The notes under the pieces were generated by a model. It was not told where the DNA came from. It saw only the letters and a list, made by a program, of their open reading frames with translations, and ran no database searches. A stretch of 55,662 bases of DNA from a virus. Both the position numbers and the translations under genes were made by a program. This document shows positions 1 to 55,662 of this stretch, piece after piece. The DNA is taken from positions 1 to 55,662 of IMG/VR virus record IMGVR_UViG_3300010150_000023; one strand, 5' to 3'. How positions within the stretch are numbered: position 1 is the stretch's first letter; every line of letters begins with the position of its first letter.

Positions 1-296
1 GCACCAGCCGAGACATTGGAAGTAGGTAATTGTTTATACACAAAGTACAATGGGCTCTGACCTTTCCCAACCTACGTCGACATCGCTGTTTCCAGCTACC
101 TCTCGCTTCGTTCCTATTGCTAAAGAGTTTTTATGTACTGTGTTTGTGTTTTTCGACTGCCAACATGCAATCTATATCAACTAGTGAGCCCAATTTGTTT
201 GGTGGCTTCCACACTCTGGTGTGTCAATCAATATGTACGTGTGCTTCTATACGAGAGCTTTTTCCACAGCGGTATTTTTAATCTGGCCCGCTAACC
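1..296. other. Left-edge region without a convincing gene
   Basis: No reading frame here looks like a real protein. An 83-codon plus-strand frame has no ribosome binding site, no recognisable motif and runs against the neighbouring operon. Small potential RNA structures are visible: GCTG-GAAA-CAGC on the minus strand (85-96), a 4-bp stem with a GNRA-type loop, and CACAC/GTGTG with a 4-nt loop (210-223). AGCGG/CCGCT at 268-272 and 288-292 form another weak inverted repeat just downstream of the GIY-YIG gene. No tRNA cloverleaf was found. It could be an untranslated RNA or simply the 3' flank of the minus-strand operon. Confidence 0.4.
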
Positions 297-746
297 TTAT
301 GTGTTGGAATGTTTTGCCTGTATGTGATGTTCTAGCAATGCCTGTTTTAGCTTGTCTGATCCGCCGACTCTAACATTGATGATACCATTATAGTATTCAT
401 CTGTTTCAAGTACTCGCCTGTCAAACTGCTCTCGTGCCTCTATGTAGGACATTTCGCCCCTACCTTTACATAGGTATAGTATTTCTCTTGTGAATTTGTC
501 TTCGCCTAGTTCAGCAACATCTGCATTTAGTCTATCACTGGATCCCCAGTAATCTCGCCAATCGCTTTCTTTGGTGCCGCGTCTCTTATTTTTCTTGCCT
601 TTTAGTGGTGGCTTAGTAGTTTTAAACTTTGCTAGTTTCTTGCCTATGTATTTTTGATCTGTAGTGGTATTTGTGATAAGATAAACAAAACCTTCGTATT
701 CGTCCGGTATGTTTTCTACCTCTTTGCCTTGATAAGTCCACTTCAT
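297..746 (-). CDS. GIY-YIG nuclease domain protein, Seg/homing-endonuclease-like
   Basis: A 149-residue protein with a GIY-YIG nuclease core. The first motif is VYLI (near residue 22) and the second YIGKK (near 33). A basic stretch KGKKNKRRGTKESDW follows, then a conserved Glu in YIEAREQF and an Asn in YYNGIIN, which fit the metal-binding Glu and the closing Asn of the family. In T4-like phages such proteins are often free-standing homing endonucleases, though many are small conserved proteins of unproven activity. It is the last gene of the gp47-gp46 operon, 11 nt after the preceding small gene, so it is free-standing rather than inside an intron. The nuclease fold is well supported; the biological role is inference. 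Confidence 0.7.
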   Translation of the reverse strand: MKWTYQGKEVENIPDEYEGFVYLITNTTTDQKYIGKKLAKFKTTKPPLKGKKNKRRGTKESDWRDYWGSSDRLNADVAELGEDKFTREILYLCKGRGEMSYIEAREQFDRRVLETDEYYNGIINVRVGGSDKLKQALLEHHIQAKHSNT

Positions 747-757
747 AGTGATACTTA

Positions 758-967
758 TTACTTGCCTTGTTTTTCTGCCTGTTTCTTGGTTTGATACGTT
801 TCGTGTATCTCGTCCATTCTTGTTTTTGCAAGACTTCTAATTTCTCTTAGCCAGCGTCTGCTACTAGCATGAGTTCTGTGTGATTTACGAGACTCATAAG
901 CCTCGTTAGATTTAAAGTACTCCATGTAAGCCTTAGTTAACTTGTCATGTGTATCGTCGTCTATCAT
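758..967 (-). CDS. Small basic conserved phage protein
   Basis: A 69-residue protein rich in Lys, Arg, Glu and His, predicted to be mostly helical (for example RRWLREIRSLAKTRMDEI). Its start codon overlaps the gp46 stop as ATGA, so the two are probably translationally coupled. The position directly after gp46 suggests an accessory to DNA recombination or DNA binding. Small histone-like basic proteins are known in marine T4-like phages and this may be one, but no diagnostic motif is visible. The coding call is strong from the overlap and operon position; the function is unknown. Confidence 0.6.
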   Translation of the reverse strand: MIDDDTHDKLTKAYMEYFKSNEAYESRKSHRTHASSRRWLREIRSLAKTRMDEIHETYQTKKQAEKQGK

Positions 968-2733
968 TCCACTACTTCTACATCATTTTCATAACTTGTA
1001 AAACCGTTCTCTTTAACAACTTTTAGTATTGTGTTTACTCGACCTACAAGTTCGTCTTTGTGACTAATTAAATAAATGTTCTTTTCACGTTCACGTGCCA
1101 TCTTCTTAAGAACACTTAATGAACTTTCTACACCTGCTGTATCCATACCACTATCAATTAACTCGTCTATAAACAATAAGTTAATATTCTGATATAAACT
1201 TTCCCAAACATCTCTAAATGCAAACGACAAACCTAATATAAGTCTATTACGTTCACCTCTTGATAAGTTATCAAAGTCTAAGTCCTGTCCTAGTTGTGTA
1301 ATTTCAACAACCAAGTCGTTTTGGAATACAACTTGATGCGGTAATCCTAATCTATCAAGATAGTATGTAAGCCTGTTGTTTAGATACATTAAATTTTGTT
1401 CGATAATTTTTTTACGTATAAAACTGTCTTTGTTTGTTAATAGTTTTAACATAAAGTCTTGATGTTCTTTGTATGTTGTAAGTTCGTTTACAGGTGTCCA
1501 ATCAATTTCTTGTATTGCACTTTCACTAAGTTCATTAATTTGTGCTTCATACGGATCTTCTTCATTTTTCTTCGACTCATATGCCTGTTTTAAACTATCA
1601 ACATTTTGTCTATGTTCATATGCTTCTTTAGCAGTATCATAAAACACACTAGGCTTACCATTGATATCACCAATGTCATTTAAGCCTTTTGTAACCTCTA
1701 AAAGTTTATCACTTACTTCTTTTTGATATGCAGTTGCATCTTCAAGTTCTTTTTGTTTTTTAGTTTCAATTTCTTTTTTCTTATCTGCATGAAGTTCTTG
1801 ACCACAAGTATAACATTTAGCATCTTCTAAATCTGCAATATCTTTAGTTAACTTATTAACACTTTTATCAGAACGTTGTAGTGCAGGCTCTAATGTACTA
1901 AGCTCTTTTTTAAGGGCTAAAATAGCATTATTATGTTCATTCCAATTAGACAGTTTTTCATGTGATTCTAATTCAGCTTCAATGTCTAAATGTTCTAATT
2001 CGCTGATAGCTTCCTTTAGTTTTACTGTATCAGTAGTGCGTTTTGCAAGCCATGCTTTTTGATTGCTTTGTAAACTTGCAATAGTTGACTCAATTTTACT
2101 ATTAGCAGTTTGTGTTGCTTCAATTCTTAGTGTTTCTTGTGTAATTGCATCTTTAGTATTGCGAACTTGTTCTTTTAAATTGTCCGCTTTTTCACTAAGG
2201 ATAGTAATACCAAGTAATTGTTCAATAATTGCACGTTGATCGTTAACACGCATACTTAAAAACGGCTCAGAATATGTGTTTAATGCAACAATATGCTTAA
2301 ACATATCGTGACTCATACCTAGTAAATCGTTCAAATATTCCTGTGTTTTACGACTATCACCTTGCGATTCGTCATCTATTTGTTCTTCATTATTAATAAA
2401 AAACTTAAAAAATGTCGGAGATCTGCCACGTTCTATTTTATACTGTATATTGTCCTTTTCAAAGTCAAGCGAAACAACCATACCTTTGCTATTAGTCTTA
2501 TTAATAAGGTTGTTACGTTTAATGTTTGTAAGTGCAGTACCATATAATGCATAACTTAGTGCATTAATAATTGTTGTTTTACCAGTACCATTACGTGAAC
2601 CACTATCGTCACCACCTTGATCTAAGTTCTCACCTAGCACAAGTGTAAGTTTTGCTTTATTGAAGTCTACAGCTTGGGTCTGATTGCCCACACTCATAAA
2701 GTTCTTTACGGTTAAATCTTTAATACGTATCAT
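964..2733 (-). CDS. 46: gp46 recombination endonuclease subunit (SbcC/Rad50-like ATPase)
   Basis: A 589-residue SMC-type ATPase that with gp47 forms the nuclease resecting DNA ends for recombination-dependent replication. The Walker A motif GSRNGTGKTT is at residues 45-54. A long coiled coil (about 180-420) is interrupted by the zinc hook CYTC at 307-310. The ABC signature LSRGERNRL is at 490-498, Walker B LLFIDE at 519-524 and the H-loop Ser-His at 558-559. All motifs expected of an active Rad50-like subunit are present, and the length is close to T4 gp46. The start overlaps the end of gp47 (ATGA), which fits production of the two subunits in fixed ratio from the promoter at 3768-3796. Confidence 0.96.
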   Translation of the reverse strand: MIRIKDLTVKNFMSVGNQTQAVDFNKAKLTLVLGENLDQGGDDSGSRNGTGKTTIINALSYALYGTALTNIKRNNLINKTNSKGMVVSLDFEKDNIQYKIERGRSPTFFKFFINNEEQIDDESQGDSRKTQEYLNDLLGMSHDMFKHIVALNTYSEPFLSMRVNDQRAIIEQLLGITILSEKADNLKEQVRNTKDAITQETLRIEATQTANSKIESTIASLQSNQKAWLAKRTTDTVKLKEAISELEHLDIEAELESHEKLSNWNEHNNAILALKKELSTLEPALQRSDKSVNKLTKDIADLEDAKCYTCGQELHADKKKEIETKKQKELEDATAYQKEVSDKLLEVTKGLNDIGDINGKPSVFYDTAKEAYEHRQNVDSLKQAYESKKNEEDPYEAQINELSESAIQEIDWTPVNELTTYKEHQDFMLKLLTNKDSFIRKKIIEQNLMYLNNRLTYYLDRLGLPHQVVFQNDLVVEITQLGQDLDFDNLSRGERNRLILGLSFAFRDVWESLYQNINLLFIDELIDSGMDTAGVESSLSVLKKMAREREKNIYLISHKDELVGRVNTILKVVKENGFTSYENDVEVVE

Positions 2734-3740
2734 AAGTCGTTATAAATGTCCATCAGCATTTTCTTGTTAAAATTGTTTGTGTCAATTTCTGCGATTTCTT
2801 TAGATACAATTTCGTCAACTGTTTCAAATTGAGTAATATCTAAATCTGTTGTAATTTCTTCTTCTTGCTTTTGCGGTATTAATGTAATTTCTCTACAACC
2901 GTGTTTTGAGATATAGTTCTCTTTGATAAACTGTGCTTCTTCATAACTTACAGGTAAGTCAAGTGTTACTCGCAAATACATTTTAGGCTTTATTATATCG
3001 CTATCTGGATCTAATAGTTGCGAAAGTTTTACTGTGCGATATTTAGGACAGTTCCACCAGTTAATATATTGCGGTTCTAAATCATTTTCACGATCAAGTA
3101 TCATCATACCACGTTCGTCATCCCATGCATCTGCATAGTTGTGCGGAAACGCATTACCAATGTAATGTATTTTACCCTGTACTTGACGTTTGTGGAAATG
3201 TCCACTAAACACATATTCTTGATGTTTAAAATGTTGCGGTTTTAAGTCACCATGGTCGGGCATTTTTACAAGTGCGTTCATATAAAAACTAGGAAGTTCA
3301 AAGTGACCAAACATATACTTGGATTTTACCTTTTCAATCTTCTTCCATTCTTCGCCGACTAACCACGGAACTAATGTAACATCTTCTTCAGTGTACATTT
3401 CGTCAACTATAGTAATACCTGGAATATGCTTACCAAAAATAGTTGAACTTACGTCACGTTTGTCTTTGTAATATAAGTCGTGGTTACCAACAAACATATA
3501 AAACTTTTCAAATGCCGCACCTAGTTTTTCTAGACTGCGAATAGTTGCATCCATAGTTGTAAGATTTAAACTGTTTCTATTGTGATGCCAATCACCACAG
3601 AAGATACCAGTTTCACAACCGTTTTCTTTTGCTTGCTCTATATACCAATCAACAAACTCTTCACAGTCTAGATTGTGTACTTTACTATTGCCTTTTAAGC
3701 CGAAATGTATATCGGTAAAAACTGCCGCTTTTTTAAACAA
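2730..3740 (-). CDS. 47: gp47 recombination endonuclease subunit (SbcD/Mre11-like)
   Basis: A 336-residue calcineurin-like phosphoesterase, nuclease partner of gp46. Metal-binding motifs are in order: DIH at 10-12, GDWHH at 49-53, GNHD at 85-88, GHFE at 145-148 and GHFHKRQ at 180-186, the complete set for a two-metal Mre11 active site. The C-terminal third probably forms the capping and gp46-binding region. A near-consensus sigma70 promoter sits 28-56 bases upstream, and a GGAG ribosome binding site lies in the short leader. The gene ends in a 4-base overlap with gp46. Confidence 0.96.
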   Translation of the reverse strand: MFKKAAVFTDIHFGLKGNSKVHNLDCEEFVDWYIEQAKENGCETGIFCGDWHHNRNSLNLTTMDATIRSLEKLGAAFEKFYMFVGNHDLYYKDKRDVSSTIFGKHIPGITIVDEMYTEEDVTLVPWLVGEEWKKIEKVKSKYMFGHFELPSFYMNALVKMPDHGDLKPQHFKHQEYVFSGHFHKRQVQGKIHYIGNAFPHNYADAWDDERGMMILDRENDLEPQYINWWNCPKYRTVKLSQLLDPDSDIIKPKMYLRVTLDLPVSYEEAQFIKENYISKHGCREITLIPQKQEEEITTDLDITQFETVDEIVSKEIAEIDTNNFNKKMLMDIYNDL

Positions 3741-3767
3741 AATGAGATCTCCATATTTGTACTAAAC

Positions 3768-3796
3768 ATAATACTATCTTTTGCACTCAAGGTCAA
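3768..3796 (-). promoter_or_regulatory. Sigma70-type early promoter for gp47-gp46
   Basis: TTGACC (3796-3791), 17-base spacer, TATTAT (3773-3768) on the minus strand. The -35 element overlaps the stop codon of gp55 (GGTTGACC), so the promoter is embedded in the end of the upstream gene and gives gp47/gp46 transcription independent of the gp55 promoter. Confidence 0.75.
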
Positions 3797-4641
3797 CCTT
3801 TTTTGGTTGTCTGAGCCGCATTGATTTTTGCTGTTTCACGCTTCATTGAAGCTTCCCATTCTGCGTTGTGCTGTCTAGTATAACTTGGATTCATGTCATT
3901 CATTTCTAAGATGTCGTCTCTAATGTTTTGGTTACGTTTTTCAAGGTTAATAACTCGTACAAATGAGTTTGTAACGGCGGCTGTATAATAAGCAAATGGA
4001 TTGTTGGACTTTGATTCGTCAAATTGTAGTCCAATCTGTGCTAATTGTAGTATTGCCTGTCCTCGCATTTCGTCATTATACGTATATCCACGTACATTGC
4101 CTCTAGTTGCATATCGTTCACACAATTTAATCCACATACGAGCAAGTTCGTTTGTTGCCTTTGCATGTTTCATACTAAAATAACCATTTTCCATACCGCC
4201 AACCCAATGACTTTTGCCAACTACAACAAGTTCTCCGTCTTCGTTAAACTTATAATGTTGAAAAGGTGGAAAATTTAGTTTTACTTTTGTATCTGCTATT
4301 GTTTTAGGATTCTTTTTACGTCCAGGCTCTTCAGGTATATGGTCAAATGTCATAATTCTAAAAATTAAGTCTTCTTTTTCCATCTTTCTGTAGTCAATTT
4401 CGCACTGTGCTAGTTTAACTTTCTCTCCAGCTAGTTTACGAGCTTCAAAATCTAAGTGTTGCAGTCTTTTTGCCTTGTTTCTTTTTGCTTCTGCAACAGT
4501 ACGGATGTTTACTTTGTCTAAATCAGTTAGTATGATGTCATATTGATTGAATTCGGGCTCCATGAAACTACAAAACTGTGATTTAGACTTGTGAATCTGT
4601 TTTAGCATATCTTTGTTATTAAGATAATTTACTTTTCTCAT
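3793..4641 (-). CDS. 55: gp55 sigma factor for late transcription
   Basis: A 282-residue homologue of T4 gp55, the small sigma-like subunit that directs host RNA polymerase to late promoters. The N-terminus (KVNYLNNKDML) resembles T4's YNYVNNKELL. The sigma region-2-like core is near 190-250: DEMRGQAILQLAQIGLQFDE, then NNPFAYYTAAVTNSFVRVI. It is about 100 residues longer than T4 gp55 (185); the extra length lies between the N-terminal motif and the core (about 60-185) and is rich in Lys and Glu. Its own promoter is a perfect sigma70 consensus (4665-4693), and GGAG precedes the ATG. The family call is strong; the role of the insertion is unknown. Confidence 0.9.
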   Translation of the reverse strand: MRKVNYLNNKDMLKQIHKSKSQFCSFMEPEFNQYDIILTDLDKVNIRTVAEAKRNKAKRLQHLDFEARKLAGEKVKLAQCEIDYRKMEKEDLIFRIMTFDHIPEEPGRKKNPKTIADTKVKLNFPPFQHYKFNEDGELVVVGKSHWVGGMENGYFSMKHAKATNELARMWIKLCERYATRGNVRGYTYNDEMRGQAILQLAQIGLQFDESKSNNPFAYYTAAVTNSFVRVINLEKRNQNIRDDILEMNDMNPSYTRQHNAEWEASMKRETAKINAAQTTKKG

Positions 4642-4664
4642 ATATTTCTCCAGGTTATTACTCT

Positions 4665-4693
4665 ATTATAAACTACATACTTAATTTTGTCAA
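4665..4693 (-). promoter_or_regulatory. Perfect consensus sigma70 promoter for gp55
   Basis: TTGACA (4693-4688), 17-base spacer, TATAAT (4670-4665) on the minus strand, reading into gp55. It is an exact consensus match and therefore a likely strong early promoter using unmodified host holoenzyme. Confidence 0.85.
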
Positions 4694-4701
4694 CTAAATA
4701 C
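4694..4701 (+). promoter_or_regulatory. Late promoter motif for the baseplate block (CTAAATAC)
   Basis: CTAAATAC resembles the T4 late -10 box TATAAATA. It lies 15 bases before the gp48 start, with a strong ribosome binding site (AGGAG, 4706-4710) between. It directly abuts the -35 element of the divergent gp55 promoter. Confidence 0.6.
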
Positions 4702-4716
4702 TTGTAGGAGAGTGAA

Positions 4717-5568
4717 ATGAATTTAAAAAAGATAGTCCAATCCAATGTTAGCAACTTTCAAGAGTCTATTGAAAATACTGTCAAGTCCACTGCAACTAAT
4801 TTTGCAAACTCGGCACTTGAAAACGTATTAGGCGGCGGTGCCGCAGGTATTTTGAAAAGTCTTTTAAAAGGACCTAGCTCAATACCACCAACGGGCTCTG
4901 GCGCACAGGCAACAGACGGTGCCGCAACCAACGACTGGCGTGTACGGTTAAGTATTCCTCCAAGTATGGTTGACGGTAATGAAATGTTTAAACCTCTCGT
5001 TGAGACAAATGGACTAGTATTTCCATATACTCCTACAATATTAGTACAACATACGGCCAATTATGACGCGATGCATCCTACACATAGTAATTATCCGTTC
5101 CCCCAGTATCAGAACAGCCAAATTGAAGATATCGTAATTACAGGTGACTTTTTTGTAGAAAATGCTAAAGATGCGCAGTATTGGGTAGCAATGACACACT
5201 TTTTACGTAGTGTAACAAAAATGGACTACGGTCAAGGTAAGAATGCCGGTGCTCCGCCACCATTAATATTTTTAAACGGGTATGGAGATTTTGTATTTCC
5301 AAATGTTCCAGTAGTTGTTAGAAACTTTACTTTTGATTTGCCAGCAGACGTTGACTATATTAAAACACAAGCAACAGGTGATATAGAAACAGGTCCAACT
5401 ACTAAAGATCCAAAAGGTAAAGCAGGTTGGGTACCAACACAATCTCAAGTATCAATCACAGTTGCTCCTGTTTACTCAAGAGCAAAAACTTCACAGTTTA
5501 ATTTAGACAAATTTGTAAAAGGTCAGTATCTTGGAACTCAAGGTAACAACGGTGGAGGGTTTATTTAA
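4717..5568 (+). CDS. 48: gp48-like baseplate tail-tube cap protein
   Basis: A 283-residue virion protein, first gene of the late plus-strand block. In T4, gp48 sits on the baseplate hub and seeds tail-tube assembly. The N-terminal 65 residues are helical and low in complexity. The folded part starts at DWRVRLSIPPSM, with FPYTPTILVQHTANYD and a conserved block DIVITGDFFVENAKDAQYW. Identification rests on these motifs as I know them from marine T4-like phages and on synteny with gp53, gp5, gp25 and gp6 downstream. gp54 is the main alternative. T4 gp48 is longer (364). The start follows AGGAG at 7-base spacing; the stop overlaps the gp53 start (TAATG). Confidence 0.7.
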   Translation: MNLKKIVQSNVSNFQESIENTVKSTATNFANSALENVLGGGAAGILKSLLKGPSSIPPTGSGAQATDGAATNDWRVRLSIPPSMVDGNEMFKPLVETNGLVFPYTPTILVQHTANYDAMHPTHSNYPFPQYQNSQIEDIVITGDFFVENAKDAQYWVAMTHFLRSVTKMDYGQGKNAGAPPPLIFLNGYGDFVFPNVPVVVRNFTFDLPADVDYIKTQATGDIETGPTTKDPKGKAGWVPTQSQVSITVAPVYSRAKTSQFNLDKFVKGQYLGTQGNNGGGFI

Positions 5569-5870
5569 TGGCACGTTATAGTGAAATGAGTCCTTGGGGT
5601 AAAACACGAATAGTAAACAAAGACTATTTGAATGTATTAGAAATTAGACCAGTACCTCAGTCAGACGATGATGTATTATATGAAATACAACCACAGTTTA
5701 CACATAGACCAGATTTATTAGCGTATTCTGTATACGGTAGCTCAAAACTATGGTGGGTGTTTGCACAAAGAAACATGGATGTATTAAAAGATCCGGTATA
5801 TGATTTAGTTGCAGGCGCAAAAATTTACTTACCAAGAGCAGACACATTACAAAAGTACTTAGGTTACTAG
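5568..5870 (+). CDS. 53: gp53 baseplate wedge subunit
   Basis: A 100-residue protein with the conserved motif RPDLLAYSVYGSSKLWWVFA followed by QRNMDVLKDP and a C-terminal AGAKIYLP. This LysM-like pattern is typical of gp53 homologues in marine T4-like phages and of related tail X-type proteins. In T4, gp53 joins wedges into the hexagonal baseplate. T4 gp53 is about twice as long, so this is the compact form. The start overlaps the previous stop as TAATG, indicating coupled translation. Confidence 0.75.
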   Translation: MARYSEMSPWGKTRIVNKDYLNVLEIRPVPQSDDDVLYEIQPQFTHRPDLLAYSVYGSSKLWWVFAQRNMDVLKDPVYDLVAGAKIYLPRADTLQKYLGY

Positions 5871-5873
5871 AGT

Positions 5874-8351
5874 ATGGCAAATACTAGACTAACAAAATCT
5901 GTAATAGATGCACAACTACAAAAGTCTGTAGGCAAAGGACAAGATCTTTTAAGTACAGCCTCTAGTTATGCTTCATTTGGTGTAGATCAGATGAAAGGGT
6001 TAGTAAGTGATGCTAGTTTAAAAGTTATAGACGCGGCTAAGAATGGTGTAACAGATACTCTTACTGGTGCAACAGCAGGTGTTAGTGCCGCTTCGACAGG
6101 TAAAATAACTTTTGATGAAATGTTATCAAACTTGCAAGAGTCACTTAAGAATTTACCAGCATTAGGTAAAACTGAAAATCAACTAAAAAGATATGCAACA
6201 TACAATTATAATATTACACTTGCTTGTTTAACAGTTAACGAAATAAATTTTCCAGATACAACATATAGAATATCTCCTCCGCAAGTAACAGTTTTAAGAT
6301 CAGGTGGTGGCGCTCCTGGAAAAGCAATGACAGCATACGAAAGTAGCGATGCTCAGTTAGAATATTACATTGATAATTTAGTAATGAATAGCGTAATTGC
6401 GCCAACTAGTAAAACACGTACCTCAAATGCTACTGTACAAAGTTTTACTGTACATGAACCTTATAGTATGGGACTGTTCCTACAAACTTTAATGATTGCG
6501 GCAAACAAAGCAGGACATGCAGACTATCTTAAAGCACCGTTTGCATTAATAATTGAGTTTAGAGGATATGACGACAACGGAAATATACTTGATACAGGAT
6601 CAACAACACGACGAGTATTTCCTATTAAAATTGCTAAGATGGATTTTGATGTAAATGGTTCAGGTAGTTCATATAATATTAGATCACATGCTTGGAACGA
6701 AAGTGCATTAACAATGGTTTCTCAGCATACAAAAACTGATACAATTATAACAGGCGATTCAGTACAAGAACTTTTACAAGGTGGTCCTGAAAGTTTAACT
6801 GGTATTATTAATAGACGTAATAGCGAAGCGGCAAAAGCACTTAACACAATTAATAAAGATGAATATTTTATTATGTTTCCGCCACAACTTGTAAGTAGTC
6901 TTGGACTAGGAAACAAAGCAGATACGCCAGGCGAAAATAAAGCGGCTATGAAAGAAATAGAGTTTTATAAAAAACTAACAGGCGGATCCTTTGAGACTTT
7001 ATTAGACTATGAAGAAGATGCCGCTAAAGAAACTATAGAATCATACATTAATTTACAGCCGGGTAATAATAACCTATCAGCAGTTATAAAGCGTATAGCA
7101 GATAATAAAGATGTTGCAAACGATATAGGTAAAGGCACAATAGCACGTTCAATGGCAACGGGTGGTGCTGTACCGTTTGGTAGAGAAGCATTTTCAAATG
7201 ATCCAGACACTGATGTTTTTAATTCAGATCGTGTAACAATATCTAATAGTTTTAGAACATTACAGTTTCCGCAGTCAACAAGTATAGAACAAATAATTGA
7301 AGAAGTAGTTATATTAAGTACCTATGCAAAAGATGCCGCAGTTGAAGTTAAAGCAGACGCAGACGGAATGGTAGATTGGTTTAGAGTACATACTCAAACT
7401 TTTTTAGTACCAGACGAAGATGTAAGATCAAAGACAGGCGAGAATCCAAAAGTATTTGTTTATGCAGTTGTGCCTTACAAAGTACATAGCAGTATCTTTA
7501 GTAATGCAACACAGCCATCAGTTGGAATTCAAAAGAGAGTATCACAAGCGGCAAAAGAATACAATTACATATACACTGGTAAGAATGATGATATTATAGA
7601 TTTTGAAATTAATTTCAATACATCATTCTTTACTGCATTAAGTTCTAACTATAACGGTTCAGGCGATTCTAAAAATGCAACAAAAGATTCTACTAATAAT
7701 CCAGGTAATCCTCACATAGCGGCCAAAGAAGGGTCTGCAGGAAACAATAGCTCTACTGGTAGTAAATCTCTTAAAGAGGATCCTAGTAGTAAAAATACAG
7801 GAACCGGAGGAGGTAATACTTTAGAAACTCCAGAAGTCCAAATTGCTAGATCATTTAATGAAGCTATAGTAAATAATGAGACTGACTTAGTAAGCATGGA
7901 CCTAACAGTATTAGGCGATCCATATTACCTTGCAGACAGCGGTCAAGGAAATTATAGTTCTCCCCCATTAACAAAAGCATATACTGCTGATGGAACAATG
8001 GACTATCAAAGATCTGAAGTAGAAGTAGTTGTAAATTTTAGAACACCTATTGACTATAACCAAACAGACGGATCAATGATATTCCCAGAAGATACTGTAC
8101 CAGTTAAATCATTTAGTGGATTGTATAAAGTGAACACAGTTGAAAATAAATTTGAAGGCGGAAAATTTATACAAGTACTTTCATTAATACGTAGAAATAA
8201 TCAAGAGTCAGATATTGGAATACCTGGTACTCCAGACAATACATCAGCAGTTGAAACAACAGATGAGAAAAAACCTAACGAAACTAAAAATAATCCAGAA
8301 TCAGTTACAGCTGAAACAACTACACCAACTAATACAGGGAATCCGCAGTAA
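5874..8351 (+). CDS. Baseplate hub protein, probably gp27-like
   Basis: An 825-residue structural protein between gp53 and gp5. The first 90 residues are helical and Ala/Ser-rich. The folded region contains YNITLACLTVNEINFP, a block around VHEPYSMGLFLQTLMIAANK, and a conserved motif AAKEYNYIYTGKNDDIIDFE near 560-580. The last 60 residues are rich in Thr, Glu, Asn and Pro and probably disordered. Its place directly before gp5 suggests the hub partner (T4 gp27, 391 residues), but it is twice that length and no unambiguous gp27 signature is visible. A large wedge-associated protein is the alternative. The stop overlaps the gp5 start (TAATG). Confidence 0.55.
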   Translation: MANTRLTKSVIDAQLQKSVGKGQDLLSTASSYASFGVDQMKGLVSDASLKVIDAAKNGVTDTLTGATAGVSAASTGKITFDEMLSNLQESLKNLPALGKTENQLKRYATYNYNITLACLTVNEINFPDTTYRISPPQVTVLRSGGGAPGKAMTAYESSDAQLEYYIDNLVMNSVIAPTSKTRTSNATVQSFTVHEPYSMGLFLQTLMIAANKAGHADYLKAPFALIIEFRGYDDNGNILDTGSTTRRVFPIKIAKMDFDVNGSGSSYNIRSHAWNESALTMVSQHTKTDTIITGDSVQELLQGGPESLTGIINRRNSEAAKALNTINKDEYFIMFPPQLVSSLGLGNKADTPGENKAAMKEIEFYKKLTGGSFETLLDYEEDAAKETIESYINLQPGNNNLSAVIKRIADNKDVANDIGKGTIARSMATGGAVPFGREAFSNDPDTDVFNSDRVTISNSFRTLQFPQSTSIEQIIEEVVILSTYAKDAAVEVKADADGMVDWFRVHTQTFLVPDEDVRSKTGENPKVFVYAVVPYKVHSSIFSNATQPSVGIQKRVSQAAKEYNYIYTGKNDDIIDFEINFNTSFFTALSSNYNGSGDSKNATKDSTNNPGNPHIAAKEGSAGNNSSTGSKSLKEDPSSKNTGTGGGNTLETPEVQIARSFNEAIVNNETDLVSMDLTVLGDPYYLADSGQGNYSSPPLTKAYTADGTMDYQRSEVEVVVNFRTPIDYNQTDGSMIFPEDTVPVKSFSGLYKVNTVENKFEGGKFIQVLSLIRRNNQESDIGIPGTPDNTSAVETTDEKKPNETKNNPESVTAETTTPTNTGNPQ

Positions 8352-10813
8352 TGGCAATTGATGGACGTAGTGGTAGACCCCAATTAGTTAAGGACCCAGG
8401 TCCTTATGAAGCAATAGTTGTATCACATCTAGATCCAAAAAAGATGGGAACACTATCAGTTGAACTATTAAAGAATAGTAGATCAGGTAACCAAACAGAA
8501 CGTAGTGGACAAATTGTACAAGTAAAGTATATGTCACCATTTGCTGGATCAACACCTATTAATGGCAACACAGCAAACGATGACTTTGCAGGAACACAAA
8601 AAAGTTACGGTATGTGGTTTGTTCCGCCAACACCAGGAACAAAAGTTCTTGTTGTATTTGCTGAAGGTAACCTAGCAAGAGGTTATTGGATTGGTTGTAT
8701 TCAAGATACATATATGAATTGGATGACGCCGGATCCTTGGAGCGGCACAACAGCAAACAATTATGATCCTAATTTAAAATTACCAGTAGGTGAATTTAAC
8801 AAACGTTTACAAACAGGTAAAGGTACAGATCCTAGTTTATATGAGAAGCCTGCAAATTTAGACTTCTATACTATACTTGGTAGACAAGGTCTGCTAAATG
8901 ACGATGTAAGAGGCCCTGCTAACAGTTCTAGTAGGCGTAATTTGCCCAGCAGTGTGTTTGGAATATCAACACCAGGGCCAAGAGATAAAAGAGACGGTGC
9001 TCCTAAAGCTACAGTAGGCTCTTCAGAAACAAGAACACAAAGATTTACAAGTACACTAGGCGGATCAAGTTTAGTATTTGATGACGGTGACGAACGTTAT
9101 GTAAGAAATAGTTTTGCTCAAAGCGATGCTCAACAATACACAGATTTAATTGGAGAAGAAAATCCAACATCTGGTCTTAAACAAGTTCCTAAAGGTGAAT
9201 GTGTACGTTTAAGAACTAGAACAGGTCACCAAATATTATTACATAATTCAGAAGACTTAATTTACATTGCTAATGCACAAGGTAGTTCTTGGATTGAAAT
9301 GACTGCTAATGGTAAGATTGATATCTATGCACAGGACAGTGTAAGTGTTAGAACACAAAACGATTTGAATATAAGTTCAGATAGAGATATAAATTTAGCC
9401 GCGGCAAGAGATATTAATATGAATGCCGGGCGTGACTATAAACTTACTGTATCAAATAACAGTGATGTTAAAGTTGGCGTTGATCATAAAATTGACGTTG
9501 GCTCAAATAATGATATCTATGTAGGTGCTGATCAAAAATTATATGTAGGTGCAACTAGAAATACAATAGTAACAGGCGCACATACTATTAGTAATAAAGC
9601 AACACTTGATATTAATACAACAGGTGATAGAAAAGATACACAAGCAAACTTAGATCTAAATACAGGCGGCTATAACTATCTTACAGCAGGTGGCAATACT
9701 GATATACTCAGTGGAGGCAATCATACAGAAACTGCCGCACAGATTCACATGAATGGCCCAGCGGCTACATCAGCGGCCACAGCAGGCACAGCGGCAACAG
9801 CAGTAGTTGCGGCACCAGCACTTTGGCCTGTTAGAGTTCCTGTACATGAGCCTTGGAATGCACATGAACATTTAGATCCATTAACATTTGTTCCTAGTTT
9901 TTCACAAGCAAGTGCTTCGCCAAGTCCTGCACTTAGAGAAACAACTCCGTTGGTTAATACAGATGCAGATGCTTCTGTTACTAATACAACAAATACGTCA
10001 GCGGCTAACCAAGGCGGGCCACAATCAGTAACTCCGGGTGTAGTTGGACCAATAGGAAATCAACCTGCTAATCCTGTACCAGTAACTGATTTACAAGAAT
10101 ACTTCTTAAGTGTAATGATAAAGAAAGCAGGACTAGATCCTGCTAATGCACTTAAAACAGCAGACGCTTCAAAACTTGCTCCAGGTGAAACACCAGGCAA
10201 TGCAGAAGCACTTGGTATGGCTATGGCACAGATACAAGCAGAGTGTAGTTTTAAACCTAGAAGTGAAAACTTAAATTATAGTGCTAGACGTTTACGTCAA
10301 GTATATCCAAGTCGTGTTAGAAGCGATGCGTTTGCACAAGAACTTGCGGCCGCAGGACCTGCCGCTATAGGTAATACGTTATATGGTAACAGATACGGCA
10401 ACGCACAAAATGAAGGTTACAAGTATCGTGGTAGAGGACTTATTCAGTTAACGTTTAAAGGCAATTACGAAACATACGGCAGAAAAGCCGGACATCCTGA
10501 AATTGTTGAAAACCCAGACTTAGTTAATGATCCGGAAATTGCAGTTGCAATAGCGTCTGCATATATTAATAGTAAATCAATAAGTTGGGATAGTTTCGAT
10601 TTTGGTACACTAGGAAACGAATTTAGAAAAGCAGTTGGTTATGCAAACCAAGGCGGTGCAGAAACTAACAAGCGTATTGGACTAGGTAAAGGTTTTGCAA
10701 GTAAAATGATAACTGGTGATCTTGTAACTAGAGATAGCATTACAACAGAGCCAGCAGGCACTAATATTGAAGCAGGAAAACGTGTAGAAACTCCAATATC
10801 AGGTCCACAATAA
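8351..10813 (+). CDS. 5: gp5 baseplate hub spike with C-terminal GH19-type lysozyme
   Basis: An 820-residue cell-puncturing protein. Residues 1-150 are the gp5 OB-fold (GPYEAIVVSHLDPKKMGTL, then FAEGNLARGYWIGCI). Residues about 300-480 form a repetitive beta-helix with Asp/Asn-rich strands (DINLAAARDINMNAGRDY). After a Pro/Ala/Thr linker comes an enzymatic domain (about 580-800) with AMAQIQAECSFKPRSENLNY, YRGRGLIQLTFKGNYETYG and AVGYANQGG, characteristic of GH19 chitinase-like lysozymes. The catalytic Glu is probably in QAECSF. T4 gp5 instead carries a GH24 lysozyme before its beta-helix, so domain type and order both differ. It should pierce the outer membrane and degrade peptidoglycan at infection. 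Confidence 0.9.
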   Translation: MAIDGRSGRPQLVKDPGPYEAIVVSHLDPKKMGTLSVELLKNSRSGNQTERSGQIVQVKYMSPFAGSTPINGNTANDDFAGTQKSYGMWFVPPTPGTKVLVVFAEGNLARGYWIGCIQDTYMNWMTPDPWSGTTANNYDPNLKLPVGEFNKRLQTGKGTDPSLYEKPANLDFYTILGRQGLLNDDVRGPANSSSRRNLPSSVFGISTPGPRDKRDGAPKATVGSSETRTQRFTSTLGGSSLVFDDGDERYVRNSFAQSDAQQYTDLIGEENPTSGLKQVPKGECVRLRTRTGHQILLHNSEDLIYIANAQGSSWIEMTANGKIDIYAQDSVSVRTQNDLNISSDRDINLAAARDINMNAGRDYKLTVSNNSDVKVGVDHKIDVGSNNDIYVGADQKLYVGATRNTIVTGAHTISNKATLDINTTGDRKDTQANLDLNTGGYNYLTAGGNTDILSGGNHTETAAQIHMNGPAATSAATAGTAATAVVAAPALWPVRVPVHEPWNAHEHLDPLTFVPSFSQASASPSPALRETTPLVNTDADASVTNTTNTSAANQGGPQSVTPGVVGPIGNQPANPVPVTDLQEYFLSVMIKKAGLDPANALKTADASKLAPGETPGNAEALGMAMAQIQAECSFKPRSENLNYSARRLRQVYPSRVRSDAFAQELAAAGPAAIGNTLYGNRYGNAQNEGYKYRGRGLIQLTFKGNYETYGRKAGHPEIVENPDLVNDPEIAVAIASAYINSKSISWDSFDFGTLGNEFRKAVGYANQGGAETNKRIGLGKGFASKMITGDLVTRDSITTEPAGTNIEAGKRVETPISGPQ

Positions 10814-10817
10814 GTAG

Positions 10818-10825
10818 GTAAATAT
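10818..10825 (+). promoter_or_regulatory. Weak late promoter motif before gp25
   Basis: GTAAATAT lies between gp5 and gp25, 4 bases before the gp25 start. It resembles the late -10 box, but it is so close that its transcript would begin at or inside the start codon. It may be coincidental in AT-rich DNA. Confidence 0.25.
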
Positions 10826-10829
10826 AGAC

Positions 10830-11276
10830 ATGAGTACACAAGAGAAAAGACTGTATAAAGATGTTACAGTAAAGTCAAATAAAAGACCGCAACCGCAGGT
10901 ACAAAGTAGAGCCTATAGAGGTATTTCTACAACAAATCCTGAGAACACCAGTTTTAATCTTTACGATATTGCACTCATTAAACAGGATATCATAAACCAC
11001 TTTCACATTAGAGTAGGTGAAAGACTAGAGAATCCAGAATTTGGAACTATTATTTGGGATGTCATTTTTGAACCAATGACAGATGGCTTAAGAGATGCTA
11101 TCGCAAGTAATGTAACAGATATTATTAATTATGATCCGAGAGTAAGCGTCGAACAAGTTACAGTAGACACTTATGAAAGTGGTATTATGGTCGAGTGTAC
11201 ACTTACATACTTGCCTTACAATATTTCTGAAAGTATGCGTATGAAATTTGATGAAGATAACTCAATTTTATCATAG
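10830..11276 (+). CDS. 25: gp25 baseplate wedge subunit
   Basis: A 148-residue member of the gp25/lysozyme-like baseplate family found in T4, P2 and type VI secretion systems. The hallmark is RVGERLENPEFGTIIWDVIF near 66-85, with the conserved GER...G motif, followed by FEPMTD. The C-terminal strands VEQVTVDTYESGIMVECTL complete the fold. In contractile machines gp25 initiates sheath polymerisation together with gp6 and gp53. T4 gp25 is 132 residues; the extra N-terminal residues here are basic and probably flexible. It sits between gp5 and gp6, the usual order. Confidence 0.9.
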   Translation: MSTQEKRLYKDVTVKSNKRPQPQVQSRAYRGISTTNPENTSFNLYDIALIKQDIINHFHIRVGERLENPEFGTIIWDVIFEPMTDGLRDAIASNVTDIINYDPRVSVEQVTVDTYESGIMVECTLTYLPYNISESMRMKFDEDNSILS

Positions 11277-11302
11277 AATTAAATACGCACTTTACCGTTC
11301 TG

Positions 11303-11312
11303 AATAAATACT
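11303..11312 (+). promoter_or_regulatory. Late promoter motif for gp6 (AATAAATACT)
   Basis: AATAAATACT in the 59-base gap before gp6 matches the late motif seen elsewhere in the window (GATAAATACT at 35754 and on the minus strand at 40171). AAAGGAAG, a ribosome binding site, follows at 11322-11329 before the ATG at 11336. Confidence 0.6.
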
Positions 11313-11335
11313 GTAACATATAAAGGAAGCAAAGT

Positions 11336-14300
11336 ATGTCAACAACCGACAGACAAAACAGACTATTACTAGCTGAAGATTGGAAGCGAGTATATCAGTC
11401 TTTTAGAAATGCAGATTTCCAAAGTTACGACTTTGATAACCTGCGCAGAACAATGATAAATTACCTCCGTCAGAACTATCCGGAGGATTTCAACGACTAC
11501 ATCGAATCAAGTGAATACTTGGCATTGATTGACCTTATTGCTTTCTTAGGTCAAAATATGTCTTTCCGTGTTGACCTTAATGCAAGAGAAAACTTTTTAG
11601 AATTAGCAGAACGTAGAGAGTCGGTACTACGTTTAGCTCGTTTACTTTCTTACAATCCAAAACGTAACCAATCAGCAAATGGTTTGTTAAAATTTGAAAC
11701 AATTAGTTCTACAGAAGAGCTATATGATTCAAACGGTACTAACTTATCTGGACAAACAGTTATTTGGAATGATGTTTCAAACCAAGACTGGTATGAGCAG
11801 TTTATTAAAGTAATGAATTCTGCACTACCTGCAAACAGTGTATTTGGTCGTCCTGTAAAAACTGATACTGTTAATGGTATTAGTGTTGAGCAGTATAGAG
11901 TTAATGGCGTAAACGTAGATATTCCTGTATTTGGATTTAGTAAAAACGTTGATGGTAAATCAACACAGTTTGAAATTACAAGTACTAATGTTGAAAGTGG
12001 TAACATTGTAGAAGAATCCCCACTACCAGGAAACAATTTTGCATTCCTTTACAGAGATGACGGCCAAGGTGCTGGATCAAACAACACAGGATTCTTTGCA
12101 CACTTTAGACAAGGACGTTTAGATCAAGGTAACTTCTCAATAGCAACTCCAAGTTCAAACCAAGTTGTTGCAATCGATGCTGTAGATGTTAACGACACAG
12201 ATGTTTGGTTGTACAAATTAGATGACATTGGTAATGAAAACGAGTTATGGTCAAAAGTTGATGCTGTAGAAGGTAACAACATTGTTTACAACAGTTTAAA
12301 TAAAAATATTAGAAACATTTATTCAGTATTAACTAGAGTTGAAGATAGAATTAGTTTAATATTCTCAGATGGTACATTTGGTGCATTACCAAAAGGTACA
12401 TTTAAAGTTTACTACCGTGTAAGTGATAACAGAACATTTGTTGTAAGTCCAGCAGAACTTATAAACATTACAATTACTATTCCTTACAGAAGTAAATTAG
12501 GAACATCAGAAAATCTTACAATAGGCTTAGAACTAAAATACCCTATTGAAAATTCAAGTACTTCAGAAACTAATGCAAGTATTAAAGCAAATGCCCCTGC
12601 AACATACTATACACAAAATAGAATGGTTACAGGCGAAGACTATAACGTTGCTCCATTAGGTGTAAGTCAAGAAATTATTAAAGTTAAGAGTGTAAACAGA
12701 ACAGCAAGTGGTATTAGTAGATATTATGATTTACTTGACGCTACTGGCAAATATAGTAAAACTAATTTGTACGGTAAAGACGGTATACTTTATACACAGA
12801 ACTTAACTAGCAAAGAAGTATTTTCTTTTACAACAAAAACAGACATTGAAGGTATTATTAAGAATCAAATAGAAGTTATTCTTAAAAATTATAAAATTAA
12901 AAACTTTTATTACTCACAGTTTGCAAAAATAATTGTAGAAGAATTAGGTGCAAGATGGAATCAAGTTTCGTCAGCAACTAATTTAACAACAGGTTACTTA
13001 ACAGACATTGATAGTACAAAATTAAGAGTAGGTTCATTTACAGGTTCTACGTTACAATATCTTGAACCAGGTAGTATGATAAAGTTTATTGCACCACCAG
13101 GCTATCACTTTATGTCAGATGGCTCTCATTCACTTATGGCAGGTAATGCAGATCATCCTAATGCAATAACTTACAAATGGACAAAAGTTATAAGTGTTAA
13201 CGGCCCAGGTGTTGACAATACAAATGACGGCTTAGGTGCTATTGTTCTTAACGATATTATTCCAGGTCCAATTAATGGCGATCTTTCAACTGCTCCTATT
13301 ATACAAGAAATTAAACCTGTGTTTACTACAGCAATCGAAAATCAAATTAAAACTCAAATTATTGATCAAGTGTTTACTTACAAAACGTTTGGTTTAAGAT
13401 TTGATTTTAAAACATCAACATGGCGTGTTATAGTAGAAGACGATCTTGATATCTTAAATGCATTTACTACAGGTAAAACAGGCGACATAACAGGACAAAA
13501 CTTAGACAGTAGTTGGTTATTGTTATTCCAAACAGACGGAGAAACATACACAATTACATATCGTGGACAGCGTTATGTGTTTGAAAGCGATAAAGAAATT
13601 AGATTCTATTACGACAATTCAGATAAAGTATATGATCCATTAACTAACGAAGTTGTAAAAGATAAAATTAGTTTAATGAGTATTAACACACAGCCAACTA
13701 GTACAGGATATGCACTTACTCCGTTTACAGTTCCTTTCAATTGGGAGATTGTAAATGAGTATAGAGATAAAGAAGGCTATGTAGATAGTAAAAAGATTGA
13801 AGTTGGATTTTATGACAGCGACGATGATGGTGTTGTAGATGATCCAGAAATTTTTGATAAGTTTATTACAACATCGTCCACAGGTAAATTTATATACCAA
13901 AAACAATATACTACAACTGATGCTGTAGAAGATTTTAGATATGTAAATGCTTCAGATGAAAAAATTACAGCAGTAGAAACAGAAACAGTTATTACAAATG
14001 CTGGCATTGAAAGTTACGCAACAGGTACAGTGTTTTATATTATAGATAAAAATATTTTTAAAATTTATAATACAACAACTGAAAAATTAGAGCTAACAGT
14101 AAACTTTAGAGCTTACACAGGTAGAGATGGAATCATATTCCAATATGAGCATTCAGCAGACGAAAGCAATAGAATAGATCCAAGTAGCTCTAACATTATT
14201 GACACTTATGTATTAACAAGATCATATGATACAACTTATAGACAATATGTTGCAGGCGCACTAGCAACAAAACCGTTGCCGCCAAGCAGTGATGTATTGT

Positions 14301-15016
14301 TTATTAACTTTGGTGAACAAATAAACAAAATTAAGTCAATTAGTGATGAAGTAATTTATCATCCAGTTAAGTACAAAGAGCTGTTTGGTATTGGAGCAAG
14401 CGACGACTTGAAAGCATCATTTAAAATTGTAAAAAATACAGATAAAGTTGTTAATGAAAATGAATTAAAAGCAGGCGTTATCACAGCAATTAATGAATTC
14501 TTTGCTATAGAAAACTGGGAGTTTGGAGATACATTTTATTTTACAGAGCTTAGTGCTTATGTAATGACACAACTTGCTCCGAACTTAGCGGCATTTGTTA
14601 TTGTTCCTACACAAGACTCACTTACTTTTGGTAGTTTGTTTGAAGTCAAGTCAGAAGCAGACGAAGTGTTTATAAGCAGTGCAACAGTTGATAACATTGA
14701 AGTTGTTACAACTCTTACAGCAACTAAATTAAAATCACAAGGTGCAATAGTTAGCACAACACAAGACGTAACTGCTAGTCAAGCAGTAGCATCAAGTATT
14801 GATAGTTTGAACTTAGGTAGTAGTTCAAGCAATGTAAGTTCGAATCAAAGCAGTTACTCACCTAGTTCAAGTAGCAGTAGCAGTAGCAGTAGCAGTAGTT
14901 CAAGTAGCAGTAGCTCAAGCAGTTCAAGTAGCAGTAGCTCAAGCAGTTCAAGCAGTTCAAGTAGCGGCTCAAGTAGCAGTGGTTCAGGTAGTAATAGCGG
15001 AGGATACGGTTACTAA
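11336..15016 (+). CDS. 6: gp6 baseplate wedge subunit with poly-serine tail
   Basis: A 1,226-residue wedge protein; T4 gp6 has 660 residues. The N-terminus is diagnostic: LLAEDWKRVYQSFRNADFQS, YDFDNLRRTMINYLRQNYPE, then SSEYLALIDLIAFLGQNMSF and RESVLRLARLLSYNPKRNQS, the core dimer region of gp6. The middle holds added beta-rich domains. GFYDSDDDGVVDDPE near 825 looks like a calcium-binding loop. The C-terminal 55 residues are almost all Ser, then Gly/Ser, ending GGYGY, encoded by alternating AGT, AGC and TCA codons. The stop overlaps the next start as TAATG. Identity is firm; the Ser tail is unusual and may be a flexible linker or modification target. Confidence 0.9.
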   Translation: MSTTDRQNRLLLAEDWKRVYQSFRNADFQSYDFDNLRRTMINYLRQNYPEDFNDYIESSEYLALIDLIAFLGQNMSFRVDLNARENFLELAERRESVLRLARLLSYNPKRNQSANGLLKFETISSTEELYDSNGTNLSGQTVIWNDVSNQDWYEQFIKVMNSALPANSVFGRPVKTDTVNGISVEQYRVNGVNVDIPVFGFSKNVDGKSTQFEITSTNVESGNIVEESPLPGNNFAFLYRDDGQGAGSNNTGFFAHFRQGRLDQGNFSIATPSSNQVVAIDAVDVNDTDVWLYKLDDIGNENELWSKVDAVEGNNIVYNSLNKNIRNIYSVLTRVEDRISLIFSDGTFGALPKGTFKVYYRVSDNRTFVVSPAELINITITIPYRSKLGTSENLTIGLELKYPIENSSTSETNASIKANAPATYYTQNRMVTGEDYNVAPLGVSQEIIKVKSVNRTASGISRYYDLLDATGKYSKTNLYGKDGILYTQNLTSKEVFSFTTKTDIEGIIKNQIEVILKNYKIKNFYYSQFAKIIVEELGARWNQVSSATNLTTGYLTDIDSTKLRVGSFTGSTLQYLEPGSMIKFIAPPGYHFMSDGSHSLMAGNADHPNAITYKWTKVISVNGPGVDNTNDGLGAIVLNDIIPGPINGDLSTAPIIQEIKPVFTTAIENQIKTQIIDQVFTYKTFGLRFDFKTSTWRVIVEDDLDILNAFTTGKTGDITGQNLDSSWLLLFQTDGETYTITYRGQRYVFESDKEIRFYYDNSDKVYDPLTNEVVKDKISLMSINTQPTSTGYALTPFTVPFNWEIVNEYRDKEGYVDSKKIEVGFYDSDDDGVVDDPEIFDKFITTSSTGKFIYQKQYTTTDAVEDFRYVNASDEKITAVETETVITNAGIESYATGTVFYIIDKNIFKIYNTTTEKLELTVNFRAYTGRDGIIFQYEHSADESNRIDPSSSNIIDTYVLTRSYDTTYRQYVAGALATKPLPPSSDVLFINFGEQINKIKSISDEVIYHPVKYKELFGIGASDDLKASFKIVKNTDKVVNENELKAGVITAINEFFAIENWEFGDTFYFTELSAYVMTQLAPNLAAFVIVPTQDSLTFGSLFEVKSEADEVFISSATVDNIEVVTTLTATKLKSQGAIVSTTQDVTASQAVASSIDSLNLGSSSSNVSSNQSSYSPSSSSSSSSSSSSSSSSSSSSSSSSSSSSSSSSSSGSSSSGSGSNSGGYGY
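14857..15010 (+). repeat. Low-complexity AGT/AGC/TCA serine-codon repeat at the gp6 3' end
   Basis: About 150 bases of near-uniform trinucleotide repeats (AGTAGCAGTAGC, TCAAGCAGTTCAAGT and variants) encode roughly 40 consecutive Ser with a few Gly. Mixed use of three Ser codons shows that the array has diversified or is selected at protein level. Such a tract could expand and contract by slippage. Confidence 0.9.
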
Positions 15017-18000
15017 TGGCGTATGAAAATAACCAATCAGATTTTCCATTACCAGTAGGCGGTAATGAAGGAAGTCGTAAAAGTGAAAACTTACTTCCTA
15101 AGTACTTTAGAACTGATGCTAACAGTAAATTTTTACAAGCAACATTAGATCAATTAGTACAGCCAGGCGTTGCAGAAAAACTCAACGGTTACTATGGTAG
15201 ACAAATATCTAAAGCATACAATGCTGACGATAATTATGTAGGCGATATATCTACACAAAGAGAAAATTATCAGTTTGAACCTGTAACACTTATAAAAGAT
15301 GAACTAGACAATGTTACATTTTATAAAGACTATAATGACTATCTAAATCAAATTAAAAGTTTTGGTGGCAACACAGAAAATCAAGAAGTATTAAATTCAC
15401 AAGAATATTATGCATGGCAACCACACATTGACTGGGATAAGTTTAGTAACTTCCGTGAATACTATTGGCTACCATATGGTCCACAAACTGTAAGACTTGC
15501 AGGACAAGAACGTGGCGTAGAAAGTACTGTTGAAGTATCATTATTTAATAATGTAGACAACGTTGCATACAAGTTTTCATCAGATGACTTAGTAAACAAT
15601 CCAACACTTATTTTATACAAAGGCCAAACATATACATTTGACATTGATACAATTGGTACACCAATTACATTTAAAACAAAAAGAACTTTAGAATCTAGTT
15701 TTAATTATAACGATGGCGTTAGTGCTCAGGGTGTTGAAAAAGGTACAGTAACATTTGAAGTAGATGTTAATGCACCTGAAGTATTATACTATGTTGCAGA
15801 AAATGATATTAACAATAGTGGCCTAATACAAATTAAAGACATAGATGAGAATACAGACATCGATGTTGAAAAAGAAATACTAGGTAAAAAGAAATATAAA
15901 AGTTCAAATGGCGTACAACTATCAACAGGCATGAAAGTATCTTTTGCAGGATTTGTTACTCCTGAAAAATATGCAACAGGCGATTGGTATGTTGAAGGTG
16001 TAGGTAATAATATTAAATTAGTACCTGAAAGCGAACTTTCAATTCCAGGTTCATACTCAGACAATAGAGAAGTTGCGTTTGATACAAATGCATTTGATAG
16101 ATTGCCATTTGCTAATGCTAATGGATATCCTGCTACAAAAGACTATATTATAGTTAATCGTAGTAGTAATGATAGAAACATGTGGAGTAGATATAATAGA
16201 TGGTTCCACAAAAATGTAATTGAAGAGTCTGCTAGAATAAATGGGCAAGAGATCAATATTGATCAAAATGCAAGAGCAACAAGACCTATTATTGAATTTA
16301 ATGCAAACTTAAAATTATTTAACTTTGGTACTTCAACTAAAAGTAATGTAAACGTTATTGATACATTTACAAAAGATATATTTTCAACAGTTGAAGGCGC
16401 AGTAGGTTATAATATAGACGGCGTTGATCTTGTAGAAGGTATGCGTGTATTATTTACTGCTGAAGAAGATATTCGTGAAAACGGCAAAATATTTAAAGTT
16501 AAATTTATTACACAAAAAGGTCGTAGACAAATTAGTTTAATTGAAGAACCTGATACTACTCCTTTAGAAAACGAAACTGTATTAGCTCTTGATGGACTAG
16601 AATACAAAGGTCGTATGTTTTATTACAACGGCAACACATGGAATTTAACACAAGAAAAAACTAAAGTAAATCAACCACCATTGTTTGATTTGTTTGATGC
16701 AAACGGTAATAGTTATGGCGATGCTAGTGCATATCCTAATACTACGTTTACAGGTAATAAAGTTTTTAGTTATCGTGAATCTACAGGAAATAATGATTCA
16801 CAACTAGGATTTCCTATTACATATAGAAGTATTGAAAACATTGGTGATATAGTTTTTGATTTTAATTTACTTAATAGTGAGTTTACATATACTGATACAA
16901 CATTTGAAACAATAACAACATCAACTGATATTTGTACGTTACAGCAGTATACAACAAGATCAGACTACACTAGTGTTAACGGTTGGATAAAAGCAAACGT
17001 ACAAAGCACACAAAGAGTTTTACGCCAGTATGTAGCAAATAATAATCAAACTAGTTTTGTAGTTGATGTATTTGATAACAGTTCGTCATTAGACGACTTA
17101 GATATTAAGGTTACAGTAAACAATAATTTAAAATTTGAAACTATAGACTATGTATTTGATAAAACTGATACAAATGTAATTGTTAGATTCAATACAGCAC
17201 TTTTAAAAGATGACGTAGTTGTTTTTAGATGTCGTTCAAGTGCTACTAAAAATGCAAACGGTATATATGAATTACCAATTAACTTAGAACGTAACCCGCT
17301 TAACAATGATATTACAACATTTACACTAGGTGAAGTTAACGATCACGTAACAAGTATTGTACAAGAAGTAAATGACTTCTTTGGTATACATCCTGGACCA
17401 GGAAATTTAAGAGACATTGGAAACTTATCTACGTTTGGTAGAAAGTTTGTACAACATAGTGGACCAACAAACCTTGCACTATATCATATTACAGATAAAA
17501 GTGCAAACATCATTAAAGCAATTGACTTTAACAGACGTGAATATGCTAAGTTTAAAAGATTGTTTATTCAAACAGCATTAGGTTTAGGATTTGACGGAAC
17601 ACCTAAAGCACACGTTGATTTAATATTTGCAGAACTTAATAAAAACAAAACAAGTAACTTACCGTTTTACTTTAGTGATATGGTACCTACAGGTGGTGCA
17701 AGAACAATTACTTACGATGCAATACCGGGTAACATATATTATGCACTAAATGAAATATATGATATATCTGTACCAAGTGTAAAAGCAGTTACAGTATACT
17801 TAGATGATATACAATTAGTATTTGGTCAAGACTATACCTTTAACACAGACGGCTTTTGTGAAATTACAAAAGAACTTACTGCTGGTCAAGTAATTACAAT
17901 TAACGAATATGAAACTACTGACGGATCATATGTTCCGCCAACACCAACTAAGTTAGGTTTGTATCCAAAGTTTGCTCCTATTAAGTTTATTGACAATTCG

Positions 18001-21000
18001 TATACTGAGCCAACAGAAGTAATTCAAGGACATGATGGATCTATAACAAAAGCATATGGCGATTTTAGAGATGACTTAATACTTGAATTTGAAAAAAGAA
18101 TTTATAATAATATTAGAACTAATTATAATTCAGATATTATTGACATACATGATTTTATTCCAGGAACATATAGAAATACAACTGTAACTAAAGAAAATAT
18201 TGATAATGTGATGCTTAAAGATTTTGCATCTTGGTTAACAAACATTGATGATGTTGACTATACAGCATTTGACTTTTATAACAGAGGTAATACGTTCTCA
18301 TATAACTATAGCTCAATGCAGTCTCCATTAGATACAGCATTACCAGGTTATTGGAGAGGAGTATACAAACAAGCATACGATACTGATCGTCCACATACTC
18401 ATCCATGGGAAATGCTAGGACTAACAAATATGCCAGACTGGTGGGAAACAGTGTATGGTCCTGCTCCGTATACAAGTAATAACTTGTTGTTATGGGAAGA
18501 TTTAGAAAAAGGTATTCTTGCAAAGCCGGGCGTAAATAAAGTTGTACTAGAAAAATATAAAAGACCTGGACTTACAACACATATACCTGTAAATGATTTA
18601 GGTCAACTACTAAGTCCATTAGATTCAGGCTATGCTAAAAATTATGTAAATGGTTTAACAAGAGCTTCGTTTGTATTTGGCGACGAAGCACCAGTAGAAA
18701 CTGCGTGGCGCAGAAGTTCAGAATATGCTTTCTCATTATTTAAAGCATGGATGTTAAATCAACCTACAAAAATTATTGGACTAGGTTTTGATAGACTAAG
18801 AACTGTAAGAGATAACTCAAATCAAATTGTATACTCTACAACTAGTAAGCGTTTACGTTTAGTAGATTTAGTATTTCCAAATAATAGTACAACAGGTTCA
18901 GATTCAATAAGAGTCTTTACTTCAGGCTTTGTAAACTTTATTGCAAACTATCTTGCAAGTAATGTTGTTTCTAATTACGACACATATCAAAATAATATTG
19001 CAAATATTACAAACCAAGTTGCATTTAAAGTAGGCGGATTTACAGACAAGAGTAAATTTAATTTATTACTTGACAGTAGAACTCCTTTAAACCAAGGCAA
19101 TGTTTTTGTTCCAGAAGAAAACTATCAAGTTACACTACAAACAAGTAGCCCAATTGATGTTGTTACTTACAGTGGTGTTGTAATTGAGAAAGCAACAGCA
19201 GGTTATATTATTAGAGGATATGATTCTTCTAACCCAAGTTTTAAATATTACAACTATGTGCCTAATCAAAATGATCCGTTAGTAAATGTTGGCGGTGTAA
19301 GTGATTCGTTTATTGAATGGGATTCGGATCAGCGTTATGTTGCAGACGGAGTTGTAAAGTATCAAGAAACATTTTATAGAGTTACTGTAGGACACACTAG
19401 TACTGCAATTTTTGATCAATCAAAATTTGTTAAACTTCCAGACTTACCAGTTGTAGGAGGACGTTCTGCACAGTTTAGAACAAGATTTGATTCTAGATTT
19501 ATAAAACAATTACCATATGGCACATTATTAAGAACAACACAAGAAGTTGTTGACTTTTTGTTAGGTTATGGGGACTATTTACAAAATGCAGGATTTGTAT
19601 TTGATAATTTTAATCCTACTTTAGAAGCAGTTGAAAATTGGAAACTAAGTGCAAAAGAATTTATGTTCTGGACATTACAGAACTGGGACTCAGGAAGTTT
19701 AATTACTGTAAGTCCTTCAGCACAACGCATTGAGTTTTCAACATCTTATGCAGTAGTAGATGATATATTTGATCCATTTTATGAATATGGTTTAGTATCT
19801 GCAAATGGTACAAAATTAAGAAAAGAATTTGTAAATATTTTAAGAACAAATGAAAATACTTTTTCACTTACAGTTAAAAATACAGCAGATGGAATATATG
19901 CTTTAAAACTTCCGTTAGTACAAAAAGAACATGTTATTGTACTTGATAACGAAACTGTGTTTAAAGATATTATTTACGATCAAGAAGCAGGATATAGACA
20001 AGAACGTATTCGTGTACTAGGTTATAGAACTGCTGATTGGGCAGGTGGCTTAAACATTCCAGGCTTTATATATGATGATGCTATTGTTACAACTTGGCAA
20101 CAATGGAAAGACTATGCAATCGGCGATGCTGTTAAGTATAAAGAATTTTATTATGCGGCTATTACAAAAGTTTCAGGATCAGAATTATTTGTTGATAACC
20201 AATGGTACAGACTAGAAGAAAAACCTCAGAGTAAATTACTTACTAACCTTGAATATAAAACAAATCAGTTTGGTGACTTTTATGATCTTGATACAGACAA
20301 CTTTGATGTTAACCAACAAGAAATTGCACAGCATTTAATTGGTTATCAAAAGCGTGAATACTTGGCAAACATTATTAATGATGATGTAAGTCAATATAAA
20401 TTCTATCAAGGAATGATTGCAGACAAAGGAACTAAAAATGTTCTTACAAAATTGTTTGATGCATTAAGTAGTGCAGATAAAGAAAGTTTAGAGTTTTATG
20501 AAGAATGGGCTGTTAGGTCAGGACAATATGGTGCCAGTGACGGCTTTGAAGAATTAGAATTTTTACTAGACGAAGAACAGTTTCAACTAAGCCCACAGCC
20601 AATACTATTAACAGAAACAATACCAGATGACGTATCAGATTTAATTTATCGTCAACTACCAGGAAGCGTATTTGTAGCACCTAATAATTATGCACATAAA
20701 CCGTTCCCAGTAAAATATGTAAATGATCCAGCATTAAAGACTGCTGGTTATGTAAGAGAAGAAGACGTAAACTATATTGTAAAATCATTTGATGATATAT
20801 TAAATATTGATCATAATGCTATACAACAAGGACAGTATGTTTGGGTAACATTTGATAAAAATGATTGGAATGTATACAAGTACACAGATACACCTTGTAC
20901 TATTACAAGTGCATTACCAGTAGACAATGATGCTGTTTTAGTTTTAGATAGACTAACAACATTAAAAGTAGATGACATTGTAGGATTGTATGATGTTACT

Positions 21001-24000
21001 GATGAAGTACAGGGCTTTTTCAAAGTTAAAAGTGTAGAGCTGAATAGAATTACTATAGCATTACCAGAAGATGTAGCACTAACAACAGAAGCTACAGGCT
21101 TAACAGGTATACTTACAACGTTTATTTCAAATCGTGTTACAACACTTGCAGATGCAAATAAATTTGCTGAATCAGATATTGAATTTGGAGAAACACTTTG
21201 GGTAGATAGTATTACTGCTGATGGCAAAGGTAAATGGAATGTTATTAAAGCAGGTAATAGTTTTGACTTAGATGAAAATTTAATTAATCCTGCAGAGAGT
21301 AATATATCCTTTGGCGAAAGTATTGCAAATGATAGTGCAAATACTGTAGTTGCTGTAGGTTCACCATTAGACGGTGACGGAAAAGTTTACATTTATGAAA
21401 GACAACAAGACGGTAGTACAACATTTGGAACATTACAACCTAAGCAAACTTTAGAACCAATTGCTAATTATTCAACTACTCCAGGTAAGTTTGGACAAGC
21501 AATGTCTATGAGTCCAGATGGTGAGTACTTAGTTGTTACTGCTCCTAATTCAAGTAATGTTAAGACTGCATATAAAGATGAATTTAATTTTGCTACTGAC
21601 TATAAGTTAGGTTCTATTGTACAATACAATGGTAACTTATATAAGTCAAGAAGAACTGTCAAAGGAAGAACTGATAACATAGAGTTTGGTACATTTGATA
21701 GTGCTAGTCGTTGGAGATCAGATCTTTATAAGATACATGGCACATACGATGATGTGCAATTAATAGCATTAGGTGATTTACCACTAGTAGATGTTGAAAT
21801 TGATCACATATTAGTTAGAGCTCCGTTAGATGCATATGAAGGAAGTAACATTGGAGATACATTATATCTTGATTGGAATGAATTAAGTCTAAATTATACT
21901 CCAGACGTTAAGCCAGAGATTGTTAATATTGAATTAACTAATCCAGTTAGACTAACAACTAATAGTAACCATAGTTTAGCAGACGGTGATCAAGTTATAC
22001 TAACTGATGTACCAAATGATAATTTATCATTTAGACCTATTGCGTTCCCATACTTGTACGACAACAGCGATATTAATACACCATTTGATACAGTACAACA
22101 AAGTAGTGTTAAAGGAATTGAAGGCACAAAATATTATGCTAAAGTATTAACAAATCAACAAATTGAATTATACAGCAACGAAGCATTAACAACTAAAGTT
22201 AACGGTACTGTAGGATTTGTAGGTACAGCAAATATTGGCGGCTTTAACGGTTACCTAAATAAAGTAAACAAACCTTTTGATAATACGTTTAGTGGAATTA
22301 ACAAAGACTTCCTTAGTTTGAATCCACATGTTATAAGACGTAAAGTACAAGAAGTATTTTATATACTTGACCCTGTTAACGTTCCTAGCGTTTCAGCAGG
22401 CGACAGAGTAACTACTGCAACAGGTAATGCTGACGTTGTTCGTGTTAGAAACGAATTAGGACGTCTAGTAATTTATGCAGATAGAAAGAATGGTGTATTT
22501 GATGAGTCAGGTACGCTGTTTATTAATGATCAATTCTTAGTAGGTAGTTATACAAGACCATTAGCTGATAGTGTAGATAGAAGTACTGTACTAGGTGGCT
22601 ATTGGGAAATACCACTAACAACAGGCTTTACACCTAAAGATGAACAGTTAACAAATACTCCAACAACAGATTCTGGAGAAGGACTAGTTATTGTTGATGT
22701 TAAAAACAATTACAATCCAGCAACGTTACCAGGACCAGATTGGACAGAAAGTACAGCAAGACTACCGTATAAGAGTAGTGTACAAAATACTTTAGAACAT
22801 CCAGTTGAAGTTCTTGCATCAACATCAAAAGCATTTAAGAAAGAAACTGATCTTATTAGAGTGCTTAGTCATAAGAGTCAAGGTGTTGCAGGCAACGTTA
22901 CTGAAGTTGATGTATTAGATGCAAGATTTGTTGTACGCTTACCTAAAAACGTATCTGACAAGGCAGTATCAGCAACAGCTGATAGCACAACGCCTAATCC
23001 GTATGTTGGTGTTTACTTAAATGATATTCCAGCAAATGGCGTATTACCAGATATATCTGATACAGGATTTGGTGCAGACCCGTATGCTGTTATCAATGTA
23101 GACAGAAGACGTCCAACAGACTTATGGAATGGTTATATTGACTATGATGTATTTGCTGAAGTAGACTTAGCCCCAGGCGATATTATTAGAGAAGGTCAGT
23201 CAGGTGCATCAGCAGAAATTGCTTTTATACAAAGAGATTTAGATAAGTCAAGACTGTATGTTAAAAATGTTGCAGGCGAATTTAGTTTTGGTTCACGTTA
23301 CATTGACGGACTAGCACCGCAATCAATGTGGTTATACAAACAAATAGGTGCAAACTTAACAAGAATTGGTACTACTGAATCAAGACAACTAGCAGACGAA
23401 GATATCGGCTACCTTGCAGTGTTTACCCATACTACAAATTTAAGTATACCTCCAAAGTTAACATTTGCATTAAACAGTATTACAGATGAAGTTGCTGACT
23501 ATGAAACAAAATTCATTACAGGTATTGAATATCAAACATGGATTGAAGAATACAAACCAGGTTTACCTCGTGTAACATTAGAACCTAGTACAGAAAACAA
23601 TGACTGGGCACAAGTAGATAACATTCCTATTAACGTAGGTAGAGATGCAAGTTCTTATACTAAAGAAGGTGCATACTTTGTATACCAAAAAGACAGTACA
23701 ACTGGACTATATGATTTAGTTAGTGGATACATTCTTCCTAATCGTTCAAACAACCGCGAACTAGGACAGCGTGTAAAACTTATTAGAGATAACAACTTCT
23801 ATAAACTTGTTATCAACAGTAAAGAGCCGCACACTAATGACGGAACTGATGGTAATGGTAGACTTTACTTTGTACTAAATGGTACAAGTGAGTTTGGCAC
23901 ATACAACTGGTCACTAGGTAGAGATCCAAATTTCAAAGGTGAATACAATAGTATTTCATCTTACTATCAAGATCAAATTGTAATTTATAATGATGTATTC

Positions 24001-27000
24001 TACAAGGCACTTACTAATTTAAGTAACGAAACGTTTACTCCAATCAAATGGCAAGTAATAGGTAGCGATATAGACTTTGTTGGTTACTTACCAAATACAT
24101 CAGGACTTGTTATTCCAGGCGATGACAGTAGTATTATAAACTTATCAACTAGTGGATACGGAGAAGTATTTGATATTAGTGATAATGGTAGAGTATTAGC
24201 AACAGTAGCAAAATATGATAGTGGCAATAAACTTGTAATATACACACTCAAGGATATGCACTTCCAATACGTAACAGAATTTACTGCACCTGCAGACTCA
24301 GATAGTTATGGCAATAGTATAACAGTTTCAGATAACGGTAACTTAATTGTTGTAAGTGCTCCTGGCACAGACGCTAGAGAGTCACAGCAAGGTAAAGTAT
24401 ACGTTTACAAAAATGTTTCAGGAACATATTCTTTACAACAAGAATTAAACAGTCCTAATGCAGAATTAGTTGAAGGCTTTGGACAAACTTTAGGATTTGA
24501 TGGTAACCAATTAATTGTAACAGGCGCAACTAGTGACATACTGCTTGATACTACGTTTGATAGATATGAGCAAAGAGATACAACACGTAATGACTATGTT
24601 AACGATCCAACTAAAGGATTTAATATAGCACAAACAACTTACGATAATGGCTTTACTACATTTGTTAAACGTGTAAGCGATAGTGGTAATGTTTATGTTT
24701 ATGAAAATATAAATGATACTCTTGTGTTTGGACAGCGTTTAAAATATTCAAACTTTAATGTTAAGAACTTTGGTAAGAATGTTATTGTAAACAATAACAC
24801 AATACTAGTAGGATTGCCTGCGCTAGACGTTACAGGAAATATTCAAGGACAGGTAGCAGTATACATCAAAGATGATATTGACAGTACTTGGTCAGTTTAT
24901 AGAGAACCAGTTGACTCTGGAGACCTAAACAAGTTTAGAGGCAGTTTTGTTTACGACACTAAACAAAACACTATGTTAACAAGACTTGATATACTTGATC
25001 CTATATTAGGTAAGATACCTGGTACAGCAGAACAAGAATTATCATATAAAACATATTATGATCCTGCAAATTATAATGTAGGCTTTACTAATAATAAAGA
25101 ACAATACATTGCTTGGGACGATAAAAATATAGGCAAACTATGGTGGGACCTAAGTACAGTAAAATACATTGACTACCATCAAGGTTCAATAACTTATTCA
25201 CAAAATACATTTAACAAACTTGCAGAAGGTGCAAGTATTGATATTTACGAGTGGGTAGAGTCAAACATATTACCGTCAGCATGGGATAGTTTAGCAGGAA
25301 CCAATAGAGGTACAGCATTAGGTATAAGTGGTATTTCTAAATACGGTGATACAAAGTATGCAACACGAGAAATATATGATAGTGTTGGACAAGTGTTTAC
25401 TACAAAATATTACTTCTGGGTTAAAGCAACTAAGATACTACCACAAATAGAAGGTAGAAATTTAACAGCGTATGATATACAAAATATCATAACAGACCCT
25501 GCAGGACAGAAATTAAGATTTGTTACTGTACTCGGTAATGATAGATTTGTTTTATACAACTGTAATAACTTAGTTAGTGATACAGACGTTGCAATTAATT
25601 TCCGTTACTGGACTATTGATAATCAAGACAATAATATTCATACAGAATATCAAATTATTACAGACGGATTTGAATCAAGCAAACCTAAATCAAATATTGA
25701 GCAGAAGTGGTTTGATAGTTTAATTGGAACTGACAAGTATGGCAGAGCAGTACCAGATCCAGAACTAAGTGTAAAACAAAAATACGGTAACTTAGATAGA
25801 CCAAGACAGAGTTGGTTTGTAAATCGTAAAGAGGCACTAAAACAATTTATTGAAAGAGTAAATAGAGTTCTTTCAAAAGAGCTTGCTGTTGATAGTTTAG
25901 ATCTTACAAAATTATCTAATAAAGATCCTCTTCCAACAGTACTATCAGGTATGTATGATAGTGCTATTGATACCGAAGAAGAACTAAGATTTGTTGGTAC
26001 TGTTAGAGCAGAGCAAGCAGTATTAGAACCTGTTATTATAGACGGAACAGTAACCAAAATAAACGTAGTAACTAGAGGAAGAGGCTACAAAAATGTTCCA
26101 AAAATTACTATTAACGGAACTGGTTCAGACCTAGAACTAACACCTGTTTTAAACAACATAGGCGCTATTACAAGCGTTATTATTGTTAATGGTGGCACTA
26201 ACTACACAGACGACTTAACGCTTACTGTGAGACGTCTTAGCACCCTTGTAAGGTCAGATAGTACACTAGGTGGCAAGTGGTCAATCTATTGCTGGAACAG
26301 TCAAACTAGAAATTGGACAATAGATAGTCAACAGTCATATGATGTATCAGAATTTTGGAATTATAAAGATTGGTATGCATCTGGTTACAGTGAATTAACT
26401 TCAGTAGACTACTTAATTGATGACTATTATGAATTGAATATTGTCGATGATCAAATTGGTGATATTGTAAAAATCTCTAGCGTCGGCACAGGCGGCTGGA
26501 TATTACTAGAAAAAATTGTAAACGTAGATACACCAGACTATAGTTCAGGATACAAAACTGTTGGACGTGAAAACGGTACACTAGAATTCCTATCAAAACT
26601 TTATACACAAGATGGTGGATCATTAGAGTTACGTAGAATATTAGAAACTATTAGAGATGATTTATTTATTGACGAACTTGCAAATGAATATAACCAATTG
26701 TTCTTTGCAGGACTGCGTTATGTGTTTACAGAACAAAATTATGTTGACTGGGCATTTAAAACAAGTTTCATAAAAGCAAAACACAATGTAGGCGAGCTAA
26801 AAGAAAAAACTACATATCAAAATGATAACTTACCAAGTTTTGAAAAGTACATTGAAGAAGTTAAACCTTACAGAACAAAAGTTAGAGAATACTTATCAGC
26901 ATATGATAAGACAGATAATACTCAAAGTGTTGTAACAGACTTTGAACTATCGCCGTTCTATGATACAGAGCGTGGCGAAATAGTTAGTCCACAAGTTCAA

Positions 27001-30000
27001 ATCAATGACGGAGTATTGTCAGGCATAAACTTTGATATTGATGAGTATCCACAAAAACATTGGGTTGATAATTTTACATACAGTGTTGAAGAAATTAAAA
27101 TTGAAAATGGCGGCACAGGATTTACTAATATTCCACAAGTAACTATTACTGGCGGCGGTGGCACAGGTGCAACTGCTAGTGCATATATAGGTAGTGGTAG
27201 TGTTAAAAATATTGTTGTTACTAACAGCGGTGCAGGATTTACAAGTATTCCAACTATTACAATCGATGGTGTGCAAGACGAAGGCGGACTAGCACCTAAA
27301 GTAAGTATTGTATTAGGAAATAAAAAAGTAAGAAGTTTAAATGTTACACAAAAGTTTGATAGACTATCTCCAAACTTAGAAATATTAAACTTACCAGAAA
27401 CAGAAGTATTTACAAGTACTGGTACTGAACTTACACTAACACTCAAGTTTCCAATGGACTTAACAAGAACTAATGTTAGAGTATTCTTTAACGACACTGA
27501 AGCACTAAGCAGTGAGTACAGTTTCAATAATAAAGAATTGTTTAGTACAAACAAAACACATATTCGTAACCAAGGTTACATTACATTAACTAATGCACAA
27601 CTAGTTGGAACAATAATTAAAGTTGAATACAACAAAGATGTTAGTATGCTTACAGCGGCAGATAGAATTAACTTATTCTACAATGCATCTGAAGGACAGT
27701 TAGGTAAAGACCTAGGACAACTAATGGACGGTGTCGACTACGGTGGCGTTGAAGTTAAGAGTTTTGAATTTGGTCAAGACTTAGGTTGGGATAGTAAAGA
27801 ATGGTACACTACGTCATGGGACTCATATGATGAAAACTTTGATGACGAAAGTTTTGTAACAACTGGTCCTACATTTAGATTCCAGTTATCTAAACCTTTA
27901 CAAGAAGATACAATTTACAATGTATATGTTAATGCTACAAGAGTTGATGATATTAATTATGATGGTAGCACCAAAACTTATATTGCAGGTGACGGTTCAA
28001 CAGTTCTTTCATTAGGTAATCCAAATGCAATTATGTTATCAATTACTTCAGACAGTACTGAGTATGTAGTTGAAAATGGAAACTACTATATTGATATACA
28101 AAATGTTGAAGAGTGGGAAGAGTTCTTTGCTACTTCTAATCCAACAATTACATTTAGAAAGTCTACAAGCGATGGTAGCTTCCTACCAGAAGGCATTGGC
28201 TTTGATAGTTTAATTGAAGGTGGTAACTTACAGTATGGTACTGCAACAGGACTTGATGCAAGTGATATTAACCTTGACGGTGACGGATTTGTTACACCAA
28301 CAACATCAAAAGGTCCAGAAGAATTAGTTCCAGGACAGTTACATGATACACTAGACTTAAAAGTTTATGATAGATCTGCAGACGGCGGTAGTTTAATTAG
28401 CACAAGAAACTATACTGCAACTGATGGACAAGTAGACTTTGACTTAGATGTTTTACCACACAACATATTCAGTGCTATTGTTAAAGTTAACGGAAAAATA
28501 TTACAATCTGAAGACGTTCCAGGATCTGATAGTTCAGTAGTTGGAACACCAGAGTACACTATAAACTTTACAGATAAGAAATTAACTCTAAGAGATGCAC
28601 TAGTAGCAGGAGACAAAGTAAATGTATTGTCAATGGCAGGCAGTGGAGAAAGAATTTTAGACACAGATCACTTTATTGGTGACGGCACAACAAGAACATT
28701 TGTAACAAGTGTGATATGGGCAGACGATATACAAAGTTATATTAATGTAGACGGAGCAAATGCTCAAGTATCATTATTTAAAACAGATAGTTCCTATGGT
28801 GATAAAGCAGGACTAGTTGGACTAGACTTTGTTATTCCGCCAAACGATAATGCGTTTGTTTATTACTCATTGTTTGATACTAATGAAGAAACAATACAAA
28901 GATACAGTGAAGTAATTATTGATAGATTTATTGGAGATGGTAGTACAGTACAATTTGAATTGTCACCTGAGCCTGCTTCAAGGCTCCCACTAAGTCATAA
29001 CATTATTGTTAAAGTTGATGATAAAATATTATTTCCAGGATATACACAACAATGGTACATTACTACAGCACGTGAATATGTATTAGATAGATCACAGTAT
29101 CCGACAAGTAGCCTAAGTCCAGATGCAGTTGATGTATACATTAACGGTGTTAAAAAAGTATTACTAAAAGACTATCGTTGGAACTTTAATAACTCATCAG
29201 TTACTTTGTTTGATAACGTAGGTGAAACTGGTGATGACTTAGAAATTGTTATTACAGATTCAGCAGAATACGAATTTAGTAAAAATACATTAATTGGACT
29301 ACCAACAGTAACAGGTACATTTGAACCAGGCGAAACTGTAGAAATAGGAACTGGAGACAGTACAGTTTATACAGCAACAGTAAAATCATTTACTACTGGT
29401 ACAGGTAACTTAGTTGTAGTAGGTACTGTTCCAGGACTATCTCAAGCAGTTGACATTGACAATAGTATTCCGATTGTAGGCTTAACAAGTAATGCAACAG
29501 CATCATCGATTGTAAGTATAACACTTGTTGAAGCAGGCGATAGACTAGTATTAGATAGTATACCTGCAGATGGTACACAAGTTGACGTATATAAATTTAA
29601 TAGACACGAACTACAAGATATACAAATGGAAACAAAAACTAACGTTTCACGTAGTATACTTACAGTTGGTACAGATGACTATTATGAATTTAATAGACTA
29701 ACAAAAGGTTTAGTTAAACTACGTGCGCCAGCAGTAGATACCGCATACCTTTGGATAAGTTTAAACGGAATAATGTTAACTCCAAACGTTGACTACAAGT
29801 TAGTTAAAATGGATAATTACGTACAAATAGATAGACCCGTTAAACCAAATGATAAAATACAAGTAATTCATTTTGCGGCTGACAAAGCAAGTGAAAAGTT
29901 TGGATATAGAATGTTTAAAGACATGCTTAACAGAACGCACTATAAGAGACTAAACCAAGCAAACGTTTACTTCTTAGCAGAGCCGTTGAGTATATCAGAC

Positions 30001-30639
30001 CAAGCAATTCAACTTACAGATGCAGAAGGTATTACACAGCCAAGTAAAGAACTAAACGTTCCAGGTGTATTATTTGTTAACGGAGAAAGAATTGAATACT
30101 TTGAAGTAGTTGGAAAAGAATTAAGACAACTACGTAGAGGTACATTAGGAACAGGACCTGCTGATACTTACCCTGCAGGAACAGAAATTATGGATCAAAG
30201 TAATTCTGAAACTATTCCTTATACAGACGAAATGGTAAGTTCAATAGCACTAGATGACGAAAGTACACAAATATTGCTAGATTGGATCCCTACTAAAGGG
30301 GTAGACGAGTTCGAAGTGTTTGTAGCAGGACGCAGACTACGTAAGAATTCAATCAGTATGTACCAAAATCAGGTAGTTGATGCTAATGGAATTGTAACAA
30401 CAGAGCTTATTGCTAAAGATAGCCCAGAAGGCGACATTACTTTAGCACCAGAGTTTACATTAAATATTACAGATTCATCAGCAACAGTAACACTTGTAGA
30501 CACTCCAGTAACAGGTACTAGGGTGGTTATAGTAAGAAAAATAGGAAAAACGTGGCAAACACCAGGGGAGCAGTTAAGATACGCAAATAATTCAATTGCT
30601 GAATTCATCCGCGAGGCAACAACTGACTTACCTAAATAA
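15016..30639 (+). CDS. Giant gp7-like baseplate/tail structural protein, 5,207 residues
   Basis: A single uninterrupted frame of 15.6 kb. The N-terminus (LLPKYFRTDANSKFLQATLD, then QLVQPGVAEKLNGYYGR) matches the start of large structural proteins that follow gp6 in marine T4-like phages, so it probably takes the place of T4 gp7 (1,032 residues). Internal modules visible: four carbohydrate-binding-like segments (near residues 1435, 1692, 2190 and 2975) of the form Trp/Tyr-Gly/Asp-VKY-FYR; FG-GAP-like beta-propeller repeats (about 2090-2180 and 3040-3290, for example DNGNLIVVSAPGTD); Gly-rich beta repeats (about 3676-3740 and 4025-4110, GTGFTNIPQVTI, GAGFTSIPTITI); and FIGDGSTVQFELS-type repeats (about 4330-4700). 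It shares late expression with gp6. The structural role is well supported; receptor binding is inference. Confidence 0.75.
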   Translation: MAYENNQSDFPLPVGGNEGSRKSENLLPKYFRTDANSKFLQATLDQLVQPGVAEKLNGYYGRQISKAYNADDNYVGDISTQRENYQFEPVTLIKDELDNVTFYKDYNDYLNQIKSFGGNTENQEVLNSQEYYAWQPHIDWDKFSNFREYYWLPYGPQTVRLAGQERGVESTVEVSLFNNVDNVAYKFSSDDLVNNPTLILYKGQTYTFDIDTIGTPITFKTKRTLESSFNYNDGVSAQGVEKGTVTFEVDVNAPEVLYYVAENDINNSGLIQIKDIDENTDIDVEKEILGKKKYKSSNGVQLSTGMKVSFAGFVTPEKYATGDWYVEGVGNNIKLVPESELSIPGSYSDNREVAFDTNAFDRLPFANANGYPATKDYIIVNRSSNDRNMWSRYNRWFHKNVIEESARINGQEINIDQNARATRPIIEFNANLKLFNFGTSTKSNVNVIDTFTKDIFSTVEGAVGYNIDGVDLVEGMRVLFTAEEDIRENGKIFKVKFITQKGRRQISLIEEPDTTPLENETVLALDGLEYKGRMFYYNGNTWNLTQEKTKVNQPPLFDLFDANGNSYGDASAYPNTTFTGNKVFSYRESTGNNDSQLGFPITYRSIENIGDIVFDFNLLNSEFTYTDTTFETITTSTDICTLQQYTTRSDYTSVNGWIKANVQSTQRVLRQYVANNNQTSFVVDVFDNSSSLDDLDIKVTVNNNLKFETIDYVFDKTDTNVIVRFNTALLKDDVVVFRCRSSATKNANGIYELPINLERNPLNNDITTFTLGEVNDHVTSIVQEVNDFFGIHPGPGNLRDIGNLSTFGRKFVQHSGPTNLALYHITDKSANIIKAIDFNRREYAKFKRLFIQTALGLGFDGTPKAHVDLIFAELNKNKTSNLPFYFSDMVPTGGARTITYDAIPGNIYYALNEIYDISVPSVKAVTVYLDDIQLVFGQDYTFNTDGFCEITKELTAGQVITINEYETTDGSYVPPTPTKLGLYPKFAPIKFIDNSYTEPTEVIQGHDGSITKAYGDFRDDLILEFEKRIYNNIRTNYNSDIIDIHDFIPGTYRNTTVTKENIDNVMLKDFASWLTNIDDVDYTAFDFYNRGNTFSYNYSSMQSPLDTALPGYWRGVYKQAYDTDRPHTHPWEMLGLTNMPDWWETVYGPAPYTSNNLLLWEDLEKGILAKPGVNKVVLEKYKRPGLTTHIPVNDLGQLLSPLDSGYAKNYVNGLTRASFVFGDEAPVETAWRRSSEYAFSLFKAWMLNQPTKIIGLGFDRLRTVRDNSNQIVYSTTSKRLRLVDLVFPNNSTTGSDSIRVFTSGFVNFIANYLASNVVSNYDTYQNNIANITNQVAFKVGGFTDKSKFNLLLDSRTPLNQGNVFVPEENYQVTLQTSSPIDVVTYSGVVIEKATAGYIIRGYDSSNPSFKYYNYVPNQNDPLVNVGGVSDSFIEWDSDQRYVADGVVKYQETFYRVTVGHTSTAIFDQSKFVKLPDLPVVGGRSAQFRTRFDSRFIKQLPYGTLLRTTQEVVDFLLGYGDYLQNAGFVFDNFNPTLEAVENWKLSAKEFMFWTLQNWDSGSLITVSPSAQRIEFSTSYAVVDDIFDPFYEYGLVSANGTKLRKEFVNILRTNENTFSLTVKNTADGIYALKLPLVQKEHVIVLDNETVFKDIIYDQEAGYRQERIRVLGYRTADWAGGLNIPGFIYDDAIVTTWQQWKDYAIGDAVKYKEFYYAAITKVSGSELFVDNQWYRLEEKPQSKLLTNLEYKTNQFGDFYDLDTDNFDVNQQEIAQHLIGYQKREYLANIINDDVSQYKFYQGMIADKGTKNVLTKLFDALSSADKESLEFYEEWAVRSGQYGASDGFEELEFLLDEEQFQLSPQPILLTETIPDDVSDLIYRQLPGSVFVAPNNYAHKPFPVKYVNDPALKTAGYVREEDVNYIVKSFDDILNIDHNAIQQGQYVWVTFDKNDWNVYKYTDTPCTITSALPVDNDAVLVLDRLTTLKVDDIVGLYDVTDEVQGFFKVKSVELNRITIALPEDVALTTEATGLTGILTTFISNRVTTLADANKFAESDIEFGETLWVDSITADGKGKWNVIKAGNSFDLDENLINPAESNISFGESIANDSANTVVAVGSPLDGDGKVYIYERQQDGSTTFGTLQPKQTLEPIANYSTTPGKFGQAMSMSPDGEYLVVTAPNSSNVKTAYKDEFNFATDYKLGSIVQYNGNLYKSRRTVKGRTDNIEFGTFDSASRWRSDLYKIHGTYDDVQLIALGDLPLVDVEIDHILVRAPLDAYEGSNIGDTLYLDWNELSLNYTPDVKPEIVNIELTNPVRLTTNSNHSLADGDQVILTDVPNDNLSFRPIAFPYLYDNSDINTPFDTVQQSSVKGIEGTKYYAKVLTNQQIELYSNEALTTKVNGTVGFVGTANIGGFNGYLNKVNKPFDNTFSGINKDFLSLNPHVIRRKVQEVFYILDPVNVPSVSAGDRVTTATGNADVVRVRNELGRLVIYADRKNGVFDESGTLFINDQFLVGSYTRPLADSVDRSTVLGGYWEIPLTTGFTPKDEQLTNTPTTDSGEGLVIVDVKNNYNPATLPGPDWTESTARLPYKSSVQNTLEHPVEVLASTSKAFKKETDLIRVLSHKSQGVAGNVTEVDVLDARFVVRLPKNVSDKAVSATADSTTPNPYVGVYLNDIPANGVLPDISDTGFGADPYAVINVDRRRPTDLWNGYIDYDVFAEVDLAPGDIIREGQSGASAEIAFIQRDLDKSRLYVKNVAGEFSFGSRYIDGLAPQSMWLYKQIGANLTRIGTTESRQLADEDIGYLAVFTHTTNLSIPPKLTFALNSITDEVADYETKFITGIEYQTWIEEYKPGLPRVTLEPSTENNDWAQVDNIPINVGRDASSYTKEGAYFVYQKDSTTGLYDLVSGYILPNRSNNRELGQRVKLIRDNNFYKLVINSKEPHTNDGTDGNGRLYFVLNGTSEFGTYNWSLGRDPNFKGEYNSISSYYQDQIVIYNDVFYKALTNLSNETFTPIKWQVIGSDIDFVGYLPNTSGLVIPGDDSSIINLSTSGYGEVFDISDNGRVLATVAKYDSGNKLVIYTLKDMHFQYVTEFTAPADSDSYGNSITVSDNGNLIVVSAPGTDARESQQGKVYVYKNVSGTYSLQQELNSPNAELVEGFGQTLGFDGNQLIVTGATSDILLDTTFDRYEQRDTTRNDYVNDPTKGFNIAQTTYDNGFTTFVKRVSDSGNVYVYENINDTLVFGQRLKYSNFNVKNFGKNVIVNNNTILVGLPALDVTGNIQGQVAVYIKDDIDSTWSVYREPVDSGDLNKFRGSFVYDTKQNTMLTRLDILDPILGKIPGTAEQELSYKTYYDPANYNVGFTNNKEQYIAWDDKNIGKLWWDLSTVKYIDYHQGSITYSQNTFNKLAEGASIDIYEWVESNILPSAWDSLAGTNRGTALGISGISKYGDTKYATREIYDSVGQVFTTKYYFWVKATKILPQIEGRNLTAYDIQNIITDPAGQKLRFVTVLGNDRFVLYNCNNLVSDTDVAINFRYWTIDNQDNNIHTEYQIITDGFESSKPKSNIEQKWFDSLIGTDKYGRAVPDPELSVKQKYGNLDRPRQSWFVNRKEALKQFIERVNRVLSKELAVDSLDLTKLSNKDPLPTVLSGMYDSAIDTEEELRFVGTVRAEQAVLEPVIIDGTVTKINVVTRGRGYKNVPKITINGTGSDLELTPVLNNIGAITSVIIVNGGTNYTDDLTLTVRRLSTLVRSDSTLGGKWSIYCWNSQTRNWTIDSQQSYDVSEFWNYKDWYASGYSELTSVDYLIDDYYELNIVDDQIGDIVKISSVGTGGWILLEKIVNVDTPDYSSGYKTVGRENGTLEFLSKLYTQDGGSLELRRILETIRDDLFIDELANEYNQLFFAGLRYVFTEQNYVDWAFKTSFIKAKHNVGELKEKTTYQNDNLPSFEKYIEEVKPYRTKVREYLSAYDKTDNTQSVVTDFELSPFYDTERGEIVSPQVQINDGVLSGINFDIDEYPQKHWVDNFTYSVEEIKIENGGTGFTNIPQVTITGGGGTGATASAYIGSGSVKNIVVTNSGAGFTSIPTITIDGVQDEGGLAPKVSIVLGNKKVRSLNVTQKFDRLSPNLEILNLPETEVFTSTGTELTLTLKFPMDLTRTNVRVFFNDTEALSSEYSFNNKELFSTNKTHIRNQGYITLTNAQLVGTIIKVEYNKDVSMLTAADRINLFYNASEGQLGKDLGQLMDGVDYGGVEVKSFEFGQDLGWDSKEWYTTSWDSYDENFDDESFVTTGPTFRFQLSKPLQEDTIYNVYVNATRVDDINYDGSTKTYIAGDGSTVLSLGNPNAIMLSITSDSTEYVVENGNYYIDIQNVEEWEEFFATSNPTITFRKSTSDGSFLPEGIGFDSLIEGGNLQYGTATGLDASDINLDGDGFVTPTTSKGPEELVPGQLHDTLDLKVYDRSADGGSLISTRNYTATDGQVDFDLDVLPHNIFSAIVKVNGKILQSEDVPGSDSSVVGTPEYTINFTDKKLTLRDALVAGDKVNVLSMAGSGERILDTDHFIGDGTTRTFVTSVIWADDIQSYINVDGANAQVSLFKTDSSYGDKAGLVGLDFVIPPNDNAFVYYSLFDTNEETIQRYSEVIIDRFIGDGSTVQFELSPEPASRLPLSHNIIVKVDDKILFPGYTQQWYITTAREYVLDRSQYPTSSLSPDAVDVYINGVKKVLLKDYRWNFNNSSVTLFDNVGETGDDLEIVITDSAEYEFSKNTLIGLPTVTGTFEPGETVEIGTGDSTVYTATVKSFTTGTGNLVVVGTVPGLSQAVDIDNSIPIVGLTSNATASSIVSITLVEAGDRLVLDSIPADGTQVDVYKFNRHELQDIQMETKTNVSRSILTVGTDDYYEFNRLTKGLVKLRAPAVDTAYLWISLNGIMLTPNVDYKLVKMDNYVQIDRPVKPNDKIQVIHFAADKASEKFGYRMFKDMLNRTHYKRLNQANVYFLAEPLSISDQAIQLTDAEGITQPSKELNVPGVLFVNGERIEYFEVVGKELRQLRRGTLGTGPADTYPAGTEIMDQSNSETIPYTDEMVSSIALDDESTQILLDWIPTKGVDEFEVFVAGRRLRKNSISMYQNQVVDANGIVTTELIAKDSPEGDITLAPEFTLNITDSSATVTLVDTPVTGTRVVIVRKIGKTWQTPGEQLRYANNSIAEFIREATTDLPK

Positions 30640-30643
30640 ATAC
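30636..30643 (+). promoter_or_regulatory. Late promoter motif at the end of the giant gene (ATAAATAC)
   Basis: ATAAATAC overlaps the stop codon of the giant protein and precedes a ribosome binding site (AGGAAG, 30650-30655) for the gene at 30661. It probably re-initiates late transcription for the tail-protein and fibre genes. Confidence 0.6.
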
Positions 30644-30660
30644 ACTAGCAGGAAGATAAA

Positions 30661-31278
30661 ATGACAGATACATTTAAAGATTTAAACGGAGTACTACTCC
30701 AAGGACATATCAAAATTAGTGATCCTGAGAGTGGCGAGATTCTTATTGATAAGCGTAATGCTATTCATTATGAGAACATGAGTTTGGCACTAGCGGAATC
30801 ACTAGCCAACGCAGGACAAGGGCCTATATACAAAATGGCATTTGGTAACGGCGGTACAGCAGTTGATCCAACAGGAATTATTACTTACTTAACTCCAAAC
30901 AGTACAGGTACAAATGCAAGTTTGTACAACCAAACGTTTGCTAAAGTAGTAGACGATCAAGCAGGAAACAATACAGATCCTGTAAGAAACAAAATAGAAA
31001 CAAGACACGTTAGTGGTACAAACTACACAGACATACTTGTTAGTTGTTTACTAGACTATGGTGAACCAAGTGGACAAGATGCATTTGATACTACAACAAA
31101 TACAGAAAACTTATATGTATTCGATGAGCTAGGACTAATAAGTGCTGGTGCAGGCGGTACAGACGGTAGACTTTTAACACACGTTATCTTCCATCCAGTA
31201 CAGAAATCGTTGAATAGACTTATTCAAATTGACTACACTGTAAGGGTACAGAGTTTAACTGGCTTTACAGAGGTATAA
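30661..31278 (+). CDS. Conserved T4-like tail/baseplate-associated protein of unknown function
   Basis: A 205-residue protein beginning DLNGVLLQGHIKISDPESGE, followed by KRNAIHYENMSLALAESLAN and a Gly-rich MAFGNGGTAVDPTGIITYL. The end, THVIFHPVQKSLNRLIQIDY, is beta-rich. I recognise this pattern from conserved virion-cluster genes of marine T4-like phages, always near baseplate or fibre genes, but I cannot assign a T4 gene number. T4 gp8 was compared from memory and does not match. It lies between the giant gp7-like gene and the fibres, so a wedge-to-fibre adaptor is possible. A second TAA follows the stop directly, and the next gene starts 3 bases later. Confidence 0.6.
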   Translation: MTDTFKDLNGVLLQGHIKISDPESGEILIDKRNAIHYENMSLALAESLANAGQGPIYKMAFGNGGTAVDPTGIITYLTPNSTGTNASLYNQTFAKVVDDQAGNNTDPVRNKIETRHVSGTNYTDILVSCLLDYGEPSGQDAFDTTTNTENLYVFDELGLISAGAGGTDGRLLTHVIFHPVQKSLNRLIQIDYTVRVQSLTGFTEV

Positions 31279-31281
31279 TAA

Positions 31282-33486
31282 ATGGCATACGCAATTAAAT
31301 ATTCCGATTTTGTTAATAAAGGCAGTATTACTGTTGAAGACAACACTATTAACCAAGAGACATCACTTAAATTACCAGGTCGTAATACTACAGCGTATGG
31401 CTCTAGTATTGCAGAAAACTTCTTACACTTACTAGAGAACTTTGCTAATAGTTCAAATCCAGGTAGTCCAGTAGAAGGTCAACTATGGTATGACAATAGT
31501 CCAGGTGTTGATCAGTTAAAACTATGGGACGGTAGTGCTTGGGTAGCGGCCGGCGGCCTTAAAAAAGCAAATATTGCTCCAGATGCAGAAACATCAGTTA
31601 TTGGTGACCTTTGGGTTGACACTGATAACCAACAATTATACCTATTTGCAGGTTCAGGTTGGCTATTAGTAGGTCCAGAGTTTGCAGAAGGACTAGCAAC
31701 TGGATCTAGACCAGACAAAGTTGTAGCGATTGACAACAACGAATACGATGTTGTGTTCATAGAAGTTAAAGGTAGCCCGGTTGCTGTTATAGCAAGTGAA
31801 GCATTTAATCCAAAAGCTACTATAGTAGGTTTTGAAAGTGGTATAAAACCAGGTGTAAACTTATCGGCAGCCAATGTAGGCGGCGATGGTGTACCACAGT
31901 TTAATGGTATTTCAGAAAAAGCATTAGGTTTAACAGTACCAGGCGCAACAACAGCACAAGATGTATTAATTACAGCGGCTAATGTTATGCGTAAAGACGC
32001 TATTAACATTACTAACTTTGCAATCAACGTTAAAAACTCAGAAGGTATTAGTGTTGGCGAAGGTAGTTTAGTAAAAATGCAAATGGACGGTAATGCAGGT
32101 ATTATTTCACATGCAGGACCAGGAGCAAACTTACAAATTAGAATGAATACAAGTTCTAATCAAGCAAATGCACCATTAGAGTCAATACTTACAGTTGATA
32201 GTACTAGAAAAGTTGGTATTAACAAGTCAGGACCTGAAGTTGCATTAGATGTAAGCGGTGTTATACAATCAGACAACCAAATACGTTCAACAAGTTTAAG
32301 TGAAAGTGCAACAATAAGCACAGGAAGTATTACTTCAACTGGCGGAATGGGCATTGCTAAGAATATTAATGTTGGTGGACAAGCAAAAGTAGCAGGTCCG
32401 TTAATAGTAGGTAGAGCTCCAGATAGTATTCCACTTACAAGTACAGACTTATCTGATATAGGTATTGATGATTTAAGAAATACTTACAATGTTGCGTTAT
32501 TACCAGATGAAAATAACCTAAGAACTATAGGTACACCAAACAAAGTGTTTGCTAGTATGTATGCTACAGAATTTGTAGGTAGTTTAAAAGGTGAAGTACA
32601 AGGTTCTGTATCAGGCAGAGCTGGACAAGCAGATAGATTGTCATCACCAACAGTATTCCAAATGACAGGCGATGTTGTTGCAAACAATATTTCTTTTGAT
32701 GGACAACAAGGTAGTGTAACATTTACTACAGCAGTTAGTAATAACTTTATTGCAAACAGACCTAGCGTAATAGGCGATGGTGCAAATGCTACTCCGGTTG
32801 CATCAGAAGAGAATGATGAATTTTTAGTTAACAAACCGTCGGGCGTATTTAAAATGCCTAGAGATAGAATACTAGCAGGAGTTAAAGCTATTGTACCAGT
32901 AGGTTCAATTATTCCTTATGCAGGTATTATTGATGATGTAAACATTCCTATTCCAGATGGTTGGTTAGTTTGTGACGGTACTAACTATTTGATTGCTGAC
33001 AAAACTGCTTTACATGCAATAGTACAATGGTCATTCAAATCAAAATCACAAATTGAAACAGAAACAGGCGACTCAGATGCATATTTTGCAGTACCAGACT
33101 TACGTGGTAGACTACCAATGGGTAAAGATAACATGGGTAGAGGTAGTGCAAATGTTACAGACAATGCGGCGGCAGATACTTTAGGTGCTTCCAGTGGTAC
33201 AGAAAAAGTAACACTAGGTGTTAGCAACTTACCAGAACACGAACATGATATGATAAATGATAGAGACGGTGGCGAAGGATCACAGTTTTATGCATTTAGT
33301 GATACATCATCTGTTGCTAACTTAGGCGCATCAGGTACAATAGAAAAGACAGACTTAGTTGGTACAGGAACAGGCGCATTATACGCAGGGTCAGGTGGTA
33401 TTGATACACAAAGTACATTAGGGCAACCGATAGATGTTATGAATCCATTCTTAACACTCAACTACTTAATTTACGCAGGGGAATAA
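31282..33486 (+). CDS. Tail fibre protein with C-terminal phage tail-collar domain
   Basis: A 734-residue fibre protein, first of three paralogues. Residues 1-135 are the shared attachment domain: SLKLPGRNTTAYGSSIAENF, LHLLENFAN, VEGQLWYDN, GDLWVDTDNQQLYLFAGSGW. The middle is beta-rich with the fibre motif TIGTPNKVFASMYATEF near 415. The C-terminus (about 535-734) is a tail-collar domain: VGSIIPYAGIIDD, IPDGWLVCDGTNYL, PDLRGRLPMGKDNMGRG, SNLPEHEHDM, the His-rich metal-coordinating pattern of T4 gp12-type receptor tips. It probably binds the host surface. It begins 3 bases after the preceding stop. Confidence 0.85.
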   Translation: MAYAIKYSDFVNKGSITVEDNTINQETSLKLPGRNTTAYGSSIAENFLHLLENFANSSNPGSPVEGQLWYDNSPGVDQLKLWDGSAWVAAGGLKKANIAPDAETSVIGDLWVDTDNQQLYLFAGSGWLLVGPEFAEGLATGSRPDKVVAIDNNEYDVVFIEVKGSPVAVIASEAFNPKATIVGFESGIKPGVNLSAANVGGDGVPQFNGISEKALGLTVPGATTAQDVLITAANVMRKDAINITNFAINVKNSEGISVGEGSLVKMQMDGNAGIISHAGPGANLQIRMNTSSNQANAPLESILTVDSTRKVGINKSGPEVALDVSGVIQSDNQIRSTSLSESATISTGSITSTGGMGIAKNINVGGQAKVAGPLIVGRAPDSIPLTSTDLSDIGIDDLRNTYNVALLPDENNLRTIGTPNKVFASMYATEFVGSLKGEVQGSVSGRAGQADRLSSPTVFQMTGDVVANNISFDGQQGSVTFTTAVSNNFIANRPSVIGDGANATPVASEENDEFLVNKPSGVFKMPRDRILAGVKAIVPVGSIIPYAGIIDDVNIPIPDGWLVCDGTNYLIADKTALHAIVQWSFKSKSQIETETGDSDAYFAVPDLRGRLPMGKDNMGRGSANVTDNAAADTLGASSGTEKVTLGVSNLPEHEHDMINDRDGGEGSQFYAFSDTSSVANLGASGTIEKTDLVGTGTGALYAGSGGIDTQSTLGQPIDVMNPFLTLNYLIYAGE

Positions 33487-33489
33487 TAG

Positions 33490-35733
33490 ATGGCTTATAA
33501 ACTAAACAAGACAGACGGAACGCTATTAACAGAACTAGTTGACGGCCAAATAGACACTACTAGTTCGGACATAACATTAATAGGACGTAACTACGTAGGG
33601 TTTGGTGAAGCGTTCAACGAAAACCTTATCAAGATACTAGAAAATTTTGCAAGTACAGCGGCACCAGCAACTCCTATTACAGGACAGTTATGGTACGATA
33701 AATCACAAGGTAGACTAAAAGTATATGATGGGACAGGTTTTAAATCAAATGGTCCTATAGTTAGTAACACACAACCACAAATGGTTGCAGGTGATATTTG
33801 GATAAACAATGCTACTAACCAAATGAAGTTCTTTGACGGTACAGGAGATCCTGTACTAGTTGGACCAATATATACAGATGCTCAAGGCAAGAGTGGATTT
33901 GAAGTTGATACAGTTAGAGATAAATCATCAGTTGACCATACACTAATTAAATTGTTTATTGGTGAAACTACAGTTGCTCTTATTAGTAACGATGAGTATA
34001 CTCCAACACTTGCAGAACAATCAAGACTAAATTACACACAAGATATCAAACGTGGCTTTAATATTATTGATGCTGATAATTTTAGATTCTATGGTGTTGC
34101 TGATTCATCTAACTCACTAATTACAGACCAAATTGATCCTGACACACAATTAAGAATTAGAAAAACAGCAGGACAGTTCCTAGCATCAGATGCTAACAGT
34201 ATTACAACTGGAACAATTTTTATTCAAAACTCCGGCGGTTTAACTATTGGACAATCAGGTGAAGCAAAGTTCCAAGCAACAGACGAACTTACAAGTATTG
34301 AGCTTACTGGTAAAGACGATAGATTTAGAATTAACTTATTAGGATCTACTGAATATGATGGATTTGTTTTAACTTCTAATAATAGAAGAGCTGGTATTAA
34401 TATGGACTTAGGTCAGTTACCAACTGCTACATTAGATGTTAATGGTGATGCACTTATTAGAGGTAACTTAACTATTGAAGGTTCAAGTACAACTATTGAA
34501 ACACAAAACTTAACAGTTGATGACTACAATATTGAACTAGGACATGCAGATACAGTAATAACACTTAATGCGGCTTTGGATGCTACTATTGCAGGACAAC
34601 TTACAGTAGGTGAAACTGTTACACAATCAAGCACACTAGCAACAGGTACTTTTAAAACTATTAGTTCAGACTTACTTACACTTACATTAGAGCCAACTAA
34701 CGGAACATTTAGTTCAGGCGCTGACACATTAACAGGCTCAGCAGTTGGTTTATTAAATCAAGAAAGCGGAGCAAATGCAGTAGTATCTAGCGTAGTACAA
34801 CGTAGTGACTCAACAGCAAATAATGCTGGTGTTATAATTAAAGGTGCTCCAAGTAATACAAATGCAAACGACAAATACCTTAAATGGCAAAATGATGGAA
34901 CTGAAGGTGACAACTGGCAAGTTAGTGATCATTTAAATCTTTATGATGGCAAAGCATACAAAATTAATAATGTTGTTATAGCACAAGAAAATGTTGGCGG
35001 AACATATCACGAATTAGGATCTGCTATTGAAGTAGCGTCAGGCTTGCGTGAAGTTGGTCAAATGGACAGAGTGCGTATACAGTCTTCTATGGAGATACGT
35101 GATAGCGGTGGTACTCCAATTATAGATACAACAGCTGGTCTTCAAATCAATAGTGGCGGAACAGTTGTGTTTAACAATGTAAAAATTACAGGTGTTGCTA
35201 CTACTAACTATGCTACAGGTGCAACAACTGATGTTGCAAACAAAGACTATGTAGATACACAAATGGAAAGTGATACTGTAGCACTAATAATAGATGTTAC
35301 AGATATGCCACAAACAGGTTTTTCAAGTTTAGATGAACAAGTTATTGACAGTATAAACTTTTTACATCCAGCGTCAGAAAAACGTATTAATACATATGCA
35401 AGAGTAATTACTACTTCGTTAAGAGGAGCAGTTAGTAACATTGCTATTGGGTCAAGTATTAGTACAACAAAGATTGGTGTAGATTTTTCAGACTTAAATG
35501 TTATTGAACCGTATGGTGTTGCACCAACAGCGGCAGGTCCAGCAAACCAGCAACTAATACAAGACATTGGATTTACAGGAACAACAACAGGTGATGTTAC
35601 GTTAAAGGCAGATGACGGCGCAACACCTACAGCAAATACAACTCGAGTTAAAAGATTCTTTAAAGTAGAGGATGTAGGCGGAACAAAGACATGGGTAACT
35701 TCTGCTACGGGTCCAAACGGTGAAACTCCGTAA
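33490..35733 (+). CDS. Tail fibre protein, second paralogue
   Basis: A 747-residue paralogue sharing the N-terminal domain with the genes on either side: SSDITLIGRNYVGFGEAFNE, LIKILENFA, ITGQLWYDKSQGRLKVYDG and AGDIWINNATNQMKFFDGTG. The rest is a beta-structured shaft with repeated GNLTIEGSSTTIETQNLTVD-type motifs and a late KDYVDTQM segment (near 590), which often marks trimer-forming fibre regions. No tail-collar or autoproteolytic tip is visible. It starts 3 bases after the previous stop and is followed by a gap with a late promoter. It may form a heteromeric or alternative fibre with its neighbours. Confidence 0.8.
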   Translation: MAYKLNKTDGTLLTELVDGQIDTTSSDITLIGRNYVGFGEAFNENLIKILENFASTAAPATPITGQLWYDKSQGRLKVYDGTGFKSNGPIVSNTQPQMVAGDIWINNATNQMKFFDGTGDPVLVGPIYTDAQGKSGFEVDTVRDKSSVDHTLIKLFIGETTVALISNDEYTPTLAEQSRLNYTQDIKRGFNIIDADNFRFYGVADSSNSLITDQIDPDTQLRIRKTAGQFLASDANSITTGTIFIQNSGGLTIGQSGEAKFQATDELTSIELTGKDDRFRINLLGSTEYDGFVLTSNNRRAGINMDLGQLPTATLDVNGDALIRGNLTIEGSSTTIETQNLTVDDYNIELGHADTVITLNAALDATIAGQLTVGETVTQSSTLATGTFKTISSDLLTLTLEPTNGTFSSGADTLTGSAVGLLNQESGANAVVSSVVQRSDSTANNAGVIIKGAPSNTNANDKYLKWQNDGTEGDNWQVSDHLNLYDGKAYKINNVVIAQENVGGTYHELGSAIEVASGLREVGQMDRVRIQSSMEIRDSGGTPIIDTTAGLQINSGGTVVFNNVKITGVATTNYATGATTDVANKDYVDTQMESDTVALIIDVTDMPQTGFSSLDEQVIDSINFLHPASEKRINTYARVITTSLRGAVSNIAIGSSISTTKIGVDFSDLNVIEPYGVAPTAAGPANQQLIQDIGFTGTTTGDVTLKADDGATPTANTTRVKRFFKVEDVGGTKTWVTSATGPNGETP

Positions 35734-35750
35734 GAACATTAACAGGGAAA

Positions 35751-35772
35751 TACGATAAATACTATTATCGTA
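35751..35772 (+). promoter_or_regulatory. Late promoter GATAAATACT inside an 8-bp inverted repeat
   Basis: GATAAATACT at 35754-35763 matches the late motif exactly as on the minus strand at 40171-40162. It is enclosed by a perfect inverted repeat, TACGATAA (35751-35758) and TTATCGTA (35765-35772), with a 6-base loop. AGGGGA follows as ribosome binding site before the ATG at 35790. Confidence 0.65.
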
Positions 35773-35789
35773 ATAGGGGATATTAACGA

Positions 35790-38423
35790 ATGGCTTATAC
35801 AATATTTAATACTCGTAACAACAGTGTAGCAGTAGTTGAAGATGGAACAATCGACAACACAACTGACCTAAAACTAATAGGTAAAAACTATGCAGGTTAC
35901 GGCGAAATACAAAATGAAAATTTTGTTTACTTACTAGAAAACTTTGCAGGTGCTAATCAACCACCGAGACCAATAGCAGGACAGTTATGGTTTAATACTA
36001 CTTCTAAAAAAATAGAAGTGTATGATGGTAATAGTGAAAGCGTTTTTGTTCCCCTTGGAAACGTTCACATTGGTTCTAAGCCAAGTGGTTCAGCAATTAC
36101 TTCAGCAAATGTTAACAAAGGTGACTTATGGTGGGACGATGTAACAAGTCAACTATATGCACATAATGGTGCGGCATCAGGTGATCCTTTTGTATTAGTT
36201 GGACCAAAAGGTAACCAAACTATTAAAACAACGATTGACGATGATGAAGTTTATGATAACTTATTTGCAGGTCAAGCAGACGACACACCGTATAAGCACA
36301 AAATTTTAAAAGGTTTTGTAGATGACGTTGTTATCTTTACAGTAAGTAATGACGAATTTACATTAGATGATTCAAATCCAATTAGCGGATTTGATAGAAT
36401 CAAAAAAGGTATTACACTACTTAATACAGAAAATTCAACTAACGGAGTTACAACAGGTAACTATCAATTACACGGTACTGTTTCAAACGCATTACAATTA
36501 GGCGGAACACTAGCGGCAGAGTTTGTACAACGTTCAAATCCAACGTTTGTTACACAAGTTGATATTGCTGATAATGATGGTTTATTAATTGGACCAAACG
36601 ACGAATTACTAGTTAAAATATCCGGCGGCGAAACAATACTTGAGTCAACTATTACAAATGCCGATATGTCATTTAAAGTTAAAGACGCAGGTGGCTCAAC
36701 AGTTATTCCGTTAAAACTTTCAGCAACTGGTCCAATACCAAATGCAGATAACACAATGGATATTGGTTCTACAACTAAGCGTTGGAACGAAGTACATGCT
36801 GTAAACTTTAGAGGTATAGCAGACGAAGCAAATACTGTATTAAGTGACGGAACATACAAAATTGCTACTAAAGGAAACACATTTGACTCTCTTGTAACAA
36901 GAGATAGTGTAGGTGATATCTTTGGTACTAGTTTCCGCGGAACGCACTTATACAACAGCACAGACGCTACAGCGGCGCTTACAGGTAGAGTTACTAAAGC
37001 AGATGGTGTACAAGTAGACGGCGGAGCAACTTTTATTGGTGCGGCAACTACTGCTACAGCAAATACACTAGTTGCTAGAGATAATTCAGGTAATATTACT
37101 GCAACACAGTTTAGTGGACTAGCATCAAGAGCGGCAACACTACAAGTTGCTACAGGTGCAAGTGCATATGAATATAGAGTTGGTCATGTTGCAGACGGAG
37201 CAGGACAACCGGATACAGTTGCAGTTAGAGACAGCAACGGAAAACTATATGCTACAGAATTTATAGGCGCATTAAACGGTGCGGCCGCAACAGCAAATAA
37301 ATGGACTACTGCAAGAATAATAACAGTAGACGGTGATTTATCAGGACAAGTTACAATAGATGGATCGCAAGATGTTACTTTAACACTAACATCTGGGCAA
37401 AATAGTGTTGCTTTAGGAACAGATACTACAGGTAACTATGTACAAAATATATCAACATACAACAATGATCCTTATCTTAATGTTTATGTAAACAATGTAT
37501 TAGATGGTGCAGGAGCAGAAAGTGCAGTACTACAATTAGGACTTGATGCTAGTACAGCTAAAAGTTCAAATACATTAGTTGCAAGAGATGCATCTAACGC
37601 TATTGCTGTAGGACCTATTAGTTCAGATGATATTACTGCTACTACTATAGACGGTAGTATAATAACAGCAAGTACTAGACTTGTAGGACATGTAAACGAA
37701 TCAGGAACAGCAAACGATGGTTGGTTTGATAACTTAACTGTTGGAACACTTAACGCTACTAACATTAACTTTAACAATGTTGTAACTGCTATTGCAAATG
37801 GTGGTACAGGCGCAACAACTGCTCCTAATGCTAGAACTAATTTAGATGTTTATAGTAAAAGCGAAGTTGATACTACAGTATCTAATATTAATAATGCAAT
37901 TAGCGGAGTTAGTACTACATCAATATCAAATGGTAATAGTAGTGTAACAGTAGCAAATGACGGCGATACAACATTTACGCATAATAGTACAACAATTGGT
38001 AAAGTTAAATCTACAGGTATTGATTTAGAACCAGGATTTAAATTTATAGGTACAGCAACAGAAGCAGACTTTGCTGACTTGGCTGAGAAATATACAACAA
38101 ATGAAGAATTAGCACCAGGCACAGTAGTATGTGTTAGCACAGATGAAGATAGCGAACTTAAAGCATGTGGACCAAATGATTTTCCAGTAGGAATTATATC
38201 TACTGATCCAGCTTACTTAATGAACGCAAATGCAGAAGGACAAGCAATAGCACTTAAAGGTCGTGTTCCAACTCGTGTACTAGGAGCAGTTAATAAAGGT
38301 GATATACTTTATGCAAGTTACGATGGTGTACTAATTAAAGAAGGCGCACAAAAAGTTGCTATAGCACTTACTACAAGTACTATTGAAGAAGAAAAAGTAG
38401 TTGAGTGTATGATAATTCTTTAA
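35790..38423 (+). CDS. Tail fibre protein, third paralogue, with conserved fibre tip domain
   Basis: An 877-residue paralogue. The N-terminal domain (about 1-145) contains TDLKLIGKNYAGYGEIQNEN, FVYLLENFAG, IAGQLWFNTTSKKIEVYDG and KGDLWWDDVTSQLYAHNG. The shaft includes the fibre motif DIGSTTKRWNEVHAVNF (near 328) and Ala/Thr-rich repeats. The C-terminal 125 residues form a tip known from many phage fibres: FADLAEKYTTNEELAPGTVV, then VGIISTDPAYLMN, ALKGRVPTRVLG and VNKGDIL. The Gly/Val-rich end resembles domains that trimerise or self-process, but cleavage is not proven here. It has its own late promoter and ends before a bidirectional terminator. Confidence 0.85.
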   Translation: MAYTIFNTRNNSVAVVEDGTIDNTTDLKLIGKNYAGYGEIQNENFVYLLENFAGANQPPRPIAGQLWFNTTSKKIEVYDGNSESVFVPLGNVHIGSKPSGSAITSANVNKGDLWWDDVTSQLYAHNGAASGDPFVLVGPKGNQTIKTTIDDDEVYDNLFAGQADDTPYKHKILKGFVDDVVIFTVSNDEFTLDDSNPISGFDRIKKGITLLNTENSTNGVTTGNYQLHGTVSNALQLGGTLAAEFVQRSNPTFVTQVDIADNDGLLIGPNDELLVKISGGETILESTITNADMSFKVKDAGGSTVIPLKLSATGPIPNADNTMDIGSTTKRWNEVHAVNFRGIADEANTVLSDGTYKIATKGNTFDSLVTRDSVGDIFGTSFRGTHLYNSTDATAALTGRVTKADGVQVDGGATFIGAATTATANTLVARDNSGNITATQFSGLASRAATLQVATGASAYEYRVGHVADGAGQPDTVAVRDSNGKLYATEFIGALNGAAATANKWTTARIITVDGDLSGQVTIDGSQDVTLTLTSGQNSVALGTDTTGNYVQNISTYNNDPYLNVYVNNVLDGAGAESAVLQLGLDASTAKSSNTLVARDASNAIAVGPISSDDITATTIDGSIITASTRLVGHVNESGTANDGWFDNLTVGTLNATNINFNNVVTAIANGGTGATTAPNARTNLDVYSKSEVDTTVSNINNAISGVSTTSISNGNSSVTVANDGDTTFTHNSTTIGKVKSTGIDLEPGFKFIGTATEADFADLAEKYTTNEELAPGTVVCVSTDEDSELKACGPNDFPVGIISTDPAYLMNANAEGQAIALKGRVPTRVLGAVNKGDILYASYDGVLIKEGAQKVAIALTTSTIEEEKVVECMIIL

Positions 38424-38440
38424 GAATAATCCACTCAATA

Positions 38441-38468
38441 AAAAAGGAGCGTTAATGCTCCTTTTTTT
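38441..38468. terminator. Bidirectional Rho-independent terminator
   Basis: A perfect 10-bp stem AAAAAGGAGC / GCTCCTTTTT with a 6-base loop (GTTAAT) and T-runs on both strands. It lies between convergent genes, so it can stop the plus-strand fibre transcript and the minus-strand fibre gene transcript. Confidence 0.9.
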
Positions 38469-38490
38469 GTGACTAAAATTTATTTAATTA

Positions 38491-40125
38491 TTAGTGTAAG
38501 TCTTCCCAAGCTGAGCCTGTGTATACTTGTAATTTTGTATCTGTAGTGTTAAACACAACCATACCAGCTGCCGCTGTTAGCGCATTACGTTGTGTAGTTG
38601 TCATACTAGCAAATTTAACAGCAGTACCAAAGTCTGCAACATCTTCTACAATCTTAGTTTTAATTGTATAGTTTGAAATGTCTTGTAGCTCATTTGCATC
38701 AGTTACTGAACCTGAATATTCAGTTACAAAGAAACCACTATTTGTTTCATTTAATTCTGTTCTGTGAATTGCAGTAATTGCACGTTCACCAAATGCTTGT
38801 AATTTTCCTGTAACGGTCATATCGTAATTTAATAGAACGTTATTGTCAATTACTAATTCTGTTGTGTAATCATTTGAGTCTGAACATATAGTGTTAACAG
38901 CAAGTTTTGTAGGGTTACTAGCACTGTATGCACCAATGAAATTATCGTTAATAACAACACCAGTTATACCACCTACGCTTATAGCATTGTCAACTGTTAA
39001 GTCACTGCTCATAACTACTGCTGGAGTAATTGTAATAGCACTTGAATCTGTACTATCAATTAAACTAGTAAACACGTTACCAGTTACTTCGCCTGCTACG
39101 TTACCAGTTACGTTACCAGTTAAATCACCAGTTACGTTACCTGTATGTACACCTGCACTATTACCAGTTAAATCACCAGTTACGTTACCAGTTACGTTAC
39201 CTGTAACATCGCCAGTTACTGCGCCAGTATGTGTACCTGCACTGTCACCAGTTAAGTCACCTGTAACATTGCCTGTTAGTGTTCCTGAAAGTGTTGTTGC
39301 TGTAACTGCATCAACTGATAAGTTTGCATCTGCTGGACCTGTATTTGATGCTAGTACTGTACTACCACCTGATCCTTTTATAGCACCTGTAACATCACCA
39401 GTTAAGTCACCTACTACGTTACCAGTTACGTTACCTACAACATCGCCAGTAACATCACCTGTTACATTACCTACAACAGCACCAGTGTGTGTACCTGCTG
39501 TGTCACCAGTAACATCACCTGTTACATTACCTACAACAGCACCAGTGTGTGTACCTGCTGTGTCGCCAGTAACATCACCTGTTAAGTCACCTGTAAGTGT
39601 ATTACTACTTTTGTCTACCATTACAGTGGAATTATCTGCAATAACGTCTGCGTTAATTGCTACTGCGTCTATTTGTCCGTCGACAGCTAACCCAGTGAAG
39701 TAACCATTGTTCCAACGTGCATTCGTTGCACCGATATCGTATGTAGAATCTGCGTTCGGAGTTAATGAACTTGTTATCTTTGCACCAAAGTCTACTGTAT
39801 CTGTACTAGCATCGTCACCAATGGTTACATTGCCAGTAGCATTAATAGTACCAGCAATATTAATATTACCTGTACCAATTATGTCTTTGCCGTTAAGGTC
39901 TAAATTTTGTTGTAAGTCTAAAGTTGAATTAATTGTATCAGCTACAATGTATTCACCTATGCTTGCAATAGCTGAACCAGCCAAAGGCAAACCGCCTGCT
40001 GTTGCTCCGTCACCTATGTATAATTTGTCAGTATCTGTTACATATACTAACTCGCCATTTGCGAATACTACACCGCCACCTGCGGTACGTTCAGCATCTG
40101 TGCCACGTCTGATCTGTAATGCCAT
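38491..40125 (-). CDS. Fibre-like protein with GNVTGDVTG repeats
   Basis: A 544-residue protein. The N-terminus MALQIRRGTDAERT with GELVYVTDTDKLYIGDG (residues 1-40) is a common attachment and baseplate-interaction motif of phage fibre proteins. DIGATNARWNNGYF near 130-143 is the fibre motif also seen in the third plus-strand fibre. Residues 177-351 are repeats of G-D/N-V/L-T, with a 20-residue unit repeated twice almost exactly. The C-terminus ends GMVVFNTTDTKLQVYTGSAW, another common tail-tip motif. It is transcribed opposite to the other fibres from its own late promoter (40162-40171) with AGGAG before the ATG. The repeats suggest a triple-stranded beta shaft of variable length. Confidence 0.8.
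   Translation of the reverse strand: MALQIRRGTDAERTAGGGVVFANGELVYVTDTDKLYIGDGATAGGLPLAGSAIASIGEYIVADTINSTLDLQQNLDLNGKDIIGTGNINIAGTINATGNVTIGDDASTDTVDFGAKITSSLTPNADSTYDIGATNARWNNGYFTGLAVDGQIDAVAINADVIADNSTVMVDKSSNTLTGDLTGDVTGDTAGTHTGAVVGNVTGDVTGDTAGTHTGAVVGNVTGDVTGDVVGNVTGNVVGDLTGDVTGAIKGSGGSTVLASNTGPADANLSVDAVTATTLSGTLTGNVTGDLTGDSAGTHTGAVTGDVTGNVTGNVTGDLTGNSAGVHTGNVTGDLTGNVTGNVAGEVTGNVFTSLIDSTDSSAITITPAVVMSSDLTVDNAISVGGITGVVINDNFIGAYSASNPTKLAVNTICSDSNDYTTELVIDNNVLLNYDMTVTGKLQAFGERAITAIHRTELNETNSGFFVTEYSGSVTDANELQDISNYTIKTKIVEDVADFGTAVKFASMTTTQRNALTAAAGMVVFNTTDTKLQVYTGSAWEDLH
39073..39597 (-). repeat. Repeat array coding for GDVTG/GNVTG units, with a 60-bp tandem core
   Basis: Codons for G-D/N-V/L-T recur throughout. 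Between about 39443 and 39584 a 60-bp unit (20 residues) is repeated about 2.4 times with only a base or two changed between the first two copies. The high identity points to recent duplication or ongoing recombination. Confidence 0.9.
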
Positions 40126-40161
40126 TCTAGTTAACTCCTGATAACATATTTATTTGTTATT

Positions 40162-40171
40162 AGTATTTATC
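40162..40171 (-). promoter_or_regulatory. Late promoter GATAAATACT for the minus-strand fibre gene
   Basis: GATAAATACT on the minus strand (40171-40162), identical to the motif at 35754-35763. A 6-bp inverted repeat (ATAACA/TGTTAT at 40141-40146 and 40155-40160) with AATAAATA in its loop lies between it and the ribosome binding site AGGAG. Confidence 0.65.
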
Positions 40172-40179
40172 CATCTGAA

Positions 40180-40497
40180 CTATCTTCTTAACTTTAAAAA
40201 TTTTCTAGTTCTTTTGGTAATATCTGCTTTAACCTTGTCCGTATCTAGTCTAAAGTCAACATTCTTTATAACGTTTTGATACTGTTCAAATAGGTCGTCT
40301 AAGGATTTTTCTAGATCTTTTACAGGCTTTTTATCTGTATTGATATCAATGTCCCATATTTTACCGTCAGTAAATTCTACTCTGACAGAGTTAAGGTATT
40401 CAAGTGGTACTACATCAATGTGTACATCCTTGAATACCTCTGGCCAATGATCTATTACTTCTTTTGGAAGTTGTTTTTTACGAGGTTTCTTTTGCAC
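40180..40497 (-). CDS. Conserved phage protein, unknown function
   Basis: A 105-residue protein with a very basic N-terminus (KKPRKKQLPKEVIDHWPEVF) and a second conserved part VPLEYLNSVRVEFTDGKIWD. The C-terminus is again Lys/Arg-rich. The start is GTG, because no ATG lies near the N-terminus in this frame, and it overlaps the end of the upstream gene by 20 bases. The pattern is familiar from marine T4-like phages, where it stays uncharacterised. Basic termini might bind nucleic acid, but that is a guess. Confidence 0.65.
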   Translation of the reverse strand: MQKKPRKKQLPKEVIDHWPEVFKDVHIDVVPLEYLNSVRVEFTDGKIWDIDINTDKKPVKDLEKSLDDLFEQYQNVIKNVDFRLDTDKVKADITKRTRKFLKLRR

Positions 40498-41080
40498 TAG
40501 ACTTGGATTTCTTCTTAGTAGGCACCAATTCCTCTGCTTGTTCTCGTAGTACTTTTGCTTCTTTAAATAATGAGTCTGCTTGTGAACGATATTGTGCGGC
40601 TAAATCTTCGTCGCTTAATGTATCATTAACAGGTGCTGTTGCTTCGGGTGCTTTAACAGGTGCTTGTGCTGTTGCATCTGCGTTTGGAGCGCCTTTAACT
40701 TCTCCGGCTAAGTCTGCTACTGTAATACCTTTTTGTTCAGCAATAATTTTATTTAATTCTGCAAGGTTAATAGTTGTACTATTATCAGGTGTCATTTCAA
40801 TATCTTCTGATAATACTTTAGTTAGTTTGCCCATTGCATGGAAACCTACTAACATGTTCTTACCGTCTGGTAATTGTGTTCTGTGCATTGCATCAGCAAG
40901 TTCATTTGCTTCTTGTCCTGCACCTGATTCAATTAAAGTCATTAAAGCATCATGATCTGGTGAATCTAAATTTTCACTCATTACTACAAGTGAAAACTGA
41001 TGGTCTCCAGGTATTGTGCGATATGCTACTGCACATCTTTTTTGATTTTTTACAACGCGGCCTATATGTTTAAGTGCCAT
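40478..41080 (-). CDS. Conserved T4-like phage protein, unknown function
   Basis: A 200-residue protein beginning LKHIGRVVKNQKRCAVAYRT, with SPDHDALMTLIESGAGQEAN and EMTPDNSTTINLAELNKIIA as the next conserved blocks (to about 130). An Ala/Pro-rich linker follows (about 130-155), then a helical tail and a Lys/Ser-rich end. It recalls a conserved protein of marine T4-like phages next to a small Ala/Pro-rich partner, as here. The good ribosome binding site (AGGAGA) and the overlap with the downstream gene support the coding call. A virion-associated role is possible, but nothing in the sequence proves it. Confidence 0.65.
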   Translation of the reverse strand: MALKHIGRVVKNQKRCAVAYRTIPGDHQFSLVVMSENLDSPDHDALMTLIESGAGQEANELADAMHRTQLPDGKNMLVGFHAMGKLTKVLSEDIEMTPDNSTTINLAELNKIIAEQKGITVADLAGEVKGAPNADATAQAPVKAPEATAPVNDTLSDEDLAAQYRSQADSLFKEAKVLREQAEELVPTKKKSKSSAKETS

Positions 41081-41082
41081 AG

Positions 41083-41334
41083 TTATTCTCCTTTAGGTTC
41101 TTCCTGCGGTTTTGATTCGCTTACGGCGCCTAAGAAAGATTCTAGTTTGTTATATGTTTGACCTACAATAGCCATTTCATTTGCTTTAAAAGCGCCTCTT
41201 GAACTTGCTACATCAATAATTTGTTTAATTGCTGTTAGGTCTTGGACAGTTAATTCTGCCGCTGGTGGAGCCACAGGTGCTTCAGTTGTTGCTGGTGCTT
41301 CTGCAGTCTCATTTGGTTTTGTGTCATTCGCCAT
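41083..41334 (-). CDS. Small conserved phage protein with Ala/Pro-rich N-terminus
   Basis: An 83-residue protein starting MANDTKPNE. I chose this start over one 21 codons upstream because TAGGAGA sits 8-13 bases before it, while the longer form has no ribosome binding site. The N-terminal third is Ala/Pro/Glu-rich and probably disordered. The rest contains the conserved helical block LTVQDLTAIKQIIDVASSRG followed by NEMAIVGQTYNKLESFL. It ends 2 bases before the next gene, so the two are coupled and may act together. A weak late-like motif (CTAAATAA) lies upstream. Confidence 0.65.
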   Translation of the reverse strand: MANDTKPNETAEAPATTEAPVAPPAAELTVQDLTAIKQIIDVASSRGAFKANEMAIVGQTYNKLESFLGAVSESKPQEEPKGE

Positions 41335-41353
41335 TTTACGTTCTCCTATATTT

Positions 41354-41361
41354 TTATTTAG
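41354..41361 (-). promoter_or_regulatory. Possible late promoter motif (CTAAATAA)
   Basis: CTAAATAA on the minus strand, 20 bases before the chosen start at 41334. It fits the loose late consensus but lacks the trailing C and T of the best copies in the window. Confidence 0.3.
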
Positions 41362-41372
41362 TACGTAGTTAA

Positions 41373-41657
41373 TTATTTGTATTTCAGAAGTGGACAAGCC
41401 AACATGAAATAACTTGCTTCTTTCGGGTCTTCAAATCCTACCTTAATAAAGTTATCAGTTTTACCATTACTACTTGATACTCCGACTGATTTTCCTAAAA
41501 AGTATCTACCTTTTAAATGTCTCAGTACCCATTTATTTAACGATTCCTCGATGTTGTAGGTGTAAGGAATGGTTATATATTCGAATTGTGGAGATACGCA
41601 ATGCGCTCTCCTTAATCCAAAAAAGTTTAAAGCGTTTGGTTGTTTAAGTTTATGCAC
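41373..41657 (-). CDS. Hypothetical protein overlapping the VWA/metallopeptidase gene
   Basis: A 94-residue protein with a GTG start overlapping the end of the upstream gene by 8 bases; GAGGAAA precedes it at suitable distance. Visible features are FEYITIPYTYNIEESLNKWV, LRHLKGRYFLGKSVGV and SYFMLACPLLKYK. It seems to be a small mixed alpha/beta protein, with no family I can name. The tight overlap with the metallopeptidase/VWA gene suggests co-translation and possibly a related job. Confidence 0.55.
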   Translation of the reverse strand: MHKLKQPNALNFFGLRRAHCVSPQFEYITIPYTYNIEESLNKWVLRHLKGRYFLGKSVGVSSSNGKTDNFIKVGFEDPKEASYFMLACPLLKYK

Positions 41658-42948
41658 TCATTTCCTCGTAGTGTAAAGTTGTACCAAACGGTGCTTCGGT
41701 CTTTTTATCATGATGTGAATGTAATAAAAATAATGTATCACAATAATCTGCATCACCCCATGAGTCCCATGTATATCCATCTGTAAACATAATGAACTTT
41801 TTAGGAACAATATCTCTGTCTTTCATGTACTGCCAGTTAACGTCAAAGTCAGTGCCGCCACCGCCCATAACTTCGTAGTCACGTAAGTCTTCTCCACCAT
41901 CAGCAGTAAATTCTTGTTCGTTATATACCTTTGTATCAAAGCACCATACAGTAATTTTGTAATCTGCATACTGATCCATAATGCCTTGTACTTCACTTAA
42001 AAAGTCTGTTGCTTGTGAATTACCAATTGATCCTGACATGTCAATACTAACACATAGTTCAATTGAATCGTCAAAGTTTTGTCCTGGAAGTACTGCACTA
42101 GTATGCCAGCCTTTACGTGAAGGTTTCATAAATGTAAAGTCATTTTTTACAGTAGATTGAATCTGCTGTGAAATAATTTCACGCCAGTTCATTTTAGGCT
42201 CTGTAAGTTCTTTAATCATACGTTGCACTTCGCCTGGTGTATTACCTGCACCTGCCGCTTGTGCCGCTTGCATCATGCCTTCTTTAATTTCGTCTTTAAT
42301 TTGTTTTGCTTCTGCTTTAGTCATCTTAGGCTTTTTCTTAGATGTACCGTTGCCGTTTGAATCTTTACCTTCGCCGTTGTCGCCCGGTTGATCACCACCT
42401 TCTGCTTCAAGGTGCTCGTCTAGTAACTCACCTAATTGTTCTAAGTAGTCTTTTCCGTTCTGTTTTGCAGTTTCGTATATGTCATCATATACTTGCTCAC
42501 CGCTCCAACCTTCATATTTAAAGTCTTGATAGCAGTCTACTAGTTTAGGCTTTTCACCAATACGATCACGTACTAGTAAGTTATTAACTAGATAGTCAAC
42601 AGCAATATTCCAAATCAAAGGCTGTCGATCTTCTCTACGATCCATGTGTCCAAAAACACAATGTAAAATTTCATGTGCAATAACAAATTCAATTTCTTTG
42701 TTTGACATTGCATTAAAGAACTGAGTGTTGTAATAAAGGTTGCGTCCGTCTACAGCGGCAGTAGGTAACCAATCATCTGCGGCTAAAATGCGTAAACGTG
42801 TTGCCATGTTGCCAAAGAATGGATGACGCAACAACAAACCTACACGAGCAATAATAATGCGGTCATATACTTCTACTCGCATTTCTTCTAGTGCTTCTGG
42901 TGTTATATTAAGGTCTGGTTCCCAAAGTTTAGTTCCTGCAACGCTCAT
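41650..42948 (-). CDS. VWA domain protein with N-terminal HExxH metallopeptidase-like domain
   Basis: A 432-residue two-domain protein. Residues about 20-180 hold the zinc-binding motif HEILH (92-96) with a further His at 101, like the metallopeptidase-like domain associated with VWA proteins (DUF2201 type). A hydrophilic Gly/Asp/Asn linker (about 182-207) leads into helices and then a VWA domain (about 295-432) with an intact MIDAS site: DMSGS (303-307), Thr366 in GGGGTD and TDG (389-391). In bacteria such proteins pair with MoxR AAA+ ATPases to remodel or mature target proteins. The MoxR gene is directly upstream, and both carry nearly identical promoters. The substrate is unknown. Proteolytic activity is inferred from the motif only. 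Confidence 0.85.
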   Translation of the reverse strand: MSVAGTKLWEPDLNITPEALEEMRVEVYDRIIIARVGLLLRHPFFGNMATRLRILAADDWLPTAAVDGRNLYYNTQFFNAMSNKEIEFVIAHEILHCVFGHMDRREDRQPLIWNIAVDYLVNNLLVRDRIGEKPKLVDCYQDFKYEGWSGEQVYDDIYETAKQNGKDYLEQLGELLDEHLEAEGGDQPGDNGEGKDSNGNGTSKKKPKMTKAEAKQIKDEIKEGMMQAAQAAGAGNTPGEVQRMIKELTEPKMNWREIISQQIQSTVKNDFTFMKPSRKGWHTSAVLPGQNFDDSIELCVSIDMSGSIGNSQATDFLSEVQGIMDQYADYKITVWCFDTKVYNEQEFTADGGEDLRDYEVMGGGGTDFDVNWQYMKDRDIVPKKFIMFTDGYTWDSWGDADYCDTLFLLHSHHDKKTEAPFGTTLHYEEMSA

Positions 42949-42983
42949 GTTCTTATGCCCTTTTGTTTGTTACTATACTTATT

Positions 42984-43011
42984 AGTATACACTCTTTACA
43001 CTAAAAGTCAA
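42984..43011 (-). promoter_or_regulatory. Promoter of the VWA/metallopeptidase gene
   Basis: TTGACT (43011-43006), 16-base spacer, TATACT (42989-42984). A perfect inverted repeat TATACT-AATA-AGTATA (42974-42989) overlaps the -10 box and the start region. The sequence matches the moxR promoter at TTGACTTTTA, AGAGTGTATACTA and the downstream GTATAG. Confidence 0.75.
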
Positions 43012-43018
43012 TATAAAA

Positions 43019-43044
43019 TGGACGTTTTTTAATGAGAACGTCCA
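43019..43044 (-). terminator. Rho-independent terminator after moxR
   Basis: TGGACGTT / AACGTCCA, an 8-bp stem with a 10-base loop, followed on the minus strand by TTTTAT. It lies about 18 bases after the moxR stop and just before the promoter of the VWA gene, so the two genes are separate transcripts despite being adjacent. Confidence 0.7.
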
Positions 43045-43061
43045 AAACTCTACACACCATA

Positions 43062-44150
43062 TTAAGACTGTTGTGCGGCCTTAATATACTTTCCAAAACG
43101 ATCGTGGAATTCATCAAAGCATTCCACTTCATCTGGATCAATGGGCAAAGCGTACTGAGTGAGTGCTACTTTAACACCCATGACAACCAATTCAGTTTCA
43201 AAATTGTCCATTGCAAAGCGTAAAAAGTTATTCACTTTTTCATCAAACTTCTTATCATTTGCATCTGACGCTTCTTTAAGTTCGTAGCAAAGTGATACAG
43301 TCAGGGAATACATTGCACTGATTTCTGTCTGTTTCAACTCTTTAACCTTACCTGACAAAATGTCAGTTGGGTTAGGCATAGATGCCGCTACTTTACGGTG
43401 TGCCATAAACTTAATGGCTAACCCTTCGCCGACTGTACCTGATGTAAGATCAGTTGTAGTTTCGACGTCGAGTTCGTCTTCTAATAGTTCACTTACAAAT
43501 GTCCAACTACGTGGAGTTGCAAATGAACGACTTGGTGACTTTGGATCAAAGTCGTATAAATCTTTCTTACTAAACTGTAAAAAACCTACTACATCGTTAT
43601 GTATCTTTTTATCTACAGCCCAATCAAACCAATCTGCAAAGTTAACCTCTAACTCTAAGTGGATGAAACGGTTTGCTAACGGAGCAGGCATTCTGTATGT
43701 AACACCTTTGTCAGCTTCACGGTTACCAGCCGCAACAATTAGTACATTGTCTGGTAGTTTGTATGCTCCAACCTTACGGTTAAGAATAAGTTGATAAGCC
43801 GCCGCTTGTACAGCAGGTGCCGCAGAGTTCATTTCATCTAAGAACAATACAATGTTGTCGTATTGTGCCGCAAATTCTTCACTTGGAAGTTCTACAGGCG
43901 GTGCCCATTTCATTGTGTTATCGTTAGCGGCATAATAAGGCATGCCTTTAATATCTGTTGGATCCCATAAAGACAAACGAATGTCAATCAAGTGTGAATT
44001 GGGTAAACTGTTAGCCACTTGTTCGACTATTTCAGATTTACCAATACCTGGAGGTCCCCAAAGAAAGATTGGACGCTTCTTTTTAAGAGCGTGTTTAATT
44101 GATTTTTTAGCCTTATTAGGGCTTACGGTGCGTAGTGCTACATTTTCCAT
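43062..44150 (-). CDS. MoxR-family AAA+ ATPase
   Basis: A 362-residue AAA+ protein. Walker A GPPGIGKSE is at 32-40, Walker B LFLDEMN at 102-108, sensor 1 in VLIVAAGNRE (about 134-143), and an Arg-finger-like LANRFIHLEL near 160. The typical MoxR insertion residues follow Walker B (SAAPAVQAAAYQLI). I chose the ATG at 44150 because AGAGGA lies 6-11 bases upstream; the ATG 24 bases earlier has no ribosome binding site. MoxR ATPases cooperate with VWA proteins as chaperones for metal-centre insertion or complex remodelling. The VWA/metallopeptidase gene lies immediately downstream with a twin promoter. A role on host or virion complexes is inference. Confidence 0.88.
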   Translation of the reverse strand: MENVALRTVSPNKAKKSIKHALKKKRPIFLWGPPGIGKSEIVEQVANSLPNSHLIDIRLSLWDPTDIKGMPYYAANDNTMKWAPPVELPSEEFAAQYDNIVLFLDEMNSAAPAVQAAAYQLILNRKVGAYKLPDNVLIVAAGNREADKGVTYRMPAPLANRFIHLELEVNFADWFDWAVDKKIHNDVVGFLQFSKKDLYDFDPKSPSRSFATPRSWTFVSELLEDELDVETTTDLTSGTVGEGLAIKFMAHRKVAASMPNPTDILSGKVKELKQTEISAMYSLTVSLCYELKEASDANDKKFDEKVNNFLRFAMDNFETELVVMGVKVALTQYALPIDPDEVECFDEFHDRFGKYIKAAQQS

Positions 44151-44205
44151 ATTATATTCCTCTTGTGTTGTCATCAGTGCTAAGTTAATTTCTAACTATA
44201 CATAT

Positions 44206-44233
44206 AGTATACACTCTACAGAATAAAAGTCAA
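44206..44233 (-). promoter_or_regulatory. Promoter of the MoxR gene
   Basis: TTGACT (44233-44228), 16-base spacer, TATACT (44211-44206). ACTATA-CA-TATAGT (44195-44208) forms a palindrome across the -10 and start region. The arrangement and much of the sequence repeat those of the VWA gene promoter. Confidence 0.75.
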
Positions 44234-44257
44234 CCACTAAGTTGCCAAAATGTTAAA

Positions 44258-44632
44258 TTATTTTTCGTGTCGGTTCATTGCTTTAGTAAGACCGTATTTA
44301 CGTAGGTCTCCACTAAACAAATGTAGTTCCATTGCTTTCTTTTCGCCTGTTACTACAATCGAATTATGGGTAAGATAGTAAGGACAGTCAATAAACTTGT
44401 CTAAGAAGATAATGACTTGTGTTGTAAGGGGCATATCTTTTGGATACGGCACATCGTATGTCGCAAGATCTATTTCGGTTAAGACATCAAAACCTAATTC
44501 AGTGAGACATAGTCCGCCTGCTTGTCTAGGGTTCTTCCACCATAAGGGCATAAATTCTTTAACTGATATATCGTTTGATGTTTTGCCTAGTTGATTGAGG
44601 AAGATTTTGGTATAAGTCTCTTTCCAGTTCAT
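44258..44632 (-). CDS. Conserved phage protein, unknown function
   Basis: A 124-residue protein containing FMPLWWKNPRQAGGLCLTEL followed by GFDVL, a pattern I know from small uncharacterised proteins of marine T4-like phages. The later block VIIFLDKFIDCPYYLTHNSI and the end LHLFSGDLRKYGL are also distinctive. It overlaps the upstream gene by 4 bases (ATGA), so it shares its expression, including the hairpin control described there. No catalytic motif is visible; the hydrophobic core suggests a compact alpha/beta fold. Confidence 0.65.
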   Translation of the reverse strand: MNWKETYTKIFLNQLGKTSNDISVKEFMPLWWKNPRQAGGLCLTELGFDVLTEIDLATYDVPYPKDMPLTTQVIIFLDKFIDCPYYLTHNSIVVTGEKKAMELHLFSGDLRKYGLTKAMNRHEK

Positions 44633-44919
44633 ATCTCTGTTTCTAATTCACCTGTTGATAACTTATATACCGCAAATTCGTCTGTATTAAACATGTCGTT
44701 TAACTTCTTTGCTAAGTTATGAGCGTGTCCGGGGTTAGAAAAAGATACCTTCTTATACTTAGGTCCTGGATAGTTTGTGATAGAGTTTAAACTCTTTAGG
44801 TTGAAAGGTTTGTTGTTGTAGAACACTGCCCAGATAGCATCTGCATCTAGAACTTGTTCAGCTCTATATGTTTTCTTATCTATGTGTTCTAGCAATACGG
44901 TTGGTTTAGGCCTACTCAT
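44629..44919 (-). CDS. Conserved phage protein under hairpin and late-promoter control
   Basis: A 96-residue basic protein: RPKPTVLLEHIDKKTYRAEQ, then AIWAVFYNNKPFNLKSLNS, YKKVSFSNPGHAHNLAKKLN and the end DEFAVYKLSTGELETEI. The fold looks alpha/beta; I cannot name a family with confidence. Its start is remarkable. The first two bases of the ATG are the end of an 11-bp inverted repeat, the ribosome binding site AAGGAG lies in the loop, and a late promoter motif lies just upstream. This predicts silence in early read-through transcripts and translation from late transcripts. The following gene overlaps by 4 bases. Confidence 0.65.
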   Translation of the reverse strand: MSRPKPTVLLEHIDKKTYRAEQVLDADAIWAVFYNNKPFNLKSLNSITNYPGPKYKKVSFSNPGHAHNLAKKLNDMFNTDEFAVYKLSTGELETEI

Positions 44920-44959
44920 ATGCGTATACTCCTTAAAATTATATACGCATATATTTATC
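44918..44959 (-). promoter_or_regulatory. Late promoter plus ribosome-binding-site hairpin (T4 gene e-like)
   Basis: On the minus strand GATAAATA (44959-44952) leads into ATATGCGTATA (44952-44942), a 13-base loop with AAGGAG, then TATACGCATAT (44928-44918), whose end is part of the ATG at 44919. The arms are perfectly complementary over 11 bp. Late transcription starting 6 bases after the motif would begin within the first arm and leave only about 5 bp of stem. Confidence 0.7.
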
Positions 44960-44983
44960 TCTTTTTACAGTTAAGTATGTAGT

Positions 44984-45223
44984 TTACTTCCAGTCAGTTC
45001 CGCCGTCTAACCTTACTTCAATGTCACTTCCGCCGCCACTATTTTCCTTAACGTATCTTTCTAAGTCGCCTTCTAGTCTTGCCATTACTATACCTAACGT
45101 GTATGCAAGGTTCTTGGCTTGTGCTATAGGAAGTTTAACTTCTCTAGAATTTGATAAATCTGCAGACTTAGTTTGCTGTAGAAACATCTGTATTGAAGAA
45201 GTGTTTAACGGCTCACTTGACAT
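44984..45223 (-). CDS. Small conserved phage protein, unknown function
   Basis: A 79-residue protein with a helical core (VKLPIAQAKNLAYTLGIVMA, then RLEGDLERYVKE) and a Gly-rich acidic end. The N-terminal half is Ser/Thr-rich. Its start lies 11 bases inside the end of the upstream gene, which supports co-translation. It belongs to the operon driven by the promoter at 46784-46812. No motif points to a function. Confidence 0.55.
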   Translation of the reverse strand: MSSEPLNTSSIQMFLQQTKSADLSNSREVKLPIAQAKNLAYTLGIVMARLEGDLERYVKENSGGGSDIEVRLDGGTDWK

Positions 45224-45683
45224 TTGCTTTACTCAACGCTGACTTCATTTCAAGATCTGTTTTAAACGGTCCTTCAAATTCGTAACGTTCTACAGTAAGT
45301 AGTTTAGGACAAAAGCTCTTTACCCAACCTTTGTCAAAGTGTATAATGTAATATCCTGCACAATACAAGCTCTTACTCTTATTACTTTTAGTAAACAATG
45401 GTAGTTTACGCTGTACATCTAGCATAGGATTGTAAGGATGTGTGCTTGTTGGAAAGTTATAAACTTCTTTTTCCGGCTTCTCTTCTGGCTCTTCTAGTAC
45501 TTCGCTAATCAGTACACCGTCGCCGAACGTACTCTTTAGTGCCTTTTTACTGTCAAAATAAGCAGTTCCTGTAGGGCCACTAAACATATACTTGTCTTCA
45601 CTAATACTTAAAGTTCCAACACGTACACCTTCTTCTTCAAGAATCCAAAATTTGTCTTTAAGAATAGTTTTTGTTTTTATCAT
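45213..45683 (-). CDS. Conserved phage protein, unknown function
   Basis: A 156-residue protein starting MIKTKTILKDKFWILEEEGV. I chose this ATG because it overlaps the stop of the upstream nuclease gene as ATGA and follows a GAGG; a longer version would overlap that gene by about 70 bases. The first part, VGTLSISEDKYMFSGPTGTA, is a compact beta domain; the second has YCAGYYIIHFDKGWVKSFCP and KLLTVERYEFEGPFKT. I recall similar proteins beside the flap nuclease gene in marine T4-like phages. The function is unknown. Confidence 0.65.
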   Translation of the reverse strand: MIKTKTILKDKFWILEEEGVRVGTLSISEDKYMFSGPTGTAYFDSKKALKSTFGDGVLISEVLEEPEEKPEKEVYNFPTSTHPYNPMLDVQRKLPLFTKSNKSKSLYCAGYYIIHFDKGWVKSFCPKLLTVERYEFEGPFKTDLEMKSALSKANVK

Positions 45684-46666
45684 TGTGGATACCTCGCTTG
45701 TAATGGTTCTGCAAAGGTTGCCGCCTGATCTGCAATACGTTGCATATCCCACTTAGCACAAAACTTCATAAGTCTCATGCCTACTTGTGCTACTTCTTTA
45801 GGCTTAGCATTCTCTGCAATAGTATTATTAATTATCTCTCTAATGTCTGCAGGTTGTGCAGTCAAATCACATAGTGTAACATTACGTGTATAGTCATCTA
45901 GTACACGATGCTCTACACCTTCATGATCAACCCAACGTTGTAGCATCATGTTATTCCAGTTGTAGCCTTTACTGTCTTTATCAGCATATGCTTCAATAAG
46001 GCCTACTTTGTTCTTAGTGCCTTTCTTACGTACACCTGGATATGCACTAAACACATTATCACTAGTGTCGCCACGCATACACTTTTCAAACAACATAAAG
46101 TCAGGGTCAGGTGCAGGCTTTTCTAGTTTAGTCTTCTTGTCAATAACACGATCACCTTTCTTGTCAAAGTAACCTTCGTGTGTAATTGTAACGTCTTGTA
46201 TACCATTGTACTGTTTTACATTAGGTGCAATAAGTTGTGCAAAGTCACCGTCGGTACTAATAATAATATGTGTATCATTAGGATGTGCTTGTACCCAACC
46301 TGCAATAAGATCATCAGCTTCTAGTTGCGGATGACGCATAACAGTACAGTTAGTCTTTTCTGTAACAAAGTTCTTAAACTCATCGAAGATCTCCCAAAAG
46401 ACTTTATCTTCTTCTGACTCAGTTACAGTCATCTTATCACGTGCAACTTGTCTGTTACGCTTGTAAGGTTCGTAAAAGTCTTTGCGCCAGCTACGTCCTT
46501 CTAAACAGAACACTACATGATCAGCATTAAAGTCTGCCCATGCTTTCTTAACACCACTTAGTGTAATGTGTAATGCCATACCTACTTTAGTATCAATATC
46601 GCCACGTACAACGTGTCGAGCTCTAAAGAACGTGTTTGCTGTGTCTACTAATATATGAGTTGCCAT
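45680..46666 (-). CDS. rnh: 5'-3' exonuclease / flap endonuclease, T4 RNase H family
   Basis: A 328-residue FEN-type nuclease that should remove RNA primers and flaps from lagging-strand fragments. Metal-site motifs are in order: VDTANTFFRARH with Asp8, FCLEGRSWRKDFYEPYKRNR (53-72, the phosphate-binding Arg/Lys cluster), LEADDL with Glu116, Asp118 and Asp119, STDGDF with Asp139 and Asp141, and MRGDTSDN with Asp200 and Asp203, followed by YPGVRKKGTKNK, the helix-hairpin-helix-type DNA clamp. I chose the ATG at 46666; a form 14 residues longer adds no conserved sequence. T4 RNase H has 305 residues. Confidence 0.88.
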   Translation of the reverse strand: MATHILVDTANTFFRARHVVRGDIDTKVGMALHITLSGVKKAWADFNADHVVFCLEGRSWRKDFYEPYKRNRQVARDKMTVTESEEDKVFWEIFDEFKNFVTEKTNCTVMRHPQLEADDLIAGWVQAHPNDTHIIISTDGDFAQLIAPNVKQYNGIQDVTITHEGYFDKKGDRVIDKKTKLEKPAPDPDFMLFEKCMRGDTSDNVFSAYPGVRKKGTKNKVGLIEAYADKDSKGYNWNNMMLQRWVDHEGVEHRVLDDYTRNVTLCDLTAQPADIREIINNTIAENAKPKEVAQVGMRLMKFCAKWDMQRIADQAATFAEPLQARYPQ

Positions 46667-46667
46667 A

Positions 46668-46754
46668 TTATGAACACCCCGATACGCATATTGAGAACAA
46701 GTCGCCATTCTGTATCAATGCAACTAATAGTGTAATGCCTATAATTTCTAACAT
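46668..46754 (-). CDS. Possible 28-residue hydrophobic peptide upstream of the flap nuclease
   Basis: An ATG frame starting MLEIIGITLLVALIQ and ending one base before the nuclease start. AAAGG lies about 8 bases upstream, and the frame sits between the early promoter at 46784-46812 and the nuclease. The first 15 residues could span a membrane. It may be a leader peptide coupling translation or a tiny membrane protein. There is no homology evidence. Confidence 0.35.
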   Translation of the reverse strand: MLEIIGITLLVALIQNGDLFSICVSGCS

Positions 46755-46783
46755 AGTTTTGCCTTTGTATAATTTATAGTACT

Positions 46784-46812
46784 ATTGTAACACCAGATCT
46801 GGCTGTTGTCAA
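46784..46812 (-). promoter_or_regulatory. Sigma70-type early promoter for the flap nuclease operon
   Basis: TTGACA (46812-46807), 17-base spacer, TACAAT (46789-46784) on the minus strand, with the -35 directly after the end of the 130-residue gene. The spacer contains CCAGATCTGG, a perfect 10-base palindrome. Confidence 0.8.
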
Positions 46813-46815
46813 GCA

Positions 46816-47208
46816 TTAAGATACTTCACTCTTACCTTTATCGATAGGTACTACGTTAATGTAGCCCATATCTCTATCTGGGTCTTGACCATCTTCTTGA
46901 AGCATTTGCGTTACAATAGTTTTAAACCACTGATCAACAATCTCTTCATTTGATTCACCTTGATAACCTGCGTCAAGTAATTGTTCAATAAACTCATTAT
47001 TCCAATCGAGCTCAAAGAACCCGTTTCGAATGTTATCTTCATTTACTTGTGTATCTAATACTGCTACCCAAGGTTTACCTGCTTTAGTAGCAACTACCTT
47101 TTCGTTTTCTAATGCTGAACGTCTAACTTCTTCTGATGTTGGCTCTTTTACTTCTTCAGTTGTATCTGAGCCGGTTTGCATTTTTACTAGTTTATTCCAC
47201 CATCCCAT
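46816..47208 (-). CDS. Conserved phage protein, unknown function
   Basis: A 130-residue acidic protein starting MGWWNKLVKMQTG, a start I recognise from small conserved proteins of marine T4-like phages. Residues about 40-110 contain KPWVAVLDTQVNEDNIRNGF, FELDWNNEFIEQLLDAGYQG and IVDQWFKTIV. It follows the short frame after queE by 3 bases and ends just before the promoter of the nuclease operon, so it is the last gene of the folE-queE transcript. The role is unknown. Its place in that operon is the only hint of a link to base modification. Confidence 0.65.
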   Translation of the reverse strand: MGWWNKLVKMQTGSDTTEEVKEPTSEEVRRSALENEKVVATKAGKPWVAVLDTQVNEDNIRNGFFELDWNNEFIEQLLDAGYQGESNEEIVDQWFKTIVTQMLQEDGQDPDRDMGYINVVPIDKGKSEVS

Positions 47209-47211
47209 AAT

Positions 47212-47322
47212 TTACCATCCTGCTTTTCTAATGCGATCTTCACTAATAGGAGCCTTCATAGCCCGTTCATGTTGTGCATTTTTATATTGTTTTTCTTTCA
47301 CTTGATCAAGTGCCCCATGCAT
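47212..47322 (-). CDS. Possible small protein between queE and the next gene
   Basis: A 36-residue frame starting MHGALDQVKEKQYKNAQHER, overlapping the end of queE by 17 bases and ending 3 bases before the next start. It fills the only gap in this tightly packed operon, and its last codons contain the AGGATGG that serves the next gene. The protein is charged and helical. Longer versions of this frame run antiparallel to nothing but overlap queE deeply and are rejected. Confidence 0.4.
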   Translation of the reverse strand: MHGALDQVKEKQYKNAQHERAMKAPISEDRIRKAGW

Positions 47323-48265
47323 TTCCGAATAAGGATATGTGGAGTCTAGGGGTAAATCTCCATCCTCTTTCCATACACGCCTCCGCCACGTCTTTAACGT
47401 TGAGGGAATATTCTTCACTGCGTCCGCCCAACGGCATAAGATATACCGGACATTCCACCCCGGCACTTCTATAAGCGTCCACAGCTTTTGTAACTTCGTC
47501 AAAGTCGTTATCAGTAGCCACAACAAACTTAAGATAAAGTTCACTGCCGTCAACACGAGTATACTCGCGAGCAACATCAGGCTTAATAGCAGTCTCCCAA
47601 GGTTCTCCTGAGACACTAAGTTTTGGGGAACAACTCCAAGTGACTTCAAGTCTATCGCTATCATTGAGATAGTTGTAGAGATCGTCGTGTAAATGTTGTG
47701 TAGTGTTTGTTTCAAATGTAACATTTTTTAAATCCTGCATACGTGGATGCTCAAATAGTTCTACGTACAATCGTTGCCACGCCAACAAAGGTTCGCCGCC
47801 TGTCATAATCAAGTGTATATCTTGACCATTGTCCATTGTCCACTTACCTTCTGGAGTAAGCGATAGCAAGTGTTCAACTACTTCGTCTACAGATGCTTGT
47901 TTATTAAAGTGTTTAAACTCTGGGTAAATGCTTGCATATGTATCACACCCTGTATGTATGATAGGCAAGTCATTAAACTCAGCAGTAGTTTTGTGTACAT
48001 CACTAGCAATTAAGTCTGCAACTTCTTTATTGTGAACAATGCCTGCTTTTTGTTTTTCGTCACGCATTGGCTCATTATCTAAACCAAAGTTCATACAGCG
48101 GAAGTTACAACCGAAAGTACGCAGGAATACACTAGGTACTCCTACAAATTTACCTTCGCCTTGTACGCTATAAAATGCTTCTGAATATCTAAGTTTCATT
48201 TGTGGCTTTCTTTTAACAGCAGTAAACTCAGGCATTCCTAATTGATATGCTGGAGCTTCTATCAT
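47306..48265 (-). CDS. queE: QueE, 7-carboxy-7-deazaguanine synthase (radical SAM), variant cluster spacing
   Basis: A 319-residue radical SAM enzyme converting 6-carboxy-tetrahydropterin to 7-carboxy-7-deazaguanine. The N-terminal YSEAFYSVQGEGKFVGVPSV is the QueE signature. The FeS ligands are spaced unusually: Cys53 and Cys57 in FGCNFRCMNFG, then a third Cys107 in HTGCDTYAS, giving CX3CX49C where most radical SAM enzymes have CX3CX2C. The SAM-binding TGGEP is at 155-159, and the end RFTPRLHISLFGNAWGT is typical. The insertion makes it longer than bacterial QueE (about 220). The ATG at 48265 follows AGGAT and lies one base after the folE stop. It is co-transcribed with folE. Confidence 0.88.
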   Translation of the reverse strand: MIEAPAYQLGMPEFTAVKRKPQMKLRYSEAFYSVQGEGKFVGVPSVFLRTFGCNFRCMNFGLDNEPMRDEKQKAGIVHNKEVADLIASDVHKTTAEFNDLPIIHTGCDTYASIYPEFKHFNKQASVDEVVEHLLSLTPEGKWTMDNGQDIHLIMTGGEPLLAWQRLYVELFEHPRMQDLKNVTFETNTTQHLHDDLYNYLNDSDRLEVTWSCSPKLSVSGEPWETAIKPDVAREYTRVDGSELYLKFVVATDNDFDEVTKAVDAYRSAGVECPVYLMPLGGRSEEYSLNVKDVAEACMERGWRFTPRLHISLFGNAWGT

Positions 48266-48266
48266 A

Positions 48267-48956
48267 TTATGATCCTGCCGCAAATTGTTGTTGTAACTTA
48301 ACGTTGTCAATAAACTCTTTCTTAGTTGCAGGGTCATCTTTAAATGCACCACGCAATACAGTTGTTTGAGTTAATGAACTATGGGCTCTAATACCTCTGT
48401 TTTCACAACAACCATGTGTTGCTTGTACATATACACCTACGTGTTCACTACCTGTTTGTTCTTGTATTGCATTAGCAATCATAACATTTAGTTCTTCTTG
48501 TAGTGTACCTCTTGTAGCACACCATTGTGCAATACGTGTATACTTACTTAGTCCTAGTAATTTAGGTCCTGCAATAATACCAATATACGCTACACCTTTT
48601 ACTGTTTGGTGATGATGTGAACACAAACTTGTAAGTTCACTACGTACAACTAGCATACCTTCATAACCACCTTCAATGTAGTTAGGGAAAGCACTTGGGT
48701 TAGGCATTGGATCATAACGTCCTGCCATAATCTCATTGATGTACATTTTAGCCATACGTCTTGCAGTATCCATACTGTTAGGATCTGTTTTCGTATCAAT
48801 TAGTAACTTTTGCAACACTTCTTCAAAAGCAGGAACTGCTTCGTCAATTAGTTGTTGTTTGTCACCTTCTTCAATGTATTCAGCAATGTTATCATTTGCC
48901 CAATACCTTACGCCAGCTTCTTCTAGCTTTGCTTGGATTTCTTTACTTTTACTCAT
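48267..48956 (-). CDS. folE: GTP cyclohydrolase I
   Basis: A 229-residue enzyme opening GTP to dihydroneopterin triphosphate, the first step to folate and to 7-deazaguanines. It contains MDTARRMAKMYINEIMAG (62-79), LCSHHHQTVKG (111-121) with zinc ligands Cys112 and His115, YTRIAQWCATRGTLQEEL and THGCCENRGIRAHSS with the third zinc ligand at Cys183 or Cys184. Length and motifs are those of a complete type I enzyme. It starts an operon with queE behind a perfect sigma70 promoter, with GGAG before the ATG. Direct linkage to queE favours 7-deazaguanine rather than folate supply. Confidence 0.94.
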   Translation of the reverse strand: MSKSKEIQAKLEEAGVRYWANDNIAEYIEEGDKQQLIDEAVPAFEEVLQKLLIDTKTDPNSMDTARRMAKMYINEIMAGRYDPMPNPSAFPNYIEGGYEGMLVVRSELTSLCSHHHQTVKGVAYIGIIAGPKLLGLSKYTRIAQWCATRGTLQEELNVMIANAIQEQTGSEHVGVYVQATHGCCENRGIRAHSSLTQTTVLRGAFKDDPATKKEFIDNVKLQQQFAAGS

Positions 48957-49020
48957 TTATTTCTCCGATGTTTAGGCAGTGGATTGCCGATTTAGTAATA
49001 CAATGCACAATATAATTAAT

Positions 49021-49049
49021 ATTATACATTGTATTTAGGTTCTTGTCAA
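49021..49049 (-). promoter_or_regulatory. Perfect consensus sigma70 promoter for folE-queE
   Basis: TTGACA (49049-49044), 17-base spacer, TATAAT (49026-49021) on the minus strand, 65-93 bases before the folE start. The leader between contains the inverted repeat ATAATATTAAT-like AT-rich DNA but no terminator. Confidence 0.85.
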
Positions 49050-49056
49050 GTATTTT

Positions 49057-49263
49057 CTACTCAAAGTGTGTAGTTATCATGTCTAGTCTATCACTAGCAG
49101 TAGCCATGGCATCTAATTCTTTTTGTATCGTTTCGATAATATCAGAATGTTCACCAATACCTACAACTTTTTCCATGTAAACTTCAATGTTTGTTTTATG
49201 CAACAGGATTTCAGCTTCTGCATGAGCTTTAACTGCCGCTATCATTTGTTGTTTCAAGTTCAT
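49057..49263 (-). CDS. Small helical conserved phage protein
   Basis: A 68-residue helical protein (MIAAVKAHAEAEILLHKTNI, later IIETIQKELDAMATASDRLD). It starts in a 4-base overlap with the HIT gene and ends 8 bases before the folE promoter, so it closes the upstream transcript. I recall similar small proteins in marine T4-like phages. The function is unknown. Confidence 0.6.
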   Translation of the reverse strand: MNLKQQMIAAVKAHAEAEILLHKTNIEVYMEKVVGIGEHSDIIETIQKELDAMATASDRLDMITTHFE

Positions 49264-49646
49264 AGTTCCTTCCTATAGTTTCCTTTGCCCGGTATTACGT
49301 TGCGGACGCCACCGACTGGGTCCGGACAGTCCCCATCTCGACGAAATATTAGATGAACATGTGGGTACATAACAGTTTGACCTGCACTTTTTCCTATGTT
49401 CAATCCTATATTAAATCCTGTTATTGTAGTCTTATCGCTTACTACGTTATCATTGCCCATTGAGATAGCAAACTTAAAACATTTAGTTATTGTTTCTTGA
49501 TCGCTTACTTTAGGTACTATTAACATATGTCCTTCCGTTACTGGAAAGCCGTCGTTGAAGACTACAAATTCCTTTGTATTTATTTCCACATCTGTCCAAG
49601 GCGCTCGTCCTGACTCCTGTGCCTTTTCTAAGGTATCAATATTCAC
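49260..49646 (-). CDS. HIT-family nucleotide hydrolase/transferase
   Basis: A 128-residue histidine-triad protein. FVVFNDGFPVTEGHMLIVPK (27-46) and SAGQTVMYPHVHLIFRRDGD (87-106) are the two core parts. Compared with the usual QTVxHVHVHLIPR, the first His of the triad is Tyr, and the central catalytic His96 and final His98 remain. Family members cleave dinucleoside polyphosphates or nucleotide phosphoramidates. Its overlaps with the PRTase gene (11 bases) and the following small gene indicate co-expression. A role in nucleotide turnover during infection is inference. Confidence 0.8.
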   Translation of the reverse strand: MNIDTLEKAQESGRAPWTDVEINTKEFVVFNDGFPVTEGHMLIVPKVSDQETITKCFKFAISMGNDNVVSDKTTITGFNIGLNIGKSAGQTVMYPHVHLIFRRDGDCPDPVGGVRNVIPGKGNYRKEL

Positions 49647-50190
49647 CTACATTCTCCCAAGGGTAAACTAACCAAACATCTTCTTCTGCTTTGTTTACTT
49701 CGTGTACGCTATAGTCTACGTGACCGTTAAAGTCACTTGATAAGTTATCTGTAATAGTAGCAAAGCGAACATTGTTATGCCATACTGTTTTCCAACTATC
49801 TTCGCCGGGTAAACAACTTGCTTGCCAGTCTTGCTTGATCCAGTCAAATGTAGCACCAGTATCATTAATATCATCTACAATAAGAATATTCTTACGTTTA
49901 CCTACGTCCCAACGGCTTTTAAATAAATCTCGTTGTTCTTCGTCTACGATACCAAATGCATCGTCTGCCATCCAACAATTACTTTCTTGCTCGCTACCGT
50001 CACGTAAACTTACTTTCAGTGCTTCGCCACGTACACCTAACATATTGCTTAGTATAGTAGCAGGCACATTACCACCACGGGTAATACCTACAATATAATC
50101 AGGACACCATTTGTCCTTATACATTTGTAGTGTAATATTTAAACAAGCATTTTCTACGTCTTGCCAACTGTAATAGTGTTTCTTAATCAT
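49636..50190 (-). CDS. Phosphoribosyltransferase domain protein
   Basis: A 184-residue type I PRTase. The PRPP-binding motif is ILIVDDINDTGAT (102-114); the N-terminal loop is YIVGITRGGNVPATILSNML (33-52). These match xanthine/guanine/hypoxanthine-type PRTases, and the hood sequence is too divergent to name the base. It overlaps the HIT gene by 11 bases. The substrate might be a purine or, given the 7-deazaguanine genes nearby, a deazapurine; the second idea is speculative. Confidence 0.8.
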   Translation of the reverse strand: MIKKHYYSWQDVENACLNITLQMYKDKWCPDYIVGITRGGNVPATILSNMLGVRGEALKVSLRDGSEQESNCWMADDAFGIVDEEQRDLFKSRWDVGKRKNILIVDDINDTGATFDWIKQDWQASCLPGEDSWKTVWHNNVRFATITDNLSSDFNGHVDYSVHEVNKAEEDVWLVYPWENVGEY

Positions 50191-50199
50191 TATATCCTC

Positions 50200-50523
50200 T
50201 TACTCAACTAACATTTTCAAAAGTCCGCTTGCTAGTATCATAAACAAAGCGGCATTCAACATAATTAATGCTCTGTCATTCCAAAGCAATCCAACCCATA
50301 GCCAACCTGCTGTTCCTACAGTACTGAAGGCTAAATCATACATAGCAAGATCTCCACCAGCCGCTCTACATGCAACTGCTATCAATACAAAAAAACTACT
50401 GACCCATTTAACATACCAACTAAGATCAAACTTAGGTGTTTGCTTTGGAACAAGGTTTTGTGCTTCTACAATCTCTTGTACTTGTTCTTCAACAACATCT
50501 TTAATTGTATTTTTAACTGTCAT
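50200..50523 (-). CDS. Small membrane protein with three predicted transmembrane helices
   Basis: A 107-residue protein with a hydrophilic N-terminus (about 1-38) and three hydrophobic segments: WVSSFFVLIAVACRAAG (about 40-56), LAFSTVGTAGWLWVGLLW (65-82) and ALIMLNAALFMILASGLL (85-102). It overlaps the upstream gene by 11 bases. Similar small membrane proteins occur in marine T4-like phages. It should sit in the host inner membrane; whether it affects lysis, superinfection or transport cannot be read from the sequence. Confidence 0.65.
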   Translation of the reverse strand: MTVKNTIKDVVEEQVQEIVEAQNLVPKQTPKFDLSWYVKWVSSFFVLIAVACRAAGGDLAMYDLAFSTVGTAGWLWVGLLWNDRALIMLNAALFMILASGLLKMLVE

Positions 50524-51229
50524 ACAGTGTACCTTTGATCCTTCTTAAAATAGAGTCTTTAAGTCTTGCTTGTTTAAATCGTTTATATCTTTTTGCTAAC
50601 GGCACCCAACTTTCCCATGATGCTCCTGATGAAAGTGTAAGAGCAATGTCGTACAGCTCAGGAGTTAGGTCAAACCTTTGTAATTGTATAGCCTTGTTAG
50701 TATTAAAACTTACATATGCTAGTGCTTCATCTTCTTCAACTGTAAAGTTTTTAGCACCAGGATAGAAGTTATATTCTAAATTAATGGGTCTAAACCAGTC
50801 ACTTATGTTGAACCTTCCTGGCACAATACTACCTGATAATGTGTGCGGTGCCTTGTCCATATAAGGAGATGTTAGTGTTAAGTCTACATTGTCGTCTTCT
50901 GCAAAGAATATCCACTGTAAGTTATATTTTAATGTTTGATGATCTTTAAGACAACTATCTCTTGTTTGATAAACAGGTATAACAGACTCTACTTTTGCAA
51001 AACTATTATTCTGCACAATAGGCACATTAGTTCGCATAGGGTTAGTTAGTACTACAGTATTTTTTGCAAAGTCGCTAAATGCAGGACAATAAAAGAAATC
51101 ACTTTGTTTGTCTTGTATTTTTAAGTGTAGTTGACTTTTGCGATCCCATAAGGTTTGTGGCTCTGGATATATTACACTCCAGTCACGGTCCTCTGCTTGT
51201 GCAATAGGAGCATAGTATATCTTACTCAT
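50513..51229 (-). CDS. Conserved phage protein, unknown function
   Basis: A 238-residue soluble protein, unusually rich in aromatic residues (WSVIYPEPQTLWDRK, LKYNLQWIFFAEDDNVDLTL, WFRPINLEYNFYPG). The C-terminus is basic (LAKRYKRFKQARLKDSILRR). It is tightly packed, overlapping its neighbours by 8 and 11 bases, with the cupin gene before and the membrane protein after. I do not recognise the family. The aromatic, beta-rich pattern would suit a ligand- or sugar-binding fold, but this is only an impression. Confidence 0.55.
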   Translation of the reverse strand: MSKIYYAPIAQAEDRDWSVIYPEPQTLWDRKSQLHLKIQDKQSDFFYCPAFSDFAKNTVVLTNPMRTNVPIVQNNSFAKVESVIPVYQTRDSCLKDHQTLKYNLQWIFFAEDDNVDLTLTSPYMDKAPHTLSGSIVPGRFNISDWFRPINLEYNFYPGAKNFTVEEDEALAYVSFNTNKAIQLQRFDLTPELYDIALTLSSGASWESWVPLAKRYKRFKQARLKDSILRRIKGTLYDS

Positions 51230-51641
51230 CCTGAAGATACCTTTTATGACTTATCCAGTTGCCTTTCACTCTGAATCCCCAATCTGTTGCTTTCTTGCCC
51301 ATAAAGAACAAACTCCAGCAAGGTATTTCGTTACCGTCTGCATCTTTTGCAAGTTCTAAATAGTGTAAATCTTCTGATCTACGATATCGGAAATGACCAG
51401 GGCCTCGCCAAAAGCGTCCTTTAGGAGTATTTTCATAGTAGCCACCTTTTAAAATTAGTGTTGCATAATTCCAAGGATGATCATGTAATGTTTCTTCGTC
51501 ACTTTTTAAAACTTTGTGTAGTGTGACATTGAAAGGAAAGTTCTTTCTGTCCTTTAGAAACAAGTAATAACGTACAAGATACGGTTCACTTGTATTCCTA
51601 TCTTTAATTACACGTTTACGATTTTTTAAAAAATCAAACAT
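51222..51641 (-). CDS. Cupin-like protein
   Basis: A 139-residue protein with a cupin-type motif: TLHDHPWNYATLILKGGYYE (51-70) with His53 and His55 as likely metal ligands, a Gly turn (GPGHFRYRRSEDLHYLEL) and a closing strand with CWSLFFMGKKATDWGF. It resembles the small cupin-like proteins common in marine T4-like phages. Cupins bind metals and act as dioxygenases, isomerases or sensors; the substrate is unknown. It overlaps the next gene by 8 bases and abuts the previous stop. Confidence 0.7.
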   Translation of the reverse strand: MFDFLKNRKRVIKDRNTSEPYLVRYYLFLKDRKNFPFNVTLHKVLKSDEETLHDHPWNYATLILKGGYYENTPKGRFWRGPGHFRYRRSEDLHYLELAKDADGNEIPCWSLFFMGKKATDWGFRVKGNWISHKRYLQDE

Positions 51642-51976
51642 TATGCTGAATCTTTCAATGTTTCAAAGGTTTCAATCTTTGCTAGTTCACGTTCGTATGC
51701 TTCTGCGGCACGTTTTAAGCCTGCATACTTTTCTTCTTTATCAAGATCTCTGCTTACAACTCCTAGTACACGTTGCATGTCTTTAATAGACTGCATAACG
51801 TCTACACCGCCTACTGTTAAATCACCTTCGATACTAACATCACCATTGGAAGTATAAATTGATGAAGGACTAGTAGTAAAACTATCATCCCACGAAGTTG
51901 TGTTTATAGTAATGTTATTATTCGAAGTAATGTAATCATCATCTAAACTAAGAGTAAATGTTCCGTCATCATTCAT
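51641..51976 (-). CDS. Conserved phage protein with fibre-like and coiled-coil parts
   Basis: A 111-residue protein starting MNDDGTFTLSLDDDYITSNN. I chose the ATG at 51976, inside the end of the upstream gene by 8 bases, over a start 10 codons earlier. The middle has NGDVSIEGDLTVGGVDVMQS, a beta motif of fibre and virion proteins, followed by a charged coiled coil (KEEKYAGLKRAAEAYERELA). Proteins of this build occur in marine T4-like phages. A virion role is plausible, but the gene lies among metabolic genes. Confidence 0.6.
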   Translation of the reverse strand: MNDDGTFTLSLDDDYITSNNNITINTTSWDDSFTTSPSSIYTSNGDVSIEGDLTVGGVDVMQSIKDMQRVLGVVSRDLDKEEKYAGLKRAAEAYERELAKIETFETLKDSA

Positions 51977-53027
51977 TTGCAATCGCCTTATAAAGTTCAC
52001 TACCACTAAAGAATTCTTTGTTTAATTTAGTAACTTGTTTGTTTATACTTGGAAGAAAATCTTCATAGTTTTCCATGTATTCTACAATCTGTGTAACAAC
52101 TTTATCTTTGCTGTGTAAGTATGCGTCATAGTCTTCAGTCCATTTACTGTCATACTTAAATTCAGGTAATGCCATTTCACTGTAGCTGAGCCTGTCTGGC
52201 ACCATAGGAATAGCGTCAACTAGTGCGCCTTCGTACCAACTAATACCTAGTGTTTCTTGTAGGTTAGCACTAAACACCATCTTTGCTTCGCCTAGTAAGT
52301 TATGATATTCATTCTTTGTTAAATCACGTTCTTGACATACAACAAATTCATATTGTGGTAAACGTTCTGCAAGATCTCTAAAGATATCAACTTGCTTTTC
52401 AGGAGCAACTCTGTGTGGAAATAGTATAAGGTCTCGCTTTTCCATACCTTTGTAACTATCTAAACTGTTCTTTAGATACTCCATAGGCCAGCCAACACGA
52501 TGTATTCTATTCCAGTCAACTGCATAGTCTTCATCAAATACATCTGTAAACATATCAATATGAAAGTCACTTGCAAAAAAGTTATCATCATAACATTCAA
52601 ACATTGACATCTCAGCATGTCTTACCCAAGGCTTATTGCCTATGAGTCTGCCTAAAAAGTCTTGTGGATCATACGAACCAGCATGCCATAAGCCACCAAT
52701 AGCAATGTCAACACCTAGTAACTCCGCCATATACTTTAATTGTATAACAGTAGGGTTCCAAGCATCAGTGTATAAAAAGTAGTCGCCGTCTTTAACAGCA
52801 CCGTTACAAAACATTTCGCCTATGTGTTCTAGTTGTTTACTTTTGTAAACATTAGTACCACCAAAGTTTAGAAAGGCCCCAGGCGTAGTTGCCTGAGGTG
52901 TATCCCCGCCACTAATGACTTTTACATTTTCATTTGTAGCTCGTTGCAGTTGCTTTGGAAGATATTCTTTCCATTGCTTAGTATAACGTGTATCTACTGC
53001 TTCGATGTCTACAATGTAAATAGTCAT
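51969..53027 (-). CDS. GT-B glycosyltransferase (GT4-like)
   Basis: A 352-residue glycosyltransferase. The C-terminal half carries ILFPHRVAPEKQVDIFRDL (about 201-219, sugar-nucleotide-binding domain), CQERDLTKNEYHNLLGEAKM and ETLGISWYEG with the EX7E pair Glu258/Glu266 typical of retaining GT-B enzymes. The acceptor is not readable. In T4-like phages such enzymes glycosylate DNA bases or surface components. Position between a small gene and the cupin, close to QueD and the TGT-like gene, makes modified DNA one candidate acceptor. GGAG precedes the ATG; the end overlaps the next gene by 8 bases. Confidence 0.75.
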   Translation of the reverse strand: MTIYIVDIEAVDTRYTKQWKEYLPKQLQRATNENVKVISGGDTPQATTPGAFLNFGGTNVYKSKQLEHIGEMFCNGAVKDGDYFLYTDAWNPTVIQLKYMAELLGVDIAIGGLWHAGSYDPQDFLGRLIGNKPWVRHAEMSMFECYDDNFFASDFHIDMFTDVFDEDYAVDWNRIHRVGWPMEYLKNSLDSYKGMEKRDLILFPHRVAPEKQVDIFRDLAERLPQYEFVVCQERDLTKNEYHNLLGEAKMVFSANLQETLGISWYEGALVDAIPMVPDRLSYSEMALPEFKYDSKWTEDYDAYLHSKDKVVTQIVEYMENYEDFLPSINKQVTKLNKEFFSGSELYKAIANE

Positions 53028-53240
53028 TTAGTTTCTCCGTTGTTGAAAGTTTCGTCCACCATTACGTGCCTTTGCACGAATATAGTTTTGCCATTTTCCA
53101 TAAGCAATCCAAGTAGGGTGATCCTTTTTGTAAAGTGCTTTTTCATCGAACACTTTACCTTCAAAGCGACAGTAGTCGCGTAGTTTGTCCAAGTCGTTGA
53201 ATACTTTAGTGTACGCTTCACGATTGAATTTAATAGACAT
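53028..53240 (-). CDS. Small conserved phage protein, unknown function
   Basis: A 70-residue basic protein starting MSIKFNREAYTKVFNDLDKL and continuing RDYCRFEGKVFDEKALY, a motif I recall from small proteins in marine T4-like phages. I chose the ATG at 53240 because a longer frame would overlap the queD-like gene. The C-terminus is Arg/Asn/Gln-rich (ARNGGRNFQQRRN). The stop lies directly before the glycosyltransferase start. Confidence 0.6.
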   Translation of the reverse strand: MSIKFNREAYTKVFNDLDKLRDYCRFEGKVFDEKALYKKDHPTWIAYGKWQNYIRAKARNGGRNFQQRRN

Positions 53241-53262
53241 TTTAAGTTTCTCTCTCTTGTCA

Positions 53263-53679
53263 TTATCTAGGGTAGTAAATTGAACAGCCGTTTTCGTTGT
53301 CTTCTGCAACGCTAATCTCTACAAACCGGCCGGGGTATTTGTTAGAGATCATTTCGTATAGTTCGTCAGCGATCATCTCGCACGATCTATGATTTAGAAC
53401 AAGCACTTCACCGTCGGACGCACCTTGTCCATTATAAAGTCTTTCAAGCCATCTTTTGAATTGGATAAACTCGATGTCTCTATCGTTGTGGAACACTTCA
53501 ATGCGCACCCGGAAGTGGAATATATGACGATGAGGAATACCAAGAAACGACACATCGTCCCAATCACCTGTTGCCAACTTCGGATCACTATCTGCTCCTG
53601 GATACATGTGTACACCTTCTTTATTAAAGGTTACCCATATACTTCTCTGTGCATTATTTAGTGCGTTTTCTTTAGTCAT
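53263..53679 (-). CDS. QueD-like 6-carboxy-tetrahydropterin synthase family protein
   Basis: A 138-residue protein resembling the PTPS/QueD family, which turns dihydroneopterin triphosphate into 6-carboxy-tetrahydropterin. Likely zinc ligands are His24 (FNKEGVHMYPGA) and His50/His52 (GIPHRHIFHFRVRIEV, parallel to the family HGH). IEFIQFKRWLERLY parallels the DFxxLK helix, SCEMIADELYEMI the SxEnLA helix, and Glu126 in ISVAEDNENG the terminal Glu that holds the pterin. The catalytic Cys normally before HGH is absent. AGAGGAAG 10 bases upstream supports the ATG at 53679; upstream in-frame ATGs have no such site. It has its own promoter. Family membership is likely, activity uncertain. Confidence 0.6.
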   Translation of the reverse strand: MTKENALNNAQRSIWVTFNKEGVHMYPGADSDPKLATGDWDDVSFLGIPHRHIFHFRVRIEVFHNDRDIEFIQFKRWLERLYNGQGASDGEVLVLNHRSCEMIADELYEMISNKYPGRFVEISVAEDNENGCSIYYPR

Positions 53680-53748
53680 CTTAGCATCTTCCTCTCTCAT
53701 TCTACGTCCCATATAATTGTAATACGATTCACGTTGTTCCATATTATT

Positions 53749-53777
53749 AGTATACTTTCATTTAATAACTTTGTCAA
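53749..53777 (-). promoter_or_regulatory. Sigma70-type promoter for the QueD-like gene
   Basis: TTGACA (53777-53772), 17-base spacer, TATACT (53754-53749) on the minus strand. The -35 lies inside the end of the upstream 173-residue gene. It drives the QueD-like protein and probably the genes down to the HIT protein. Confidence 0.8.
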
Positions 53778-54279
53778 GACCATATTTAGACCAATCGGTA
53801 AACTTTTCTCGATCCATTAAGTCATGTAGGCTATGACACCAAACACCTGGGTTACTTGCTTTAAAGTCTTTGTCATCAATCTTAACCATTGTATTATAGT
53901 TCCACTGTTTAATATATGGTACTACAACACGTATCTGCGGAATAAAGTTTTCATATTCTACTAGTCCGCCATCTAAGAACCATTCTAAGTTAATAGTACT
54001 TGGAATGTCTAAACTACACAAATAGCCTTCTTTTACAAATTCTAAAATGTATTTTTCCCATGCTACAAAGTCGTCTGCTGTTCTTGGCTTATATGAATGA
54101 TTTGCACCAAAGAATATGTGCTTACATTCTAACTTGTTATAGTATTCAATAATAGTTTCAATGTCTTGAATACCATCTACAAACAGTGTTTGCATACCAA
54201 ATGCAGGAGTTTTTTCAACTTCTACACCTGTAAACATAGTAGGTGTATCTAGTGTACCACTTTCATAATCTCGTTTCAT
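53758..54279 (-). CDS. Conserved phage protein next to QueD and TGT-like genes, unknown function
   Basis: A 173-residue protein with MFTGVEVEKTPAFGMQTLFV (15-34), CKHIFFGANHSYKPRTADDF, TINLEWFLDGGLVEYENFIP and NPGVWCHSLHDLMD with FTDWSKYG near the end. The alternation of strands and helices looks like an alpha/beta or TIM-barrel-type fold. I recall the same conserved motifs in marine T4-like phages, but no function. It starts in a 4-base overlap with the preceding gene and belongs to the transcript of the TGT-like gene. Linkage to QueD and the TGT-like protein makes a part in base modification possible. Confidence 0.65.
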   Translation of the reverse strand: MKRDYESGTLDTPTMFTGVEVEKTPAFGMQTLFVDGIQDIETIIEYYNKLECKHIFFGANHSYKPRTADDFVAWEKYILEFVKEGYLCSLDIPSTINLEWFLDGGLVEYENFIPQIRVVVPYIKQWNYNTMVKIDDKDFKASNPGVWCHSLHDLMDREKFTDWSKYGLDKVIK

Positions 54280-54485
54280 TCTAAACCTAGCTGTATTAAT
54301 CTTGCATTAATTCTATGTATTTCATCTTTTAAATAAAGTTTCATAGTTTTCATTTTACGAACTTCATCTGTAACTGTCATATTATTATACTTTACTTCTA
54401 GTTCAGTGTCAAGCTCTTTATGCTTTCTTTCTAGCTCAATTAAATGACTTTTCAGTTTATCTTCTTCCAATTCATAGTTGCTCAT
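54276..54485 (-). CDS. Small coiled-coil protein, DUF465/YdcH-like
   Basis: A 69-residue helical protein. LERKHKELDTELEVKYNNMT and MKTMKLYLKDEIHRINARLI follow the pattern of the small DUF465 (YdcH) proteins: Leu-Asp then a short turn, then K-L-x-L-K-D-E-I. It probably forms a helical hairpin. It overlaps the TGT-like gene end by 14 bases and the next gene by 4, so all three should be co-translated. The function of the family is unknown. Confidence 0.65.
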   Translation of the reverse strand: MSNYELEEDKLKSHLIELERKHKELDTELEVKYNNMTVTDEVRKMKTMKLYLKDEIHRINARLIQLGLE

Positions 54486-55662
54486 CCTCGAGATCCTCTA
54501 ATTTAGTTTCATCTAAAATTTCTTCTTCTTCAACAACTGTTTCTTCTACTTCAAACAATGCGTTAAAGTGTGTACTAGCGTTCATGGTCTTTTTACCAAT
54601 TGCTCCTCTAGTACCTGGAATAGCCATCCAAAACTTTGAATACTCATCAATTTTTGCTAGTGCTTCGTCTTTGTTGTCAATAGCAAATATTTCATTAACT
54701 ACATCTCTAAAGAACACTCTATCAAATGTTTCTTGTACAAGCATCTTAGGTACAATACCGTTGTCATATTGTCTATTTGCTTCTTGTACAGCATTAATGT
54801 GACTCCATACATTGTGACCCATTTGTATAGCATAGCTAAATGAATCCCATGATGTCTTTCCTTCTTTGCCTATCTTATTTAGGTCTCCTGGAGCATAAGT
54901 GCAAACGTCTGATACTTTGAGTTCTGCGGTAAGCGGCGAGTCTTCAAAGTTTTTAAATATCCCATCTGATATAACAGTGTCTCTAAATCCACGGTTGTCT
55001 GTAGCATATTTCTTATCGTCAACTGACGGCACCATTCGATACGTCCATTTGCTTCTGTCTTCAGTTTCATTCTGAATGTAGATTTGTCCATTCGCGGTTG
55101 CAAGGAAAGGACTAGCACAGTCAAATGTGGCAGTAAAGTTTTCATTATAATTCTTTCTTACAGCTCTTTGTATGTCAGTTAAAAGTGTAGCCCATTCTAG
55201 TTTAGATGTACCTAAGAAGTGCATTATATCGTGTACACCTTTTTGTAGTAGGTTATCAAAGTGTAATGTAACTATGCGTTTAAGAACCAAATGCACATCG
55301 CACATGTTCTGTCCACCCATCGACCAACCATTAAAATGATTGTCAGGATACTTAACTGGATCACAATAGTCTTTCATTTGCTCATACCAGTCATCTGCGT
55401 CTGCGTGATTTTCACCTTGTAAAACATTAAGGAACTTACAAGCACCTGTTCTATGTTTCATCCAGTAGTCGTTGTTAATGCGTGTCGCTTTAACTGCTTC
55501 GGCATATGTGCTTATGCCTGTTGCTTTAGCACCTGCTTCTGAACGTGCTACCCAGGCTGGAATATCAAGTACCATGCCATAGTCCATGTAAGCGTCCATC
55601 CAACGCAATACACCATCTCTTTTCTTTTGTGCTTTAGGACAATTAGGATCTTTCCAATCGCC
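54472..55662 (-). CDS. TGT/DpdA-like 7-deazaguanine base-exchange enzyme, truncated at the window edge
   Basis: The last 396 residues of a protein whose frame runs open through the right edge; an apparent start at 55608 is an internal TTG. Motifs parallel the tRNA-guanine transglycosylase fold: KFLNVLQGE (the VQGG substrate loop), FNGWSMGGQ (GxxxGG), IMHFLGTSKLEWATLLTDIQ (the YLMGxGxPxDLL helix) and FTATFDCASPF (MFDCVxPTR) with the likely nucleophile Asp. Only one Cys of the normal C-terminal zinc site is apparent near CTYAPGD. The end is highly acidic. With FolE, QueD-like and QueE nearby, a DpdA-type role placing a deazaguanine into DNA is the best reading; tRNA modification is the alternative. 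Confidence 0.7.
   Translation of the reverse strand, partial: GDWKDPNCPKAQKKRDGVLRWMDAYMDYGMVLDIPAWVARSEAGAKATGISTYAEAVKATRINNDYWMKHRTGACKFLNVLQGENHADADDWYEQMKDYCDPVKYPDNHFNGWSMGGQNMCDVHLVLKRIVTLHFDNLLQKGVHDIMHFLGTSKLEWATLLTDIQRAVRKNYNENFTATFDCASPFLATANGQIYIQNETEDRSKWTYRMVPSVDDKKYATDNRGFRDTVISDGIFKNFEDSPLTAELKVSDVCTYAPGDLNKIGKEGKTSWDSFSYAIQMGHNVWSHINAVQEANRQYDNGIVPKMLVQETFDRVFFRDVVNEIFAIDNKDEALAKIDEYSKFWMAIPGTRGAIGKKTMNASTHFNALFEVEETVVEEEEILDETKLEDLEDEQL

Follow-up and report, generated by a model that had tools for sequence, protein, structure and literature searches.

A widespread phage MoxR/VWA gene pair, here with a sigma70-type promoter before each gene, may be an early or middle remodelling machine

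The window, that is, the whole stretch of 55,662 nucleotides analysed here (IMG/VR virus record IMGVR_UViG_3300010150_000023), carries a moxR gene followed by a VWA gene, each with its own sigma70-type promoter (Table 1). From sequence analysis, and with a probability of roughly 0.55, we propose that the two genes encode a phage-borne MoxR/VWA remodelling machine that would be expressed early or in the middle of infection, with both genes expressed in parallel and with a VWA partner that carries a zinc-metallopeptidase domain. Both open reading frames lie where the first-pass annotation of this DNA had placed them.

Table 1. Positions in the window of the two genes, their control elements and a late-promoter-like motif.
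Feature	Position	Strand	Description
moxR ORF	43062..44174	(-)	MoxR-type AAA+ ATPase, 370 aa as longest ORF
VWA gene	41650..42948	(-)	DUF2201_N metallopeptidase (HExxH) + DUF2201 VWA (MIDAS), 432 aa
moxR promoter	44206..44233	(-)	sigma70-type TTGACT-16-TATACT
moxR start-region element GTATAG	44196..44201	(-)	(A/G)(C/T)ATA-type in 36/36 representatives
moxR leader TTAGAAAT...GCACTGA	44174..44195	(-)	with a strong hairpin in relatives and a weak one in the window
Terminator-like hairpin between moxR and VWA gene	43020..43043	(-)	24 nt, -10.9 kcal/mol, then ATTTTAT
VWA-gene promoter	42984..43011	(-)	sigma70-type TTGACT-16-TATACT
VWA start-region element GTATAG	42973..42978	(-)	type as in moxR, 26/36 representatives
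GGGCA in VWA leader	42956..42960	(-)	only such element in the window VWA leader
TAAATA late-promoter-like motif	44952..44957	(-)	two genes upstream of moxR

The product of the moxR ORF scored above the cut-off for the Pfam families AAA, AAA_3 (29.2 bits, cut-off 27) and AAA_5 (28.1 bits, cut-off 22), of which we take AAA_3 to be the MoxR-type profile, and it matched phrog_1297 in PHROG. Its Walker A (GPPGIGKS) and Walker B (LFLDE) motifs, previously noted as intact, were invariant or nearly so in an alignment of 26 sequences. Translation probably starts at Met9 (position 44150), with AGAGG as ribosome site, giving a protein of 362 amino acids; with this start, the GCACTGA at 44174-44180 belongs to the leader and is not coding. 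The partner matched DUF2201_N (5.7e-39, 134.8 bits, cut-off 23.2) and DUF2201 (1.1e-14, 55 bits, cut-off 26.4), and both domains were also present in a single chain in the six other phages scanned. The HExxH motif (H92-E93-H96) and the complete MIDAS site (D303, S305, S307, T366 and D390), as already claimed for this protein, were invariant in 26 sequences and across seven divergent phages, the six non-window ones being 25-46% identical to the window protein. The N-terminal domain resembled the selecase MJ1213 (sequence match, E 0.001), and the VWA fold gave matches with Z of about 10, among them the NorQ-NorD VWA domain (Z 9.7). Foldseek returned one PDB match under E 0.001, whose entry title is that of a virus capsid.

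The VWA half of the pair is in many cases wrongly annotated as an HNH endonuclease (PHROG 1314, RefSeq); we rejected this label, as neither the window protein nor six homologues had an HNH Pfam match at E 0.001. RavA-ViaA, NorQ-NorD and CbbQ-CbbO are bacterial MoxR/VWA pairs, made of an AAA+ ring and a MIDAS-bearing VWA adaptor. The phage pair can be likened to them by description, with the difference that the phage adaptor adds an N-terminal HExxH domain.

The MoxR/VWA pair is very widespread in phages: its two halves matched 753 and 802 of 50,697 phage records, from phages of many hosts. Among 215 moxR-bearing loci, some of them overlapping stretches of one contig, 177 had the VWA gene directly 3' of moxR and in the same orientation, and in the remaining 38 the sequence continued for at most 220 nt after moxR; in the lineage of the window this adjacency is strict. 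The pair had already been described in jumbo phages by Iyer et al. 2021 (PMC7824862), where those of group 2.2 carry the same two genes, a MoxR ATPase and a vWA fused to an N-terminal metallopeptidase. The portion of that description at hand is silent on promoters, terminator and leader. The lineage of the window is marine, T4-like and related to PA5oct, and the expression signals of the window pair suggest a time before virion assembly. Our literature searches on the pair found no paper about its promoters, and the portion at hand of the CRISPRi-ART work (PMC11879866), which used the pair carriers N4 and EdH4, does not report the pair. The protein pair is therefore not new, while its control region looks new.

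The promoters of the two window genes were identical at 25 of 29 bases, both with 16-base spacers. A search with TTGACTTTTAN6AGAGTGTATACTA, a pattern derived from the two sites themselves, found only these two places in the window with up to three mismatches, and 100 shuffles gave no match. A fairer test than a pattern taken from the sites is the ungapped local score between the two upstream regions. It reached 21; the scores of 300 dinucleotide shuffles had a mean of 8.0 (sd 1.2) and a maximum of 12. Thus, the first-pass annotation was right that the promoters are near copies and that no other promoter in the window resembles them, and also that a terminator separates two genes with a promoter each. 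The hairpin in question had been missed by a generic terminator scan because its loop is longer than the scan allows; all 44 intergenic rows compared had a hairpin of -6 kcal/mol or lower ahead of the VWA promoter.

The promoter scan covered 233 loci and the window, of which 164 were used; 56 were set aside for lacking one gene, 8 because the rule recognised no moxR promoter, 5 for having no VWA promoter, and 1 because it was cut. In 36 of 36 representative lineages each gene had its own sigma70-type promoter, a count conditional on both promoters being recognised. The five loci without a VWA promoter came from one sublineage in which the moxR and VWA genes abut. In another scan, loci failing the rule at moxR showed TTGAC followed by a weaker -10. 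Matched expression from twin cassettes had been proposed for the pair. The promoter before each gene and the hairpin between the genes, as well as the pair itself, are kept in relatives and agree with dedicated, parallel expression, but the twin copies are not conserved: among ten readable contigs with MoxR at least 95% identical, only one had the exact second copy and the other nine carried a different VWA promoter. The exact 29-nt pattern was present in 20 IMG/VR stretches, always before moxR and in one also before the VWA gene, and the idea of a mobile or phage-wide cassette was therefore rejected. In addition, promoter similarity within a phage was not above that between phages (permutation p 0.12 and 0.13), which leaves concerted evolution of the twin promoters unsupported.

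The different VWA promoters of the nine sister contigs and the lack of excess similarity within phages argue that the near-identity in the window is probably family resemblance for the most part, to which a small number of recent changes to the VWA promoter were added, and that the identity as such is probably meaningless in functional terms. This reading is compatible with early or middle remodelling. It leaves unexplained, however, the start-region and leader elements that both genes have in common and that hardly any other promoter shows.

Palindromes over the -10 had also been noted. Inverted repeats do exist at both window sites, but their spacings differ (TATAC-N5-GTATA versus TATACT-N4-AGTATA). 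If a DNA-binding protein recognised the repeat over both -10 boxes, the two promoters would be repressor-controlled twin operators, which we consider very unlikely. In favour of this possibility, perfect 5-bp inverted repeats were found in 13 of 36 moxR promoters (4.0 expected) and in 13 of 36 VWA promoters (5.3 expected); the expected numbers come from a mononucleotide shuffle, which is a weak null. Besides the unlike spacing, it is opposed by the commonest moxR promoter form (TATTAT with ACATA, 14/36), which lacks the TATAC..GTATA dyad, and by the use of the same promoter form in other viruses. A repressor operator at these promoters is not established.

As regards the elements common to both genes, the start-region element was present in 36 of 36 moxR promoters and 26 of 36 VWA promoters, compared with 1 of 43 other promoters. 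In ten long relatives, the pattern TTGACN17-19TATNNTATATRYATA gave eight matches, all of them at moxR or the VWA gene. However, 37 of 93 newly fetched loci had TTGAC-N18-TATTATATATACATA at places other than these genes, in other viruses; the start element is therefore not unique to the moxR/VWA system, and TATTATATATACATA was rejected as a hallmark of it.

A leader of the GGCACTGA type is likewise common to moxR and the VWA gene. GCACTG was present in 79 of 84 distinct moxR leaders, a search with the moxR leader element gave 116 matches, 115 before moxR and one at a contig end, and the GGCACTG-leader pattern gave nine matches in eight records, eight of them at moxR or the VWA gene. The GGCACTG leader is found even before the VWA gene of the jumbo phage Phosso of Sinorhizobium, whose proteins reach only about 40-44% identity. 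The GGGCA of the window VWA leader may be a degenerate version of the GGCAC(TGA) element found in relatives. A phage-wide use of GGCACTGA was rejected, since the other matches in two long relatives, judged by their printed contexts, were not leaders in front of genes. The leader hairpin was not significant in the window (z +0.43). In relatives, covariation gave it modest support in 23 distinct elements, from which two odd leaders and those lacking the stem-loop core had been left out: 10 cells changed on both sides, compared with 5.7 in shuffles and with none of 500 as high; only 2 pairs changed on both sides, and 140 of 500 shuffles had at least as many. Most likely, the GGCACTGA leader is a signal at the RNA level by which the two mRNAs are tuned jointly. 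A more specific proposal, that the leader and the 5'-terminal hairpin of many relatives form a dedicated RNA control element coupling translation or decay of both mRNAs, and that its reader is perhaps the MoxR/VWA machine itself or an RNA-binding protein of the phage, seems doubtful to us; if true, it would keep a two-part machine in ratio without an operon.

The main alternative to early or middle remodelling concerns the timing of the pair. A role in virion assembly was put forward by Iyer et al. 2021 (PMC7824862, section 3.4.5), who drew an analogy to the Acidianus two-tailed virus; the pair would then act as a chaperone-protease in the maturation of tail or head. We regard this as possible but less likely. 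A tail-fibre-like gene lies near the window pair, and in 121Q and S-TIM66 the pair is close to genes named structural. The comparison with Pseudomonas phage PA5oct, among the closest isolated relatives (gp149 and gp144, 50% and 44% identity), can be read both ways. Its gene order is similar to that of the window (QueE, structural protein, exonuclease, ..., MoxR), although four genes including a homing endonuclease separate MoxR from VWA, and no sigma70-like site of at least 9/12 was found before either gene. The PA5oct moxR product is noted 'ESI-MS/MS', like those proteins of the stretch that are named structural; however, the exonuclease bears this mark as well, and the VWA protein does not.

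T4-type late promoters have a TATAAATA-like consensus. In the window, the late-like motif ATAAATA precedes 5 of 39 genes, tail and baseplate genes included, and occurs in 0 of 165 coding stretches, an enrichment partly due to AT-rich intergenic sequence. No T4-late-like motif stands directly before the window moxR or VWA gene, and the contrast between the sigma70-type promoters of the pair and the late-like motifs of structural genes argues against virion assembly. On the other hand, TAAATA was observed in the spacer of 27 of 36 VWA promoters of relatives, compared with 1 of 36 moxR promoters, and could be an overlapping late promoter; late read-through into moxR from the TAAATA two genes upstream is possible too. 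Taken together, these motifs make late expression possible.

The homologues gp24 and gp25 of Escherichia phage N4, which belong to the core genes of the Schitoviridae, also speak against virion assembly, since they are middle transcripts according to PMC4193335. The N4 ATPase is homologous (tblastn 1e-28), its partner has the DUF2201_N and DUF2201 domains, and the genes are adjacent and in the same order. In N4, however, early and middle genes are transcribed by phage RNA polymerases, and no sigma70-like site of at least 9/12 was found within 200 nt before gp25.

Another possibility is that, early in infection, the pair dismantles a defence of the host or some other host complex. The early/middle-type promoters of both genes and the MoxR-vWA modules found in bacterial conflict systems (PMC7159879, PMC12839542) are in line with this, but both genes are reported as core in 25 N4-like phages (PMC4193335) and the pair occurs in phages of many hosts. 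A general phage function suits this distribution better than a patchy anti-defence gene, and we consider counter-defence unlikely.

For early or middle remodelling, the following steps can be proposed. Host RNA polymerase would transcribe both genes as early or middle genes, and a strong start for each would allow the two proteins to be made in parallel in spite of moxR transcription stopping before the VWA gene. By comparison with the MoxR/VWA family, the MoxR ring would use ATP to move the VWA subunit, which would hold a target protein through the MIDAS metal, and the peptidase domain may clip or license this target. The least certain step is that the target would be present during take-over or replication and would not be a late virion part. 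Dedicated expression of a two-part machine, as suggested in the first-pass annotation, is in agreement with the parallel promoters; the pair and a proposed role in virion assembly were already in print (PMC7824862).

The conserved control region provides a clue, from sequence only, to the timing and the paired dosage of this widespread gene pair. Transcript mapping in laboratory phages with the pair could directly tell virion assembly from early remodelling.

The control architecture of the moxR-VWA pair is real and partly conserved, and our literature searches on the pair returned no description of it; the protein pair itself is already known. In the window, the promoters of both genes read TTGACT-16-TATACT, share 25 of 29 bases and are followed by a GTATAG start region. 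The similarity score between the two upstream regions was 21, against a maximum of 12 in 300 shuffles, and no further copy of the shared pattern was found elsewhere in the window at up to three mismatches. The first-pass annotation was right in proposing near-copy promoters with no likeness elsewhere in the window, as well as a terminator-type hairpin separating the two genes.

Features of the pair and of other regions in the window
Feature	Position	Strand	Basis or remark
MoxR-type AAA+ ATPase	43062-44174	-	ORF + Pfam
DUF2201_N putative metallopeptidase + DUF2201 VWA protein	41650-42948	-	ORF + Pfam
Hairpin between moxR and VWA gene	43020-43043		
5,207-aa ORF	15016-30639	+	one ORF, flanked by baseplate and tail genes
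12-nt periodic repeats	39062-39624		inside a tail-fibre-like gene
QueE-like radical SAM and GTP cyclohydrolase genes	47306-48956	-	adjoining
Cysteine-dioxygenase-like gene	51222-51641	-	phage-borne

The VWA gene lies directly downstream of moxR on the same strand in 177 of 215 moxR-bearing loci, the other 38 stopping at most 220 nt past moxR. In 36/36 representatives (MoxR identity <93%), which comprise only loci passing the promoter rule, moxR and the VWA gene each sit behind a separate sigma70-type promoter. A hairpin of -6 kcal/mol or lower precedes the VWA promoter in all 44 non-redundant intergenic rows, with strongly differing sequences. One sublineage (L054, L055, L058, L072 and L073) lacks the VWA promoter and the hairpin; there the genes abut as an operon, an alternative route to co-expression. 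Vequintavirus EdH4 (MK327930) has the two genes on different strands (34319-35503, minus; 39155-40615, plus) with some 3.7 kb between them, so separate expression recurs. The twin copies were not kept in close relatives: at MoxR identity of at least 95%, one contig carried the exact copy in front of the VWA gene and nine had a differing VWA promoter, and likeness within a phage did not exceed likeness across phages (permutation, p 0.12 and 0.13). The near-identity in the window is mostly local.

The conserved feature is the kind of start and not promoter near-identity. An (A/G)(C/T)ATA-type element past the -10 was present in 36/36 moxR and 26/36 VWA promoters, compared with 1 of 43 sigma70-type promoters of other genes from the window and two long relatives. 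The pattern TTGACN17-19TATNNTATATRYATA had eight matches in ten long relatives, all at moxR or the VWA gene. Other viruses have the start form at unrelated places too: in 37 of the 93 newly fetched loci (L241-L333), TTGAC-N18-TATTATATATACATA turns up at sites not belonging to moxR or the VWA gene. It is thus a strong promoter type, reserved by these phages mainly for the pair, rather than a private operator.

The leaders share a second element. GCACTG was present in 79 of 84 distinct moxR leaders, and GGCAC in 17/36 VWA leaders against 1/43 leaders of other promoters. The GGCACTG-leader-AGGA-ATG pattern gave nine matches across eight records, three of which had none; eight were at moxR or the VWA gene, including the VWA gene of Phosso, and the ninth lay within a Phosso coding sequence. 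Genome-wide, GGCACTG was not enriched in Phosso (48 vs 57 for the control). A 23-nt leader pattern was found in 116 IMG/VR stretches, 115 times upstream of moxR and once at a contig end. In many relatives the moxR leader forms a 5'-terminal hairpin with modest covariation backing; on folding, two strong examples gave z of -2.2 and -3.3, but neither the window (z +0.43) nor a third relative (z +0.07) yielded a significant hairpin.

Regarding timing, ATAAATA, which resembles the T4 late promoter, preceded 5/39 window genes, structural genes among them, versus 0/165 coding stretches (26/183 vs 2/775 and 11/170 vs 1/680 in two long relatives). In the window it is absent directly upstream of both genes of the pair. 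Late expression may nevertheless occur, given a late-like motif two genes upstream of moxR in the window and TAAATA at a nearly fixed distance in the spacer of 27/36 VWA promoters of relatives (1/36 for moxR). In N4, the homologues belong to the middle transcripts and to the core genes (PMC4193335).

The window, which takes up the whole 55,662-base record, is a T4-like myovirus fragment (late sigma factor, SbcC/D, baseplate wedge and hub, tail genes); Pseudomonas phage PA5oct is wider kin, sharing the order QueE, structural protein, exonuclease, ..., MoxR. The adjoining QueE-like and GTP cyclohydrolase genes suggest a 7-deazaguanine pathway.

As first annotated, the VWA protein has an HExxH motif (H92, E93, H96) and a complete MIDAS (D303, S305, S307, T366, D390), invariant in 26/26 lineage sequences and across seven phages including N4, EdH4, 121Q, PA5oct, Phosso and S-TIM66. 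Its predicted structure (mean pLDDT 72) ends in a VWA fold (Z about 10) matching the NorQ-NorD VWA domain (Z 9.7); towards the N-terminus there is sequence similarity to selecase, a small metallopeptidase (E 0.001), and a weak likeness in fold (E 0.11). The label "HNH endonuclease" given by PHROG (phrog_1314), and found on N4 gp25 (NC_008720), PA5oct gp144 and many phage records, is unsupported: in all seven VWA proteins scanned (window plus six homologues), Pfam identifies both DUF2201 domains but nothing of the HNH type.

The pair may serve virion assembly, as proposed by Iyer et al. 2021 (PMC7824862), and the MS note on the PA5oct moxR product keeps this role a possible one. With regard to mechanism, MoxR rings of this family drive conformational change in a VWA partner that grips its target via the MIDAS. 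Here the partner would hold a target protein in this way while the ring shifts its conformation and, given the conserved predicted metallopeptidase domain, remodelling is likely coupled to cleavage. The expression design of the pair suggests that both parts would be supplied in parallel, early or in the middle of infection.

Follow-up and report, generated by a model that had tools for sequence, protein, structure and literature searches.

A T4-type late promoter overlapping a start-codon hairpin points to an early-off, late-on RNA switch at a widespread phage gene of 96 codons

How could a phage gene that follows a gene of early-type function in the same direction be kept silent early in infection and be translated late? 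This question is raised by a short leader in IMG/VR virus record IMGVR_UViG_3300010150_000023, whose 55,662 nucleotides we call the window (all window features below lie on the minus strand). The leader precedes a gene for a 96-residue protein, and we consider it highly probable that it acts in cis as an RNA timing switch, off early and on late. Read on the minus strand, it is GATAAATATATGCGTATATAATTTTAAGGAGTATACGCATATGAG as a whole. It contains a T4-type late promoter TATA box, GATAAATA (44952-44959), which would be expected at -13 to -6; arm 1, ATATGCGTATA (44942-44952); a segment between the arms (44929-44941) with the Shine-Dalgarno AAGGAG inside it (44934-44929); and arm 2, TATACGCATAT (44928-44918), which is the exact reverse complement of the 11-base arm 1 and contains the spacer and the first two bases of the AUG (ATG at 44919-44917). 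The first-pass annotation had described this motif and a perfect 11-bp inverted repeat with AAGGAG between its arms and the ATG in arm 2, and both are confirmed, coordinates included. Two details shift slightly. The late motif was said to stand directly before arm 1, and its position holds, but the two share one base, the final A of the motif. Likewise, AAGGAG was placed in the loop, where AAGGA indeed lies, but the last G is paired in the fold described below.

The folded stem has 13 pairs rather than 11, because a U-G pair closes each end; the whole AUG is paired and AAGGA sits in an 11-base loop. The folding energy of the hairpin is -13.9 kcal/mol; shuffled sequences average -7.2, and 3 out of 200 do as well. 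We compared the cost of opening the stretch from the Shine-Dalgarno to the AUG in read-through and late RNA, using as control 100 shuffles of the part that precedes the start. In the read-through RNA of the window opening costs 12.7 kcal/mol, a value that none of the 100 upstream-part shuffles reached and that is stable at 12.6-12.9 kcal/mol across folded lengths. The read-through RNA thus holds the helix sequestering the Shine-Dalgarno and/or AUG by which a T4-type leader is recognized. For a late RNA starting at 44946 the cost is 3.5 to 9.5 kcal/mol, varying with the coding sequence folded, and 1.8 to 11.7 kcal/mol over every start and length tried. According to this model the predicted late RNA remains partly folded, and no fully open leader is obtained with much coding sequence, which counts against the switch. 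The energy of the minimal element goes from about -13 to about -3 when the RNA begins at the predicted late start (calculated for L006, near-identical to the window). None of the other late-motif genes in the window passed the accessibility test. Among the T4 controls, I-TevII, e and 26 rank top, and soc scores only moderately, in the middle of the ranking.

The late promoter itself is well embedded in what is described for T4 and its relatives. In T4, roughly one helical turn separates the late TATA box from the start downstream of it, the first base of the box is at -13, nine T4 late promoters have A instead of T at that position, and the late consensus of phage Aeh1 has a/gC at -13/-12 (PMC2988020). 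The window motifs fit both the A-at--13 variants of T4 and the a/gC consensus of Aeh1. Motifs of the class [AG][AC]TAAATA also occur 24 to 46 nt before other window genes, encoding a virion structural protein, a baseplate wedge subunit and tail fibre-like proteins. The 96-residue protein has at least 598 confirmed relatives in IMG/VR, almost all of which (Atu_ph07, SCTP-2 and Pseudomonas phage 30-3 among them) have a late motif, usually GATAAATA, ahead of the start codon; in phage Phosso it is AATAAATA. Counted over distinct relatives, 215 of 217 have an [ACGT][AC]TAAATA motif before the gene. Moreover, large contigs that carry the 96-residue gene and the element encode a gp55-like protein, supported by PHROG late-sigma profiles (E 1e-78 for phrog_12791, and 3.5e-22); the evidence for a gp55-type late sigma thus comes from large related contigs, the window itself being a 55.7-kb fragment. 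A sliding clamp search with T4 gp45 as its single query, run without a positive control, gave no match. Because of the T4-type placement of the motif and the gp55-like sigma in relatives, transcription is expected to start at about 44946, 6 nt past the motif as inferred from T4 late promoters, and about 6 of the 11 arm-1 bases would be missing from the late RNA. In the window as in relatives, the late promoter is placed such that the 5' strand of the helix would be lost, the start being predicted from position. A search of the accessible literature for PA5oct transcripts with start sites found no paper.

Early transcription would have to reach the gene from upstream, and the gene order allows for it. 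A 5'-3' exonuclease gene (45680-46666; Pfam PF02739, phrog_107), an early-type function, is followed in one direction by two small genes and then by the 96-residue gene. The sigma-70-like site that had been proposed at 46812-46784 is present as a putative early promoter (TTGACA-17-TACAAT, 11/12 match), and a second putative one lies at 49021-49049 (TTGACA-17-TATAAT, 12/12 match); both are consensus matches, and promoter-like sites in the upstream region overall are no more frequent than in shuffles. No terminator-like sites were found on the same strand between the putative early promoters and the 96-residue gene. Together, the exonuclease gene in the same direction, the sigma-70-like sites and the lack of a terminator-like site would fit early read-through. 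The gene immediately upstream (79 codons, 44984-45223) stops 31 nt before arm 1, and the upstream reading frame likewise closes ahead of arm 1 in every measured relative except one; therefore, translation does not routinely run into the hairpin and melt it. About half of the relatives have their upstream stop codon within some 11 nt of arm 1, where a terminating ribosome might disturb it. Farther upstream, within 47306-48956 of the window, are genes for a 7-carboxy-7-deazaguanine synthase-like protein (QueE, judged from sequence only) and a GTP cyclohydrolase-like protein (phrog_2197), which perhaps serve 7-deazaguanine DNA modification.

The switch that we propose would work as follows. Early in infection, RNA polymerase from the upstream early promoters would read through the locus and yield transcripts with both arms. 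These would fold, burying the AUG and the spacer and confining the Shine-Dalgarno to a small loop, so that neither the 96-residue protein nor the coupled 124-residue protein would be made. Later, a gp55-type sigma would direct initiation at GATAAATA, giving an RNA that starts inside arm 1, lacks the stem-closing half and could be translated. The anatomy of the leader, compensated pairing at the RNA level (see below), the common late motif and the late sigma of relatives are the observed parts of this scheme; we infer where the late RNA actually begins, that early transcripts read through and how strongly translation responds.

The strongest evidence for the hairpin is comparative. The first-pass annotation had set covariation of the arms in relatives as a refuting test beforehand, and across the 137 distinct elements changes in one arm turned out to be compensated in the other. 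We scanned the virus collection with GATAAATATATRCGTA, which comprises the motif and arm 1 and leaves arm 2 unspecified, and 74 of the 81 sites in the loci analysed stand before the 96-residue gene family. An R that is G in arm 1 faces C (or U) in arm 2, and an R that is A faces U: the covarying pair is G-C in 88 elements, A-U in 39, G-U in 9 and A-C in 1 (Fisher p 2e-24). Arm 2 is absent in three elements (L120, L129 and L156). To allow for shared ancestry, we took contrasts on a 97-row tree of six neighbourhood proteins, the 96-residue one included, with the hairpin element left out; the 96-residue protein by itself gave too poor a resolution (4 usable contrasts), and the six-protein tree was used instead. 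Supported branches yielded 12 independent pairs, of which about 9.4 were concordant, none opposite and 2.6 unchanged (sign test, median p ~0.004). The covarying base is at position -2, counted from the predicted late start. Since the predicted late RNA would not contain it, selection on this base at the RNA level implies that it matters in transcripts started upstream. Occlusion of the read-through RNA tells a similar story. Measured against shuffles, it falls within the top 5% for 95 out of 140 relatives that share the arm type and for 34 out of 75 that have other sequences, where about 4 are expected, and for none of 16 other late-motif genes from the relatives' contigs. In the isolates SCTP-2 and Phosso the occlusion is not significant. 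An Rfam search returned a sub-threshold match only, to the DUF2815 RNA (19.2 bits vs a cut-off of 41.2).

An inverted repeat over a promoter could also be a double-stranded DNA operator, for instance for autorepression as by I-TevI, with no part for RNA structure. Indeed, the repeat overlaps the promoter, and the arm-1 letters TATRCGTA recur in many phages. However, the distance from arm to arm varies from 8 to 18 nt across elements, and departures from perfect pairing in the core are 18 wobbles (G-U/U-G) against 4 true mismatches, that is, G-U is tolerated and A-C is not. It is because of this excess of wobbles and the variable spacing that we favour an RNA helix and reject the operator, which is further disfavoured by occlusion being kept in lineages with unrelated arms and by arm 2 lying nearly always within a few bases of the AUG; we regard it as very improbable. 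Still less probable is a hairpin that acts through a trans factor on its loop, RegA- or RegB-like, rather than through a change of 5' end between early and late RNA. GGAG is the target of RegB (PMC3014915) and is found at the loop in the window, but most relatives have AAGGAT or AAGGAA, without GGAG, and the late promoter stays inside or beside the hairpin despite changes of the arms, which a trans factor would not require.

Finally, the pairing might be a functionless by-product of an AT-rich promoter followed by start-codon sequence, given that AT-rich leaders fold by chance and that arm sequences such as TATACGTATA are partly self-complementary. This explanation, the least probable that we weighed, is rejected on the grounds of the shuffle tests and the compensated changes on independent branches, and it also sits badly with the absence of pairing at other late genes of the same phages. 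An RNA helix that separates early from late transcripts is hence the reading that we retain.

In T4, the genes e, soc, 49 and I-TevI are documented to have inhibitory leaders in which a late promoter is embedded (PMC3014915). Other homing endonuclease genes have such leaders too, and all of these are late genes that lie on polycistronic RNA of the early or middle class (PMC2988022). By its anatomy, the assignment of the window leader to these T4-type early/late leaders that sequester the ribosome binding site is well supported. The first-pass annotation had likened it to gene e, and the resemblance to T4 leaders stands, but soc is nearer in layout than e. Like the window, gene e forms an inhibitory hairpin in its early read-through RNA and has late promoters in the 5' arm, translation differing about 100-fold (PMC3014915). 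It has two late promoters, however, in contrast to one in the window, and it is a lysis gene, which the window gene is not as far as can be told. T4 soc is the closest layout, with TATAAATA, arm 1 a few bases past the motif, a loop containing AAAGGAG and an arm 2 that ends in the AUG. Soc, a late gene found on RNA of the early region, is listed among T4 genes with inhibitory structure in the initiation region (PMC3014915, PMC2988022). Nonetheless, it is an unrelated gene of an unrelated phage, its product is a capsid protein and its shuffle-test score is lower. I-TevI, I-TevII and gene 49 also have the late promoter inside or beside the sequestering hairpin, but they encode nucleases, and the arrangement in the window is of the soc type and not of the loop type. 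In I-TevII the TATA box lies in the loop region of the hairpin, as in the related lineages L226, L274 and L281.

Other lineages build the hairpin differently. In those without TATRCGTA, arm 1 is often upstream of the late promoter, the late motif is in or near the loop and the Shine-Dalgarno is in or adjoining arm 2. This loop-type layout occurs in L226, L223, L274, L281, L265, L367 and the cultured Pseudomonas phage 30-3 (L083), and the homologue of cultured PA5oct-group phages has a loop-type version as well; in Atu_ph07 (L084) it is the late motif that forms arm 1. The logic of the switch is, by these comparisons, apparently conserved while sequence and layout change. A bolder reading, which we hold to be doubtful, combines selection on the switch logic and not on the sequence (several independently built hairpins, in phages far outside the T4 family) with conserved arm-1 letters that may also serve as a binding site of the 96-residue protein, so that late autoregulation would lie atop the timing switch. 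Some further features of these leaders were observed. In nine relatives (L227, L230, L235, L237, L239, L256, L271, L273 and L275) no Shine-Dalgarno was found and just 5-10 nt separate the late motif from the ATG; therefore, their late RNA would have no leader or almost none. A repeat like [AG]CGTAG[AT]TAA, resembling the arm-1 region, is present in 44 of 140 elements (4% in shuffles), for instance L009 and L028, and in most of the 44 it lies 19-23 nt before the late motif GATAAATA. On the minus strand of L173, GATAAATATATGCGTA occurs twice (6347-6362 and 7116-7131), one copy preceding a protein that resembles the 156-codon upstream gene.

Another question regards the proteins under control. 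Both reading frames given by the first-pass annotation exist: the 96-residue gene (44629-44919) is followed by a gene for 124 residues (44258-44632), whose start overlaps the first stop by ATGA and which is probably translationally coupled to it. The 96-residue protein belongs to no known family or fold, with no sequence match in Pfam, PHROG or PDB. Its AlphaFold model is of moderate confidence (pLDDT 77, pTM 0.58), and structure comparison matched only uncharacterised phage proteins and nothing in PDB. The 124-residue protein has a homologue in 105 of 108 related loci and a weak match to phrog_15638 (unknown function), with no match in a search against phage records. From how consistently early translation appears to be blocked, it is reasonable to infer that the 96-residue protein may be harmful if made early. 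The leader thereby singles out an unstudied and widespread protein whose early synthesis is evidently selected against, and would extend a textbook control device of T4 to many mostly uncultured T4-related and jumbo phages, backed by a comparison of well over a hundred distinct leaders, in which changes are compensated and several topologies occur. Given that a homologue of the PA5oct group is in culture, the switch is open to testing. After the 96- and 124-codon genes, the window encodes a MoxR-like AAA ATPase and a VWA/metallopeptidase protein (41650-44174), the latter being DUF2201 with the PHROG label HNH endonuclease; in phage Phosso an AAA ATPase gene likewise follows the two homologues.
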